Below are positions 1 to 64,000 of a DNA stretch of 64,000 nt, piece by piece. A program made the translations under genes and the position numbers. Origin of the DNA: Spirogloea muscicola. Lineage: Eukaryota > Streptophyta > Zygnematophyceae > Spirogloeales > Spirogloeaceae. The stretch lies in NCBI GenBank assembly GCA_009602725.1, contig WELB01000106.1, forward strand, positions 339,317 to 403,316. The letters run 5' to 3'. Numbering within the stretch: position 1 is the stretch's first letter; every line of letters begins with the position of its first letter. Below the pieces are notes generated by a model, which saw only the letters and a program-made list of their open reading frames with translations, did no database searches and was not told the origin of the DNA.

Positions 1-131
1 TTGAGGCGATGATCGACGGCGTGTTCCAGGCCCCAGAGGTCGACAGGCTCGGCCGCAGAGGCACTCATGGCAGCGGGGCCGAGGGCGGCAATCTGTTGGC
101 ACACGTAGGCGTGCTGCGGCCGACCAAGTCC
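1..131 (-). CDS. Possible internal exon of an unidentified gene running off the left edge
   Basis: On the minus strand a candidate acceptor (CTAG before position 131) opens a frame reading GLGRPQHAYVCQQIAALGP and then ...EPVDLWGLEHAVDHRL to the window edge, with no stop and GC-rich third positions. The plus strand is also open here (a 137-codon frame from 9 to 422), so strand choice rests only on the more protein-like composition of the minus reading. No family is recognised. It could equally be a chance open frame. Confidence 0.25.
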
Positions 132-1768
132 CTAGGCAGCCACGAGCATGCTCATAGCGAAGGAGAGGGTGTTGGCGATGCTGCCGGGCCGTCCGTGCTG
201 GCCCGGAAGCTGCTGCGGTCACTCTCCATCGGCGTGGCAGTGGGCGGCGGCGGCCGGACTCGACCATCTCCGACTGCCAGTGAGCCGGGGGACGACGATG
301 CGGCGAGTCTCAGCCCCAACGACACGCCCACCAGCAGCAGCCCAGTGGGGAGTGGCGGCGACAAGGGCAAGCAGCGCGCACGGCGGCCGCTCGCAAGCCC
401 CCTGAGCTTCGGGCGGCGATGACAGCCGCCCGAATGATGGTGGCAGCGGCTCCTGAGGAGGGTAAGATCGTGCAAGTGAAGCTCCTCAGAAGGCTGACTG
501 GCGGACGCTGCTGCTCACACTACGTCGCCTTTCTGCCCCCATTGTCAAGAAGATGGTGGCGCCCGCAAGTCACAAGCAAGCGCTTCTGAGAGGCAGGCCA
601 GCGCTGCATTGTGGTTGGCAATCTGCATGCAGATCCGCCTGCATCTCGAGGCAAGCAGGCTGGGCAGTTCTTGCGAACCTTGCCAGGCCATCGCACCAAG
701 GCTTGCCCCACTTAGTGTTGCCTGCATCTACTTGCCTTGCCCGTGCACCGCGTGCAACGCCTGGATACACAGTTGTCATTGCGAAGGCTGCGGCCATTTC
801 TCTCAGGGGCCTGGCATGCACGCTCTCTGTCCAGCGTTGCCACTCGGCAATGCACTGACACCCAGCACACGCTTCTCAGCAAGTCGATGTCCAAGGCCTG
901 TTACTGCAGCAGAGGCAGCGTGGCCCACCCACACTGCCTTTGGCTTGCCATGCGTGTGGCCCTGCTGCCTTCCTTTGTTCAGACACAGCAGGTGCAGTAT
1001 ATTAAGGCAGGCAATCTCAGGAGTGTCATGCGTTCAAATGACTAGGAGCTCCCGGAAGCAGCTGCATAAATTCGTACTGATATTCAAATCAACCTGCACA
1101 TGAGTGTCAGCACAGATTGAGAGCAGGGGGCGCTTGAGCAGCACCCCAATACGCCAGATGCAAGTAAGGCTTGCAAATTGTGTCCATCAGCCAGCTGTGT
1201 CATCACAAGGAGCAGATGGGCTGCAAAAGTGAGGGTAATAAGTAATGAGTAATAAGTCATGGTGGGAAGCTGCTCCGTGCTACAAGCACGGAGTAGTTTC
1301 AGCAGTCGGCCATCAAGTACCCTGACAAGGTAATGACTGCAACTTTTATTTAGTCTCACAAACCCTGGCCTTCCTCGACCATCATGCTTGCAGTCCACCA
1401 CAGACGACGGCAATAAAGTGGCGGTCGTCTGCTTGAATTGCTGAAAAGAGGAGCTCATCACACATCATATATTCTTCAGCTCGACTTCTGATGGGGCCAA
1501 TGTGATGAGAGCAACGGATATGGTTGTGAGCCATATAATGTTGTCTATTCAGGTACTTGCCTGCTCTGCCGTGTTGACTGAAATGGGCCTCTGATCAAAT
1601 TATACACTCGCTCTATCTTTACCAAAAATGCACAAGGGCTGCAGACAAGGAGACCTGGCAACAAACAGTGGCTAGATAAGAAGAAGAAAGAGGCAAGATC
1701 AACCAAGAAAATGAAATGACGTAAAACAGAGAAAGGGGCATGTTGTCAGGCAAAAATGACCAGCCCTG
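132..1768. other. Intergenic stretch with no supported gene
   Basis: Positions 132-480 are GC-rich and open in several frames on both strands, but nothing resembles a known family. From about 1000 the sequence becomes AT-richer with stops in all frames, as expected for the 3' flank of the formyltransferase gene ending at 1769. The minus strand was checked for an aldehyde dehydrogenase domain that might belong to that gene; none was seen. Confidence 0.4.
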
Positions 1769-3940
1769 TCAAGACTGCAGCTGCTCCACCATGACAAGCT
1801 CCGAGGCGGGACGGACGACGCCCTCGACTTTGACAGTGGAGATGCAGAGGCGGCCGCCGTCCTCGGCCTGGATGACGAGGCCCTGGCGCGTGACCACGCC
1901 CGGCGTGCGGCTGCCCTCCATCTCCACCTGCACTCCGTCTGCGGCGGGCTCGCCTGCCAGCAACGCGTGCGAGCCATAGAGCGTAGTCATGACGCCGTTT
2001 ATGACGGCCCACGCACCGAGCGCCCGATCGTTACCACGGATGAAGTTGTGCAGCGCCGCCGCGGGCTGCGCAAAATCTACACGTGCAAGCTTGGGGTCCT
2101 TCCAGAGTGGGTCGTAGGACGCGCCCTCTTCGGGCTGAGCAATCCTAGGAGCTTCGCCCCGAGCGATGAGGTCCACCGCCTCGCCCATGGCCTTCACGCC
2201 CTCTGGGAACAGGAAGCGCTTGTCTGCAAGACCTATGGAGCTGGTATTAGCTCATGAATGAATGATGGTGGGTATAAGGTTTAGGCAATAACCAGGGGAA
2301 CACCTATTGGTAAATATCTGCTTAATTCTCTGACAACAATATGCAACCTCGGCCGAAGTTTGAGTCTTGTGTTGCATCGAGCATCAGTAAGGGGTGCCGC
2401 ATCAGTAGCTACATGCAGCTGCAGTAGCTGAGAATTGGGCACTTGAGGTGAACTCTATTGCTGTGAATAAATGATGCCATGCATTGTAAACAAGGCCACA
2501 CCTTAATATTCAAATTGAGGTTTCAATATCTTTTCTCGAATGTGGTCAGCTAGCTTGCGAAGGCTGTGCCGAACAGAGACAGGTGTCCCTGATAGCACTG
2601 AGCCAGCCTATAGCTGTCGAAGGTGCAACTGCCGGCCACTTACACAAAGAGCTGACGGTGTCGTTGGGCTCGACGTCGCACTCTTTCTGCAGCAGGATGG
2701 GACCAGTGTCGAGGCCGTCATCAGCCCAGAACACGGTGAGGCCGGTCCTGCGGTCGCCCTCCATGAGAGTCCAGTTGATGGCCGACGCACCGCGGTGGCG
2801 CGGCAGCAGCGACGGGTGATACACGATCGACCCATGCTTGCATGCGTTCGAGATCTACAAGAGCCGTGGCAACAAGAGGCAGTCAAGAGTGAGGGCTTGG
2901 CAGTTAAGACAAGAAACAGTCAGGACTTACAGGGTGCCGACTGCTGATTGAAGGGTTCACAAGTTCAGGTTGTGTGCAACACCAAGTTAAGCTTGTAAAT
3001 CACACAGGGGCCATTGGGCAGTGGCTCTGTGCCTCACTGCTCTCAGGAGGGCACTGGCCTGTGGCGGAACCCTGCATTTGTTTTGCAGTTTGAGAAGTGT
3101 CTGCCATTGGGACTTGAGGGCACACAAATGACAGCGAGGGCATTAACAGGGGGACCCAAAGCAGCGGAGCTCGCACTGCGGTGCTGCTCCTTGAGAGTCC
3201 GAGCCTTGAGACGACGATTCATGGCTGATCAAAGGTCAGGGTTTAAGGTTTGGGGTCGAAGCTTGGCGTGCGGTCACGGCCTCGACGAGGTGCGACTTGG
3301 GCAACGCCGTGGCCCTGGCTCACGAGGCTCGGGCGGCAACTTGAGCCGCGGATGGGCACAGAGAGCTGTGCCGAGAGGGCGGACTATACTGCACCTCCAT
3401 GGGGATGAACTGGGTGGCGAAGGCGAGCACGTTGACCTCCGCGCCGGCGGAGAGGTAGAGCGCCAGCACGTCCGGCAGCACGGCGCCGCCGTCCTTCTTG
3501 GCGGCGCGCCACCGCCGGATCCGGTGGACCTGCGAATTGGACTGTGGTTATTAGTAGTGATACAACTATTCAAGGCGACATTATTCGAATGTACAGGGTT
3601 CGCCGACGTGGGCGGCAGGCGCAGCGGCGCAGGAGTTGTGTCCTCTCCGTTGTTGGCACTAGGACCAGTAGGACCAGGCCAGGCGGCCATATGAGCTGGT
3701 TCACAGAGCTCGGGGTCCAGGGCCGGCGGCGGCGCAGCGGCATTCAGGGTTCAGGTTTCAGGGTTAAGATTACAGACTCGGGGTTTAGGGGCTTGGGGTT
3801 AGGGTTTAGTTTAGGGCTATTAGAGTTAAAGTCTGGGGTGCCTGGCACGGCTGCCGGCCTGCCGGGGAGTGGGGCGCACCGTGACGCCGTCGGCGACGGC
3901 GGCGGCGGCGAGCGGGTCCTCGCGGCCGCCAGCGCCGCCN
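1769..3940 (-). CDS. 10-formyltetrahydrofolate hydrolase / formyltransferase, ALDH1L N-terminal-domain type (5' end in gap)
   Basis: Four exons join in phase: 3880 into the gap, 3395-3529, 2644-2854 and 1769-2223. The product has the formyl_trans_N core [33 protein letters not shown], and then the C-terminal subdomain ([33 protein letters not shown]). These match the N-terminal hydrolase domain of 10-formyl-THF dehydrogenase (ALDH1L), which removes formyl from 10-formyl-THF to give THF. The family's catalytic His (in HPSLLP) and Asp (in ADDGLDTG) are present. The protein stops at MVEQLQS right after this domain, so no carrier or ALDH domain is attached. All donors are GT (for example GTAAGT at 2638-2643). 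The first coding exon, with the nucleotide-fold start, lies in the gap. Plant PurU is an alternative name, but the sequence is closer to ALDH1L and no ACT domain is visible. Confidence 0.9.
3235..3262. repeat. Telomere-like degenerate motif in formyltransferase intron
   Basis: The plus strand reads GGTCAGGGTTTAAGGTTTGG, a degenerate relative of the TTTAGGG telomere unit, inside the intron between the second and third visible exons of the formyltransferase gene. Confidence 0.5.
3746..3832. repeat. Degenerate TTTAGGG-type repeat tract
   Basis: About 85 bp of imperfect TTCAGGG/TTTAGGG/GTTAGGG units (for example GGGGTTAGGGTTTAGTTTAG) lie in the first visible intron of the minus-strand formyltransferase gene. 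The units are too degenerate to be an active telomere and sit inside a gene. Confidence 0.65.
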
Positions 3941-4689
3941 NNNNNNNNNNNNNNNNNNNNNNNNNNNNNNNNNNNNNNNNNNNNNNNNNNNNNNNNNNNN
4001 NNNNNNNNNNNNNNNNNNNNNNNNNNNNNNNNNNNNNNNNNNNNNNNNNNNNNNNNNNNNNNNNNNNNNNNNNNNNNNNNNNNNNNNNNNNNNNNNNNNN
4101 NNNNNNNNNNNNNNNNNNNNNNNNNNNNNNNNNNNNNNNNNNNNNNNNNNNNNNNNNNNNNNNNNNNNNNNNNNNNNNNNNNNNNNNNNNNNNNNNNNNN
4201 NNNNNNNNNNNNNNNNNNNNNNNNNNNNNNNNNNNNNNNNNNNNNNNNNNNNNNNNNNNNNNNNNNNNNNNNNNNNNNNNNNNNNNNNNNNNNNNNNNNN
4301 NNNNNNNNNNNNNNNNNNNNNNNNNNNNNNNNNNNNNNNNNNNNNNNNNNNNNNNNNNNNNNNNNNNNNNNNNNNNNNNNNNNNNNNNNNNNNNNNNNNN
4401 NNNNNNNNNNNNNNNNNNNNNNNNNNNNNNNNNNNNNNNNNNNNNNNNNNNNNNNNNNNNNNNNNNNNNNNNNNNNNNNNNNNNNNNNNNNNNNNNNNNN
4501 NNNNNNNNNNNNNNNNNNNNNNNNNNNNNNNNNNNNNNNNNNNNNNNNNNNNNNNNNNNNNNNNNNNNNNNNNNNNNNNNNNNNNNNNNNNNNNNNNNNN
4601 NNNNNNNNNNNNNNNNNNNNNNNNNNNNNNNNNNNNNNNNNNNNNNNNNNNNNNNNNNNNNNNNNNNNNNNNNNNNNNNNNNNNNNNNN
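3940..4689. other. Assembly gap (750 N)
   Basis: An unbroken run of N. It removes the 5' end of the minus-strand formyltransferase gene and of the plus-strand coiled-coil gene, so the presumed divergent promoter of this pair is missing. Confidence 1.
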
Positions 4690-5309
<620 letters not shown>

Positions 5310-5492
5310 CTGGTGGCTCGCTTGCCGCGGCTTTGGCAAACAAGAGCGCCAGCACTGATGTATGCATGCCAGCCACCCTCCCTCCTTTCTCTCTTTCCCT
5401 GCCTCTTCTGGCAGCACCACATCAACTTGATGCCACTGGAAAACAAGTGTTGTGGACATTGCCCTTGTATAATACAGGCAGACCGCCCATTG

Positions 5493-8400
5493 TCATGCCT
5501 GCACGGCGTTGACAATGAGAACATCCCGTACGACCCCCTCGCCAAGTGCACGCACGTCGTCTGCCACGTCCTCGGCGCTTGGAGTCGCCGGCGCCGCCAA
5601 GTCTCCGCCGTGCACCTGCCTCTCCTGCTTGCGCTTCTTTCGAGCACCCGCATGGCTGCCGGCTGCCATGCTACGCCACATGACGCCAATAGCGTCGCCG
5701 CCCAGGGCGTCATGCCAGAAGGTCGCTGCGTGGCCGAGCTGCGCTTCGAGTTCGCGCACGAGCAACGCAACTGGGCTGAATCCCACGAGCAGAGCCGCCC
5801 TAGCCGCCACACTGCGACGCAGTGCCGGCGCTGGAATGCGTCGCACCCGCCGTGCTGCAGCTGATGCGGCTGCGTCCTCCTGGTCTAGCTTCTTGGTCGA
5901 CGCAACTGCACAAGGATGGCCCTTAGTGTCAGCCTTCCACGAAGCAAAGGCTTCTAAGAGCGGCGCAGCTGTTGTTGCACTGAGGCGCTCACATTGTCCC
6001 AGAGTTTTGCGTGCGGGAAAGGGGGCACGTGCTGGATGGGGGAGTACCCCCCGCCGCAGCAGCACCACCGCGTCGAAACTCCCGGGCAGCGGCGTCCGAA
6101 ACAGCGACTGTGCAACAGCAGATTCATCTTAGTCGCAATCAAAGCTTCCAAGCGAGTGCCGCGCGCCACTGCAAGGTTTTGCTGTGGGGCATGGACCTGC
6201 CACTGGCCGGCGATGGTGCCACGGTTGACAAGGTTTGCCAAGAGTCGCGCCGAGCTTCGAGCATATGCAGCCACCAGTCGCAGCTCCTACCAATGGCGCC
6301 GCCAACAGTGAGGACAGCAACATAGCAGTGAAGTACAATTGCCAAATACTGCATCCAGCACCTTGAATGCAGTCAATTGGAGTTGCACCTCAGAGGTTGG
6401 CCGATCGCTAGTCCATGCACTGGCCTCGAGGTCGTACGAAGTGGCAATGGGCATCGCAGGCCGTCGCCTGGTCCCTACACTCCCAGTAGCGATACCGTCA
6501 AAGCGCCTCCGAACGTCCGCCCAGTCTCGTGCGAGGAGCTTTCCAGTGAAGTCCACGATGAGGGGCTCGGTCGCCCAACCATGGCCGCCTAGCAATCGCA
6601 AAAACCTGCGCCTCCGCCACGGCATAGTCGAGTCCAAGCTTAGTAGCGCCAGTGGCACTCAAAGCTGTCCCTGTGCTGGCTGCCTCAAGCGGCTTTCCAG
6701 CCTATACACAGGCCACCTGGTGCATCCTCGAGTGGATGCAGATCAGACCCATGACCCCTTGAGCACTTGCTCTTGGGTCCAACATGAAGCAGATAACGTA
6801 ATTGATCTACCCCAAAGGCGACCATGACCGCTCAGCTAACCGCATCAAAACAGATGTGGCCCCCATGTGCAAATCCGCACTCGGGCTAAAGACTGGTCCT
6901 CCTTGCGGTGGCCGTCGTCGTTGAACATAGTGTAATCAGAGGCCCTATTGCCACTGGAAGCACTGCACGCTTGCTTCCATCTCGTGCGCAAGCTGCAGCC
7001 ATTGGTTTTCCTAGGGCCCGTCCTAGGGCCCGTCCCAAAACTCTGGAGACTCACGTGATCCACATCACAGAACTTGGCAGCACCTCAGAAAGCCGGTGAT
7101 GGGTGAGCGCGGCGGAGTGAAGGGAGCGGGGTCCGTGAAGAGCGCCGCAGCCACAAGCTCGACTGCCTCCTCACACAGCACTCCGGAGAAGAGGTGGCAG
7201 GCTGCCCACCGCTTGGCCAGCCTGCCGTTGGTTCAGGCAGCCAGTGGTGCACTCAGAAGGCAGCGCTTGAGGCCAAGTTGCCCACTGTCCTCCCAATTAT
7301 GCGCAAGTGGTTTTCGGCAATGGATAGGACTATCTGCTGGCATTCCATTTGGTGCTTTTACGACAAACATGCGAGACTTTTCCTTACAAACATGCGAGAT
7401 CCTTGGCCTCCTAGATCCATTGACCTGTCAAATGCCTGTCACTTGGCTCATGAGCTGGTGATGTGCTTCACCTGGCGGTGGGGCCGTAGGTGGGGTGTCG
7501 GCCACTGAGGCCTGAGAGGGTGCTTGCATGCACGCTGCGCAGCAGGATGTCGTCACGCGCTGCTGGAGGCTGGCGCGGGAGACGACCTGGCAGGGCCGCT
7601 GGACACACCGCAGCTCCTGACAGCCTCAATAAAGGTCACCAGTTGTGCCTGCGACCATGCAACCTCAGGGTGTCTACGAGGCCATCGCAAAGCCCTGACG
7701 AGCTATCATCGAGGCGAAGGTGAGAGGAGTGAGGAGAGTGTGGACTGTGTGCCCACCTTGAAGGAGAGAGGGATCGCGTTCACACAGAATACGGAGGCGG
7801 AAAGCGAAGCCACCAAAGAGGATGTCCACGGCGCCCTCTGCCGCTACGCAGTGGGCGCTGCAAATGGTCGCTAGGCTGTGGAGCACGCTCGCCCAGACAC
7901 GACCACCATGCAACGACATCAGAAAGGTGCAAGCCTAACAAGTTATTTGTTGGTTGCTCAGCCGTTGCTGGAGCAGCATAGAAATCAGAGTGATACTCAG
8001 AATGCACTTTAGGCATCGGACAAAACCTAGGAGTACTGATTCTGCAGAGCCTTCTCGACATCAATGGATGTTGGTGAGTACGGAGAAAGCGTCTGTACAT
8101 GACACCTGCTTGCAATCTGGAGGCAGAAAGCGGTCTTGGTCTTGGTGACGGCCTCCGGACTGTCAGGCCAGCTGCCCGAGCCCTCCAGCTGCACACCAGC
8201 CGCGCAGGCAGCGCAGGCAATAAAAATGAAGCAGAGTCACATGGCAACATGACTCACGCTGGACTGCAAGTGTAGCAGGTCATAATTCAATGAGAGCCTG
8301 GCTGCCTGGAGTCTGTATTTAGTTATGCTTATTATTGGACAGATCAAGACCAAGCTGTTTATGATTTCTGTCACTATGTTCCCCAGAGGAGATAGAAGCA

Positions 8401-11400
8401 GAGTTTCATCTCCAAAGCAGCAAACGACCAGAAAAGGGGCACTCTTGATGTGCCAGCTAACCTGCAGCGCAATGTCCAAGGCATCGAGGCAAGCCGGCAG
8501 CGTCCTGTCCAGCGGCGCCCGAGGGGCCCCACCCTCGACTGCCAGTGGGTGCGGCTGCGGAGGGAACACTGCGGTGTGGCGAAATGCTGGAATAACAACC
8601 TCCGACATGAGTCTTAGGATCACTCCAAGTCAATTACAGAAGAAGTCTCAAGCTTCAGCAGAGGTCAACCTTGTGATATGTGATCAGGAAAGGTAGACCT
8701 CATGTGCACCCGAGCACCTGCGCTGATGGGCTGAACTCCCACGATGGTCAGCGGAAGGTCAGGGCAGGCGCGGAGATGCTTGGAGAGCCTATCCAGCGCG
8801 TCCAGGAGGGCTGGTACGCTCGCTGCCGAGTCTGCGGAGAAGACCATCCCCACATGAGCATATCATGTGATGACACCGTTTCTGCCATAACCAAACACAT
8901 TATACAGCCACAACAAACCTTAGCTGAGATAAATGCGTAGTCTGGAACCCTCCTCATTAAGTAAGCCCTTGGCCCTGTTTGGCCCTGAACAAGAAGATAT
9001 AGTGAATTGCTGACCCACACAGGGCCTGCTCATGTTTCTCTTCCCTGCTTCTCAAAGCTTAGATTTGGACCTGATTTATTCCTTACTCACCCTTGCCATC
9101 TTCCTGCAGCACCCAGTCAAGCTGCCCAGCTGCGACTTGCACTGCATCTGGTGGGACGTCCAGGTGCCGGCCCAGAACGTACTCAACGATGCGGGCAATG
9201 ATCATGTGCCGCTCTGTCGGAGGGCACTCCCACACTGCACAAGACATCCGCCAAGTAGCCTGTAAGGTCCACTGCAGTCACTATGATTGACTCCTCACTG
9301 ACTCTGACAGGATGGCGCTGTTGGCTACTGATCTGGCATTGCTGTGCATTGCATGGTGCTTAAATGCATTACAGTAGTATCCAGAAAGGAGGACTAGTAG
9401 CTACTTTAGCATGGGAGAAATAAATTCAGAATGTAGGGTCAGGCTTGGAGATCTACATGCCAAACGTCACAGTAATGGGTCACTAACACCATCAACTACT
9501 GCGTCACACCCAGCCCAAAGAGAATAGATAACACAGGAGGCTTCTACTAGCACCCACCAGCCGTCTCAGCAATCACGCCGTCCTTGAAGCGTCGGAGCTC
9601 TGACTTCTTGCCCCAGAAGGCCCTGAAAGCATTTGCCTGCACAACCAGCAGGGCATGAGACTGCTGCATCAATGAGCTACTTTGACTACAACACAAATCA
9701 CCTGCCAAATGAGCTTTATACACTGCAGACAGCATAGCTGTGATTGCAAATGTCATTCCTGGCTCGAGGCTTGACCATCAAAGCCAACCATTGGGCATGG
9801 CCCCAAGAAGCTAAGCAGAGATGCAATGAACAGGCAGGCACGCCAACCGCGGGCTTGTCATCCGCGGCCGGACCCTTGTCAGCCATCCGCAGTGCGACGT
9901 CGAGGTCGTTAAGCAGCACTCCAGCAAGAACAGGCTGGCGTCCCAGCACCGGAAGGCCCTGACATCAAGGTCATTGTGTCACACAACTTAGACATTTCAG
10001 GATGATATGTAATTTGGGCTTTGACTTCCAGTGGACCAAGGTCAGGGTTAAGGCACCTGCAACTACAGTCAATCTTGCATCCTTAACTTTAATAGCCACC
10101 CCTAAGAGGCATCAAAGTAACTGTATACCAACCATGCCAACCAATGCAGAACAGTGACCCTCACCTCCTCGATGCTCCAGCTGTCGCCCGTGGACCGCCG
10201 GCACACGCGCACGAGTGCGGCTCGCTCTCCCATGGCCTGCTGCAGGACGGCCTCCATGCGGGCCTCCCATCGCCTCCACGGCTCCTCATCCAGGCACGCA
10301 GCGGCGCCGCCGGCCGTGACGTCGTCGCCTGCATCTTGGTCCCTTGGAGGTTGTATCCTGTCAACAACTTTGTGTCCAAGCTCAGCTCTCTATAAAGGGT
10401 CACATTGCTTGATCAAAGTCGATTTATGGCAACGACTGGGTTAGTACATGCGGTGCTCAACACAGTGATCGTGATCTTTCAGATGACATAGATGACCATC
10501 AAGTCCACCCTTTGACTCATCTCAGGAGCCAAATACATCAAAGCTGGATGCCTGTCCTGCAATGCAGCTTTCATGCATCGGGATCAGTAGGCACCTGATG
10601 ACGTAGTCATATTTGGCAGCAAAATCCACAGGAGTTGCAAACAGTGCCTCAAATGAAGACTCGCTCGGGTGCGCGAGCATTGCCAGCGCAGCTCTGGCCT
10701 CCTGCTGGACCTGCGCAACCAAGCAGCACGAGAAGGAGAAATGCAACTTGTCAAACATGTCATTCAATCTCATGTGATTCTTAAGGTGGTGTCTGCTTAA
10801 CAAATCTCGTCTATAAGACCGCAATATCAGCCTCGACACTTACAGACATGCGGCAATTGCGCTGCCTCCAGAATGAGGCAGCACATTCCAAGTGGAAGGA
10901 AGGGTCCAGTGCTTGAGATACCTCCAGCAGCGCGGTCGTTGTCACACGAGAGGCAAGGTTGACGGCCTCAAGCGTGTCACAAATGACCACGGGGTATGCA
11001 ATCATCATACCCTGCTTGGCCTGCGGCAGCAGATTGCAGAAGGTGAGGGAGTACAGATGTGGCAGCCTCATAATGCGCCATCTCGAAGAAGGCATATTGT
11101 CAAGTCTGCTAGTACTGTGTATCCCAAATCTTTGACATACATACCACTACTTTGATACAAGTAAGCCTGCCAACTCACAAGGGAAGTAAGCAATAGGCAT
11201 GTCAATGATAGCTATTCAATGAATCACAGTGTCTATGGGGGTTGACAGTAATCTCAGCTCAGCCTTGCTTGCCCACCTGTGCCGAGATCTTGGCCTCCGT
11301 GCCTTCCTCAGCCTGGAGGTAGATGCCCCTGGCAAAGAATGCAGGAGAGGCTGCGAACAACAGACACTGTTAGTCGCTAACCCTGAATGATGCAGGTATA

Positions 11401-13902
11401 CTTTTACACTCATCTGCTATTGTACTGTAAGCTCTGACTGCAGCCGCAGCTACTAGGGTCTGGAACTGGGGTTAGCACTACCATTCTGTCTTGCAGTCTG
11501 CTGGCAAACAAGCACAATTCGAGCACCAGTAGGGACTCAGCTGTACTGGCAATGGTAGCAGCAGCAGCATACCAAGAGCGTCTATGACCACGCGGAAAAT
11601 CTGGGTGGCAGTCATGTGAGTGGTGACACGCGCTCCACCGGCCGTGGTCGCAAGGTGGCACGCCAACACAGAAAGGAGGAAGCCGTTCAGCCCGTCTGGG
11701 GCGTCATGGAATGAGCGCTGCCTTGCCCACACCTGCATCCCAACATCGATTGGTGTGCCCAAAGATATTGCTTAGACGACAATGATGACTGAGATGGGGT
11801 GGACATATCGAACCCCTGATATTCCTTACAACAGATTCATAACCAGCATTTATCACATTACTGCTTGGATATGCTCAGCTCCATTAGAGATATGGCCCCT
11901 TGTTGTTTGTGGTCAGAGAACCAGAACAAGAATCGGGAAAGGGCGATGTGAATAGCTTGAACCTTCAGAAGCATGATGGCCTGCGCAAGAGCGGGGACCG
12001 CGTTGAGGTGCCGCCGCAGAAAGCGCGCGGGTTTGAGTAGCGCTGCATCTTCAAGGATGGACGCGTTGTAGCGGGGCGTGGTTGCTGCGTCGACATCTGA
12101 TGATTGAGCAGTGTTCACTGCAACGGAGAAGATGGTCAGATCCAGCTTACGGATGAAGCAGCGACATACTGTCAGATGCAGCGAGAGTCCTTGCAGACCT
12201 TTGAGATCATATCTCACTCCCGCAGCTCAAAGAATTGCATTATAAGCTTAAAAGATGCACTGGAGATCAATAGGCTTGAGTCCTGGTGGTATGCTAAGAT
12301 GATAGGCCTTAGAGGCTCAGGCTGTTGAGTTTATTGGTGCATGAAGCTGCAGAAGACCTACTGCAAGCTGCGGCCTGGAATCAAAATATGCTGCAGTCAG
12401 CTGACCTTGGGCCCTGACGGCACGCACGTTGCAGCGGCCTGGCATCAGCTTGGCGGCGTCAAACGTGGCCTGCTGGAGAGCCGGCAGCAGCTGGATCCGC
12501 ACGCCCCCGCCCCCTGCTGTGAGGCAGGCGCCGCTGCAGCCACCGTCAGCAAGCAGCACCGTGTCAAACCTACTCACAAGATCTGTGACAGAAGTGCCTG
12601 CCCAAAGAAATGCCTGAACCTTGAAACTTGAAAGCCAAGGATTAGCGTACCCCTTGACAAGGGTTTAGGATATGGGCTCAATATTGGAGCCAGTCTGACA
12701 GTCCAGCACAGGCTGGGTGTCGGCTACTCACCATGTGGAGGTAGCAGCAGAGCTGGCTTGCGAGCATCGCCGCGGAATGTAACCCACACAGGCGCCACGC
12801 TGTCGCCTGCCTCGGTGAGCTGTACGGCGAGCGCCGCAAGGTACATTGCGCGCTTGACATGGTACTGGTGGTCCAGGAAGTCCTTCTCGCGGAAGCACGC
12901 CTGGGCAGGGGAGGATCCAGCACACAAAGGGTCTCGTATTCTCAATCAAGCATACGATCTTGATGGCTTAGCAAACAGGAGACATCTTTCCACCACAGGC
13001 CCCTGAATAAGCCTCAAAGCAAGTACTAACCTTTCCCTCAATGTTGGATGAGGAATACTAGGAGCTGAGAGTGTCTAGGGGTTTGGTCCAGATGAAAGCT
13101 TAAACCCTGGAAGATCCTAAACCCTTGATAGGCCTCCAGCCCATCCTTCTTGACGACAAGAGCAGATAGTCACTATGTGAAGCCCACTAATATTCAAGTT
13201 AGCCCCTGGAGTTCTCACTAACTGTGCCTGCTTACTAACAACCTGTGTGCTGAGTAGGTACTGCTCGCCAGGCGGACCGTCAGTAGCAAGTCCACCACAG
13301 CGACGCACCTTGGGGATCTCGACAGCAACGTCAAGGACGGCCGAGGGAGCCACCGCGATCCGCAGCGGGAGACTGCCGATGGCCTCCACGCGAGACGGGG
13401 CTCGGAACGTGAAGCCTGCCTTGGCGTCGGGCACGCCGAGCGCCTGCACGAAGCTGGCAGCAGCCGCCGCGGAGACCTGCCCCAGAGACGACTGCCTCAG
13501 CAACACGGCCACTGACATGCACCAAAGCGGACGCTAATACCACACATCCCTGCTTTGAGTAACTCGTTAGATGGCAGCGAAGCAGGACTACTGGAGGTGA
13601 GGAGGTCCAGAAGGGAAGCGAGGCCGCCGAGGAGGACAGTGTCCAGGACTCTGCTGGGACAAGCGACGTCGCACCTCAGCGTCCGGGAGGGCCAGCAGGC
13701 GGCGCCGCAGACGGGCCAGCGCCTCGTCCGCCGCCGCCGCCGCGGGCTGCTGCGCCTCCTTCAGCATCTCCGCCACCTGGAGCTCGAAGAGGCCCGGGAG
13801 CCGGCCCGCGGCGGACGGGGCGCCCACGGCGGCTGCCTGGCCTCCGCCACCGCCGCCAGAACGCGCGCGCTTCGCGCCCGCGCGGGCCTCCGGGGCGCCC
13901 AT
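5493..13902 (-). CDS. NOL6: Nucleolar protein 6 / UTP22 (Nrap family), SSU processome
   Basis: A gene of more than 20 exons matching Nrap/NOL6/Utp22 along its length. Utp22 is a structural component of the small-subunit processome (UTP-C module) in the nucleolus. The start is ATG at 13902 (MGAPEARAGAKRARSG), then GLFELQVAEMLKEAQ in exon 13675-13902. Further blocks include REKDFLDHQYHVKRAMYLAA (12732-12900), VWARQRSFHDAPDGLNGF (11573-11732), an exon at 11277-11352, NLASRVTTTALLE (10922-11025), PVDFAAKYDYVIR (10595-10710), WEARMEAVLQQAMGERAALV (10165-10328), ALRMADKGPAADDK (9848-9958), FWGKKSELRRFKDG (9558-9636), PPTERHMIIARIVEYVLGRH (9091-9234), FPPQPHPLAVEGG (8462-8599), AVDILFGGFAFRLRIL (about 7755-7860), FSGVLCEEAVELVAAALF (about 7100-7190) and ATEPLIVDFTGKLL (about 6570). 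The last exon, 5493-6107, contains ATFWHDALGGDAIGVMWR and ends VLIVNAVQA. Boundaries near 13.5, 8.1-7.2 and 6.3-7.1 kb are approximate. Confidence 0.92.
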
Positions 13903-14749
13903 GGCGGCGGCGGCGGCGGCCGAGACCGCGGGCGTCTAGGAGCTGAATCCCAGCGGCCTAGGTTTAGATGGAAAGCGGAGCGACGCTGCGCCGTCTCCGC
14001 GCCGTCAATGCGGGACGTGCCCACCGTTGTCCGACGGCCCGACGGCCCGCCGCAGCGGCGCGGGTGCTCCCAATCTCACCCGGCCCACGTCTCCTACGTC
14101 TCTCCAGCTTGGCGTTCCGGCCACGCTCGCGCTGCCCCCCGACGGCCTCGTCGGGCTGCGCGCCGCCGCGATGTCTCAAGCCCGTCTCGGTGCCCCCGTT
14201 AACCGACGGCACCGCCCCGTTATCCGACGCTCTCGTCCCCGCCCAGCGCGCGCGGAAGTGCGGATTCGAACATTTTGCGGTGGCGGGCGATGGCCAAAAG
14301 GGAGGCCTCNCTCCGCCGCCGCCGCCGCCGCCGACGCCGCCACCGCCGGGCCCTGCCAGCCCTGCGGCGCCGCGGCTGCGCGAGCAGCCCGTGTCCTACG
14401 CCGCCATTGCAGCCTCGGTTGCATCGCGTCTGCCTGCAACTGCCGCTCTCCTCCCTCGGCCACGCGCGCCAGGGGCCGTCAAGAGACGACAGCTGAGCTG
14501 CGGCATGTGATCAGTAGCTGGAAGATTCTCTGCGACCTAACAGGGAGCAGCTGTGTGGGGATATCGGATCAGGCCAGTGGGATAGATGAGACTACACCTG
14601 TCTGGCCGCTGCATTCCCAACCACAGGAATGTGAATAGGGTTCACCTCGTTACCCCAGCTCAGACACAGGAGTAGGACTTTGAGGCAGCTTGTTCAGAAA
14701 GGGAGCTTGCACATCACGGCTCCTAGGGCAACAAAGGACTTGGAAGCAG
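13903..14749. promoter_or_regulatory. Divergent intergenic region between NOL6 and CAF-1 large subunit
   Basis: About 850 bp separate the NOL6 start and the first supportable CAF-1 exon, which are transcribed away from each other. The part up to about 14480 is GC-rich and has a CCG run with one unresolved base at 14310. It is open in several frames (for example 13968-14510 plus) with Pro/Ala/Arg-rich translations that look like base-composition artefacts, although a 5' coding or UTR exon of CAF-1 could lie here. No specific factor site is claimed. Confidence 0.45.
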
Positions 14750-17700
14750 ATGATGATGGAAGATCCCTTGCTTCCAGTAGAAGTAGATGAAGGGCTGGAA
14801 ATGAAGAAGAGGCCACAACATGGTGAAGCGAGGAGGTAATGCAAACCCAGCTTTACATTAGTCAACCCATGCCCTGCTATGAAACAGCTGAAGTTCCTCT
14901 GCTGGCTAGGCTTGCTGGTATTGGAGTTCCATCACGTACTCCACGACCTGACCGCATGCTCGGTAAATTGCACGATGCAGCCAGGCGAAGAGATTACGAG
15001 GAGCTGAGAAGCAGGCCAAGGAGGAGGAGAGGCAGCTGCTGCGTCAAAAAAAGTTGGCCGAGAAGTTGGCCGAGAAGGAAAGGTTGCTGCAGGTGAGACC
15101 TTGTCTAGCATAGCCTTTGTATCTATCATTGGTCGATACCTGATCTCAAGACGTCTTTCAAGGGAAACTTGTGCTGGTGAGCGGACTATCCTCAGCCCCT
15201 AAGTTGCGTCTCAGCCCCTAAGTTGCTGCTGCATTCCTTTGTCCTTCCAAACATCAGGAGAAGTTGAGGGCAAAGGCTGAGAAAGAGGCAGCAAAGGAGA
15301 CTGCACGGAAGGACAAAGAGGAACAACAGCTGGTAATCTTCCGTGCATTATGGACTGCAGTGATTAAGAAGCCCTGAGAGCCTGTTTCATTACATGTCGA
15401 CAAGAACACCTGGAGACAGTATCCAGGCCTGATAATGTGGCATGGCAAAACAGTCTGAGCACTGAGTCTCAGACCGAGTGTGTGATAAGCAGGAGAGGCA
15501 AAAAGAGAAGGCAATCCACGAGGCGGAGAAAGAGCGATTTCGAGCTGAAAAAGAGGCTCAGCGGCTGGTGTGTCACCCTGATCGGAAGCTAGTTACCTTT
15601 CAACTAGCCTAGAAGCTGCAATGTGGGTTGCAAGATCTGGTTATGATGGCCTCTTCCATGCTTGCAACTGACGGAAGTCATACGTGAGCTGCTCCTCTGG
15701 ACGGCCTGCCATCATCATATCCTAGAATGAGCACCATTCCTTAGGATTCAGTACTGTAATGTGGTACCTGTCGGTGCAGGAGAAGGAAGAGCGAAGATTG
15801 AAGGAGGTGGCAGAGAAGGAACAGAAGAAGAGAGAAAAGGAGGAGAACGAGCAAAAGCAAGATGCCGTTGCAAAGCGACAGGCTCAACTCTTGGCACAGT
15901 TTTTGACAACCCCATCACCAGCCTCTAAATATGCATCACAATCGCCGTCAACATTTACTCAACAGTGCCAGGGTACACCACCAACAATGAAATGTTGGAA
16001 GCATGGTGGTGCTCTGGACAATCATGAGATGGCCTACATGGACTCCCAACTCGCCACTGAGACAATGTCTGCCACAACAGACCTGCTAAGGTTGATAGCC
16101 CCACAATTATTCTAAGCTATGGCGAAGTCATTCCTGCATTCGCAAGGAGCAGGGTGTTGCTGAAGATCTGCTGTGCTGCTATTTTCTGCTTCTTTTCTAC
16201 TTCACAAGATAATCAAGCTCATCGACCCAAGGAATGGACGCACTGCTAGGTGCTGAGTATGAGCAGATGGTGACACTTTGGGCACAAGTGCGCTGATCAG
16301 GATAATGAAGGAGGCTCGGCTTCAAGTGTGGAAGCAGCAAAGGCAGCGGAGGTTGCCCAGGTGGGGAGCACGGCGGACACGAAAGGCACAGGCCGTCGAA
16401 GAGCTTCATCTAAGTGGGAGCAAGAACCTCCTTCACCAGGCAAGCAGTCTTGTGATGTCCTGCTCATAAGGAAGTCCAAAAGGTCCGGAATTGCTAAGAT
16501 GCTTGGTACTTGCCTCTTATTTTTTACGAAGATATGGACTGCATGTCCATGACTTGATGCTGGGGGCTAGCAAGTTGTGCAGGGGCTTTGTTCTTCCACC
16601 CACGTTAATGGTGATGCAGCAGAGAGGGGATCACAAGGTGCTGTGACTCACATAGAAGAATCAACACCAAGCAAGAGAGAAGGCTTCGAGTCTCTGAAGT
16701 GAGTTGTGCCAAATATCTAGTTACCGTGCTACTCATAACAAGGTTGCAGTAAATAGCAGTTGGTCGCGTGGTGACCTATTCGTCCTTTCACAATGAGTTT
16801 GTGAAGAAGTGCTGAACTTGTTGTTGGCATATCGTTCAATTCATAACTTACCTGCCGTCTATGCTATGATCTCCATGCTAGGGAGACTCCAGAAAAATCA
16901 ACACCAGATGGAGCTTCATCATTATCTTCATCCGAGCAGACTTTTGTCAATCAGGAAGAAGTCCTGCGACCCAGACCCAGGAAACTTATTCAGTTTCACG
17001 ATAACACTCGACCTGCATTTTTTGGCAGCTTCTCAAAGCACAGGTAGTTCGATCCTCTACCTTTGAATTGCATTGCCACATTCGGGGCTGGTGAAAGTTG
17101 CTTACTGTGCTTGGTAATACCTCAAAGTCTAGAGCGGCAGATATTGTGGCGCTCACCTCTGACACGCGTAAGCCATCAATGCACATATGAACATCACACC
17201 GTCAGTCAAGCCCCTGTGAGAGAGCCTCTGTGATATCGGCGGCCAACAGGCGGCATTTAAGCATCTTTCGTAGTCATGTGCAGCTCCTTCATTGGACCTC
17301 GGCATCCGCTGGTCAAGGATGAAGCATTGGACTACACGATTGACAGTGATGACGAGTGGGAGGAGGTAATGACTTATTACCTTCTCTTTGAAGTACAATG
17401 AATAGATAAACCTAATAATTCTTAGTCTAATGATCAAGCTTGATTTTACTAACCAAGCTATGACTCCAATACCAAGCTGTGTATCAAAAGAGGAACTGGA
17501 CCTACCCTGATTTCTTGGCAGTTGTGTTATCTACGCTGTCCGAAGTTCTCCAGGATTTGTGCTACCAGATCTAGATGCCTGTCCTATCATTCACATTATT
17601 AGTACATTGCACTAGTCACGCAATAACAGGCATGCTTCTTGTCTCATCCAATAGGAAGAGCCAGGAGAAAGCTTGTCAGAGTCTGAGAAAGATGATGACG

Positions 17701-19385
17701 AAGATGACAAGGGAGATGCTACCGAGGACGAAGCAGACGGATTCATGGTACCAGATGGCTATCTGTCAGAGGATGAGGTGTGCTCTTCATCCTTCATCCT
17801 CAGCTCATAGCAACACGGGACGATGACGAGAGATGACCCACTTGGCAAATGGCGCGCATTGAGGTGGAATTCAGCCAGATTTCGCCAGATTGTTGCAAGT
17901 GTATTAAATGTGAGCGTGGCATAATCCAGGGCAATCTGATCGCAGAAGACCTAGAGAGTGACCAAGACGAAGACGAAGACGAGGATGGCAGCTGCACGTT
18001 TTCTGAAGGAGGTCCGGCTCTTGCAAGGGCAGAAGATACAGCAAGGAGGAGGCATCACTTGGAGAAGCTACATAAAGTTCTTGAAGCCGCCACCGAGCAA
18101 GCATTGAGGAGCAGGCCGCTTCTCATCTGCAACTTCTTGCAAGTGCAGACCAAGCAGAAAGAAATTACCTCAACACATAGCCAATCTATACACCCACGTG
18201 ATCCTCTGCAACTTCCCAGTAAGTCGGAGTCAGCAATACTAGAGGTAAGCATCTTGTAACAACAAGACCTCATTGCGGGGAAAGATGCTTATTGACTGAG
18301 ATTCTTCATATCAGTGTGCTGTGCTTTGATATGCATGCAACATTTCCACTTGAGAACTCATATACATAACGCAAGAGCTGCAAGCAGCAGGACATGCAGC
18401 AAAGGCGGCTATCCTGCAAGTAGCGAAATTTTCAAAGGTGCTATTGCAAGGTGCATAGCATGGCTCACTTTTGCACATTCTTGTGGCAGGCGCTCTCCAT
18501 CAGAGTGCTTCAACCCCAAGTGTCCATTGAAGTACCGAGCACATCTGATGTGGGCCCAGAGACAGGGCATGCTGAAGGCAGGCGAGGCAAGGCTGGTCGC
18601 TCGTTTCCCGGAGAATGCCTACCCACTCTGGTAAAGAATGCCCGGTTAAACAATGTCAAGCTCAGTGGATGAAGTCGAGTTAGGAGCACATGGTCAGCAC
18701 TGACCATAATGCAAGCATGCTTTTGCTTCACAAGTATGCAGCTTTAGTCACAAATTGTGCCCATCACCTGCTGCCAATACTCGATAGAAATGATGCTGTG
18801 GCCTTGTTAGGTGAAAGCTGTGGTCACATCACCACCTGGGAGCAAGAAGTTGCTGCAGCTATTGGGCACCCTATTTCCAGGCGTGGCCAAACGGCACATC
18901 AGACAGCAGCTGCAAGATATAGCAGACTTTACCAACAACCAATGGCAGGTTGCTGCAAAGCGCCAGCTTCTGCATGTGTTGCCTTGTCCTCCTGATGTGA
19001 ACTTAGTTGCTTATTGTCCTCTAGTAATTTACTTGTTCACAGCTGCACTTAAGATGCATCTCCTACCTTCAACAGGATGCCTTGCAGTCTCCAATGCTCA
19101 CAAATACACAGGGCAAGCTCGTCTGGCAGGTCAAGCCGGATGTGCTCAAGCAGTTGCAAATTGACATCAGCGACCTTCCATTACCAGGTGTGGACCTGCA
19201 TGCACATACTTGTTTGCAATGTGAGACGATGTAATCATTTCTTGGCAGCGCAGTTGTGGCAAGCATCCTTCTCCTATGGAGCTTCGCAGGTTGAGGAATT
19301 GAGAATCCTGTGCATTGCAGATGTACCGCTGCCCTTGCCCCAAGTGAAGCCCATCACCAACTTCTTCCGCAAGTTATCGGCCTAG
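14750..19385 (+). CDS. FAS1: Chromatin assembly factor 1 large subunit (p150 / FAS1 type)
   Basis: This protein deposits H3-H4 behind replication forks with the other CAF-1 subunits and PCNA. In order: a probable first exon (ATG 14750, EDPLLPVEVDEGLEMKKRP); a Lys/Glu/Arg (KER) helix over exons ending 15092, 15258-15332, 15493-15567 and 15780-about 15972; KLIQFHDNTRPAFFG (16960-17043); and the acidic family signature HPLVKDEALDYTIDSDDEWE, then EADGFMVPDGYLSEDE (17280-17780). Then come LEAATEQALRSRPLLICNF, a C-terminal winged-helix block (LLQLLGTLFPGVAKRHIRQQ; KLVWQVKPDVLKQLQIDISD), and a last exon ending QVKPITNFFRKLSA, a PCNA-interacting (PIP) box. The acidic signature and WHD make the call firm. 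The 5' end and some middle exons are unresolved. Confidence 0.92.
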
Positions 19386-20630
19386 AATTGCAAGCAGAGA
19401 AAGAGAGCTAGGGAGACAAGAAGACTGTCAGGCGGACCACTCAGACAATACCTACAAAACTATTGCTTGCAAAGAGCGTTGTGTGCCTCTCGGCGTAGGT
19501 AGTCGCCTGCCTAAAAAGCTGCCCTGGCCAAGCTCAATTTAGCTGGTCATGGTGCAGGAACCTCTGACGAACATGCCACAGTGCCTGTTATAGATTACCC
19601 GCGTCTTGTGGGCGTGTTGGTGTTTTGCAACACCTCAGGCTTACTAGTTGTATTGGGACTTGAATATTCTGCCCAATAGCTCCGATTTGTACAGAAGGGG
19701 CTAAAGAGTATGCCAGTCCACCATGACCGTGATCGTGGCTTCAACTTCACAAAGTACAGTCTCCATTTAGACACAATTGTTATGGTTGGTCAAGGCAGCG
19801 AAAGCCTCTGGAAATACCACAGTAATATCAATTTCCAGAAATGCGAGAAGTTGCTGATTTTGTACACCATCTCGAGAAACTATAAGCGGTATTTGACAAG
19901 CTCTTGGTAAATGGGAGGACGTGTCCTGGGAGCTTGACAAAACAACTGCCTGCGACAGCTCAACTTCCTGGCGCCTGATGACCACAACGCCTCTGACTTT
20001 ATTTTAGGCGATGCTCACATTCTCAGTTTCTCACTTTTTCACCGCTTTGCTTGCCACTTTTACGATGAGGTGGCTGGGGCCTAGCGGTAGAGGGGCTGAC
20101 GGGGCCAGGGTGCAGGGGCTGCTGCTGAGATTGGATCTCTTCAAGGACTGGCGTTCTGACGAGCAGCAGCACCTGCCGCAGCTGCGCAGAGCAACGTCAG
20201 CAAAAGCCCACATCGCCTTTTGTCATCGCGTGGGAACCACCGCAGCAGCAGTCCTCGCTGTCAACGGCGTGTCTCTGCGCTTGCAGGTCTTGTGAATCGT
20301 GATTTGTGCGCATGCGGGTTAAGGCCGCAACTTCAGGCCCCTCTGCTTGCTGCTTGCACCACTGAGTAGTCGGACCTGATATGCCAACATGTTTATTGGT
20401 CACATTCTTTGTTCTGCAGCTGTGGACCACTGTCTTTCCACTAAGTATCTCGACAGTAAGTGCGATGCTGAAGGACTGAAAATGCATTGTGCTCCTGTTG
20501 CTGGGTGCTGCAAGATGCGGCGCAAGGGTCGGCTCGTGACTCAGCCTCAGTCACATATGTACTACGGAAGGAGCGGTGGAGCTGTCAACTGAGGCTCCCA
20601 CAGTAAGAATAGATAAAAGCTCGTTGATAT
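19386..20630. other. Intergenic region after the CAF-1 gene, no supported gene
   Basis: Stops are frequent in all frames. The longest open stretches (20011-20295 plus, 20197-20487 minus) show no recognisable domain and no splice-consistent continuation. This is probably 3' UTR of CAF-1 followed by spacer. Confidence 0.4.
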
Positions 20631-20635
20631 CAAGG

Positions 20636-20990
20636 CGATGGCTGTGAGGCCAGCCCATTAGAAATGGACAAGGTCCGAAAGGGCCGGAAGGTACAAAACT
20701 TAGATTTACTCTCCAAGACTTCTGCTTATGAACGCACGTAATCTGTAGTCAACAAGTGCAGATCCGATCAAAAGATGGAGTAGCTCTGACTGAACCAGGA
20801 GGCAGCAGCTTATGTGCGGCATGCACGCAAGTGCACGTAAGTGTACGCAAATGCCAAAGGAACTCTGCAGAGGGAATGGCAAGGCGCTTCCTGTACGCCT
20901 GAGCAAGCGACCCGACGGCGTAGAAACTGGGCTGCTCGCTCTATTGCCCTTGACGGCGGGTAAGATCAGCATGCATGCATGCATGCACCA
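20636..20990 (-). mobile_element. LINE 3'-end remnant with hairpin tail
   Basis: Read on the minus strand, 20800-20960 carries the decayed LINE C-terminal motif GSLAQAYRKRLAIP. It is followed by sequence down to a tail at 20640-20690 with the family hairpin (plus-strand copy GGCTGTGAGGCCAGCCC). Better copies at 52.6-53.3 kb identify the family. The ORF is frameshifted. A short (GCAT)n tract lies at 20970-20987. Confidence 0.55.
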
Positions 20991-21147
20991 AGAGGTTGTC
21001 GATCTTCACAGCTTGATCTCCAGGCTTCACCGGACCGGCTTGCCCTCTGAACGCAAGCCGCCATCCTGTGAAAGTGTGGGCTGAGTCGAGTCGACTTCGT
21101 CGACCTTCCCAAAACATTCGCTTTGACGCCTAATTGACGTCGTGGTC

Positions 21148-21205
21148 AGTCTTTTTCCTGGGCTGGCCGGTCACAGCATTGCCCTCTACTGGAAGCGTCT
21201 TCCTT
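21148..21205 (+). repeat. Solo hairpin element upstream of PDCD2
   Basis: The sequence TTTTTCCTGGGCTGGCCGGT, then CACAGC and an ATTGCCCTCTACTGGAAG block, matches the LINE-tail hairpin family without a visible LINE ORF. It lies only about 60-110 bp upstream of the PDCD2 start codon, so it probably falls in the promoter or 5' UTR. Confidence 0.6.
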
Positions 21206-21261
21206 TTCTAAACCCCGGACTCAATTTCATCGGCCTTTTCGTCAGCCTCGCCGCGTCCGTC

Positions 21262-24200
21262 ATGGCCGTCGCGGAGGACGAGGCCGGGCTCGCCGCCGGC
21301 GCCGGCGCCGCCGGAGCCGCCGTGACGCACGGGCTGGCGGCCATGGAGCTCGGCGAGGGCCCCGCCGCTCCGGGCTTCGCCGCCGCCGCTGCCGCCGCCG
21401 CCGCCATGGTCGACGACGACGACTACGACGACGACAGCGACGGCGGCGACGACGAGCCGGTGCTCCTGGGGCTCACGCGGCCGCCGGCCCCGCCGGCGGC
21501 GCTGGCGCGCCAGTACTTCCCGTCCAAGGCCGGCGGGGCGCCGGCGTGGCTGGACCCTGACGCCGTGCCAAGCGGGCGCCGGGTGAGCGCCGGCGACATT
21601 CAGGGCCGAAGGTTCAGATTTTAGGGTTGGGGTTCAGGTCCTTGCTGCTACTTGTGCCGCCAACGTAGAAGCGGAGCCTGCGGCGCCTCATGCAGCGGCG
21701 GCGGCGGCGGCGGCGGCGCTGCGGCAACGCCTTTGGTTTGGCCTTGCAGGTGGAGTGCGGATTTTGTGGGCGGCCGATGCGCTTCTTGGCGCAGGTGTAC
21801 GCGCCCGGCGACGGCGGCGAGCAGGCCGCGGCGTTCCACCGTACGGTCTTCGTCTTCGTCTGCCCCAGGTGCAGCTCGCGATGGCTTCTGCCGTCCTCTC
21901 TCAAGCGCCGGCGGACATGGACCCTTAAACCTGAAACCTAATCTGACAATGACTTAACCCTAAACTCTCGACCTTTCGACTTTAAACTCCAAAACCTAAC
22001 TCTAAACGCCCTTAGAGTTGAACTCTTAAATCTCAAACCCGTAAACCCTGATCCCTAATCCTCGACCCTCAACCCTCAACCCTCATCCACTGACCCTCAA
22101 CCCTGACCGGTGAGGCTTAAGGTGACTCGCAAGCTGTGACTTTGTCCGCAGTCCGCAAATCTATCCTATTAAACCCTTGATAGTACTCCTTGGGGGCTGT
22201 CGTGCCTGTAGCAAGCCTGCATACCTGTGCGGCAGCTACCCATTGCCTGGCCCACCACCAAACCTAAAGCCTGAACACTAACTCAACCCTAAAGCATGAA
22301 TCCCAAACTCATCCCCTCTGGACTTTCCTAGCCCGGCTCGCCTGCTCAATGGGTCATGGCCTCCGTCCGAGCTCGCCGGCAGGGATGCACGGACAGTGAC
22401 TCCGCCCCCAAGACACTGAACCCTATATCCTAAACCCTCAGACCCCGACTTGAAGTCTCCGCCGCAGGCAGGGTTTGCGGATGGGAAGCCCCAGCCGCAC
22501 TCGCTCCTGGCCCTGACACAGAACCCTGTCCATGCCACAAGTCCAGCCTGCACTACTCTTCGCTTGAAAGTTGGCCCAGCTCTGCTACTGCTCTGTGCCC
22601 TCTAAAACGGGCCTGCCTGACACGAGTGTGGAGCGGCTGTGCGGCCTCTGTATGGCGCGCAGCATGGCGTGCCTGAGGCAGGACCAGCGCCAGCAGCACA
22701 AGGAGCCCTCCACAGTGCGTGGCGGCAATGGCGGCCTGCCCTGCCGCAGCGTGAGGATCTTCCGCAGCCAGCTGCCGCGGGACAATGTGCACTACGCCTA
22801 CGATCCCCCACAGTCCCATGGCTTGGAGCTGCCGCGGCAAGTTCAGACCCACAACCCCAAACTCTCAAAGCCCTCACTCAGCCTACAGTCTCTGGACCTG
22901 ACTGAGTTCCTCCGCTCAAGGCCTATTGCTCTTGCCAGTCCTCTTGGGCATTGAACAACAGTTCCAATTGTGGGCTTTGACTACAGTGGTGTTCTACACA
23001 TCCCCATAATCAGTCTTTGGATATGTGGAGTTGTTCAGACCCACGCTTAAAACAAGAGAGGACTGAGACTCCTTGGTGGGACATACACAACGGCGCGCGC
23101 AGGACGGCCGGTGCCGTGCTGTGCACGTGGTGCAGAACATGGCGTGGCAGCCAGCGGTGTGGAGGCTGCCACCAGGCGCACTACTGCTCACGCGCCCACC
23201 AGGTCTCCACTAGCTGCTGTGCTTTACCTCTCTCCAGGCTGCTATCGACGGCGTAATGCTTATCTGGTTGAGATAATGGTGTTAGGCGCTTTGAGCTGAG
23301 CTCCTTCTGTCGTCGGGCAGTCGTACCTGAGCGCACAGAAATTTTGTCTGTCTTGCATCAGTGCCCGGCAGGAGTGTTTATCTTGCCTAAAGTAGCTGAT
23401 CAAAACTCATTGCTGGCTATTTGGTTGCATTGGCGGCAGAGTGAGCACTGGAAGGCATCCCATGCGGCAGTCTGCCGGCAGGTCCAGAGTGAGCTGGGGT
23501 CCGTGCCAGGGAGCGGCTCTACGACGGCAGCGGAACGGCCATCGCCTGGTAGCAATGGCGCTGGCGCTGGCCCTGCTACTGCTATTGCAGCCTCGCTTGA
23601 CAGCTCTGCCGTCGGCTCACGGGCTCCGCTGCCTCTGGCACTGTCGGAGGGTTCCAAAGGACAAACTCGCGCACCTGACAACGGTCCTGCTAGACTGGTC
23701 GTGCCAGGTGAACTGCCATAAATCACGACTACTTCCCACTGATTTGCATGGGGACTGGCCAACTATTACAAGGTGTTACTTTGTGTCTGAGTTGGTCACA
23801 CTACCAGTGACTTTGGACCTCACCATCGATAGTCTAGGTGATGGTAAGAAGCAGGCCTTGTCCTGCCAGAGTGCCCGCAGCTCTGGCCGGAGCTTGAGCT
23901 GGTTGTGGAGGACGAGACCGAGTGCGAGGTGGACCTCCAAGAGACTGGGGGTTCTGGGGTGGGAGACCGTGCCAAGCAGCTGCTGGAGGAGTACCACGGC
24001 GCTCTGAGGCGGCGCACCGAGGTCGCTTGCAGCGGCAGCGATGACCATGACGACGTGGAGGAGGCCGGCCATGCTGACAAGGAGCATTGGGCCTCATTCC
24101 AGGCGCGGCTGTCTAGAAAACCCACTCAGGTCCTGAGGTAAGCTTGGGGGTGTGTCATACACATTGGTGCGAACACGCCAGACATCGCAGCGCATGTGAA

Positions 24201-24679
24201 CGGGGCTCAGCAACTGCGTGGGCTCTGAGTATCATTGAAGCCCTACATCGTCATCCTGAATAGTGAACCTTATGCACCTTATCTGACAACCATATGCTGC
24301 CTTGGTAACCATGCTCCAAGGTGCTTTCAGAGTACTAATCCAACGAGCTCATTACGATATAATATATTGCATTCATTGAGCCTCTCTTCCTACCTCGTCT
24401 GACAGGTATTGCAGGTCCGAGAGGGCTCGCGTTCTTTGGCCAAGACTAGACAGCAGGCCAACAAGCGACCAAATCCCTTGCTGCCAGCGCTGCGGTAGTG
24501 CCCGAACTTTTGAGTTCCAGATCCTTCCCCAGATTCTTTACTTCCTCAAGACTACTACAGAGTTGGACGATGCTCTCGATTTTGGGACGCTTGCTGTTTA
24601 CACATGCCCAAAATCTTGCACCACAGTGCAGGACGGTAATTGCACGGAGGAATATGTGTGGGTGCAGCTTCCACCATGA
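21262..24679 (+). CDS. PDCD2: Programmed cell death protein 2 (PDCD2), MYND-type
   Basis: PDCD2 proteins are cotranslational chaperones of ribosomal protein uS5 (RPS2) and act in 40S assembly. Exons: 21262-21582 (PDCD2_N: LARQYFPSKAGGAPAWLDP), 21750-21868 (VECGFCGRPMRFLAQVYAP, FHRTVFVFVCP), 22663-22836 (SMACLRQDQ, VRIFRSQLPRDN), about 23093-23202 and about 23440-23708 (MYND finger: LCTWCRTWRGSQRCGGCHQA, HYCSRAHQSEHWKASHAAVC), 23881-24137 (LWPELELVVEDE) and 24406-24679 (CQRCGSARTFEFQILPQILY, FGTLAVYTCPKSC, ending EEYVWVQLPP). The zinc-ligand cysteines are in place. The intron after 22836 seems to use a GC donor (GCAAGT), the only choice found that keeps phase. Upstream in-frame codons from 21142 come from a repeat, so ATG 21262 is preferred. 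The N-terminus carries an added Ala-rich, Asp-rich segment. Confidence 0.93.
21610..22110. repeat. Telomere-like degenerate repeats in PDCD2 introns
   Basis: Intron 1 has a G-strand version (TTTTAGGGTTGGGGTTCAGG at about 21619-21640). Intron 2 has about 180 bp of C-strand units (AACCCTAAAC, AACCCGTAAACCCTGA, repeated CCCTCAACCCTCAACCCTCA) at 21925-22110, and shorter patches at 22262-22310 and 22420-22440. The units drift around CCCTAAA. Confidence 0.7.
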
Positions 24680-25862
24680 AATTTGTGCCTCACATTTGTC
24701 GCAGTTTGCTGCCCCTCAAGAGTGCTTCTTGTGATGCTAGCAATGACCATCATGAGCAAGTTAGAGCGGAATACTGAGTGCAGATCCCCAGCATGTTTTG
24801 TTGTTTACCTTCACATTTTTTGCGGTCTGTACTATGGTAGTTATGCTAGTCCAAGAGAACTAGTATGGTGTCTAGGAGCACATATCTAGCTGTTCTGCTA
24901 TTACATGGATGGCTAGGCTGCAGCTTTGGCTCGTCCGTCGCCCATGACTACGTCAATGATGGGGTTGCTAGCTGAGATCGTGAATTGCTGCATGAAGCGC
25001 CACACGGGACGATCGGGGAAGGCTGCAGTCAGGCCTTGGTCTTGACTTGATCACGGGCTTACTGTTGGCCCTTCCTCCATGCTTGCCTGAATGACAATTC
25101 CCTAATTGCCTGTGAGTCTCTGCCTTTAAAGTTCACGGCTTTGGTCATCTGAATGAGGTGCAAAGGTGACATCACATTTCTCACCAGAGCTCTTGTCATC
25201 TGCTTCAGTAGGCCAGGAGGGCGCCACATCGCCCTCTCACTGTGGCAGAATCAGGCTACACTCTCGTACAGACCGTTTCGGCTGGCAAGTCCGGTGCTGC
25301 ACCTTGCATATCTCCATTGCTCTCAACTTACAGAGCCTTGTATTTGCAAGATGCACAAACGGCTTGATCATCTATGCAGGCAACTAATGAACTACTAGGC
25401 TGCCTCTCATGTAGTGCTTGCACTACCTGCATTTGATTGCATAAGTAACACATAAGCATAAGTACACATAAGCATGGAACCCATCATACATTGTGGGACG
25501 CGTGATACATCAGATGGAAGTACTTAATCTTCCTGGTTGGACACGAGGTTTTCTTGGTTGGTTGGCTCTCAAAGTTGTTAAATCGCTCAAGCTAGCATAA
25601 GCCCAGATTTCCCTGCTACATTTGGAGCCAACGAGCGACTCAGCCTCTTGAAAGGATCTATCACACCTTGGTTGAAGGCACCTCCCATTTTCCCATCTGA
25701 GGGCATTCTGAATCTGGATTTCTCCACTATTGTCCTTTCAACTGGCATCATGAAGGACGGGTTTCATCTTTGTCAAGGTCAACTTTGCCACTAGTGTGAC
25801 ACCTTCCAAGTATTGCAAGACAACAATTGGGCAAGCGCAATGCAAGATTCATTGAGCAATCA
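24680..25862. other. Convergent intergenic region, no supported gene
   Basis: It lies between the 3' ends of PDCD2 (+) and the PHD/SPOC-like gene (-). Short open frames (for example 25153-25398) show no domain and no splice-consistent neighbours. It is probably 3' UTRs and spacer. Confidence 0.45.
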
Positions 25863-28800
25863 TCAAAGCGTGAGTGTGAGATTGATTTCCTCGTTCCTGT
25901 CATGGAGCGCCTCAGTTGGCGGATTGGACCGGCCATGAGGTGCAAGTGACAGGAAATCTGCAAGCCTCCTGCCAGTTGGACTTGCTTGTGGGGCTGCTTG
26001 ACCTACATCTGCACCACTCAGCAGAGACTTGCCACCCGGTGCTGGCTCCTTGAAGAATCCTGGAGGGCAGGACTGGTCATGGGCAGCTTGGTGACTACTG
26101 GTCGCATCAAAGTCTTCAGCGCTAGCTGAGGAGTTTGTCGCCACTTGAGTCGGAAGGGCAAGGGGTACGAACAGGGTGTTCAGTGACGGTTGCGGGCCAG
26201 CACTTGCGACGGGCCTCTTGAAGAGGGTTGTCAAGGAGGTCCGGCCTGGAGAGAATGTCCGATTGGAAACCTCCAGATCAGCTTCGCCCACGTACGTGGG
26301 AGCCAACGACGTAGCAGGGACGCTCTTCACGGACTCCTCGAGGCTTCCGCTGGTGTCCACGTCCATTGATGAGGACCCCATCGAGTTCGCGCCGTTCGAT
26401 TGCCTGAGGGGCTTGTGGCCCAATTTGTTGGCCTGCTCCTGCTTCTTCGTGTCTTGCCCGTCGGGCCTAGCTTTGCTTCTATCAGAGGTTCCTACCACCT
26501 TCACAGTGTCGCGCACCTGAGCAGAGCCCCCGAGTGCGGTGGACACTGCCGGCAATCTGCGCTCCTCAGCCACCGAGTGCGGGCTCAGCTTCGGCCGCTT
26601 GGCCTCAAGCGGACGGTTGCTGAGCGCAAAGCTCGCTTGCTTGGAAACCACCTGCAGCGGGTCTTGCCTAGAGCTCAACCTCCGCTCTTCCTCTGCAGAA
26701 GATGGGCCCCGCTTCTCCCTGTTGTCTTGGGCACTGTGCTTCCGAGCCAACCGAGGGTCAATCAGGCGCCCTGCGATGTGCCTCGCGGTCTCTTGCCTTC
26801 TCCAAGTGCCCTCCTCAACGGGCTCCAAGGACCATGTCCTCACCCTGTCGCCGTTGTCACTGGGCCTCCCATCATCCCTTGCTTTGTGCTTATCTCGCTC
26901 GACTCTGACAGTAGCACTATCCCTCCTCCTCTTTCTCCAACTGTCCTCTGAGTCCATGTTCCAGTCCCGCTCCGGACTCCTCCGTCTTTTCTCACGGTTG
27001 TCCCTTTCCCGCGTCCTTATCGTCTCCTCCAGCCCTTTGTCCTGCTTCGAGCCCCTCACCTTCTCCTTGTTTCGCTCCAAATGCTCCAAATAACTCCTTT
27101 CTCTTGGATCCAGAGCAATGTGACTCTGGTTACTCCACCACTCGCCCTTGTAAGGTGTCCTCCTGCTGCTGCTCGTATGTTCTAAATCTCTCCTTGGGCC
27201 CTCATAGAACCCATTATCCTCATATCTTCCATGAACTTGGGCTCTCCTCTCGCCCTCCGAGAACACCCTGCCGTTGCTGCGGCTCCTGTCCTCACAACCT
27301 CTCCTCTCTCCTTGGAGCAAGTTCCTGCCGCTGCTATCACTACTCTGCAGTTCTTTGCCTCTCCTTTCATAGCATGGGTCGACATCAAAAGTGTCGCTAG
27401 AGGGTAGCGACAAGCCAGCAGGTGAGAGCGGAGAGCTTGAGGCACTCCTATGGCTTTGTCCTGGGACCTCTCTTCTCTCGGCATAAGCGGGGCTGCTTGG
27501 TTGGGCTCGGGGGCTACTGATCCTCTCTGCAAAGGTCGACACCGGAAGATGATTGGGCTGCACAGGCATCCTCGGCAACGAGTGTGACGAGAGACTAGGC
27601 GGAAGTTGCTCCACGCTCTGTCTCCCCGCCGAGTCGGCTCTGGTCCACCTTTGGTAGCCATGCTGCCTTCCTGCATCGAGCAGGGTCGCGAACCTGGTGC
27701 TTGGGGGTGGACTGTGTCTCGTGGGAGACGAGCAAGGCCTGTCCGCTACATATGGGGGAGGGCACTGGTCTGGAGCCCTGGTACGGGGAGGTGCCGTGCC
27801 CCAAGTCCCTACGTTTCCATCATCGTCTCCTCCATACCACTCAGATTGCTTGACCTCTGCGCCCCTCTCTCCTTGCCTTCCATTGCTCTCGCGCCCTCGA
27901 CTTGGAGCCAGACCCCCATCCTCAGGGATCGCGTGGCTTGCTCCTCCATTGCACTCAGATTGCTCCGCCGTCTTCCTCCGTGGCTCGTCCGAGAAACCTC
28001 TTGCTTCCCTTCCACTCCAGCTCGGCCGCTCTTGTCCCGGACGTTGGGCGGTGTCCTTTGATGGCCGCACTCTGCTTCCATCGCTGCCCCTCACCTCTGC
28101 TTCCCGTCTTTGAGGGCTCCGGCTCCTGTGCTTTCCTTCATCCTCCCTTACAAGCAACCCATTCGCATGTGTCCGGCCACTCTGTTGCTTTGATGTATGA
28201 GGGAGCTCCCCAATTGCTGCATTAGGAGGGCGGAACAATAGCTCCTTGTGTTGATCTTTCAGACCCACACTGCTCAGACTCCCCCGCATATTGCTATCTT
28301 GCAGCAACTTAAGTACAGATCCACTCTGCAGCTCTGCTTTGTCTACCTCCTCGAGAATGGCAACCTCCCTCTGCACCAAGCTTCCGCCAGTGCCTTGAGC
28401 TCTGCCGCCTTCTCTGCTGGGCACAGTGGCCCCAGGAGACGTCTTTATGCTGTCTCTCCTCTCCACCATGCCCAAGGAGCTGACAGCCAGCGATGCCGTT
28501 GCTGCTCTTGCTGCTGTGCTTGTTATGACCTTCTCAAAGCCCGGCGGTAAGCTTGGTAGCATCGTACTTGGAGGACCGATTGGAGTGACCACCATTACAT
28601 TCTCCTTCGGTGACAGAACGGAGATGGGTGATGGAGGGGGCTTCTCCGGTGGCGGGGGCTTCTCCGCCGCCTGCGATTGGCTTGGTGCACAGCCGATCAC
28701 GCCCATCTCCGCATCATCTGAATGCTTAACGTGGAGAGGCTCAGGGACTGGCTGGCCAGTGGGCGCTGGATCGACTGCCACTTGTGGGGCCTCTCTTTCC

Positions 28801-31800
28801 TTGAGAACCCCTGCATCCAAGTCCTTCACACCATGCGGTTCCTCGGCTGGCTTGCCCCCAGTCGTCTGCAAGTCATGGCTTTCATCCTCTCGGGGGACGG
28901 AAGCTGCATCGGTGACCTCCTCCAGAATTTGGGTATCGCGGGCTTGCACGCAACCTTCAAGTTCAACTTCAGCTTCTCGAAGGGGAAGGGGGCGAGGCAC
29001 CTGCTTTGCACTCTTGGCCTTGTACATACCCCAAAGGTATAATGAACCTGCATGCACTACATAAGGATAAAAAGCAGCGAGGACAATGTCAGCCCTATTG
29101 TTGTTGACAGTCAAGTGTTTCCTCACATTGAAAAAGTTGTGAGCAAAGCTTCGCAGGTTCTATGTTTCCTAATGCTTTGCTAGGTCCAATGCAATTGCTA
29201 ATCCACAAATGAACATGGTGAGGCCTCCATGCATGCCACGGCTTTCAGCTTGGAGCTTGGTGTTGAGATGGAGACTCCAATTCACTCGGGCCTTTAGACA
29301 CTATCACCAGAGTGCAAGCGGCACCGACTCAAATTCCGAGGCAATACTTACCATGATGAGGTGGTGGCACAAGAGTGGATGGGAGAATGAGAAGGCATGC
29401 ATCTGGGAACTCAACCCTCCACAACAGATCGCCGTCGGCTAGAGACATCAGCCTAGCTTTGTAGTCTTCAATCGGACAACTGCAATTGGAGATGACAATG
29501 GAGCTTCTGCAATTAGAATAATCCATATGGCTAATCTGGTGAGCACCTGACAACTGAGTCCCTGCAAAGCACAGCTGTAAAAGTACCGGTCTGCAGGCTC
29601 AGACCGGTACTTTTACACAAGCTAAACAAGCTAAACTACAAAATCATGCGCAAGCTCAAAGACAAGGTACATACAGCAAGTGCACTACGTAAGGAAACTT
29701 GAAGCACATGGTGGCATGCCCATCAAATGCCCAAGCATGCCACAGGTCAACTCCCTTTCTTCTACAACTCACGCTCACAAACCCCTCAGTCTTGGTTATG
29801 GAGGGCAGGTGGGAGATACGAAGGGCAGGTGGAGGAGCCGGACCTGGCAGGGAAGAGGTAGAAGGCCACCAGCGTGTCAAACGACAGTTTCTTAGACCTC
29901 AGCCACTTGTGATGCCAGGTGTCATCCTCGCCCCTCTTCAGCTGCTGCACTTGCAGAGGCGACGGCAGGCCCCGGGTGGCCTCCGAGGCCCTGGACACGC
30001 AGGTGCTTGACACCTGCGCCTTCACGCCCCGCAGCCAAGGACTTCCGGTCCCTTGGTTGACAACCTGTACGTCACCCCTGCCCGTATCCCAGCAAGGCCA
30101 CCTTGCTCAGATTAGCGGATCCACAGAACCATAGAAGCGTACCCCTTCGACCTTACAGTAGTCATAGCTACACCTTAAAAGCACAGATTGGACCCTAGAT
30201 CCGGATGGCTTCCTGTCGAGAGCCCGTACTTCAAGTGCCTTGTCCACCTGTCCGCATGGACCAGCAGCAAGGACAATACAGTGAGGGAGGAGAAACTACG
30301 TGACCACGGTGAAGCAGAAGGCAAAACCTCTGCCTGTGAGAGAAGCAGTAGTTGAGAGACTCACGTCCACTCGTGGTCCTTCACAGGCTCAACCATCCCA
30401 GGCTCTTTGAGGGTCTCGGTTCCTCGATTAATTGGATCGTGTTTATCTACACCTTGAAGGCCTGCTGACGATACAGGCCTTGTGCTGACACCATCGTGGA
30501 GAGTGCTGGCAGACGAAGCACTGGAAGGTATCCTTGCTGCAGAAGAGGGACCAATGACTGGAAGAGCCCTGGCCTCGGCAGCCGGCGTTAAGTGTGGGAC
30601 CTGCATGTAACTGCATCAAATAAGTACCATGCAACAGCCATTCCTGTCCCTCGTCCTGCAGCGGTGAGGCTTAGGTGTAAAGATCTGCACAATATTCTTG
30701 AAGGTTTAGAGTTTAAGATTAAGGTTTTAGGGTTAGGTGTAGCTGGAATCAATGTACATCATTCAGTTACCAGCTGAGCGTCAGGTAGACTCAGACCCAT
30801 GCGTTGTCGGCCCAGGATTGACCGCTCCTGCCTAAAAACAAGCAAAGGAGAAGAAAGCTACTGCTTCTGGTATCTACAAGGAGGCTCTTCTGTCAGGCTT
30901 CCAAGTGACCAAGGAGGGGCTTGCAAAGTAGCAACAACTCTATAATGTAAAATGGTTCAGCGTCATGATACGTGCCTCCACAAGCATGGACAGCTGTTTG
31001 CCGCCAATGTCCCCGTCTGGATGCACAGTCTTCTGAGCCTGAGTCTCACTACATCCCGGAGCCAAACGGGGAGACCTGCAAGTTTCAGCCTCTGCCGCGT
31101 CTGGACTGCCAACACCCGCCAAGCCATTGCTAGCCTGCCGCTGTACAGCTTCCACTCCTGCCACGACCTCCTCCATTTTCCCCTCAACCTCCTGCAATTT
31201 CTGTCTTCCAAGTGGAATTATCTCATTAGGATCTCTGGAAGCTGCCTGGACTGCGTTCTGCCACCTCCCTTCCAATGTAGGAGAAAGCGTTGCTCCCTGA
31301 CTTTCGAGCGATGGATGCATGTCAATGTTTGACATTTCCAGCACAGTTTCTGCATACAGAATCCTGGCCATCCTTTCTGACATCCTGTCAGGCCGTCTCC
31401 TTTTCACCCCAAGCTCATCGCAGATCTGTGCCAGCCTCCTGGCATGCTCTTGGGGCGCTTGCAGAAGACTCATTTGCTGGGGATGCCGACCATATGCCTT
31501 CTCCAGGAACTCCACGGGAATAAGTGCACGCAAGTCCGCAAGGCCGATACTCTTCTGACCAGCTTGGCGCTGCTGCAAGACCGACATTGTAAAGCCTGCA
31601 CTCTGAGCACAAGCTACAATGCATGGAAGCAACGATAGTCTACGATTATTTGTGCAATGTATAACCTCAAATACTGCTGCCATCACCTTATGCTAGAAAC
31701 TGTGTTGAGACCTACACAAAATTCCGCTGTAAGATGTGTATCAGTAAGACTCTCTGCAGCTTTCCTACTATATACAAGCTTTCAGATAGTAAAGCAAAGC

Positions 31801-33569
31801 GAGTACCTCAGGTGCTTCTGCCCCTGCACTGTTGACAACAGCAGCAACCATCTACATCAATACCGCCAAACTGGCAAAGCCGTGAGAACTCGTCCACTTG
31901 AAATTTTCCAAGCAGCTCTTCAGCCCATGGAGTCACGAAAAGTTATTACTGACAAACCATAGACTCAAGAGTTGGCCTGTAACTGCTGTTGAATGCAGCA
32001 GGGCCACACAGGGAAACAAGCATACAGGAGGATAATGTCAATCACGCATAATGTTACCATGGCAATGGTGCACTTACTGAAGCTCCTTGATGGGCCGTCT
32101 GCATGTCATATGATGTCTGATCACTCACAACAGACATAGAGTAATCGCCAGCCTCTGACTCAGACTGCAGATCACAAACATATGAATAAGGACACCTCGC
32201 ATACAATGGCAAATTGCAGGTCCGGCTGGTGAGCCCCAAGCAACGTCAGCTGTCCTTAAAGGTAAAGTCACAAGACAATATTGCATGCAAGCTCCAGTGT
32301 GTGCCCATGCAAACAAATATGTGGTCTGTAATGCGAAACAAACCTCTTCGGCACCAAGCAAGTCATTGTCAATCAGTCGGAATTTTCTGCTCCTGAAACT
32401 TCTTGCAGCCCTTACTATTTGAGGAGCTAAAGGTGACCGCACATAAGGTCCACTGTCACTTTTGGTGCTAGTAGCTGGAAGATCTGATGTCTGTCAATGA
32501 GCAAAGAGTGGAGTTATGGCCGCTTTCAAAGCTATGTCCTGCACGGTCATGTGCTTAACTGTACTGTATGCAGTACAGGATCTCCATATGCAGCAAGGGT
32601 TTCTCAGGTGCAGGACGTGAAGTAGCCGGACAGCTGGAACAGGGGCACTGCCAGTCATTCTAATCACTGCATCAGAGTGGGCCCTCGACCGAAACACTCT
32701 CCATGATAGCATAGCTGCTCACCGCAGCGGGAGGGGCTAGCGCTCCGCCTGCTTCGATCTTCCTCGGCCCAAGTGCAAAACCTTGCCGTTCGCGCCTGGA
32801 CTTGCCCAGCGGGACAGCGAAGAGCCTGCTGTCAACCTGTGTTGCCTTCAGCACCTTGTCCCGCAACTGGGCTGTGTCGTCCTTGCGCTCCATCGCGCCT
32901 ACACGATCACTCTTGTGGCCGACAGTGTCTGCTCCAAGAGGCGGCACTGTAGGTCTCAGGCGGCCAGCATCAGCCTCTGCCAGCACCATGCCATCAGCGC
33001 CTGCTCTGGGACTGCCTGCTTCTGGAAACCGTGGCTCGGCAGCTGCGGTCATCCCTGGCGATCGACCCTGCCTGATCGATGAGAGACAGTGCCAGCATAT
33101 CCAGCTGCGCTGCTGCTCCCTCGTGAGATGCCCTCTCAGGCAGTACCTGTCCAAGGAGTGGACACAAATAGTACGAAAGATCAGGCGCTTTGGCATTAAA
33201 CTTTAGCCCGTCAGTTGCCAGGCTTGAGCCTTTCCCTCGGCGCGCAAGATTCGTGGCATAGGTTCTACTAACCAGACATTCCCAGCAGGATGTAGGCAGG
33301 ATAGAGCACAGGATCCGACAAGCTAGAGGGGCTCTTTGCTGCCACTCTCATCATCAGCATCCAATACCAGGATCTTCGAAAGACACGCGGCAACGTCCTA
33401 GCAAGCATTGCACGGATGGACATCAGTTGCCAGGCACGAGAGCTGACAGCGCCTGGGGTTCAGGGGGTTGCTCGACGATACGCGTGCGCTGCGAGCCTGG
33501 AGCAGCGAGAGCAGACGAGGAGCCACCCGGGAAGCCGGGGTCGCCGCAGAGGTGGCAGACGCGGGCAGC
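25863..33569 (-). CDS. PHD finger plus SPOC-like protein, AIPP2/PAIPP2 type, with giant disordered last exon
   Basis: In Arabidopsis AIPP2 and PAIPP2 are PHD proteins that work with BAH-domain H3K27me3 readers and CPL2 in gene repression. Here the first visible exon (from 33569) starts a PHD finger (ARVCHLCGDPGFPGG), continued by YCLRGHLTREQQRSWICWHC at about 33075-33160. The SPOC-like domain is spliced: HEW + TGDVQVVNQGTGSPWLRGVK, LPSPLQVQQLKRGEDDTW, FDTLVAFYLFPA, then DLLWRVEFPDACLLILPSTL, then SLYLWGMYKAK. This order (W-G start, LLILPS, LYLWGMYK) matches the plant AIPP2 C-terminal domain. The last exon (25863-29047, about 1060 codons, uninterrupted) is low-complexity: Pro/Ser-rich, then a mixed-charge Arg/Glu/Asp segment, with SLTTLFKRPVA and SLNTLFVPLAL near the end. 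The middle PHD exon and the N-terminus are unresolved and may reach the gap. Assignment to the plant family is by motif order only. Confidence 0.75.
30700..30742. repeat. Telomere-like motif in intron of the PHD/SPOC-like gene
   Basis: The plus strand reads AAGGTTTAGAGTTTAAGATT and then AAGGTTTTAGGGTTAGG, a degenerate TTTAGGG tract inside an intron. Confidence 0.55.
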
Positions 33570-34063
33570 CTGCGGCCAGGCGAAGCGCGGCAAGGCTCAG
33601 CATCAGATCACCGGCGAGTCTACTGCCGCCAAAGCTGGGCGCCCTTAGACCTATGTAAGCGCGGCCGATGAGAATGCTCGCATTCTGCGAGCATTTGACC
33701 ACAATTGATTTCCGTTTTTCATCGTCTCGCGGATTTATCAAAGCCGCGTTCGCCCGCCGACTCACGCTGCTCCTGGAGCCTAGGGCGCCGTCGGCGGCTG
33801 GTGGTGGCAAGGGGTTGTCGTCGGCGCCTGCTTCGCAGCCGCGTCCGGCCGCTGGCATAGCAGGGCGGCCCGCCCCTCTCCCGGCTGCGGCGCTGGCGGC
33901 GACGCTCCGGGAGCGACCCGCTCCCATCAGGCGCCTCCCCTGCCGCGCCACCCTCTGAGCCGCCACAAACCCCACGCGGCCGCGCCAGCGGGGGGGCTTC
34001 AGGCCGCAGGGCCCTTCGCGGGCGCCGCCTCCACCGGCAATCGCAGCGCGGCACGCGCGGGCG
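33570..34063. promoter_or_regulatory. GC-rich 5' flank of the PHD/SPOC-like gene up to gap 2
   Basis: This GC-rich stretch lies between the first supported exon of the minus-strand gene and the gap. It is open on the minus strand in Arg/Ala/Gly-rich frames, so N-terminal exons may lie here, but no motif distinguishes a frame. Confidence 0.35.
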
Positions 34064-34892
34064 NNNNNNNNNNNNNNNNNNNNNNNNNNNNNNNNNNNNN
34101 NNNNNNNNNNNNNNNNNNNNNNNNNNNNNNNNNNNNNNNNNNNNNNNNNNNNNNNNNNNNNNNNNNNNNNNNNNNNNNNNNNNNNNNNNNNNNNNNNNNN
34201 NNNNNNNNNNNNNNNNNNNNNNNNNNNNNNNNNNNNNNNNNNNNNNNNNNNNNNNNNNNNNNNNNNNNNNNNNNNNNNNNNNNNNNNNNNNNNNNNNNNN
34301 NNNNNNNNNNNNNNNNNNNNNNNNNNNNNNNNNNNNNNNNNNNNNNNNNNNNNNNNNNNNNNNNNNNNNNNNNNNNNNNNNNNNNNNNNNNNNNNNNNNN
34401 NNNNNNNNNNNNNNNNNNNNNNNNNNNNNNNNNNNNNNNNNNNNNNNNNNNNNNNNNNNNNNNNNNNNNNNNNNNNNNNNNNNNNNNNNNNNNNNNNNNN
34501 NNNNNNNNNNNNNNNNNNNNNNNNNNNNNNNNNNNNNNNNNNNNNNNNNNNNNNNNNNNNNNNNNNNNNNNNNNNNNNNNNNNNNNNNNNNNNNNNNNNN
34601 NNNNNNNNNNNNNNNNNNNNNNNNNNNNNNNNNNNNNNNNNNNNNNNNNNNNNNNNNNNNNNNNNNNNNNNNNNNNNNNNNNNNNNNNNNNNNNNNNNNN
34701 NNNNNNNNNNNNNNNNNNNNNNNNNNNNNNNNNNNNNNNNNNNNNNNNNNNNNNNNNNNNNNNNNNNNNNNNNNNNNNNNNNNNNNNNNNNNNNNNNNNN
34801 NNNNNNNNNNNNNNNNNNNNNNNNNNNNNNNNNNNNNNNNNNNNNNNNNNNNNNNNNNNNNNNNNNNNNNNNNNNNNNNNNNNNNNNNNNNN
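34064..34892. other. Assembly gap (829 N)
   Basis: An unbroken run of N between the 5' ends of the minus-strand PHD/SPOC-like gene and the plus-strand GDSL lipase gene. The lipase start codon is inside it. Confidence 1.
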
Positions 34893-37800
34893 GCTCCTCG
34901 TCGCCGGCATCGCCGCGGCGCTGCTTGCGGCCACGGCGGGCGGCGCCGCCGCCGCGCGATGTAAGCGCGCGCGTGAGCCCCTGCCGCGCGCCGACTAACG
35001 GCGGCGGCTTCGCTTCCCGGCACCGGGCCTTGAAATCGTCGATGTCGGCCGGGCCTCGCTCGCGGAGCTCGGCTCGTGCCCCGTCTCTGACGAGGGAGCT
35101 GACTGTGATGATGACGCTGACCTCGGTTATGACGTTGACGCTGACACCCTGCTTGCGCCGCCGGCAGCCACCGCCATCTTCACCTTCGGCGACTCCCAGG
35201 CGGACGTCGGGACCAACAACTACCTCAGTAGTTGAGACCCCAATTACTTGCTCAGTTGTTCACTTATTAGGCATATGTTGATTCCGTTGTACAGTTTTTT
35301 AAGGTTATAATGGATGAATCTGAGTCTATAGTACCTTCTTTGTCGCAAGTTGTGTCTTTTACGGCCTTCGTATGCATATATCCCTGCTGCTCAATCCTGC
35401 CAGAAGTGCCAGACCAATTTATCACTTTGCTCATATGACTACCGACTTCCTTCACTTCACCTACTTTAGAATAGGCTCCTCAGCTCCTGTAAGTGCCAGC
35501 TGCAGCTTGCGACCTCTGTGGCAACCAAGCGACACTTGTGCTGTATGCTTTGTGGAGCGTGGATAGTTAGGCTAGGATCATCCGTCTTTGAAGGGTCGAG
35601 CTGACCGCAGCAGCTCGAGCTGCGCTGCTGGCAGACTCGATTGACAAGGCCAACTTCCCCCCGTACGGCGAGACTTACTTCCATCGCCCCACGGGCCGCT
35701 TCTGCGATGGCCGCATCGTTGGCGACTTCATTGGTGATCTGCTCCTTCCTGTGCTCCGCCTCCTCTTCTGTCAGCAGCTCTTGCGCATTCCAGCCCGGCC
35801 GGTTGAGCCACTGGTACTGCTGTTGCTGCTATTGTTGTTGTTATTTTTGTTGTCGTTTTCGTCGTCGTCATCGTCGTCGTTGTCGTTGTCGTCGTTGTTG
35901 TTGTCGTTCTTGTTGTTGTGGTTGTTGTTGTTGTTGTTGTTGGTGTGCTTGTGGTTTGGCAGCTCTTGGTGCAGCTGATGGGTCCTAACACGAGTGCGCC
36001 GCCTGCAGCCACGTATGCACACCTGCCAGTGGCTCCGCCGTACCTGAGGCCCAAATCGAGCTTCAAGCACGGCGCCAACTTTGCGTCCGGCGGCGCCGGC
36101 GTCCTGGCCGACACTAACCTGCCCCCTGGCAAGGTCGCTCCTGCATCATGCTCGCCTGCGTCAAAGCTTCAGGACTCTTTAAATAAGTCACAAACTTATA
36201 TCTTGATCAACTTGGAGAAAATGACATGCCTTGAAGGCCTCTTCTATAATTACTATTGTGGCATGCCCTTGGTTGCAATAGAGCTCATCTTATCTTTTCA
36301 ATCATCTCTGCAATTTTTGGGATGTTTTGTGCGTCACTTGGCTAACGGACTGCCTACTGCAACCTACGTCCCTGCCACAGGCGGTTGGCCTCAGCCAGCA
36401 GCTCGCACAGTTCCAGCAGCTGCAGGCCAAAGCGCCGGCCAATCCTGCATGGGGTTTGACCACTGCAGTGCGTACACCGCCTCAGCAATGTTTTATGTCA
36501 TATGGTGCATCATTTGGCTTAAGCCCATAGTGAGTTGTGGATCAGAGATTTAAAGCAGGTCCACTTAAGAGCGACATCACTGGCTGACATCACTGAGCGA
36601 CCCACTTGCGCTGGCTATGCAGTTGACGCAAACGTGTGTCAGACAGATGCGTAGCTGTGTACTCGGCATCAAAGAGCCAGGCTTTTTCCTGCTTGCTGCA
36701 GGTCTACAACAATGCGCTCTTCTTTGTAACGATTGGCTCCAATGACTACTTCAACTACATTACCAACAAGACCGTGAGCAATGCCAACCCGCCCGTCGTG
36801 TACGTTGCCAAGGTTGTGGCCACCCTTGGGAAGGCAATAGAAGTAAGTTGTACCGTTTACTTCAATACCCGCATACTTTGCACTAGACAGCTCTGAATCA
36901 TAGTGGAAATATGAAGAACGAACTTGCAGCTTTGAGCAAGTGTAGCTAAGATAGCTTAAGTCTAGGTATGGCTGAACACCTCCATACGTGATTGCTTTGT
37001 GGATCATCAAATTTGTGGATGACCAAATTATCCGATATTTGACCGCGAAACATCGACCTGCCCTTTCCCATACATGCATGGGGCTCGCCTGACCAGCGGC
37101 CCTCCTTGGCTGCTGCTGTCCTCGTTCTTATTGGCAGACGCTCTATGCAAAGGGCGCCCGCAAGTTCCTCTTACCTCAGCTCCCGCCCCTTGGCTGCCTC
37201 CCTGTCGTTCGTGCGTACACTAAGACCACTAAGGGGTGCTACCTGCCGGCCCAACTGGCAGCAGAAATACACAATGCTGGCCTTCTTGCGCTGATTGACG
37301 TATACAAGCTGACGCTGCCAAAGGCCACCTTTGTCTTCGGCAAGGTTGAGGACTACGTCGTCGCTGTAGTCAACAACCCCCGCCAGTATGGTGGGGCACT
37401 CGACCTTGACTGGTTGTGTCTCAGAGGAATTTTCGGTAGCAATATATTCCTGGAAGAACTGTATTGGACATGATTTTCCTGTTGAGAGCTTACTGGGTTG
37501 CACACATGTGCAGGATTTAGCAACAGTGTCGATGCAAATTGCGGTGCGGGTCCAAATAATGCTTTGGTTGGCTGCGGCCGGAATGGCACATACAACGGCA
37601 TCAAATTATACGGGTGAGGTTGCTTCGGATGTCAACCTTGTGCGACTCAAAGCTTGAAACGTTAGCGTTCATGTGCCCTGACATTATTGACTTCTTCCTG
37701 CATGCCTTCTGCTTGTGTGCAATGTGTGGGACTGCCTCCCTTGACGACTTTGTGACCATCTGCTCAACATAAGGTGGTTCTTGCACTTGCAGGAGGGCTC

Positions 37801-37940
37801 GCCCGCGCCCGTCCAAGTATGTCTTCTGGGACTCCTTTCACGGGACAGAAGCCTTGTATCACCAGGTCGCCGGCAAACTCTGGTCAGGCGGATCAAAATA
37901 CACGACCCCCATCACTGTGCAACAGCTTCTGGCCAAGTAG
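34893..37940 (+). CDS. GDSL/SGNH-family lipase or esterase, secreted (5' end in gap)
   Basis: Serine hydrolase of the plant GDSL type acting on acyl esters. Exons join in phase: <34893-34960 (signal-peptide core LLVAGIAAALLAATAGGAAA), 35168-35227 (block I TAIFTFGDSQADVGTNNYL, nucleophile Ser in GDSQ), 35611-35733 (FPPYGETYFHRPTGRFCDGR), 36009-36133 (block II KHGANFASGGAGV), 36381-36467, 36702-36843 (block III VTIGSNDYFNYI), 37138-37390 (RKFLLPQLPPLGCLPVV), 37514-37613 (a Cys-rich GCGRNGTYNG segment) and 37793-37940 (block V YVFWDSFHGTEALYH). The Ser, Gly, Asn, Asp and His of the SGNH set are all present. The start Met and first signal-peptide residues are lost in the gap. The leader suggests ER entry and secretion or a wall location; the substrate cannot be read from sequence. 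Confidence 0.92.
35818..35945 (+). repeat. Trinucleotide microsatellite (TTG/TCG-rich) in lipase intron
   Basis: About 125 bp of drifting GTT/GTC/TTG units (TTGTTGTTGTTATTTTTGTT, TCGTCGTCATCGTCGTCGTT) lie within the intron 35734-36008. Open frames through it (for example poly-Thr/Asn on the minus strand) are artefacts of the repeat. Confidence 0.85.
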
Positions 37941-38733
37941 CATCTCCACCGAACTTGTATATGCACAACACACTCAGATCAAGTGCTGCTAGGAAGGAGT
38001 GCACTCTTAAGTTGCCAATTATTAGGCTCTGTGCTTCTTTAGTCAATTGTGCTGCTACATCGTCTTCGGCTTCACAGTCAGAGCAGTATTCTTATCGTAC
38101 TTTGCATTTTGAGTTTAGGCAAGATAGTGCTGAGCTTATGATCGAAGTAGAACAGCTTAGTCGCTGGATGGAGATGTCATGACTTGTGTGCAAAGTGCTC
38201 TATGGAGGCAAGCACAAGGTACAAGGCAAGTGAGCTGGCAGGCCTGTGAGGTGCTTCACTAGCAGGCAAGGCAGTGCATTCCAAGGACGTTGTCTGCCTA
38301 TTGTCACTTAGGCACACTGCCTGCCACTAAGTGTGAAGCATCCACATGGAAGCTGCCATCTCCCATAGGTAGCTAACCACAGACCGTGGATGGAACATAC
38401 ACTATCAAGCATTTGACCATGATGAGCAACATCAAGCTCACCCAAACGATGCTACACACAACTAGCACAGCCCAGATTTATTGAAGTGATTGGACAGGGC
38501 TGGGATTGGCATGTGTCAGACGCCCTCAATGTACTGCCAAAGGCTAGAGCGAAGATTCTGCAGTGATATTGGCGCAGCCGATCAAATGCAGGCAGGACAG
38601 TAAGCGGCCTGCCCAGACCCTTACATGCACAAAATTGCAGATCAATGATGGTCTGTGAGACCGAGATAATGCCAGCAAAATTGCTTCTAACTTCTAACTT
38701 CAAAATCTCAAGTACTGGGCCCAAGTGACTGTT
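37941..38733. other. Convergent intergenic region between lipase and HOP genes
   Basis: No frame with recognisable coding features. Contains the 3' flanks of both genes. Confidence 0.5.
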
Positions 38734-41700
38734 TCAACGAACTTGCACAATTCCAGCTGCAACTAGCTTCTGAATCTTCGCCATGATCATAGGGTTCTTC
38801 TGGTGCTGCATCGCAGACTGCGGGTTTTCTTGAAAATCTGTGAGAACCTGCAGAACAGGAGAGCATTGTGCAATTTGCTTGTCATCACCATGCTCAAAGT
38901 AGCTCTTGTCAAGCATAAGTAAGTGGTGATTCGCATTGCACCAGTTGGGCCTGCTCTAAATGCCAATGTTATACAAGCTCTGCAATATCTGTTCTCCTTT
39001 GGTACTGATTCTAGAGCAGTATATGGATATGGCACAAAACTACATGAATACTGTGCACACCTGCCGCATGATAGGGTCAGTCAGGATTGCTTGAATTTCT
39101 GGATCTTGCAAAGACTTTGCCTGCAATCAACCACAACATTCATGGTAAACCCCCTGCTGCACATCAAAGCCTGTATCTAGTAGGTTTTGCAAGTATACAG
39201 TCGCATCATGCACTGTGTGGACTTCCATGACTGGCCATTGGACAAACTCGAAAGTTAGCACCAGCTGGTGGGTCAACGCTCTGCTGGACCCAAGGAACTC
39301 CAGCCCAAAGCACCAAGCCAAGCAGGCCAGAACAAGAGATGCAGACGAAGAAGCATATTGCTTGCTAAGTCTGAGCCACACCTGCCGCTCCTTGAGCTCC
39401 TCCGGCGTTAGGTCACCCCTGTTGGTCCTCCTGACCTGCTCAACACATCTGCACGCAATAACAGCCCAAACAGCACGCGCATTGTTGCCAGGCAACACAC
39501 CCAGGATCATGACCTGCGCCAGACAGGGAGGAACTGCAAGACAAGCTTGTCCCGCAGTACGTATTAGACCTGGATCACGAATCCTGCAGTGTGCCATCTA
39601 AGGCCTCTCGAAATGACGGAAGCAAGTACCTCCGTATGCCATCCAGGAGCTCCTGGTTGTTTTCGTCGTGCTTCAAGCCCTCCTGTTGCCCAGTTCCAGC
39701 ATAAAACTCAGAAAGATTGTGCACCTCTTAAAAAAGATTGCAAAATAATGAGAAATTGAAGTAAAAAGTGACCACATCAACCTTCAACTCAATACACCTT
39801 TGTGATCGAGAGTCACTGACCTGGAAGGTCTCAAGGGCCTTGTCATACTCCTTCATAAAGAACTGAACCGTACCCTTGCGCGTGTACCCCTTAACAAATG
39901 ACGGATCGAGCTCAATACACTTGTTGGCATCCTTGAGCGCCTCGGGAAGCGCCGTGAGCTTTGTGTAGCACGCCGCCCTGTTGCTGTATGCCTGTGGTGA
40001 GACCAACTCAGTCGTCAGCTCTGTTAGCCTGCTCCCAAGATTGGTGACAGAAGGGGGGGTCTTGTCAAGCCCTCCAAGAGAAAGCTCAAGCACTGGCCTT
40101 GATCTTCAAATCAAGATTTGGGAGTCAAGCTCTGGGCCTTTAGGTGCAGGGCTTGTACATCTCATTCCTCTGCAATGCTCAGGGCCTGACTAGTCACTAC
40201 CTTGCTCTGCAAAGATTACGCTACATTACAAGCGTCGGCACATCGGACTCCAAGAGTATGGCTCATGACAATCGCACCTTTACATCATTGGGGTTCCTTC
40301 TGAGCGCCTCTGTGTAGTGCTTGACAGCCTCCGGATACTGCTGCTCTTTGAACAGCTCGTTTCCTGGACAGCACGCACACAAGACACCCTCAATGGGCGA
40401 GCTACATGCCTATCTACAATTAAGCAATTTTAAGAGACTCAGCATGTCAATCTGACACTCAAGACATAACTGCTTTGGCCCAACACAGAGTCACTCAGCT
40501 CGCCAGGAGCGCACCAAGCCAGCTAGGGCCAAGCGGGGCAGCGCTGGGGCTGCCTGGAGCTGCACATACCCTTTTCTCTTTCCTCGTCGGCCTTGGTGGG
40601 GTCGTAGTACTCCTGCTGCTCTAGCTCCTTGCGCACCCGCTCTGCCTCATTCAGCTTCTTCAGCGTGTCAGGGTTACGGTGCTCCGTCAACGCCTGCCAT
40701 GCATGCAAGCTAGTTACATTGAGTCTGCAAATCTGGATGTTAAAGCCACCACAATCACAGATACACCAATTTGAGACGACAACATTTTACTAAGCCATGC
40801 CCTGAGGCCAAGTTCCATCCAGATGACAGATCGGTTGTGCTGGATTGACTAAGAGACACGACCAATGAAGGACAGCTTATGGGGGCCGCTCAGGGTTGTG
40901 TGCATGAGAAAGCAATACCTTCTGGAAGGCCTGGATAGCAGGGTCGTAATCAGTCGCCGTCTTGGCCTGCTTGACATACGCGGTGCCCTTACGCGTGAGC
41001 GCACGCGCAATCGTCTTGTAGTCAGCGTGCAGCTCCCGCCCGCGCTCCACCGCCTTGTCGCAGTCAGCAATGCACTCGTCGTACTGGCCGGAGGGGCATG
41101 TGCACGAGGCACGAGGCTGGTCAGTGGTACCGCATAGTCCTTGAGCTCCTCAGTGCTCTCAACATGAAAGAGCTTAACTCCATGGTCAAATTTGCAAGGA
41201 GGGCATCAGCTTGCAATGTAAGGGCAGACTATTACAAGTATTGGCTCTCAGGGTACCTTCCACTACTCCAGTACAAGACTATATGATGGCTAAGAAAGAA
41301 AAGCGTGTCATCATCGATTGATCTGAGCTCAGGCTTCTAGTGTAAAAGTTGGGGGCCTAAGAGGAAGGATCAAGCTGCAAGGTGGCAAGACTGATATACA
41401 AAAAAATGAGTATCGAAAAGCGCTAGTGGCAAAGACCAGGTGATGGGGGAGAGTCCAAGTGCTTTAATCACTGCTTTCTTATGTTTGTTGTAAGATCCAC
41501 TTATGTCTATACTTCATCTCATCCTCTTTCTCTATGCAGGGCACTTGCGTAGCCTGGCGCTCGTCCCACGATGCGTACCTTGCCCATCTCCAAGTACGTG
41601 GCGGCGCGGTTGGTGAGGTATGTGACGTCCTCGTCATCCAGCTCCGCGGCGCGCGTGTAGTGCGCGACGGCAGTGTCGAAGTCCCGCGCCTTGTACGCCG

Positions 41701-43255
41701 CAGTGCCAGCCTCCTTCTCCCGCGCCGCCTCCTCCTTGCAGTGCCGCTTCTCCTGCTCCTCCTCCGAGACCTCCTCCATGGCCTCCGGCTCCCGCTCTGG
41801 CGCCGACGCCTTTGCCGACGCGGCCGCCTCCCTAGGAGGTGCCGGCCTTGACGACGGGCTTCGCTCAGCCGCCTCCGCCTCCTCGCCCGTCATGTCCCAG
41901 TCCCCGTTGTTACCACCGTATGTCTGGAGGTTGACGCCGATGAGCACGCCCATCGCCTGCGCTTTCACCCGAACGCAAGGCGGCTGATAAACCTCAGAAA
42001 GGAGGCCCTGGCGAAGGGCACGGAATCGGCAAAAACCTCAATCCGAGGCAGGCAACTGAGGAGGCTGCATGGCGCAGACCTGGACGATGCGCTGGTCGGT
42101 GAAGTACTTCTGCAGGTTGCCCTGGTTGTCCTGCAGGTCCTTGATCTTGGCCACGAAGTCCGGCTGCGCCATGAACGGCCGCGTGCGCGGGTCCATCTGC
42201 AGCTTCGTCCACACCTCCGGGCCCTGTGCCATTGCCGGCCAGACATTAGCTCACCAATCCATCTCATCATGAAAACCCTAGTCAAGGCCAAAATGAGGTC
42301 AACGCTCGACTGAAATCATCTTCAACGCTCGAACAGCTTAAATAGTGTGGACAAGAGATTGGCAAGCCAATTCCCGCACCTTGAAGATGTTGCCGAGCCC
42401 ACCCCCATCCGCGTCCTCACGTCGGTTCCTCGCGGAGTCGGCTGCTGCCTGGGCGGCCTCGGCATCCTTGAAGCCGGATTTGAGCGCCTCGTTACTTGGG
42501 TCGTATACCAGGCCCTTTCTGCGCCGTCAACATGAGCCATCGAGGTTGAAAGTCAGTCCAAGGCCAAGCACTCAGAGCTGGAGTTCTTGCAGAGCGCCGA
42601 CGACACTTGAGCCACTGCTGAGACGAAAAACCCGAGCCTCAGCGCTTGCTACGTGCAGACTTGAACCCACGAGCTTCACAGAGGAGCATGCAGGACTAAC
42701 GTGCCACCACACTGCCTGCCACTCTCTCCAGGCAACGACTCGGCCCCGTCAAGCTTGCCAAGGATTCTGCAGCTGCGGTCCTCGCAAGCTGAGCCGAGGG
42801 GACGCCGACTGCCAGCGTCGTGCACAGAGGCTGGCAGAGCGTTCGCGAGCTGCTGGCCGTCGCGAGAGCCGCACCTGTAGGCGTCGACAGCGTCCTGGTG
42901 GCGGCGGAGGCCGACGAGCGCGGCGCCGAGGCGGCTGTAGCCCTTGCCCCAGTCCGGCCGCAGCTCCACGGTGCGCTGTGCGTCCGCCAGCGCCTCGCCG
43001 TACTTGTGCATGCTCGCGTACGCCGCCGAGCGGTTGCTGCGCTCCCCTCGCCGCCGCCGTCGCCGCCGCCGTCAGCGGAGGCTCGGCCATGGCCAGCGGC
43101 GCCGCAGCTCGGCCCTGCGGGGAGGGCGGCGCGCACCTGTAGAGGACGTGGTTGTCGGGGGCGAGCTCGATGGCGTCCGAGAAGTGGCGCGCCGCGTCCT
43201 CGAAGCTCCCCGCGCTGAACGCCGCGTTCCCGCGCGCCTTGGCCTCGTCGGCCAT
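38734..43255 (-). CDS. HOP: HOP/STI1 co-chaperone (Hsp70-Hsp90 organizing protein), complete
   Basis: Cytosolic adaptor that passes clients from Hsp70 to Hsp90. Thirteen exons keep phase and sum to 1782 nt (593 aa): 43137-43255, 42875-43036, 42380-42518, 42080-42223, 41579-41956, 40919-41083, 40570-40693, 40278-40363, 39821-39991, 39630-39682, 39382-39448, 39061-39120 and 38734-38847. Order: TPR1 (about 1-110, [20 protein letters not shown]); DP1 (about 141-190, [19 protein letters not shown]); an acidic linker with [23 protein letters not shown]2A (about 250-370); TPR2B (about 405-500, [20 protein letters not shown]); and DP2 (about 540-593, [18 protein letters not shown], ending AAGIVQVR). 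The length is normal for plant HOPs. In TPR2A the clamp position that is Asn in human and plant proteins reads Thr ([13 protein letters not shown]). Intron 1 is only 99 nt. Confidence 0.97.
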
Positions 43256-43560
43256 CGCGCCGCGCTGCCCGCCGCAGAATCCGGCGGCGGCGGCGGCGGC
43301 GGCGGAGGCGGCGGCGGCGGCGGCGGCGGAGGTGGAGCGATCAACTTGAAGTCAGCGTTAATGTTCTCCAGGTGTCAGTCACGCATTTCCATTAAGGGCG
43401 GGGGCCCGCCCCACGGCTCCTTCACGAGGAAGCTATGCGTAGAAAGTCCATGCCGCAACCACTCACTTGACGGGGTCTTGGCAGAGAAGCCGTCAGCAGC
43501 ATAACCGCCAAATTATCCCGCCATGAAACGGCAATCTAGCTCCTCCCCGTCGGGCTGGCC
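43256..43560. promoter_or_regulatory. HOP 5' region with CGG run
   Basis: A (CGG)n-rich run at about 43274-43335 lies immediately upstream of the HOP ATG, on the 5'-UTR side. A GGCGGGGGCCCGCC palindrome-like block follows at about 43397-43412. No TATA motif was identified. Confidence 0.4.
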
Positions 43561-43635
43561 GTGGCGCGGGCGGCTCCCGCGACGGCCCGGGACGGTGAAG
43601 CGAGCCGACTGAAATGCGTCATGCGGCCCGGTCTG

Positions 43636-43643
43636 GAAGCTTC
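43636..43643. promoter_or_regulatory. Possible minimal heat-shock element upstream of HOP
   Basis: GAAGCTTC is two inverted nGAAn pentamers, the minimal heat-shock-factor half-site pair, 380 bp upstream of the HOP start. A single pair is expected by chance often; it is noted because HOP genes are commonly heat-inducible. Confidence 0.2.
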
Positions 43644-43794
43644 CAATGGCGGGTGGCATGCAGCCGTGCACGGCAGTGGATGCATCACGATGGACGGTGG
43701 ACGGTGGCAGCCATGGATAAGAGACGACGCAGAAGGAAGCTCAATACCCACGAGTGAGCAGCAGCAAGCCCGAGTGACTCGCAGATCAGGACAG

Positions 43795-44340
43795 AGCTCT
43801 TCCAAGAGACGGCGATGGCTGTGAGACGGCCAGCCCAAAGGAATGTACAAAGCAGGGGACTAGGTCTAAGACGTCTGCAGGAGGACTCAATAACCTCTAC
43901 TCAGCCAGTCACAGTTGGTATTGTCAGAGGGCGGAAAGGCGTCGCCCCGACAGAAAGCTGCATGCAGCAGCCAAGATGCGACCTGCACGCAAGTGGACGG
44001 CAAATGCTAAGGACCGCTGCAGGGGTTTTGCAAGGCGCATCCTGTAAATTCGTGCAAGAGATTCGACGGCATTGATGCCGGGCTGCTCGCCCTGCTGTTC
44101 TTGGCGGCAGGACACAGCATGCCACGCAAGTCGCTGGAGTAGGTCGAGCCACCGAACGCCAAACTGATACGGCACCGAGATGCTTAAGAACGGCCTTGCC
44201 GCCTGACTTTCCATGCCCTTGGTTGGAAAGAGCGTCAGAGCTCTCCTCAGCCTTCGAGACCGGCGGCCATCCACAGCCCACCATCCTGTAGCAGGCTTCG
44301 GCACCACATAACGATCCACGCGACAACCCATGAAGAAGCT
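43795..44340 (-). mobile_element. LINE 3'-end remnant with hairpin tail
   Basis: The minus strand carries QFGVRWLDLLQRLAWHAVSC, then INAVESLARIYRMRLAKPLQ and RAGRILAAACSF. These align with the C-terminus of the copy at 52.6-53.3 kb (SQWLDLLARLARRAVS, GSLAQVYSMRLSISLQ, RAGRALAAACGF). The element ends with the family hairpin at 43818-43836. It lies just beyond the HOP promoter. Confidence 0.75.
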
Positions 44341-45090
44341 GACAGTACACAGCACCTTCATCTCCATTTTCTGCTCCTGGGATGGATCTGACAGGTTGGG
44401 ATGCACATGATCATACTGGAAACACAATATTGCAGCGGCTCCGGCTTACTAAGTAGCCACCTGAGCAATAGCAATAGTAAGAATGAAAGAATATGCATAA
44501 GAGCCCGCCAAGAGTCCCCACCGCAGCGGGAGGTATGACAACTCTTATTTTGCCTTCAATGCCGTATGCATCCGGCTCGGGCCCTGTAAAGCGCGTGAAT
44601 GCAGATTTATTGTGCTCCCTGGAGGCGTGAGTACGGGTCCGCTGGGAAGATGGACAAGACGACGCCATCAGATCCTTGAATTCCGTCACAGCTCCATGCC
44701 CACTGAGCCTTGACGGCAAAGATGTAGTACAGCAAGCTGTGGCAGGATGGAGTGTCCACAAATAGCAGGTGGTGTCAGCATGGCATCGCACTGACCGATG
44801 ATGCGAGCAGGCTATGACCTTCTTTAGTCATACGTGATCCACGTTCCTGACTAACACATGTATTTGTTACTAAAGGCAGGGCTCTTGGCTCTGAGCTACC
44901 AGATTCCCAGCATGCAGGATTGACTCAGAAATGACCAGACTGCTCAGAGGCTATACAAATACAAGAACCCACCAAATAGAGACGTGTGACGCTCATATCA
45001 TTAGACGGAACAGTACTTATGCAGCACAAGTCACTTTGCCACATCAATGTCGTGCAAGGTTGGATTGACATAAGACTCATGAGCGCTCAC
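44341..45090. other. Unresolved 3' part of the DUF1218 gene plus spacer
   Basis: The DUF1218 gene should continue here after its donor at 45090. One candidate last exon begins after a TTACAG acceptor at 44583 and gives a short tail to a stop within 30 nt. A frame at 44411-44600 with a hydrophobic CIFFHSYYCYC stretch is another option. Neither is decisive. Confidence 0.3.
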
Positions 45091-46213
45091 CTTGCTGTCA
45101 TGGTAAGAAATGAGAATATGGCGCCAATTGCAAAGATGTTCTCCTTAATCACGTCACACTCAAGCTCCCGAAGGAGGCCCGACCTGAGCACACCTCTGCT
45201 GTGGTACTGGTTGTCAACGGCAGCCGCAATGAGCAAAGCAGACGCAGTGCAGAAGAATGTCCTGCTCAACAACAGTGGATGAGAAATCAATAGAGAAATG
45301 AATGTACCGCCCCTGAAAGATCACTGTGAAAACCACACTCACCACTGACATTTCCTATTCATGCTCGTCATATTGGGGTTCGGACTTGCGCTCGCCTCTA
45401 CAACCAACTATAAGCAGCACGATCGCGGTTCGATGCACCCCCAATGCAGGCCATTGAAGACTAGGAATGCCCTGCAGCTGTGCCGTGGCCTCCTTTCAGT
45501 GGAACGAACCCAAAAGCTGCACTGTGTTGTGTAAGCGAGAGTCGTCCGACATGTCGCCGCGTCAGACTCACCAAGCGAGGAGCAGCATGATCAGAGCCCA
45601 CGTCCTGGCCTTGCCCGGCTGGGTGCGTGCACCGAGGCAGCAGAGGCAGCTCCCAAAATAACCAGCTACAGCCATAAGGGCCGCGAGTAAGGCGGCCGCG
45701 ACCGCGGCCAGCGGCGACGAGTTGCTGGGTGTGTACGAGCAGTACACTGCCGCGTTCTCGGTCAGCGCATAGCCGACCTGTAGGGGACAAAGCCGCGCGA
45801 GGCCGCTTTCAGGCGAGCAGCGGCAAGACCAGCAGTCTCAGCCAGCAATTGAGGACTGTGAACGGCACATGCCGAGAGTCTCTTGCGTGCGTGAGGCTCA
45901 ATGGCAGTATGTGCTCTGTCTTGACACTTGCGAAGGGGCCTGGCCCTGATTACGGTCGGCCTCGACTGGCGGCCGACAGTGTGTTCGACAGCGGGCGTCG
46001 ACAACGAAGCTTGACGACGCTTAAGCGTCAAAGCCGAGCACCCGAGGAAGGAACGAGTCGAAGTTGACGTCTCAGAAGGCGAGCTCGCTCGCTTGCCTTG
46101 GAGCGGTAGGCCTCGGCGGCGATGCCCAGGCCGGTGGCGGCGCAGCCCAGCAGGACGATGGCCAGCGCTACGAGGAGCGACAGGCGCGCCCCGCCGCCCT
46201 CCGGCGCCGCCAT
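45091..46213 (-). CDS. DUF1218 family membrane protein (3' end unresolved)
   Basis: Exons: 46097-46213 (MAAPEGGGARLSLLVALAIV, TM1, GLGIAAEAYRSK), 45572-45777 (VGYALTENAAVYCSYTPSNS, TM2, YFGSCLCCLGA, TM3 start) and 45091-45261 (WTFFCTASALLIAAAV, ECDVIKENIFAIGAIFSFL, TM4). The AEA.RSK after TM1, the paired Cys around TM2, and the C-V-K/R-x-G/N-x-FA-GA-FSFLT block match the DUF1218 family of four-helix membrane proteins; in land plants some members (MWL proteins) affect lignified walls. The biochemical role is unknown. The first intron begins AAG|GCAAGC: only this GC donor keeps phase 0 with the CTACAG acceptor. The three visible exons total 494 nt, and one more exon is needed to close the frame. 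Confidence 0.75.
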
Positions 46214-46600
46214 GGCCACCGCGGCGGCGGCGCGGCGCGCGCTTAAAACCGCCGCCGCCGCCGCGCGCGCCGGCTCCTGCGGCGGCAACCGCGCCGCGTT
46301 CCGCGGCGGAGGCTTCCGCAGGAGCTCCCGGCGTGGTTCGCGTCTACGGTAATCCGACAATTTGCTGTCCTGTCATAATTGTGGATGTGGGTATGATCTC
46401 ATTTCGCGGGCGTGGTAGACGCCTTTGAGCACAAGTGGAGGATCTGCCGCGGGGATGACTGAAACTGGGATCGTGCAAATCTTAAGTAGGCTTAACTGAT
46501 TCTTAAGTAGGCCAAGTGGGTACGCGCCGTGTGCCGACAGCTACGTCCCTAGCTATTCAGCCGATTTCTAGCTATTCAGACTTGCATCTACTGACTAGAG
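46214..46600. promoter_or_regulatory. 5' flank of the DUF1218 gene
   Basis: GC-rich (CGG/GCC runs at 46220-46330), grading into balanced sequence. No clear factor site. The left border of the repeat block begins at about 46600. Confidence 0.35.
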
Positions 46601-46604
46601 GGTA

Positions 46605-46795
46605 CTTCTCGTCCTTTGTTCATTCTTTTCTGGGCTGGCTTTTTCCAGCCCCTATCCTCAATGGGCGAGCCCTTCTCTCACTGAGAGTCTGCTTGCTGCT
46701 GTCTCTGTCCTTAGCACTCCGGCTCCTTCAGACCTTGTCCATCCCTTTGGGCTGGCCTCTCCCAGCCACCAGTCTGGCCGCGCTTGCTTAAAATA
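46605..46795 (+). repeat. Two hairpin elements in tandem, plus orientation
   Basis: Copy 1 (46610-46690) has core GGGCTGGCTTTTTCCAGCCC at 46632-46651 and is near-identical to 48315-48385. Copy 2 (46710-46792) has core GGCTGGCCTCTCCCAGCC and ends CTGGCCGCGCTTGCTT, near-identical to both arms of the inverted pair at 51.4-51.6 kb but without a 4-nt TTAA. Confidence 0.85.
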
Positions 46796-46839
46796 TTCGT
46801 CTCAAAAGGCACAGCGGCTGCGAATGGCCGCCCCAAGCA

Positions 46840-47420
46840 CAGGAAGTGGCTCTCCCAAAGAGGGGTTAAAGGCTGTGAACAGCCAGCTCGAATATAAGTA
46901 ACAGGTTCCGAAGGGGCCAAAAGCGCTGTCTCAGAGCTTGGGCAGGATGGATCACCTTTCTTTATTCCCCGCTTAGTAACCACGAGTGAGGAGCCGCAAA
47001 GCGAAAGACTAGCAGCCGGAAAGCGATCCCCCTGACGCATGCAGAGGCTGCAGCAAGAGCACGGCCGGCATGCAGGTGCAAGGTGTGGGCCGAGGACCGC
47101 TGGAGGGAGATAGAGGCGCATGCGGTAGACATGGGCTAGCGAGCCAGTGTCGTTGAAGTCAGCCTGCTCACCTCGCCTGCGGGACACAGCGCGCCGCGCA
47201 AGCAGGGCCAACAGGTCGAGCCACCGGGGACTCGAGAGCCCCGTGCACATCCACGGCCAGGGCTACGAACACGTCCCAAGCCGGGTGGTCTGCGTGCTTC
47301 ATCGCCTTGCTGCGAGCAGCGTTCGCCGCAGCATGGCCAGCCCTCGAGGCAGAAAGCCCCGGATTGGAACGGTCAAGCCAGCAGGGAAGCCAGGGTTTGC
47401 AGGAGGGAAGCGTCATACTC
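46840..47420 (-). mobile_element. LINE 3' end with hairpin tail
   Basis: Minus-strand segments DRSNPGLSASRAGHAAANAA, FVALAVDVHGALES, AARCVPQAR and GSLAHVYRMRLYLPPA are the C-terminal part of the LINE ORF, with frameshifts. The tail at 46845-46920 has the hairpin (GGCTGTGAACAGCC) and the GGGAGAGCCACTT box. It is colinear with the plus-strand copy at 52.9-53.47 kb. Confidence 0.8.
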
Positions 47421-47654
47421 CTTGTACAGCCCGCCCACTATGTCCGTAGGGGCGATTGTCCGCTGCAGTTAGCCCGCCCGTTGGCCGATGCAGCGAGTGA
47501 GGATTGCTAGCCCCAACTGCGGATCTCCTAGGAGAGGAAGGGAGGGAAGGGAGCAAGGTGTTTCTGCAGTCGTTGACGTAGATCCTCTGCTGCGTGGGTT
47601 GGTGTGCCAAGGGGAACCTTGAGCTTAGCCAGCCCATTGGCAGGAAAAAGGAAG

Positions 47655-47745
47655 AAGAAGAAGAAGTGGCTCTCCCAATGGGGGCAAGGGCTGTGAGAAG
47701 CCAGCCCGAAAAGAATTGACAAGGTTCGAAGGGGCCAAACTACGA
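47655..47745 (-). repeat. Solo hairpin element
   Basis: Minus-strand core GGGCTGGCTTCTCACAGCCC (47688-47707), followed by CTTGCCCCCATTGGGAGAGC and CACTTCTTC. It appears identical over more than 60 bp to the plus-strand copy at about 62565-62632. No LINE ORF adjoins it. Confidence 0.85.
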
Positions 47746-47874
47746 GCTAAGCAGCGACTGCGGGGCCTGAAGAGGCTGAAAAGGAAGGGAAGGAGGTCTG
47801 GGTGTTGGCGCTGGGTGCGCCGCATAGCCCGGCAATGGGTGCCAAGCCAAAAGGAAGAGAAGACGCTTCAAGGA

Positions 47875-48240
47875 GAAGGTGCTCGAGCTGGCATACACCA
47901 GCACCGTCACGGCCGCCGGGGTCTGGCAAATTGCAGCCAATTGCCGCCAGCCTCAGAGCGTGCAGTTGATGAGGTGCTCAGGGCTGTCCCAGATCTGCCG
48001 CTGAGAATATTGGCAGAGCGCCCCTTCCTCACCAAGCTGGTCAGTGACCAATTCTAGGTCCAGCACTTGCGTGGCGAGCTGCGAGAGCTGCCTGGTCTGG
48101 CACACCTGGAGGTCGTGTCCTCATTCCTGGACTATGGAGAGCCGGATGTGTTCGTGCAGGCAGAGCCCTCGCTGCTGCCTCTGGCTCTGGCCAGGGGACC
48201 CGCTTCCAGGAACCCAGTCTCTCTGACCTGAGGCTGCTTA
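47875..48240 (+). pseudogene. Leucine-rich-repeat gene fragment (copy C)
   Basis: The stretch VLELAYTSTVTAAGVWQIAA followed by NCRQPQSVQLMRC and RILAERPFLTKLVSDQF is a third copy of the LRR exon duplicated at 50.2-50.5 kb. After an in-frame stop the sequence resumes as QHLRGELRELPGLAHLEVVS, FLDYGEPDVFVQAEPSLLPL. The pattern L..L.L....I...G...IA..C..L is the cysteine-containing LRR found in F-box/AMN1-like proteins. Confidence 0.6.
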
Positions 48241-48304
48241 GCAGGGGTCACTGAGTGCTTCGTAGCTGCTACGTTTCTATTTTGTGCTTGTTGTTCTTCG
48301 TACT

Positions 48305-48392
48305 TCCCCTGGCCTCTTCTCGTCCTTTGTTCATTCTTTCTTGGGCTGGCTTTTTCCAGCCCCTATCCTCAATGGGCGAGCCCTTTATCCAG
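48305..48392 (+). repeat. Solo hairpin element inside LRR fragment
   Basis: TCGTCCTTTGTTCATTCTTT is followed by the hairpin core at 48343-48362 and ATCCTCAATGGGCGAGCCCT. Near-identical to 46610-46690. It lies between the two LRR segments, so it may have inserted into that gene. Confidence 0.8.
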
Positions 48393-48539
48393 TGTGTTCG
48401 ATGCCTTCGTCACCTCATGCCCGCGTTTGCGCGATCTCTCCCTGAAGGGAAGACATCCAGAGGATAATTGGAATGACTTAGGAGGGCAAGACATGGACTC
48501 CTTCTCACCCAATTGTAGCGGCCAGATGTAACTGCTCAC

Positions 48540-49200
48540 TGCGCTGATATTGAGGCAGTTGGCCATCAACTGGCCGCATCTGCTAGAGTTCCTCGTGCTG
48601 TGCGCCCCAAGTCTGCAGGCACTCCAGCTATATGAAGTCAGCTTCGATGATGCCGCTGTTCCTCACCACCACAAGCTGCCACTCTTGCACTCCCTTAAAT
48701 GCTCATTCCTCCCAAAGTGAAGAGCACATGGGGGAGCGGCAGTTCCTGTCCTTTGGACAATGTTGCCCAAGTCTCACGTCCTTGAGCATCCTTTGCCGTA
48801 GATCTAATTGGCCCTCTCTCATGAACAGCAAGATGTTGGTGGAGATGCTCAGTAATCTTAGCGGCCTGGTTGGTCTTGAGCTTGAAGTTCCTGTATCCGA
48901 TGCAGATACAGCTACAGATACAGATGAATGGCCTTTGGCATCAGATTCTAGAGATGCTCCTGACCTTTTGGATGCGCGGAGCAGCCTTAAGCTTGACTCT
49001 GTCAGGAGTCTTTCTGCCAGCACATGCGCGCCCACCTCTTGGCCAGTGCTTGTTCACAATTGCAGGCACGGCACATCCATAGCTGACCCAAACGTGATGC
49101 GACTATTTTTCTTGTCGACATACTCTCCACCTGCCCAAGTATTTGCCAAATCGGCCTTAGGGTTTACGGCAATTTCCTGGGTGTACAGTCCCGCTTACTA
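48540..49200 (+). pseudogene. LRR gene fragment downstream of the hairpin insertion
   Basis: Reads LRQLAINWPHLLEFLVLCAP, SLQALQLYEVSFDDAAV, HHHKLPLLHSLKCSFLP, then SHV...SILCRRSNWPSLM and a degenerate SNLSGLVGLELEVPVSD, in shifting frames with stops. The L..L.L pattern is clear at the start and fades. No complete protein can be assembled. Confidence 0.45.
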
Positions 49201-49769
49201 AGACTTCCTAAACCTGCTTCTTAGAGTTGTTTGACTCGCCTTGGCAGCTTTCCGAATATTTTCATGATTCGCATTAATCTGTGGACATCTATCATGTCCA
49301 TCGTGATGGCAACCACGACTTGTAATGTCAAGGATTTGCTTCGCTTGTCATGGACTACGGATTTGCGAGCAGCACGTGTCCATGCATGTGCTCTCACTGA
49401 CCAGCATGTGTTTCTTGCTATCTGCTTATATACCACATGACAAGTGCCAGCATTCTCTGGACCAGAATGATGTCACTGCAAGCTTTACTGACATTTGCAT
49501 CCTCACATCATGGAAGGAGAGCAATGAAGCAGAATACAAATGGGGATGACAAGTTTTGGTGGCGTAAAAGACTGACGGGTTTAGGGTCGGCCTTGCTGCA
49601 ACGGCCCACATTCATAGATGTGCTTACCTATGTAACATCAATGGGCCGATTTACTTTGAGGGTTTGGGCTTTTAAGATAAAGGGTTCAGGCTTCGCCGCC
49701 GATCGGGCCCCCACCGGCGGCCGCGGAGGCCCGCGGCAGGCCTCGCTGCCCTTGAGCACACGCCGCGCC

Positions 49770-50330
49770 TCCAACAGCTGCAACCCTTTAGAGCTCCCAA
49801 TGCGCCGCCGTCTGCAGCAGCCTCACTCGGCTCCTGGTGCTCGAGAGCCTGGCCCTGGACTGCCTGAAGGTGGGAGTTGAGCGACAGCGCCAGCCCACTG
49901 TGCCGCTTTGCTGACTGCGCGGCCGTTTCCTCGTGTGCACTTGCACCGCAAGCATACAAACATGAAGAAGACTGCAGCTGCAATTCGGTGCTGCAGAAGG
50001 GCATTGCCGGGTGTTGGCAGAAGATACTCGACCTTCGGCCTCATGACGATGCAACATTACGTGCTGGCAGACGAGGACATGCGCATCATCACATCACTCT
50101 GCCGCCGTTTGACGTGTCTGAAGCTCTCTGATTCAAAATATGGTATACGTGGTGAGACCTCAACATTCCAGACGAGGGCTTGCGTCAAGTGGCGGAACAT
50201 TTACACCAGCTTCAAGTGCTCGAGCTGGCAAGCATCAGCACCATCACGGCCCCTGGACTCTGGCAGATTGCAGCCAATTGCCGCCAGCTTCAGAGTGTAG
50301 ATTTGAGCAGGTGCTTTTGAGCAGGTGAAT
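49770..50330 (+). CDS. LRR (AMN1/F-box-like) gene fragment, left arm of an inverted duplication
   Basis: Exon-like pieces include CSSLTRLLVLESLALDCLK before a GTGGGA donor; LADEDMRIITSLCRRLTCLK then LSDSKYG; and IPDEGLRQVAEHLHQLQVLE then LASISTITAPGLWQIAANCR and QLQSVDLSRC. These are consecutive cysteine-containing leucine-rich repeats, typical of substrate-recognition parts of FBXL/AMN1-like proteins. No F-box or complete gene model is visible, and a stop follows SVDLSRCF. The mirror copy begins just beyond it on the other strand. Confidence 0.55.
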
Positions 50331-50343
50331 GCTCGCTCCCAGG

Positions 50344-50960
50344 TCACTGACCAGCTTTGGTGAGGAAGGGGCGCTCTGCTAATATTCTCAGCGGCAACTC
50401 TGTGGACAGCCCTTGGCACCTGCTCAATCGTACACTCTGAAGCTGGCGGCAATTGGCTGCAGTCTGCCAGACCCCAGCGGGCCGCGTGATGTGGATGTCT
50501 GCCAGCTCGAGCAGCCGAAGCTGCTGTGGATGTTTCGCCACGTGATGCGAGCCGTCGTCTGATGGTTTTGAGACATTGCTACCACTTCTACCAACTTTGT
50601 CTAGATCAGAGAGCTTCAGACACGTCAAACGGCGGCAGAGTGACGTGATGATGCGCACATCCTCGTCTGCCAGCACCGCGGTGTTGCATCGCCAGGAGGC
50701 CGAGGGCCAAGGCTCTTCTGCCAGCACCCGGCCTTGCCCTTCTGCAGCCATGGCAGCTTGCAGCCTTCTTCATGTCTGTATGCCTGCGGTGTCAAACGGT
50801 CTTGAGATAATGGCCGCCCGGATATGGATCAATCTGTCTCATGACGATCGAGCGGTCAGGCAGAGGGCTGGCGCTGTCGCTCACCTCCCACCTTTGTGCA
50901 GGCCCAGGGGCTCGAGCACCGTGAGCCGAGCGAGGCTGCAACAAAGGCCCGGGCGTCAGG
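50344..50960 (-). CDS. LRR gene fragment, right arm of the inverted duplication
   Basis: The minus strand reads CSLARLTVLEPLGLHK before a GTGGGA donor, then VLADEDVRIITSLCRRLTCL, KLSDLDKVG, QLRLLELADIHITRPAGVW and QTAANCRQLQSVRLSRCQGL, ending RILAERPFLTKAGQ. It matches the left arm in order and content, with the protein-level differences expected of diverged copies. The arms meet tail to tail around 50335. Confidence 0.55.
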
Positions 50961-51019
50961 TCATCTGCCCAGCGCCAGGCCGCGGCGCGCGGCGCGCACG
51001 GCGGCGCGCCAGGCGGCGG

Positions 51020-51044
51020 CAGGCGGCGCGGCGGACATGGCGGC

Positions 51045-51075
<31 letters not shown>

Positions 51076-51080
51076 GACAT
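51020..51080 (+). repeat. GGC trinucleotide run
   Basis: ATGGCGGCGGCGGCGGCGGC and further units, interrupted by CAGCGG. It would encode poly-Ala or poly-Pro. Sits at the outer edge of the right LRR arm. Confidence 0.8.
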
Positions 51081-51104
51081 GGGCGAAGGCGGACATGGCG
51101 GCGT

Positions 51105-51260
51105 CTGCTGCATCGGTCCATGGCATGGGCATGCGCGCTGCATCCGCGTGGCGGTCGCGCCATGGCTACAGCCTGCTTCTCGCCCTAGGGCCAGGGGACG
51201 GGTCCCGCTTGCCTACACCTGGATACGTCTGGCTGGCCGTTTACAGCCGCTCGTTAAATA
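51105..51260 (+). mobile_element. Short LINE C-terminus plus hairpin remnant
   Basis: Plus-strand frame RSMAWACALHPRGGRAMATA aligns with QRSMAHALHHALRAGRALAA of the copy at 53.2 kb, followed by a degraded hairpin (GGCTGGCCGTTTACAGCC at 51230-51247). Confidence 0.5.
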
Positions 51261-51361
51261 TCGGCAGCCGCATTCGTTGCTTCTTTGCCTGCCGACGTAG
51301 TCGGGGCGGGTTGCTCAGGGCATTCTAGCGTCCCCGCAAGCCGATCGTTGCATGCTATAGA

Positions 51362-51589
51362 ATGTCCTTAGCACTCCGACTCCTTCAGACCTTGTCCATT
51401 CTTTTGGGCTGGCCTCTCCCAGCCACCAGTTAATCTGGCCGCGCTTGCTTTGCCTTATAGAATGCTGCTATCATTGAGTCTACAGGCGCTCCCATGCACT
51501 TGAAGCAAGCGCGGCCAGATTAACTGGTGGCTGGGAGAGGCCAGCCCAAAGGAATAGACAAGGTCTGAAGGAGCCGGAGTGCTAAGGAC
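51362..51589. repeat. Inverted pair of hairpin elements (about 88-bp arms, about 52-bp loop)
   Basis: Left arm 51362-51450 and right arm 51503-51589 are reverse complements with only a few mismatches (for example CTCCGACTCC versus CTCCGGCTCC). Each arm contains the family core GGCTGGCCTCTCCCAGCC. A third direct copy lies at 46710-46792. Confidence 0.9.
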
Positions 51590-51999
51590 TGAGACAGCAG
51601 CAAGCGGACCCTCAGTAAACTCTAGTCAGTAGAGGCAAGTCTGAAGAGCTAGCAGGCGGAAAGACGTCGCCCTGAGTCACTTGCGATTCACCAGCGTGCT
51701 GGGCGTGTATTAGCCCAGGCTAATGGCTTCCGTGGTGGTGGTTTGGCTCCTCGTCTTAGCTTGTCAGATATGCATGTGCTCACTCGGGGATACGAGTGTC
51801 TCCCTTAGCTAGCTCATTACCCCGTAATAGGACATTTGTAAGGCTAGAATTGGCCTCACTATCAATGTCATGCGCACCGCGCGCCTTCTCTCTTTCCTGG
51901 AGACCAGTTTATTCGACCTGCGGCTGCTCAACAGGGGTTACCGAGTGCTTCGCAGCTACTTGATATGTTGTGTGCTTTGAAGCTCTCTCTTTCCAGCGC

Positions 52000-52360
52000 T
52001 CGCTGGCTCAGTCAGTCGGAAAGAGACTGCTCGCCCACAGAGAAGAGGGGCTAGCAAAGCCAGCCCAAAAAGAATGGACAATATCCAAAGCCAAAAAGTT
52101 GCCGAAAAGAAGAAACTGCAAAACTAGACACGAGATGATGAAGATGGAAGCTCAGTACCCACGAGTAAGCAACAGCAGGTCCCAGTAGCTCGCAGCTGGG
52201 AAAGAAGAACTTAACGAGCAGGCCGCGCTATGGCTGCTGCATCTGGGTCTAGGCGGAGTGCCTCTTTTCCAGCCAATCACGGTGACGTCATCGTTTGTAT
52301 GCATCTGGCTGGCTTTCACAGCCGCTCTTTTAATATCAGCAGCCGCTTTCATTTCCAGCT
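52000..52360 (-). mobile_element. LINE tail remnant
   Basis: Minus strand: a frame ending SYWDLLLLTRGY matches the C-terminal SDLRLLTRCY of the 53.3-kb copy. It is followed by the hairpin GGGCTGGCTTTGCTAGCCCC at 52048-52067 (minus sense). A second degraded hairpin (GGCTGGCTTTCACAGCC) lies in plus sense at about 52309-52325. Confidence 0.55.
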
Positions 52361-52629
52361 GTGAGTTACTCCCGACTTGCTGCTGCTCACCCGTCCCTTC
52401 GACAGACGTGCGCGGCCATGCTCGGCTGCGATCAGCATCCTCTCCTGGCGCGGCAGCCTAGCTCTCGGCGCTCCCCCTCTACGACGTACTCAGAATGCCG
52501 GATGAGCGTTTTTGCACGGCAATCCACCGCCTGCTGGGTCTCCTCCCGCCCCGTATGAACACCTGTATGCATCTGGCTGGCTTTCACAGCCGCTCTTTTG
52601 TTTTCAGCAGCCGCTTTCCACTTTCTGTC

Positions 52630-53475
52630 TGCTGGGCGTGCTGCAGTGCGAGCGCGGGGAACGGTCGGCAAACCTGGCGGAGCTGGCGGCGCATGTCCTC
52701 CGCTGCGCCACTGGAGGTGAACGCACGGCAGCCCACGACCTCCTCCGGGATGCCATGTTCGGCATATTTGTGAGAGGCCGGCTACACGATGGCAATGGAG
52801 AACACTTCTACAATGCCAATCTTACAGAAGGCGGACGGGCTACACACGCCGACGCGTCGACTTGGTGGCCTCCACGCCGGGAGGCGGCGCGCGCATCATT
52901 GCAGACGTGGTCACCACCAATGTGGTGGACCGATCCAATCCGGGGCTCTCTGCCTCGAGGGCTGGCCATGCTGCGGCGAATGCCGCTCGCAGCAAGGCGG
53001 CCAAACACGCTGACCACCCGGCTGGGGACGAGTTCGTACCACTGGCCGTGGATGTGCACGGGGTTCTTGGGTCCCAGTGGCTCGACCTGCTAGCCAGGCT
53101 TGCGCGGCGCGCTGTGTCCCGCAGGCGTGGTGAGCAGGCTGACTTCACCGCCGCTGGCTCGTTGGCTCAGGTCTACAGCATGCGACTCTCGATATCCCTT
53201 CAGCGGTCCATGGCCCACGCCTTGCACCACGCTTTGCGTGCTGGCCGTGCTCTTGCTGCTGCCTGTGGCTTTCGTCGGCGGGATTGTTTTCCGCTAGCTA
53301 GTCTGTCGGATTTGAGGCTCCTCACTCGTTGCTATTGAGTGATTTATCCTACCCCCGTTTTGAGATTTGCGCGTCTGGCCCCTTCGTAGTTTGGCCCCTT
53401 CGACCCTTGTCATTTGTTTTCGGGCTGGCTTCTCACAGCCCTTGCCCCCATTGGGAGAGCCACTTCTCACTCGTA
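52630..53475 (+). mobile_element. Non-LTR retrotransposon (LINE) 3' part: C-terminal ORF region and 3' tail
   Basis: The best copy in the window. In shifting plus-strand frames it reads HVLRCATGGERTAAHDLLRD, then GGGARIIADVVTTNVVDRSN, AGHAAANAARSKAAKHAD, FVPLAVDVHGVLGSQWLDLL, ARLARRAVSRRRGEQADF, GSLAQVYSMRLSISLQRSMA, RAGRALAAACGF, ending SDLRLLTRCY at 53336. This order (Cys/Gly zinc-binding remnant, R-x-D-V, FVPLAVD.HG..G...LL..LARR) is the region after the reverse transcriptase in LINE ORF2 proteins. The tail carries the hairpin (53422-53441) and GGGAGAGCCACTTCTC. RT and endonuclease are absent, so it is a 5'-truncated, frameshifted insertion. Confidence 0.85.
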
Positions 53476-53519
53476 GTTACTAAGCTTCCATCTGCAGTAA
53501 TCTCGTGTCTAGCTGTGTG

Positions 53520-54115
53520 GTTTGAGGAGAAGAAATTGCGCGCCCGTAGAGAAGAGGGGCTGGCTCCTTCTAAGCTCCTCTTGGCACTTTGAACCTTGTC
53601 CATTCTTTTTGGGCTGGCCTTTCCCAGTCCCTACCTTCTGTGGGCGAGCACTATCCTGTCTCTGGCCCCCCCAGATTTTCTTCTTTCTTTTTCCTGGGCT
53701 GGCCTATCGCAGCCACTGCTCTCTCCTGGTAGCTTCTTTTTCCTTGAAGCGCGCCGAGCACGCGGATAGCCGAGCTTACGAGCGCGGCAAATTGAGCAAA
53801 AGCGGCATTCAGTAACGTGCAACAAATGCCTGGGGAATGCTGGCGTGGCCCAAGCTGCCCCCCCCGACTTCGACGACGTGCGTCTACCAATCGGGCCAGA
53901 TGCTGGATGAGGGAGGACCATGTCATGCCATAGCCACCGTAATCATCCATGGCACACGAAATAGGAATCAAGCAAGGTACGACGCAGCCGGAAGCTCTTC
54001 AAGTAAGCGAGTGAGCTCCTCCAAAGAAGAAAACGAGGGCTGTGAAGAGCCAGCCCAGAAGAGAGGACAGAGTCCAAACGAGCCGGAAAGTGACCATCAT
54101 TCGTGGCAACGGCAC
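53520..54115. repeat. Cluster of solo hairpin elements in both orientations
   Basis: Cores at 53611-53630 (plus), 53696-53715 (plus) and 54037-54056 (minus). The flanking boxes (CCTTGTCCATTCTTTTTGGG upstream, GGGCGAGC downstream) recur in order. No LINE ORF adjoins them. Confidence 0.75.
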
Positions 54116-55189
54116 TGACAGATGCAGCAGCAGATCGGGCTCAGCTTCTGACGCAGGCCGGCCTGCATGCAAGCGACAGCGGCAGCCATCCCAGGCTGCT
54201 GTATTGATGGAGAGACGGCCCACTGGAGGGCCTATTGGCTAGGCGGGGACTGCATGGTGCATCCAGGCCGCCAAGCTTTCAATCACGCCAGCATCAATTG
54301 ATGCAGCCTGCGTCTCTGAGGGAGGGGGGGAGAGCTCAGACGAGGTACTGCGGTGCGCTGCAAGATGCGCCTCATTGAGCATGGCTAGCGCAGCTGAATG
54401 ATGTCCTCCAGGGCAGGGAGGTGCGCTGGGGCTTTGAGTTGTCCTGCAGCCGGTGTAGGTTATGTGCACCAGGCATAATGAGGCCATCCGGGAAGTCTTG
54501 CAGCCCTGGGATGATGCCAGGGCCGGGGGAAGGCTAGACGTTAATTCCTCACTGCGCCAGTGAAATGGCTAGGAACAGCAGGCTGGCGCTGGAGGTTGCT
54601 GAAGGCCGCAACAACGTCGTCAGGATTGCCAACCAGCATGGTACTGTTGGCTTCGATGGGAAGCAGAAACTTGGAATGGGAGGTGGCCATGGCCTTCAAA
54701 GGGGTCTCGTCATAGCTGCCTTAAGCACTGGTCACCGTCCACTGTCGAGCCCATATCTAAAGCCTCATGATGGGAAGGCTTTGCTGCTACTCTAGCCGCC
54801 ATGCCGGACCTGCAAATCGCAAGATGCATGGCTCGCCCACTTGTGTCTGCGCACCACGCTGTCAGGCCAGCATTCGTGCAGAGAGGGGAGCTGGAGACCA
54901 CGATCATGTGAAGTTGCACGATGTCCTGCGACTCGAGCTCTTGACCTTTCTCAACACCATTGCCATCTGCCAGCCTGCCTCTCTTCATGATTGCTCTTCG
55001 TTGGACGCAAGGTGTAGGCGAGTTGGTGTAGTAAGGGCTGGTCACCACATTGTGCATCCCCAAGGTTACACTCGTCATATGGGCTGTTTTCTTTTGAGAG
55101 ACGATGCGGTGTCCCCAGAAATAAGTACTGTGAACTGTGAAATTTACTCGCCCTGAGCATAGCCCCTAGCCCAACTTCGCAGCCTTAGC
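54116..55189. other. Region with fragments of possible coding sequence, unassigned
   Basis: The minus strand has protein-like stretches in different frames: MATSHSKFLLPIEANSTML, GNPDDVVAAFSNLQRQPAVP to a stop near 54530; and QDIVQLHMIVVSSSPLCTNA, GLTAWCADTSGRAMHLAICR at about 54810-54940. They could be exons of a small unknown gene or a decayed element. No family is recognised. Confidence 0.25.
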
Positions 55190-58100
55190 TTAGGAAGCAA
55201 CCTTTGCTGCTTTGCCACTTGTGTCGCGCTTGGTAGCCCGGGGTCGCCTCTCTTCCGTCCTGCGCTTAAGTTTGGCTTTCGAGTTGGCTCGTACCTTGGG
55301 GATGGCACTCTGCAAGGGACGGGCAAACAAGGATCCACGCATCAATGCCTTGTGCAACCAATCTTTTAGCAATGTAAACATCTTGGTCTAAGCAGATTGC
55401 TCATAACCCTCTTCCTGTCTTGCAAAACGTGCTGACGTTGAATTGAAGACCAACATGATCCAAGTCAGGAGTTGGTAAGTGATCGTGCGTAATACTGATA
55501 GAACAATTAGTCAGAAAGCGGGCCCCTTACTTTGTGGGAGACTCTGCGGCCACCTTTGATGACCTTGACTCGAGTCGTGGTTGTGCGGCTGAGCTTCACT
55601 TTCAACTTGACCTCTGCCTTCCCCTCCTTGTAGAACACAGAAGAAGGCCCGACCATCACAGAAAGACTATTCAGTGTCGAGGGAGCAACTTTTGACCTTC
55701 CATCTGCTACATCGAATTCAGCACAGCGGGCGTAGCCACAGGAGTGGAGCCGCAAGCATCCAATATGCATCCGATAACAGTATTATACCTGGGGTGAACA
55801 GCAAATGCCACATAAGATTGAGCACCTCAATGCCCTGTGGGAGGATACGAAGCAAACCTGGGTTGCACCGGCCTGTGACTGCATGCTAGGCTGTCCACCA
55901 GCTTCTGCAGCCGCTTGAGAAACCCTCACAACTTCCTCATCCGAATGAGCAGCGATCTCATCGATAGCACCTGCCACACTTGCATTGCCCACCATCAAGC
56001 CCCGTGCTGGGTCCATCCCATGTATAAACAACTCCCCTAGACTCCTAAGTTTCATCTGTGTGTAGTTCTGTATTAAGGTTCTCTGATCATCCCCTGCGGG
56101 GATGCCCAGAATGGTAAATGAGCTGCTAAGCTATGGAGAGTGCACCTAAAGAAGGACGCGATGAACGCAAAGTATTGTGATATAACAGGTGCTGAGTGAC
56201 TCTGAAACTGCTGCAATGACCCAACTCGCAAAGACCTAATAGTAGCCCATTGGCCTTGTCTCAAGGCATGCTACCTTCAATTACAGTCTCGCTCTCATAA
56301 ACATTCACTTCAGGCTCGAGCTGCACAAAGTCGTTGATGACCGCTTCAACCTGTGCACCGCTCCCAATTGCTTTTCAATGGCCAGCTTAAATGACCAAAC
56401 ACCAGAGCAAAGAGCAGTAATGCAATAGCAATTTCTGACATATGTTGGTTATACCTTCGCCATTGTTTGTCCAATGTTCACCTGTCAGCCACAGTGCAAC
56501 AACACCACATGGAGCTGCCAACCAAAGGCTTTATCTCAGATGCAGTACTCTGCTTCCTGATCGTGTCTACTTATCTGCAGCAGAAAAGGCTATATTGCAA
56601 CACGAGAAGAGATTGTAGATACAGTAGCAGCTCTCATAGGTGTCTCCGTGGGCTTTCTTTACACATGCAAAGCCTTACAGCTGTGCAAGGAAACGGGTGC
56701 CAGTACCACGAGGAATGTGTTTGACGGTATTATTGTCGCCCTGTACACGCAGCCTGCACATCAGTCACAGCAGCACAGAGATACCTCAAGATAGGGAGGG
56801 AGGTGACCACCCTTGCCAATGAAGCCTGCCTGTCAGCCAAGCTGTATACTTTCTTATCAACAGACGCGGAGCCTGTAGTTGACACAGCTCATAGCTAAGG
56901 CACTCTGCAAGCCCCTGATACTCTGTGAGAAGGTACAGGCACTTCGACGGGTTTCTACCTTTCATGTCAAGCAGCATGTGGTTGTCCGTGTTCTTGTCCT
57001 CGGACTTCCTGATGGAGAAGCGCCCAATAGCTCCCATGTCGCCACTGACATCGAGCGTGTCCCCCTCACACTCTATTAGGGCCTGGCAACCATGGATGTG
57101 GGAACAAATGGTAATTGTGACCCACAGAGTTAGTGGGAGCATCTCCGGTCGACTTGCTTGACAGTACAAGCAATGTGGCAGTCATTTGTGGATGACCCTT
57201 CAGAAAATTGTGCAAGTATCGGAGAGATCTGCGCACCTTGGTCTGCTGCACCTTGTCTGCAAAAAATATAGGGAGCATGGATGCTGCCTGCAAAGCCAAC
57301 CAGCCGCGACACTGAGGACTTCAGCAAATTTACATTCACAGCAGAGATATTAGCCTCATGACACAGGAATGAGGCTGGTGCTGCACTGAGCTCGGCCGCG
57401 CCCAGGGTTGTAAGAGTAAGGCGGCGTTGTTCTGGTAGGTCTGACAGAGACGCTGACGGTCTCGCTGCCGCCAAAATCACCACGCTGTGCGCATGGCCAG
57501 GACGAGCGTGACAAGAGCAACCAACTTTTTTCTCTTTAACTGCTGAGAAGGCGCCATAAACTGTTGGAACGACCTGCTACTGGAAAGGTATTGGAGCATG
57601 CAGCGAGCTTACCCGCTGCTTGCCCTTCCTATCGAGCACAGTCGCCTCTCCATTTGGAGCTGCTGGCAGCTCGTCCTCTGGCTCGACAATGACGTCCCGG
57701 AGGCCATTGTCATCATCAGCGAGCTTGATGATTGACTTGACCACCTTGGCAGGGGATCCGAGGGGCGGCGCAGGCCCGACTCCTGGCTGCTCCGGGGCCT
57801 CTGCCGCCGGCGCGCCGTCATCCTCCAGCGGCAGAGCTGCCAGCGGGGGCGATGCCGCGAACAGGCTTCTCCTTCCTGGCTCGGGGCCTTTGCTGCCATT
57901 GCCGGCGCCGCGAGTGGCTCTCCGCAGCCGCTTGCTTACTGAGCCGCCCTCCTCGCTGCAGCCGTGGCCACCACCAGCAGCCCGCTTCTTGCGGCCGCTG
58001 CTCCGCTCGCTCCTGTCGTCAGAGAGCTCAATGACAGCCGGCGCAGGCGCTTGCTGGGACACGCCAGCGCCGTCATTGCCTTCAAGCCCATGTCTGGCGC

Positions 58101-58293
58101 TGCGCTTCGTCTTGCAGCCGACTCGTGGGCTGCTGATAGAAGGCCTCCCAGGCGCCTCCGCAGCATGGTGCTGTAGACCTCTGGCCGCCGCCTCCGTTGC
58201 CGCCCCTGCCTGGTCGACCTCGGCGCCATCACTTCGTAGAGTTGGGTGCTCTGGTGAGGAGTCGGACGGGGCGTCGCCGACGGCGGCGGGGCT
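55190..58293 (-). CDS. BIN4: BIN4/MIDGET-like DNA topoisomerase VI cofactor (5' exon unresolved)
   Basis: In Arabidopsis BIN4 (MID) binds DNA and works with the topoisomerase VI complex needed for endoreduplication. Exons join in phase: 57613-58293 (disordered, KKRAAGGGHG, SKRLRRATRG), then AASMLPIFFADKVQQTK, ALIECEGDTLDVSGDMGAIG and RFSIRKSE...HMLLDMKG, GCVYRATIIPSNTFLV, VNIGQTMAK, VEAVINDFVQLEPEVNVYES with ETVIE, GELFIHGMDPARGLMVGNAS, a basic KLKVKLSRTTTTRVKVIKGG exon, and a Lys/Arg-rich end (AKLKRRTEERRPRATKRD, stop at 55190). The ECEGDTLDVSGDMGAIGR core, the TFLV segment and VINDFVQLEPEVNVYESETV match the plant protein. The minus frame has a stop just upstream of 58293 and no ATG, so a first exon lies further upstream beyond a GTCGCAG acceptor. 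The GELFIHGMDPARG segment looks extra relative to the plant core. Confidence 0.82.
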
Positions 58294-58529
58294 CTGCGAC
58301 ACAAGCGCTGCCGAGCGGATTTAGTAGAGCCCTCTTCAACAAGGGAATGCTGCTACTGACATTAAAAGCGGCAACAATGCAGTGCACGAGACAGCGCTCG
58401 CCGGGTCACTGGAATGCGGCGATGCGCTGGGGTCTGACTACTGCAACTTGGGTTCCTGGAACGAACGCCTTCCCAGTCATACACTAGATTGTGGGCTTCA
58501 AGATTTGGGCTTTGAAATCGGGTTGGACA

Positions 58530-58790
58530 GCGGAAATCAAGAGTCGCAGGATGCCCAAGTCAGCTTCATCAGCACAACGAGGCCAAGATATTTCCGACAT
58601 TACGACGGCAGCGCCGCCGCCGGCGGGCGAACACAGAGGTGTAGAACGGCCGAGTCGATGCTTTTCCGATGTCAGCTTCGTCAGCATAATGAGGCCAAGG
58701 TGTGGAGAACACAGAGTTGCAGAATGCTCGAGTCAGGCATCGGCTTTCAGGTGTCGGCTCCATCAGCCCGATGGGGCCAAGGTGTCACTG
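58530..58790. repeat. Three degenerate repeat units upstream of BIN4
   Basis: Units start at 58559, 58671 and 58753. The first two read GTCAGCTTCRTCAGCAYAAY followed by GAGGCCAAG; the third is GTCGGCTCCATCAGCCCGAT with GGGGCCAAG. Each is preceded by a related GAGTCGCAGGATGC-like block. Short minus-strand frames (HYADEADIG) result from the repeat. Confidence 0.65.
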
Positions 58791-59190
58791 AAGCTACCCA
58801 AGCGGTGGCGCTGGCGGCGATGGCGGCGGCGCTGCTGGCGGCGCCAGCTCCCATGCGGCGCTGACGCCTGGGAGCTGAGCCCAGGATCAAGCTTCTTCAG
58901 ACTCCAGGGGAAGGCTCAGGGGTTCGAGTCTGGAGGGTTGCTCCGACCTGGAACTCTCGGAGCCAGTCGGGCGACGGCTCGCGCTCCGGCGACGCCGCCA
59001 TCCATGCCCGCCCGCCCGCCGCCGCCGCCGCCGCCGCCGNGAGCGGGCGTGGGGCTCAAGCGCACGCCCGGGGTTTAAGAAGTAGGTTTGTTGGGCCGGC
59101 CTGGGGTTTAAGCACAGCGCCGCGGAGCTCGAGTTGCGTGCGTCCTTGCCGGTGGCGGTTGCGGCGGCGGCGGCGGCGGCGGCGGCGGCC
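58791..59190. promoter_or_regulatory. Divergent promoter region of BIN4 and the FrnE-like gene
   Basis: GC-rich with CCG/CGG runs at about 59018-59039 and 59160-59190 flanking an unresolved base at 59040, and a GGGGTTTAAG pair (about 59080 and 59103) related to the telomere-like motif. The FrnE-like start codon follows the second run directly. Confidence 0.45.
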
Positions 59191-61114
59191 ATGGAGGCGC
59201 CGGCGGCGACGCTGCGGGTGGACGTGTGGAGCGACGTCGCCTGCCCGTGGTGCTACGTCGGCAAGGCGAGCTCCGCAACCAAGTCCCGGTCTCGGCAATG
59301 GCGCTCCTTGCGACGGCGGCGGCGCTGAAGCTCCTGCGAGGCCGCCATGGCGTGCCGCAGGCCCGGCTGGACCAGGCAGTTCTCAACGTCCAGGAAGCGC
59401 AGCGGGACGCCGGCCGGGCCGTGCACGTCAAGGTTGACTGGTGGTTGGCGAGCCCCTGAAGCCCCTAAGCTCTGCAGCGTTCTACTTACAGATTGTTATG
59501 GCTTTCACGTCACCATAGGCACAATCATCTTAAGCATATGTTATCTGCGCCGATACATGGGTCACACTACCAAAACACATCATGTTGGTTCTGAAGCAGC
59601 AGCCTCATCTTTGTGCTGATAACCTTAACCCACTTGGGCATTTGAGCAAAGCTTGATCATGGTAGCTAAGAGCGTAGCACCCGCAATTGTTTGACCAATG
59701 ACTCGCCACCAGAGCCCCAATTTCATGCATTAGCTTGCATGCATGCATTAGCTTGCCTGCATGAGAGTGGCCCACTCGTGTGGGTCAGTGCCCGCATCGT
59801 TGCTGCAGCCTGATAGTGTGCTCCTCGTGAACAAGTCGTTTTGGTTGGGAACTCAGGCACCCTTACATGATCGACTTAAGCACTGCACCCAACGGCGAGG
59901 AGTACGCCGCCTACAACCAGCGGCGGTGGGGCGGCGACGGCTGGACCCACAAGCTGCGGCGGTGAGAGCCCGGGCTACTTGATGACTTTCGACATGAAAC
60001 CCAAGGCCTGAAGCTTGAAAGTCCCACTCTCTGTATCCTGCATCATAAGTTGTTGAGGCACTTACGAAGGTGCCACGATATGGACAGCGAGTACTGCCTC
60101 TTCAGCATAAGTTGTGCCGGCACCACCATGCGTCATGTTTTAGACGAGATCTTGCTGCACCTCAGCTCGCTCCTCATGTAGCACTGTCGCACCCGTCCAG
60201 CTCCGGGGCGTCTTCTGGCCTTGACTTTGCCAAGTGGGATTGGTGGCCAAACACGTTGCATGCTCACAGGTCCGCCTCTCCACGTGACTCGCCCTTTAGC
60301 ACATTCAGTTGCTCGAGCCGACAACCTAAGAGAGCACGCGTTATTCCTCACAATTGTGTAGCATGCTTCTTCTGGTATTGAGAAGCTGAGTTGCTTGCTG
60401 AGTGCCAGGCTCGTTGAGCTTGCCAAAGCGAGAGGCAAGGGCCCTGAGGCAAAGCAGGAGCTCCTTCTGCGGACATATGAGATGGGCGAAAACGTGTCAG
60501 ATCTTGGCGTCCTCTGCAGGGCGGCGGAGCAGATTGGCCTGGGCGACGTGCGGCATTATCTGGTGAGTGCTCCGGTCCTTCAACGAGGGCCACTTGTGCG
60601 GATGCGCTACGCCTCCTTGCTTGTCATTGAATAAACCTTCTGTGGTGCATCAGCATCAAATACAGGGCACCTGCAATGTGCTTTTGTCAATCATGCATTT
60701 TCAGTGATTTGTGAACTCGTCTTCAACTGCAAGGTTGCCATGGCAGGAGTCCACTGATGGCGTGGAGGACGTCCTGGACGCTGACAAGCATGCAAAGCAG
60801 AGGCTGAAAATCAGCAGCGTGCCCTCCTTCAGATTTGGCGACAGCGTGCAGCTCTCGGGCGCTCAGGTCCCATTCGTGTCATATCGATCCTGCAAGCGCA
60901 TTGCAACTGATGTTTCTTGAAGTTGCCTGCTGGCACTGTTTGCTTTAGCGAGCTGCGACAGTGCTTGGGGTCGTACTTGCAGGTGGACGAGACTTTGTGG
61001 TGAGGCTGACAATATGGGTTGAATGCTTGCTGGCAGGATGTGGGCTTCTTCGAGTGCTTGCTCAATGACGCGTTGCCTCCAACTTGGACCAGGAGATCCT
61101 ATTGTGCTAGATAA
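59191..61114 (+). CDS. FrnE/DsbA-like thioredoxin-fold oxidoreductase, complete
   Basis: Seven exons (59191-59265, 59361-59440, 59857-59961, 60201-60269, 60409-60562, 60747-60866 and 61037-61114) total 681 nt, 226 aa, usual for the FrnE group. The N-terminus [20 protein letters not shown] with CYVGK holds the CPWC redox motif at residues 18-21. It is followed by [70 protein letters not shown] and [19 protein letters not shown] (cis-Pro loop VPSF). All match the FrnE pattern. The first intron runs AAG|GCGAGC to CCGCAG|GCC; this GC donor is the only one found that preserves phase. There is no signal peptide, so a cytosolic or nuclear site is inferred. The C-terminal [18 protein letters not shown] replaces the usual QP.E.F...L end. 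Confidence 0.9.
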
Positions 61115-61540
61115 GCAGAGGTCTCAGGTGTTGCATACATTGTGGTGTGGACCCTGGCAACTTTTGCAACTTGATACTCGCACCTGGGTCAATCGCTTTC
61201 TCAGAAAAAGTCAACAGCCAACCTCTCATAGTCTAAGACTGTGTTCAACAAGAGTGAAAGGATGCGCAGAAAGACAGATTCAGATTGACCCCTGCTCCAA
61301 CAACCCCACAATTGAAATGGACAGAGGCGGTGGCCCACAGAATTGCAAAAGACAGATGCATGTGCACGTCGTCAAGCTGGAGTGGGAATTGTGGGCCTTG
61401 GCCGTCGCATGGGCTGCGGGCTCGGCTTGGGAGCAGGCTGGGCAGGAGCTGGCAAGGCGCGGGCGAAAGAATGATGCCGCTGATTCATCAACGTTTGCCG
61501 CTGCTGATACAGCCGGCTGTAAAAGTCAGCCACTTGCATA
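61115..61540. other. Intergenic, no supported gene
   Basis: Several frames are open but with no recognised motif. The right part grades into LINE-derived sequence. Confidence 0.4.
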
Positions 61541-61965
61541 CAGAAGGTGTTCATGAGTGAGCAGCGCAGCCACAGGCTAGGCAGACAGGGCGCTCCTAGT
61601 ATTCCCGTGTCAGCAAGAGGAAGTCAGGTGAGCCGAAAGCCGAAGGAGGAGAGGGGCAACAACCTCCAGCCCGATCGTGCTCTTGGAGCCGAAGGAAGAC
61701 TCCATAAGTGGGCGATGGTTGTCATTGGCCAGCCCAAGTGAATGAGAAAAATTTGAATGGGCCAGTAAAGTATCAAAGCACACAGCGACTCAAGCGGCCA
61801 CTGGGTCCTCAATAGCCCCTGTTGAGAAGCCGCTGGTCAGAGAAATCGGTCTCAGGTAGCGGGTCCCCTGTCTATAGCCAGAGGCTGCAGCCATAGCACA
61901 ACCGGCACGCAGATGCAACGCGTGTGCCATGACTGCTGCAGCGATACGGGCAGGTGCATGCTCTT
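61540..61965 (-). mobile_element. LINE 3'-end remnant with hairpin tail
   Basis: Minus-strand pieces (SLQQS...HTRCICVPVV LWLQPLA, a frameshifted form of SLQRSMAHALHLRAGRALAA, at about 61860-61945) precede a tail at 61700-61790 containing GGGCTGGCCAATGACAACC, the family core with a weakened stem. Confidence 0.5.
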
Positions 61966-61969
61966 AGCT

Positions 61970-62670
61970 CCTTATACATTCCTTTGGGCTGGCCACTAAC
62001 AGCCACTGCCTTTCACTGGAAGAGCTGTTTCTCAGTGGGGCTTCCTTTTTCTGGGCTGACCAATCACAGCTATCGCCCTCTACTGGAAGGGTCTTTCTCT
62101 TTCCTCCTGGACTTGCTTTTCACAGTCCTCTGCCCCCTCTCTTTCCTTGAGGAAGAGCTTACATCTTTCCAAACGGGCTGGCATTTCACAAGAAGAGACA
62201 GCTCCTTCGGTGTAAGGCAATTGGCTGTGAGCGGCCAGCCCACAGGAATGAACAATTGAGAGATCAATCATTCTTCTGAACAAGGTCACAGCCCTCGCCT
62301 CCTTTTATATTCCTTTTGGCTGGCCTCTCACAGCAATTGCCTTACATTGAAAGTGAGCTGTTTCCTTTCTTCCTTTGGATGAGCTTACTGCTTGCCCTCG
62401 CCCCTTTGGACGAGCCACTTTCATATTTTGGCCCTCCCCCACTTCGTTTTTAGGGACTCTCACCTGTTCATTTGTCTTGTGCTGGCATCTCACAGCCGTT
62501 GCCCTGCATTGGATCATCTGTTTCTGGGACTTCATTCATTCTTTTCATGGGTGGCCAATCACACGAACCTTGTCAATTCTTTTCGGGCTGGCTTCTCACA
62601 GCCCTTGCCCCCATTGGGAGAGCCACTTCTTCTTCAATTACAGCCATCGCCCGTATCTGAAAGACGCTCT
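61970..62670. repeat. Array of six hairpin elements
   Basis: Cores near 61986-62004 (plus), 62053-62070 (plus), 62223-62241 (minus), 62319-62334 (plus), 62480-62500 (plus) and 62585-62604 (plus). They share GGCTGGC...CACAGC, upstream ATTCYTTTYGGGCTGG and downstream TTGCC boxes, and vary elsewhere. The last is a close match of the element at 47.7 kb. Confidence 0.8.
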
Positions 62671-62979
62671 CTTATTCCCCCAGTCATGGTGGGGAGGGCG
62701 GCTCCCCGACGGCACGAGCCGGACGGGGCGGAGGGCGGTGCTGTTAGATATAGTTGCATGCTTTCCTGCTCATTTGCCCTTAACACTATGTAATCGCATC
62801 ACTTAGAGGCGCTTGTCGCCTCCGGAGCTGCTGCCCAGGCCGCCGGGGCCGCCTCGTAGTCGCCACGTTTGCAGCTGAGTCAGTAGGCACGCGCCAAGTT
62901 CGATAGAGGTCCGTTGCTTGGCGTGCCCGTTTGAAGGGGCCAGAGAGAGCGCACAGGGAAGCAAGGAGCTACACCAAGG

Positions 62980-63310
62980 AGCTAAAAGCAAGGAGCTACA
63001 AGACACTCAGTAACCCGTGTTGAGCAGCGGCAGATCGGAGAGACTTGTCTCCAAATGGCGGGTTTCCTTCCTAGAGAGGCTGCAGCTAATGCGCGCACGG
63101 CTCGCAGATACAGCGCGCGTGCAATTGACCGCTGCAGCGAGACTGACAGGCGCATGCGACATGCCTGCGCGAGAGAGCCTGCTGCATTGTCATCCGCCTG
63201 CTCCCCATGGTACCGGCGGGAGACAGAGCGCTGCACTCCCTCGAGAGTAGAAGAAGAGAGACTCTTCAGTCGAGGGCGATGGCTGCTGTGATTAGCCAGC
63301 CCAGAGGAGC
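62980..63310 (-). mobile_element. LINE 3'-end remnant with hairpin tail
   Basis: Minus strand: GSLAQACRMRLSVSLQRSIA and RALYLRAVRALAAA, preceded by RSVSRRYHGEQADDN, match the LINE C-terminus (GSLAQVYSMRLSISLQRSMA). In this segment the ORF and the tail at 63270-63302 (GGGCTGGCTAATCACAGCAG in minus sense) are in different places, showing rearrangement. Confidence 0.65.
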
Positions 63311-64000
63311 TTCTTCAACGCCCGAGCCGCCGCTGAGTTAACGGTGAAACTCCCCGCGCGCCCGGCGGGACGGCGGCCGGAAGGCGGCGGGCAATGATGG
63401 GCTCGCCAATGGGAGGCGACGGCAGGCGGAGGGCCTAAAAGAGCACTTCGGGGGCCCGCCTCACGTGGGGCCCCCCCGCCGCCGCTTATCCGCTCCCGCT
63501 CCCGCCACGTGGCGAGTCGCGGAGGCGCCGCCGCGGGCGCCGCCAGGACGTCGCCGCGTGGCGGCGCCCTTCGGAGCTCCGCCCGCGCGCCACGTGGGGG
63601 GGCGGCGCACGCGCACGGCCGTGGGGGGACCACCGCCGCTGGGCCGGGGGGTGGGAAGGGTGGGCGCCGCGTCATCCAGGGCGGGGTCGGTGATCGGGCG
63701 GCCGACAGCGGGTACGGCGAGAGGCCCGGACACACTATGGTTTCGCTAAAGGGAAGGGGCCCGGCACAGGTTGTCGGGCGTCATCGGGGAGTGACGCACC
63801 ACGTGTCGGCCAGGCCGGCACGCCCGCCCTGAGTGGATAAGCTGCTCGATCCAGCAGGATCCGGCGGCGCGCGGGGCCATTCGCGCGGCCGGCCTGGCGG
63901 CCAATGGGCACCCGGGAAATGATCGTCGGCGCCGCCCGGGCCGGAGCGCAGGCCGGCGGCAAGCGGCGCATGTCCCCGCGCGCCCCGAGCGGCGCAGGCC
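63311..64000. promoter_or_regulatory. GC-rich region with four CACGTG palindromes
   Basis: A very GC-rich stretch with CACGTG (G-box/E-box) at 63462-63467, 63506-63511, 63591-63596 and 63800-63805. Three are extended as CCACGTGG or CACGTGGGG. A TGACG element lies at 63792-63796. Open frames here are Pro/Arg/Ala artefacts on both strands. It looks like a CpG-rich promoter for a gene beyond the window. Confidence 0.5.

Follow-up and report, generated by a model that had tools for sequence, protein, structure and literature searches.

Within the R2 group of LINEs, one fixed insertion site is usual, though not strictly defining. Dualen carries a dual endonuclease, with an APE-type enzyme in addition to the RLE, and Zepp of Chlorella and Coccomyxa forms nested clusters of LINE copies. 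In the UnaL2/ZfL2 families, a common stem is combined with differing loops, for which a bipartite recognition model has been described (PMC4176376). A further study presents Chlamydomonas SINEX with RandI/Dualen or L1-1_CR as LINE/SINE pairs, with shared LINE 3' tails and short 3' repeats, and lists Zepp as an L1-clade LINE with a poly(A) end (PMC3747384). In a term search of the accessible text of the Utopia paper (PMC4640811), neither 'green alga' nor Chlamydomonas, Volvox or Coccomyxa was found. Here, we describe a hairpin repeat in a 64-kb window (the whole stretch of DNA that was analyzed) of the Spirogloea genome, which is very probably the common 3' end of many LINE families related to R2.

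Tail modules in the window and the genome

About 24 copies of a short module had been described in the initial annotation of the window, and searches with seven family queries recovered 23 tails when the threshold was set at E ≤ 1e-3, and 24 when it was relaxed to E ≤ 0.5. The stem-loop reported there, GGGCTGGCTTCTCACAGCCC, occurs 11 times in the window at up to 3 mismatches (0.00 expected), and the box said to precede the hairpin occurs 12 times at the same tolerance (0.45 expected). A further element, TTGCCCCCATTGGGAGAGCC, was thought to follow the hairpin often, but just 3 occurrences were found in the window (0.01 expected), belonging to family A. Throughout the 153-Mb genome, intact-stem matches number 38,554 compared with 91 for the reversed control, a count into which palindromic stems enter twice. 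At least seven tail families, to which we gave the letters A to G in the present analysis, share the box and a GGGCTGG...CAGCC hairpin and terminate in a CTTCTT-like sequence.

LINE protein and class

The LINE protein is encoded in a single open frame, about 1,340 residues long, comprising N-terminal zinc-finger-like motifs, a reverse transcriptase (RT), and C-terminal CCHC and RLE motifs. Pfam RVT_1 matched at E 2.8e-17 and 8.3e-16, and an RT profile of five members retrieved three PDB sequences at E ≤ 1, all of them R2 proteins (best E 6.5e-8). One member, L070, is a single 1338-residue open frame with two CX2CX12HX3C motifs, where the Pfam C2H2 match (E 0.096) falls below the cut-off; for an APE-type endonuclease, no Pfam match was found in this frame up to E 5. 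Among the RLE motif residues, two D and the first K are invariant in four members, while KX2KY is intact in two of the four (KELKY, KEKKY) and carries one change in the others (KAAKH, KERHY). For RLE LINEs, the RLE motif with KX2KY has been described, as has a zinc knuckle before the endonuclease that is spaced CX2-3CX7-8HX4C (PMC5678591). The latter spacing does not apply to the CCHC motif of the Spirogloea LINE, which is present and invariant but spaced CX1CX12HX3C. The RLE assignment rests on the motifs because the C-terminal profile alone had no match in PDB at E ≤ 10. A search of viral contigs gave no relative. As judged from sequence, the LINE families are very probably RLE-type and R2-like, a probability that covers the tail and truncation readings given below as well.

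Tail families and their own LINEs

In six of the seven tail families (A, B, C, D, F and G), there are copies in which the tail follows the C-terminus of the family's own LINE, which in the cleanest examples from each stands about 110-150 nt upstream of the tail end; for family E, no LINE of its own was found. The C-termini of B, C, D, F and G are 48-64% identical to that of A over their longest matches. The earlier interpretation of the hairpin as a LINE 3' tail holds. This tail is common to families with C-termini of only about 50-65% identity, as would be expected of a signal that the LINE RT reads.

Within the window, five sites had been named at which a tail lies 3' of a LINE C-terminus and is oriented like it, and the arrangement stands at 43.8, 46.8 and 53.4 kb. 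The first of these is a G-like tail (43792..43851, minus strand, 28.3 bits) behind a decayed C-terminus (43930..44220, minus; tblastn E 3e-18 with LINE D, 58% identity over 43930-44187). At 46.8 kb, an old family A tail (46841..46907, minus, 26.6 bits) follows decayed and fragmented LINE coding remnants with the C-terminus last (46966..47644, minus; several tblastn HSPs, at most 86% identity to LINE A), and at 53.4 kb a family A tail (53403..53467, plus, 46.6 bits) belongs to a LINE A represented by two pieces of its C-terminal region, with linker and RLE (52626..53335, plus; tblastn 85-88% identity to LINE A, E 5e-76). The arrangement does not stand at the other two sites: next to the F-like tail at 63.3 kb (63254..63305, minus, 15.6 bits, E 1e-3), the LINE fragment (63108-63230, minus) is found on the wrong side and not upstream, and at the G-like tail at 20.6 kb (20616..20675, minus, nhmmer 23.1 bits) there is no LINE protein match at E 1e-3.

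Beyond the sites listed earlier, a same-orientation LINE C-terminus also precedes the tails at 48.3, 52.0 and 61.7 kb. The copy at 48.34 kb, formerly regarded as solo, is a family C tail (48322..48385, plus, 43.4 bits) with its own LINE C C-terminus upstream, which extends to the final residue and ends at 48251 (48129..48251, plus; tblastn 78% identity, residues 1298-1338 of 1338). The final 19 residues of a LINE D (52155..52211, minus; tblastn 79% identity) lie before a family D tail (52027..52085, minus, 31.7 bits), and a fragmented C-terminus (61812..61930, minus; tblastn with LINE C, E 7e-5) lies before an F-like tail (61693..61747, minus, 17.0 bits, E 3e-4).

Solo copies, truncation and target duplications

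Solo tails in the window comprise F-like copies at 21146..21204 (plus, nhmmer 24.1 bits) and 53692..53738 (plus, 20.1 bits), a family E copy at 53592..53652 (plus, 38.6 bits), a family C copy at 46611..46675 (plus, 47.2 bits), with upstream homology up to 73 bp from its 3' end, and a family B copy at 51386..51449 (plus, 50.4 bits), which is faced by a second B tail at 51504..51567 (minus, 47.2 bits). Another B tail (46729..46788, plus, 33.8 bits) extends over 185 bp without an upstream LINE C-terminus. A partial family D tail is located at 53534..53565 (minus, 16.7 bits, E 4e-4) and a weak A-like one at 54015..54059 (minus, 9.3 bits, E 0.12), its hairpin (54037-54056) having 2 mismatches. G-like tails are found at 61971..62032 (plus, 31.5 bits), 62193..62255 (minus, 22.2 bits), 62307..62364 (plus, 24.5 bits) and, with the hairpin variant GTGCTGG..CAGCCG, 62464..62525 (plus, 21.1 bits), and an F-like tail at 62046..62098 (plus, 29.1 bits). 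Two copies are young members of family A: a 117-bp copy with a candidate 9-bp duplication (tail at 47659..47727, minus, 56.0 bits) and a 68-bp copy that is approximately box, hairpin and end alone (62565..62633, plus, 56.0 bits).

For family A, 105 copies with a whole tail were found, of which one duplicate was dropped. The remaining 104 range from 60 to 850 bp with a median of 149, apart from one of 3448 bp that is cut by an assembly gap. Solo A copies have scattered lengths and 5' ends within the LINE 3'UTR or ORF. Target-site duplications, which the initial annotation had suggested looking for, are present as for truncated LINEs: among the 87 A copies with at least 40 bits, 25 have an exact duplication of at least 8 bp, compared with a mean of 2.24 in shuffles, and 62 have none. 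The 8-10-bp duplications, seen in part of the A copies, begin mostly with C or T, often CTTC. The 3' flanks of the 104 copies are of many different kinds, most starting CTTC-like, and a single fixed insertion site was not seen among them.

The initial annotation further proposed a SINE-like element with a head of its own that exploits the LINE hairpin, the stem of which would covary. Very short copies are indeed common (20 of 104 A copies below 80 bp), seven A copies end at 98-101 bp, as could a short fixed element, and 56 of 216 copies carry a head for which the sample contains no relative. However, the lengths as a whole are spread out, the seven copies of 98-101 bp start inside the LINE 3'UTR and have no head of their own, and in 160 of the 216 copies the head abutting the tail is shared with another copy of the same family. 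A Pol III-, tRNA- or 5S-derived start on solo copies had also been envisaged, but the window contains neither a tRNA gene (ARAGORN) nor an Rfam family at gathering score. No SINE head, i.e. an own tRNA-, 7SL- or 5S-derived head with a fixed 5' end, was found among the A copies, in the 216-copy comparison or in the window, and the tails compared below show no compensatory change in the stem beyond chance. For the SINE part of the proposal, the observations are thus those that its authors had named as speaking against it, namely solo copies in the form of 5'-truncated LINEs and a stem without covariation. We reject the SINE on the spread-out lengths and the missing head, and consider such an element highly improbable. 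Instead, the lone copies look like 5'-truncated pieces of R2-like LINEs and not like a separate parasite. With high probability, the RLE-type (R2-like) LINE families have the module as their shared 3' terminus, the A copies are 5'-truncated to many lengths, frequently down to scarcely more than the tail, and no SINE is needed.

Conservation and folding of the hairpin

For the stem analysis, 222 tails spanning the hairpin were taken from 247 matches obtained with the hairpin masked. A stem of at least 5 bp is present in 215 of the 222, a raw count without chance control in which many loci had been picked by the A hairpin; nearly all are of the GGGCTGG type, with a handful of others. The earlier statement that the stem keeps pairing while its sequence changes is not borne out: the 5' arm GGGCTGG is nearly invariant, and it is loop length, register and pair number that vary between families. 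The loop measures 8 nt in A, 6 in C and 3 in D, with the stem retained. The arms are clearly less variable than the loop in family C only (0.5-1.6% vs 11%) and slightly so in A, where most loci were chosen for an intact A hairpin; the 3' arm of B and both arms of D are more variable than the loop.

Stem covariation was rejected on three counts. There is no compensatory stem change in the 222 tails, covariation is seen in 1 of 837 cells of the mixed alignment with the outer helix included, compared with 2.9 for shuffles, and the compensated variant GGACTGG..CAGTC, the one pair tested genome-wide, occurs 211 times against 211 for its control. Between families A and D, C-G is replaced by A-U, a change that requires a register shift and is not claimed as compensatory.

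Folding of the A and B tails does not surpass that of shuffles (z -0.52 and -0.29). In C and D (z -2.86 and -4.28), good folding was obtained for the outer helix, in which the box pairs with ATGGGC 3' of the hairpin. Over 56 tails from seven families (at most 12 per family, near-identical tails dropped), 76% of cells are paired in the outer-helix structure, which covaries no more than shuffles; RNAalifold gave a weak, differing consensus of -1.74 kcal/mol for the same alignment. Relative to shuffled tails, the best box-tail helix shows a clear excess in C and a smaller one in D, A, F and G; B and E show none.

These data bear on the proposed recognition of the hairpin by the RT. The covariation argument for it fails, yet the LINE tail is common to diverged families, and in a stem that is almost invariant, absence of covariation does not refute recognition. 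Alternatively, the tail could have been kept through descent or exchange between families, with the RT reading just the CTTCTT-like end and the hairpin playing no role. The nearly invariant stem without covariation and the poor folding of the A and B tails agree with this, and many duplications begin CTTC-like, so terminal annealing may suffice. Against it, box and hairpin can be aligned across families with such divergent C-termini, the stem is kept while the loop length shifts, and the family C arms vary far less than the loop. We regard a hairpin without a role as rather doubtful, and its recognition by the LINE RT as plausible from the sequences compared.

Insertions into older tails

The 3' flank lies inside another tail in 28 of 104 A copies, of which both flanks confirm 13, and several of the 3'-only cases may be adjoining short copies rather than nested insertions. 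Of 24 same-strand tail matches, 15 are positioned in the loop or where the 3' arm begins, and the 4 opposite-strand matches fall at family positions 43-55, none at the loop.

The concentration of same-strand matches at the loop would agree with a LINE endonuclease that recognizes the hairpin as a DNA cruciform and homes to it. A near-palindromic DNA hairpin is expected to give both orientations, so the fact that none of the 15 loop matches is on the opposite strand counts against such homing. Furthermore, CTTC and TCTC words occur in the loop on the same strand and near position 54 on the other strand, as fits primer matching. Much of the loop landing is accounted for by where CT-rich words lie, and cruciform homing, which we consider very unlikely, was rejected.

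The hairpin might have a double role, as an RNA signal for the R2-like protein and, through its CT-rich loop, as a landing site in older DNA copies at which new members of the same lineage insert. We hold this double role to be unlikely; if true, the LINE makes its own targets and partly confines its spread to its own debris.

Discussion

In the mechanism that we propose, the RT would bind the 3' hairpin of its own RNA, and the endonuclease would nick where a primer end can pair with the CUUC-like end of that RNA. cDNA synthesis would usually halt early, which would leave most copies short. The loops of older tails (CTTCTC, CCTCTC) would provide CT-rich words at which new copies at times insert, giving rise to nested clusters.

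If the tail is a recognition signal, a single genome contains a natural library of an R2-like LINE, made up of tail matches in the tens of thousands that belong to at least seven tail families, and with the stem shared and the loop differing, the RNA specificity of R2-type proteins would be readable from sequence and testable. R2 proteins have been used for RNA-templated gene insertion (PMC11331408), and a dispersed relative, for which a short CTTC-like site seems to serve in priming, would be a useful contrast. By landing in the CT-rich loops that older tails offer, a LINE without a fixed site would have a simple route to partial self-targeting.

Among described elements, R2 and other RLE-type LINEs (R2, R4/Dong, CRE, NeSL, Hero, Utopia) resemble the Spirogloea LINE in their one open frame and in their zinc-finger-like, RT, CCHC and RLE motifs. 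In contrast to them, it is dispersed rather than located at one rRNA, snRNA or SL site, and it has a CTTCTT-like end, 8-10-bp duplications and a differing CCHC spacing. Dualen/RandI has an APE-type endonuclease, for which the 1338-residue frame lacks a Pfam match, and in the Chlamydomonas pairs SINEs carry the LINE tail, whereas no SINE was found with the Spirogloea tails. Zepp shares the nested LINE clusters in green algae, but belongs to the L1 clade with a poly(A) end, while the LINE described here is R2-like with a CTTCTT-like end. The stringent-type LINEs (eel UnaL2, zebrafish ZfL2-1 and ZfL2-2) have a stem-loop near the 3' end as seen here, and in both the stem is common and the loops differ, as in the bipartite recognition model. 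UnaL2 and ZfL2 are of the L2 clade, whereas the Spirogloea LINE is R2-like, and its hairpin binding is putative.

Abundance of the tail module

The short hairpin module singled out in the initial annotation lies well beyond chance: the window holds 11 hairpins with at most three mismatches (0.00 expected) and 12 copies of the accompanying box (0.45 expected). A search with seven family queries recovered 23 tails in the window at E ≤ 1e-3 and 24 at E ≤ 0.5, and 222 tails in 286 kb comprising the window and genome loci chosen by the exact hairpin of tail family A. In the genome containing the window (153.1 Mb, 471 contigs), there are 1,615 exact A hairpins (control, 0), and the pattern GGGCTGG-N1-9-CAGCC yields 38,554 matches; reversed, it yields 91. 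Since palindromic stems match on both strands, the true number of places is about 19,000 to 38,500.

Several other features share the window. Two family-B tails face each other at 51386-51567 and together make up a ~180-bp inverted repeat. Degenerate telomere-like AACCCTC repeats occupy 22044-22104, with a 25-bp tandem repeat about 150 bp further on. On the minus strand, a 1098-residue open frame rich in R, S, E and D (25863-29159) is possibly an RS-type nuclear protein, and two exon-like ORFs (41519-43351) presumably resemble a green-plant HOP/STI1 co-chaperone. On this one likeness the host is taken to be probably a green alga.

Tails as LINE 3' ends

At least seven tail families (A-G) follow one common plan of box, hairpin, second block and end. 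The box resembles CCTTGTCCATTCTTTT, the second block contains TGG, and the end resembles CACTTCTT in most families. The second block differs among families, as does the loop, which reads GCTTCTCA in A, CCTCTC in B, CTTTTT in C and TTT in D; TTGCCCCCATTGGGAGAGCC is a feature of family A.

These tails form the 3' termini of LINEs. Where copies of A, B, C, D, F and G are cleanest, about 110-150 nt separate the C-terminus of the LINE protein from the end of the tail, the tie for family G being one copy, in the window. In their longest C-terminal matches, B, C, D, F and G show 48-64% identity to the LINE bearing the A tail; family E is not linked to a LINE of its own. Within the window, the tails at 43.8, 46.8, 48.3, 52.0, 53.4 and 61.7 kb each follow a LINE C-terminus of their own. 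The examples proposed from the sequence at 43.8, 46.8 and 53.4 kb are retained, those at 63.3 kb and at 20.6 kb (no LINE protein match) are not, and the 48.34-kb copy, previously listed as solo, has its own LINE C-terminus upstream. A first search for the LINE C-terminus gave 20,885 candidate places, 150 of which were scored.

Solo copies

The module had also been attributed to a SINE-like element exploiting the LINE, yet the solo copies fit 5'-truncated LINEs of widely spread lengths. In 104 A copies, the LINE-matched length is 60-850 bp (median 149), with one extra case of 3448 bp that is bounded by an assembly gap; two A copies are cut at the end of the extracted stretch. Two groups start within the LINE 3'UTR, nine copies with 5' ends at 113-117 bp and seven at a near-identical base 98-101 bp from the 3' end (locus:position L009:6060, L019:7258, L024:6519, L026:6646, L054:1374, L055:524 and L067:205), the latter perhaps marking a preferred stop of reverse transcription. 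Where upstream sequence was sufficient, the head abutting the tail was common to another copy of the same family in 160 of 216 copies and unique within the sample in 56. In the window, ARAGORN detected no tRNA, and no match to an Rfam family attained the gathering score. Of 88 tails recovered through the A end alone, eight show no visible 5' arm of the hairpin; three of the eight come directly after a further tail and may be halves that were cut off.

Part of the A copies carry target-site duplications: exact duplications of at least 8 bp flank 25 of 87, versus 2.24 in 50 shuffles. They are typically 8-10 bp long, and many start with CTTC or TCT, matching the element end, which suggests that the nicked primer would pair with the CUUC end of the element RNA.

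Insertion into older tails

The 3' flank is the interior of another tail in 28 of the 104 A copies. Thirteen of these were confirmed on both flanks by matching, three further copies (loci L011, L017 and L028) look nested by eye, and four others have an unreadable 5' flank; the remainder may in part be neighbouring short copies. Orientation agrees with the host tail in 24 of 28, with 15 of those at family positions 28-35 (loop and start of the 3' arm); in the confirmed set the figures are 10/13 and 6/13. Tails cover 6.1% of the sample, but counts of CT-rich words are a fairer control: on the same strand, 5.1% of CTTC sites lie within tails (positions 1-57) and 3.1% within the loop, against 8.3% and 6.0% of TCTC sites. 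The loop share of landings (15/104 loosely, 6-9/104 strictly) is therefore about 1 to 4-5 times the word-content expectation. Orientation and position of landings track the words, with same-strand CTTC and TCTC at 28-30 in A, B, F and G and opposite-strand TCTC at 54 in A. The simplest reading is that primer-template matching on CT-rich words accounts for landing in older tails, with true self-targeting as a less likely alternative. Tail flanks also occur in 7 of 63 B, C and D copies, three close to the loop, and an older tail end lies at most 40 nt upstream in 8 of 104 A copies.

Conservation and probable role of the hairpin

With the hairpin masked during the search, a stem of at least 5 bp is present in 215 of 222 tails, and the 5' arm reads GGGCTGG in nearly all. 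The initial annotation had described a covarying stem; counting pairs within families, we found zero compensatory changes in the 222 tails, and the differences in stem sequence proved to be differences in register, stem length and loop length. Genome-wide, for the one pair covered, the compensated variant GGACTGG..CAGTC is at control level (211 versus 211), while single changes number 839 (control 159) and 983 (control 91), counts that overlap through palindromy. Independent change would yield about 16 doubles, which is below detection here, though a compensated lineage that was large would stand out. Commoner than the compensated variant is a double change at non-partner positions (342, control 97), and the single change behind it occurs 1,804 times (control 61).

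The box can also pair with ATGGGC 3' of the hairpin, enclosing it in an outer helix of 7-10 bp (C and D tails, e.g. 48322-48385 and 52027-52085). In a mixed alignment of 56 tails this helix is paired in 76% of cells, with covariation not above shuffles; including it, 1 of 837 cells is compensatory, against 2.9 in shuffles.

In favour of a role, box and stem are still alignable across families whose LINE C-termini have fallen to about half identity, and the stem is kept while loop length is altered. Family C (27 copies) points the same way: its arms vary by 0.5-1.6%, its loop by 11.1% and its box by 10.9%. Against a role, this pattern is not seen in B or D, and A shows slightly less variation in arms than loop, a comparison biased by the choice of loci. 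Tails of A (z -0.52) and B (z -0.29) also fold no better than shuffles, though those of C (z -2.86) and D (z -4.28) do. By analogy with R2, recognition of the 3' hairpin by the LINE reverse transcriptase (RT) is a likely hypothesis. Stringent LINEs (PMC4176376) provide the other analogue for this hairpin.

Class of the LINE and comparison with known elements

A 1338-residue open frame at locus L070 (contig 453) contains, besides the RT and a C-terminal domain, two CX2CX12HX3C motifs and a CCHC motif that is invariant. Pfam identifies RVT_1 in this frame (E 8.3e-16) and in L069 (E 2.8e-17), and gives no APE endonuclease match in the former. Seventeen of 100 scored RT matches tie at 665.4 bits in stop-free open frames of 1,142-1,403 residues, so one LINE family has amplified recently. 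Other RVT_1 matches with identical scores (contigs 33, 170, 235, 267, 412 and others), mostly in 1237-residue open frames, probably represent a second recently active retroelement.

Against the PDB, a five-member profile matched R2 retrotransposon proteins only (three sequences at E ≤ 1, best E 6.5e-8), over the RT; a single-sequence search gave no R2 match, and the C-terminal-domain profile alone matched nothing. We found no description of such an element from green algae in the open-access papers searched. LINEs with a restriction-like endonuclease (RLE) have endonuclease residues including KX2KY, as set out in PMC5678591. The likeness here lies in the C-terminal domain, where two D residues and the leading K of KX2KY are invariant, the complete motif being present in 2 of 4 members. 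The CCHC spacing differs from that published. We file the LINE as R2-like and putatively RLE-type, its endonuclease being supported by motifs. As 5'-truncated LINEs with a common tail, the elements are ordinary in kind. Less ordinary is the dispersal of this R2-like lineage, whose copies are very numerous and in part sit nested within the debris of the lineage itself.
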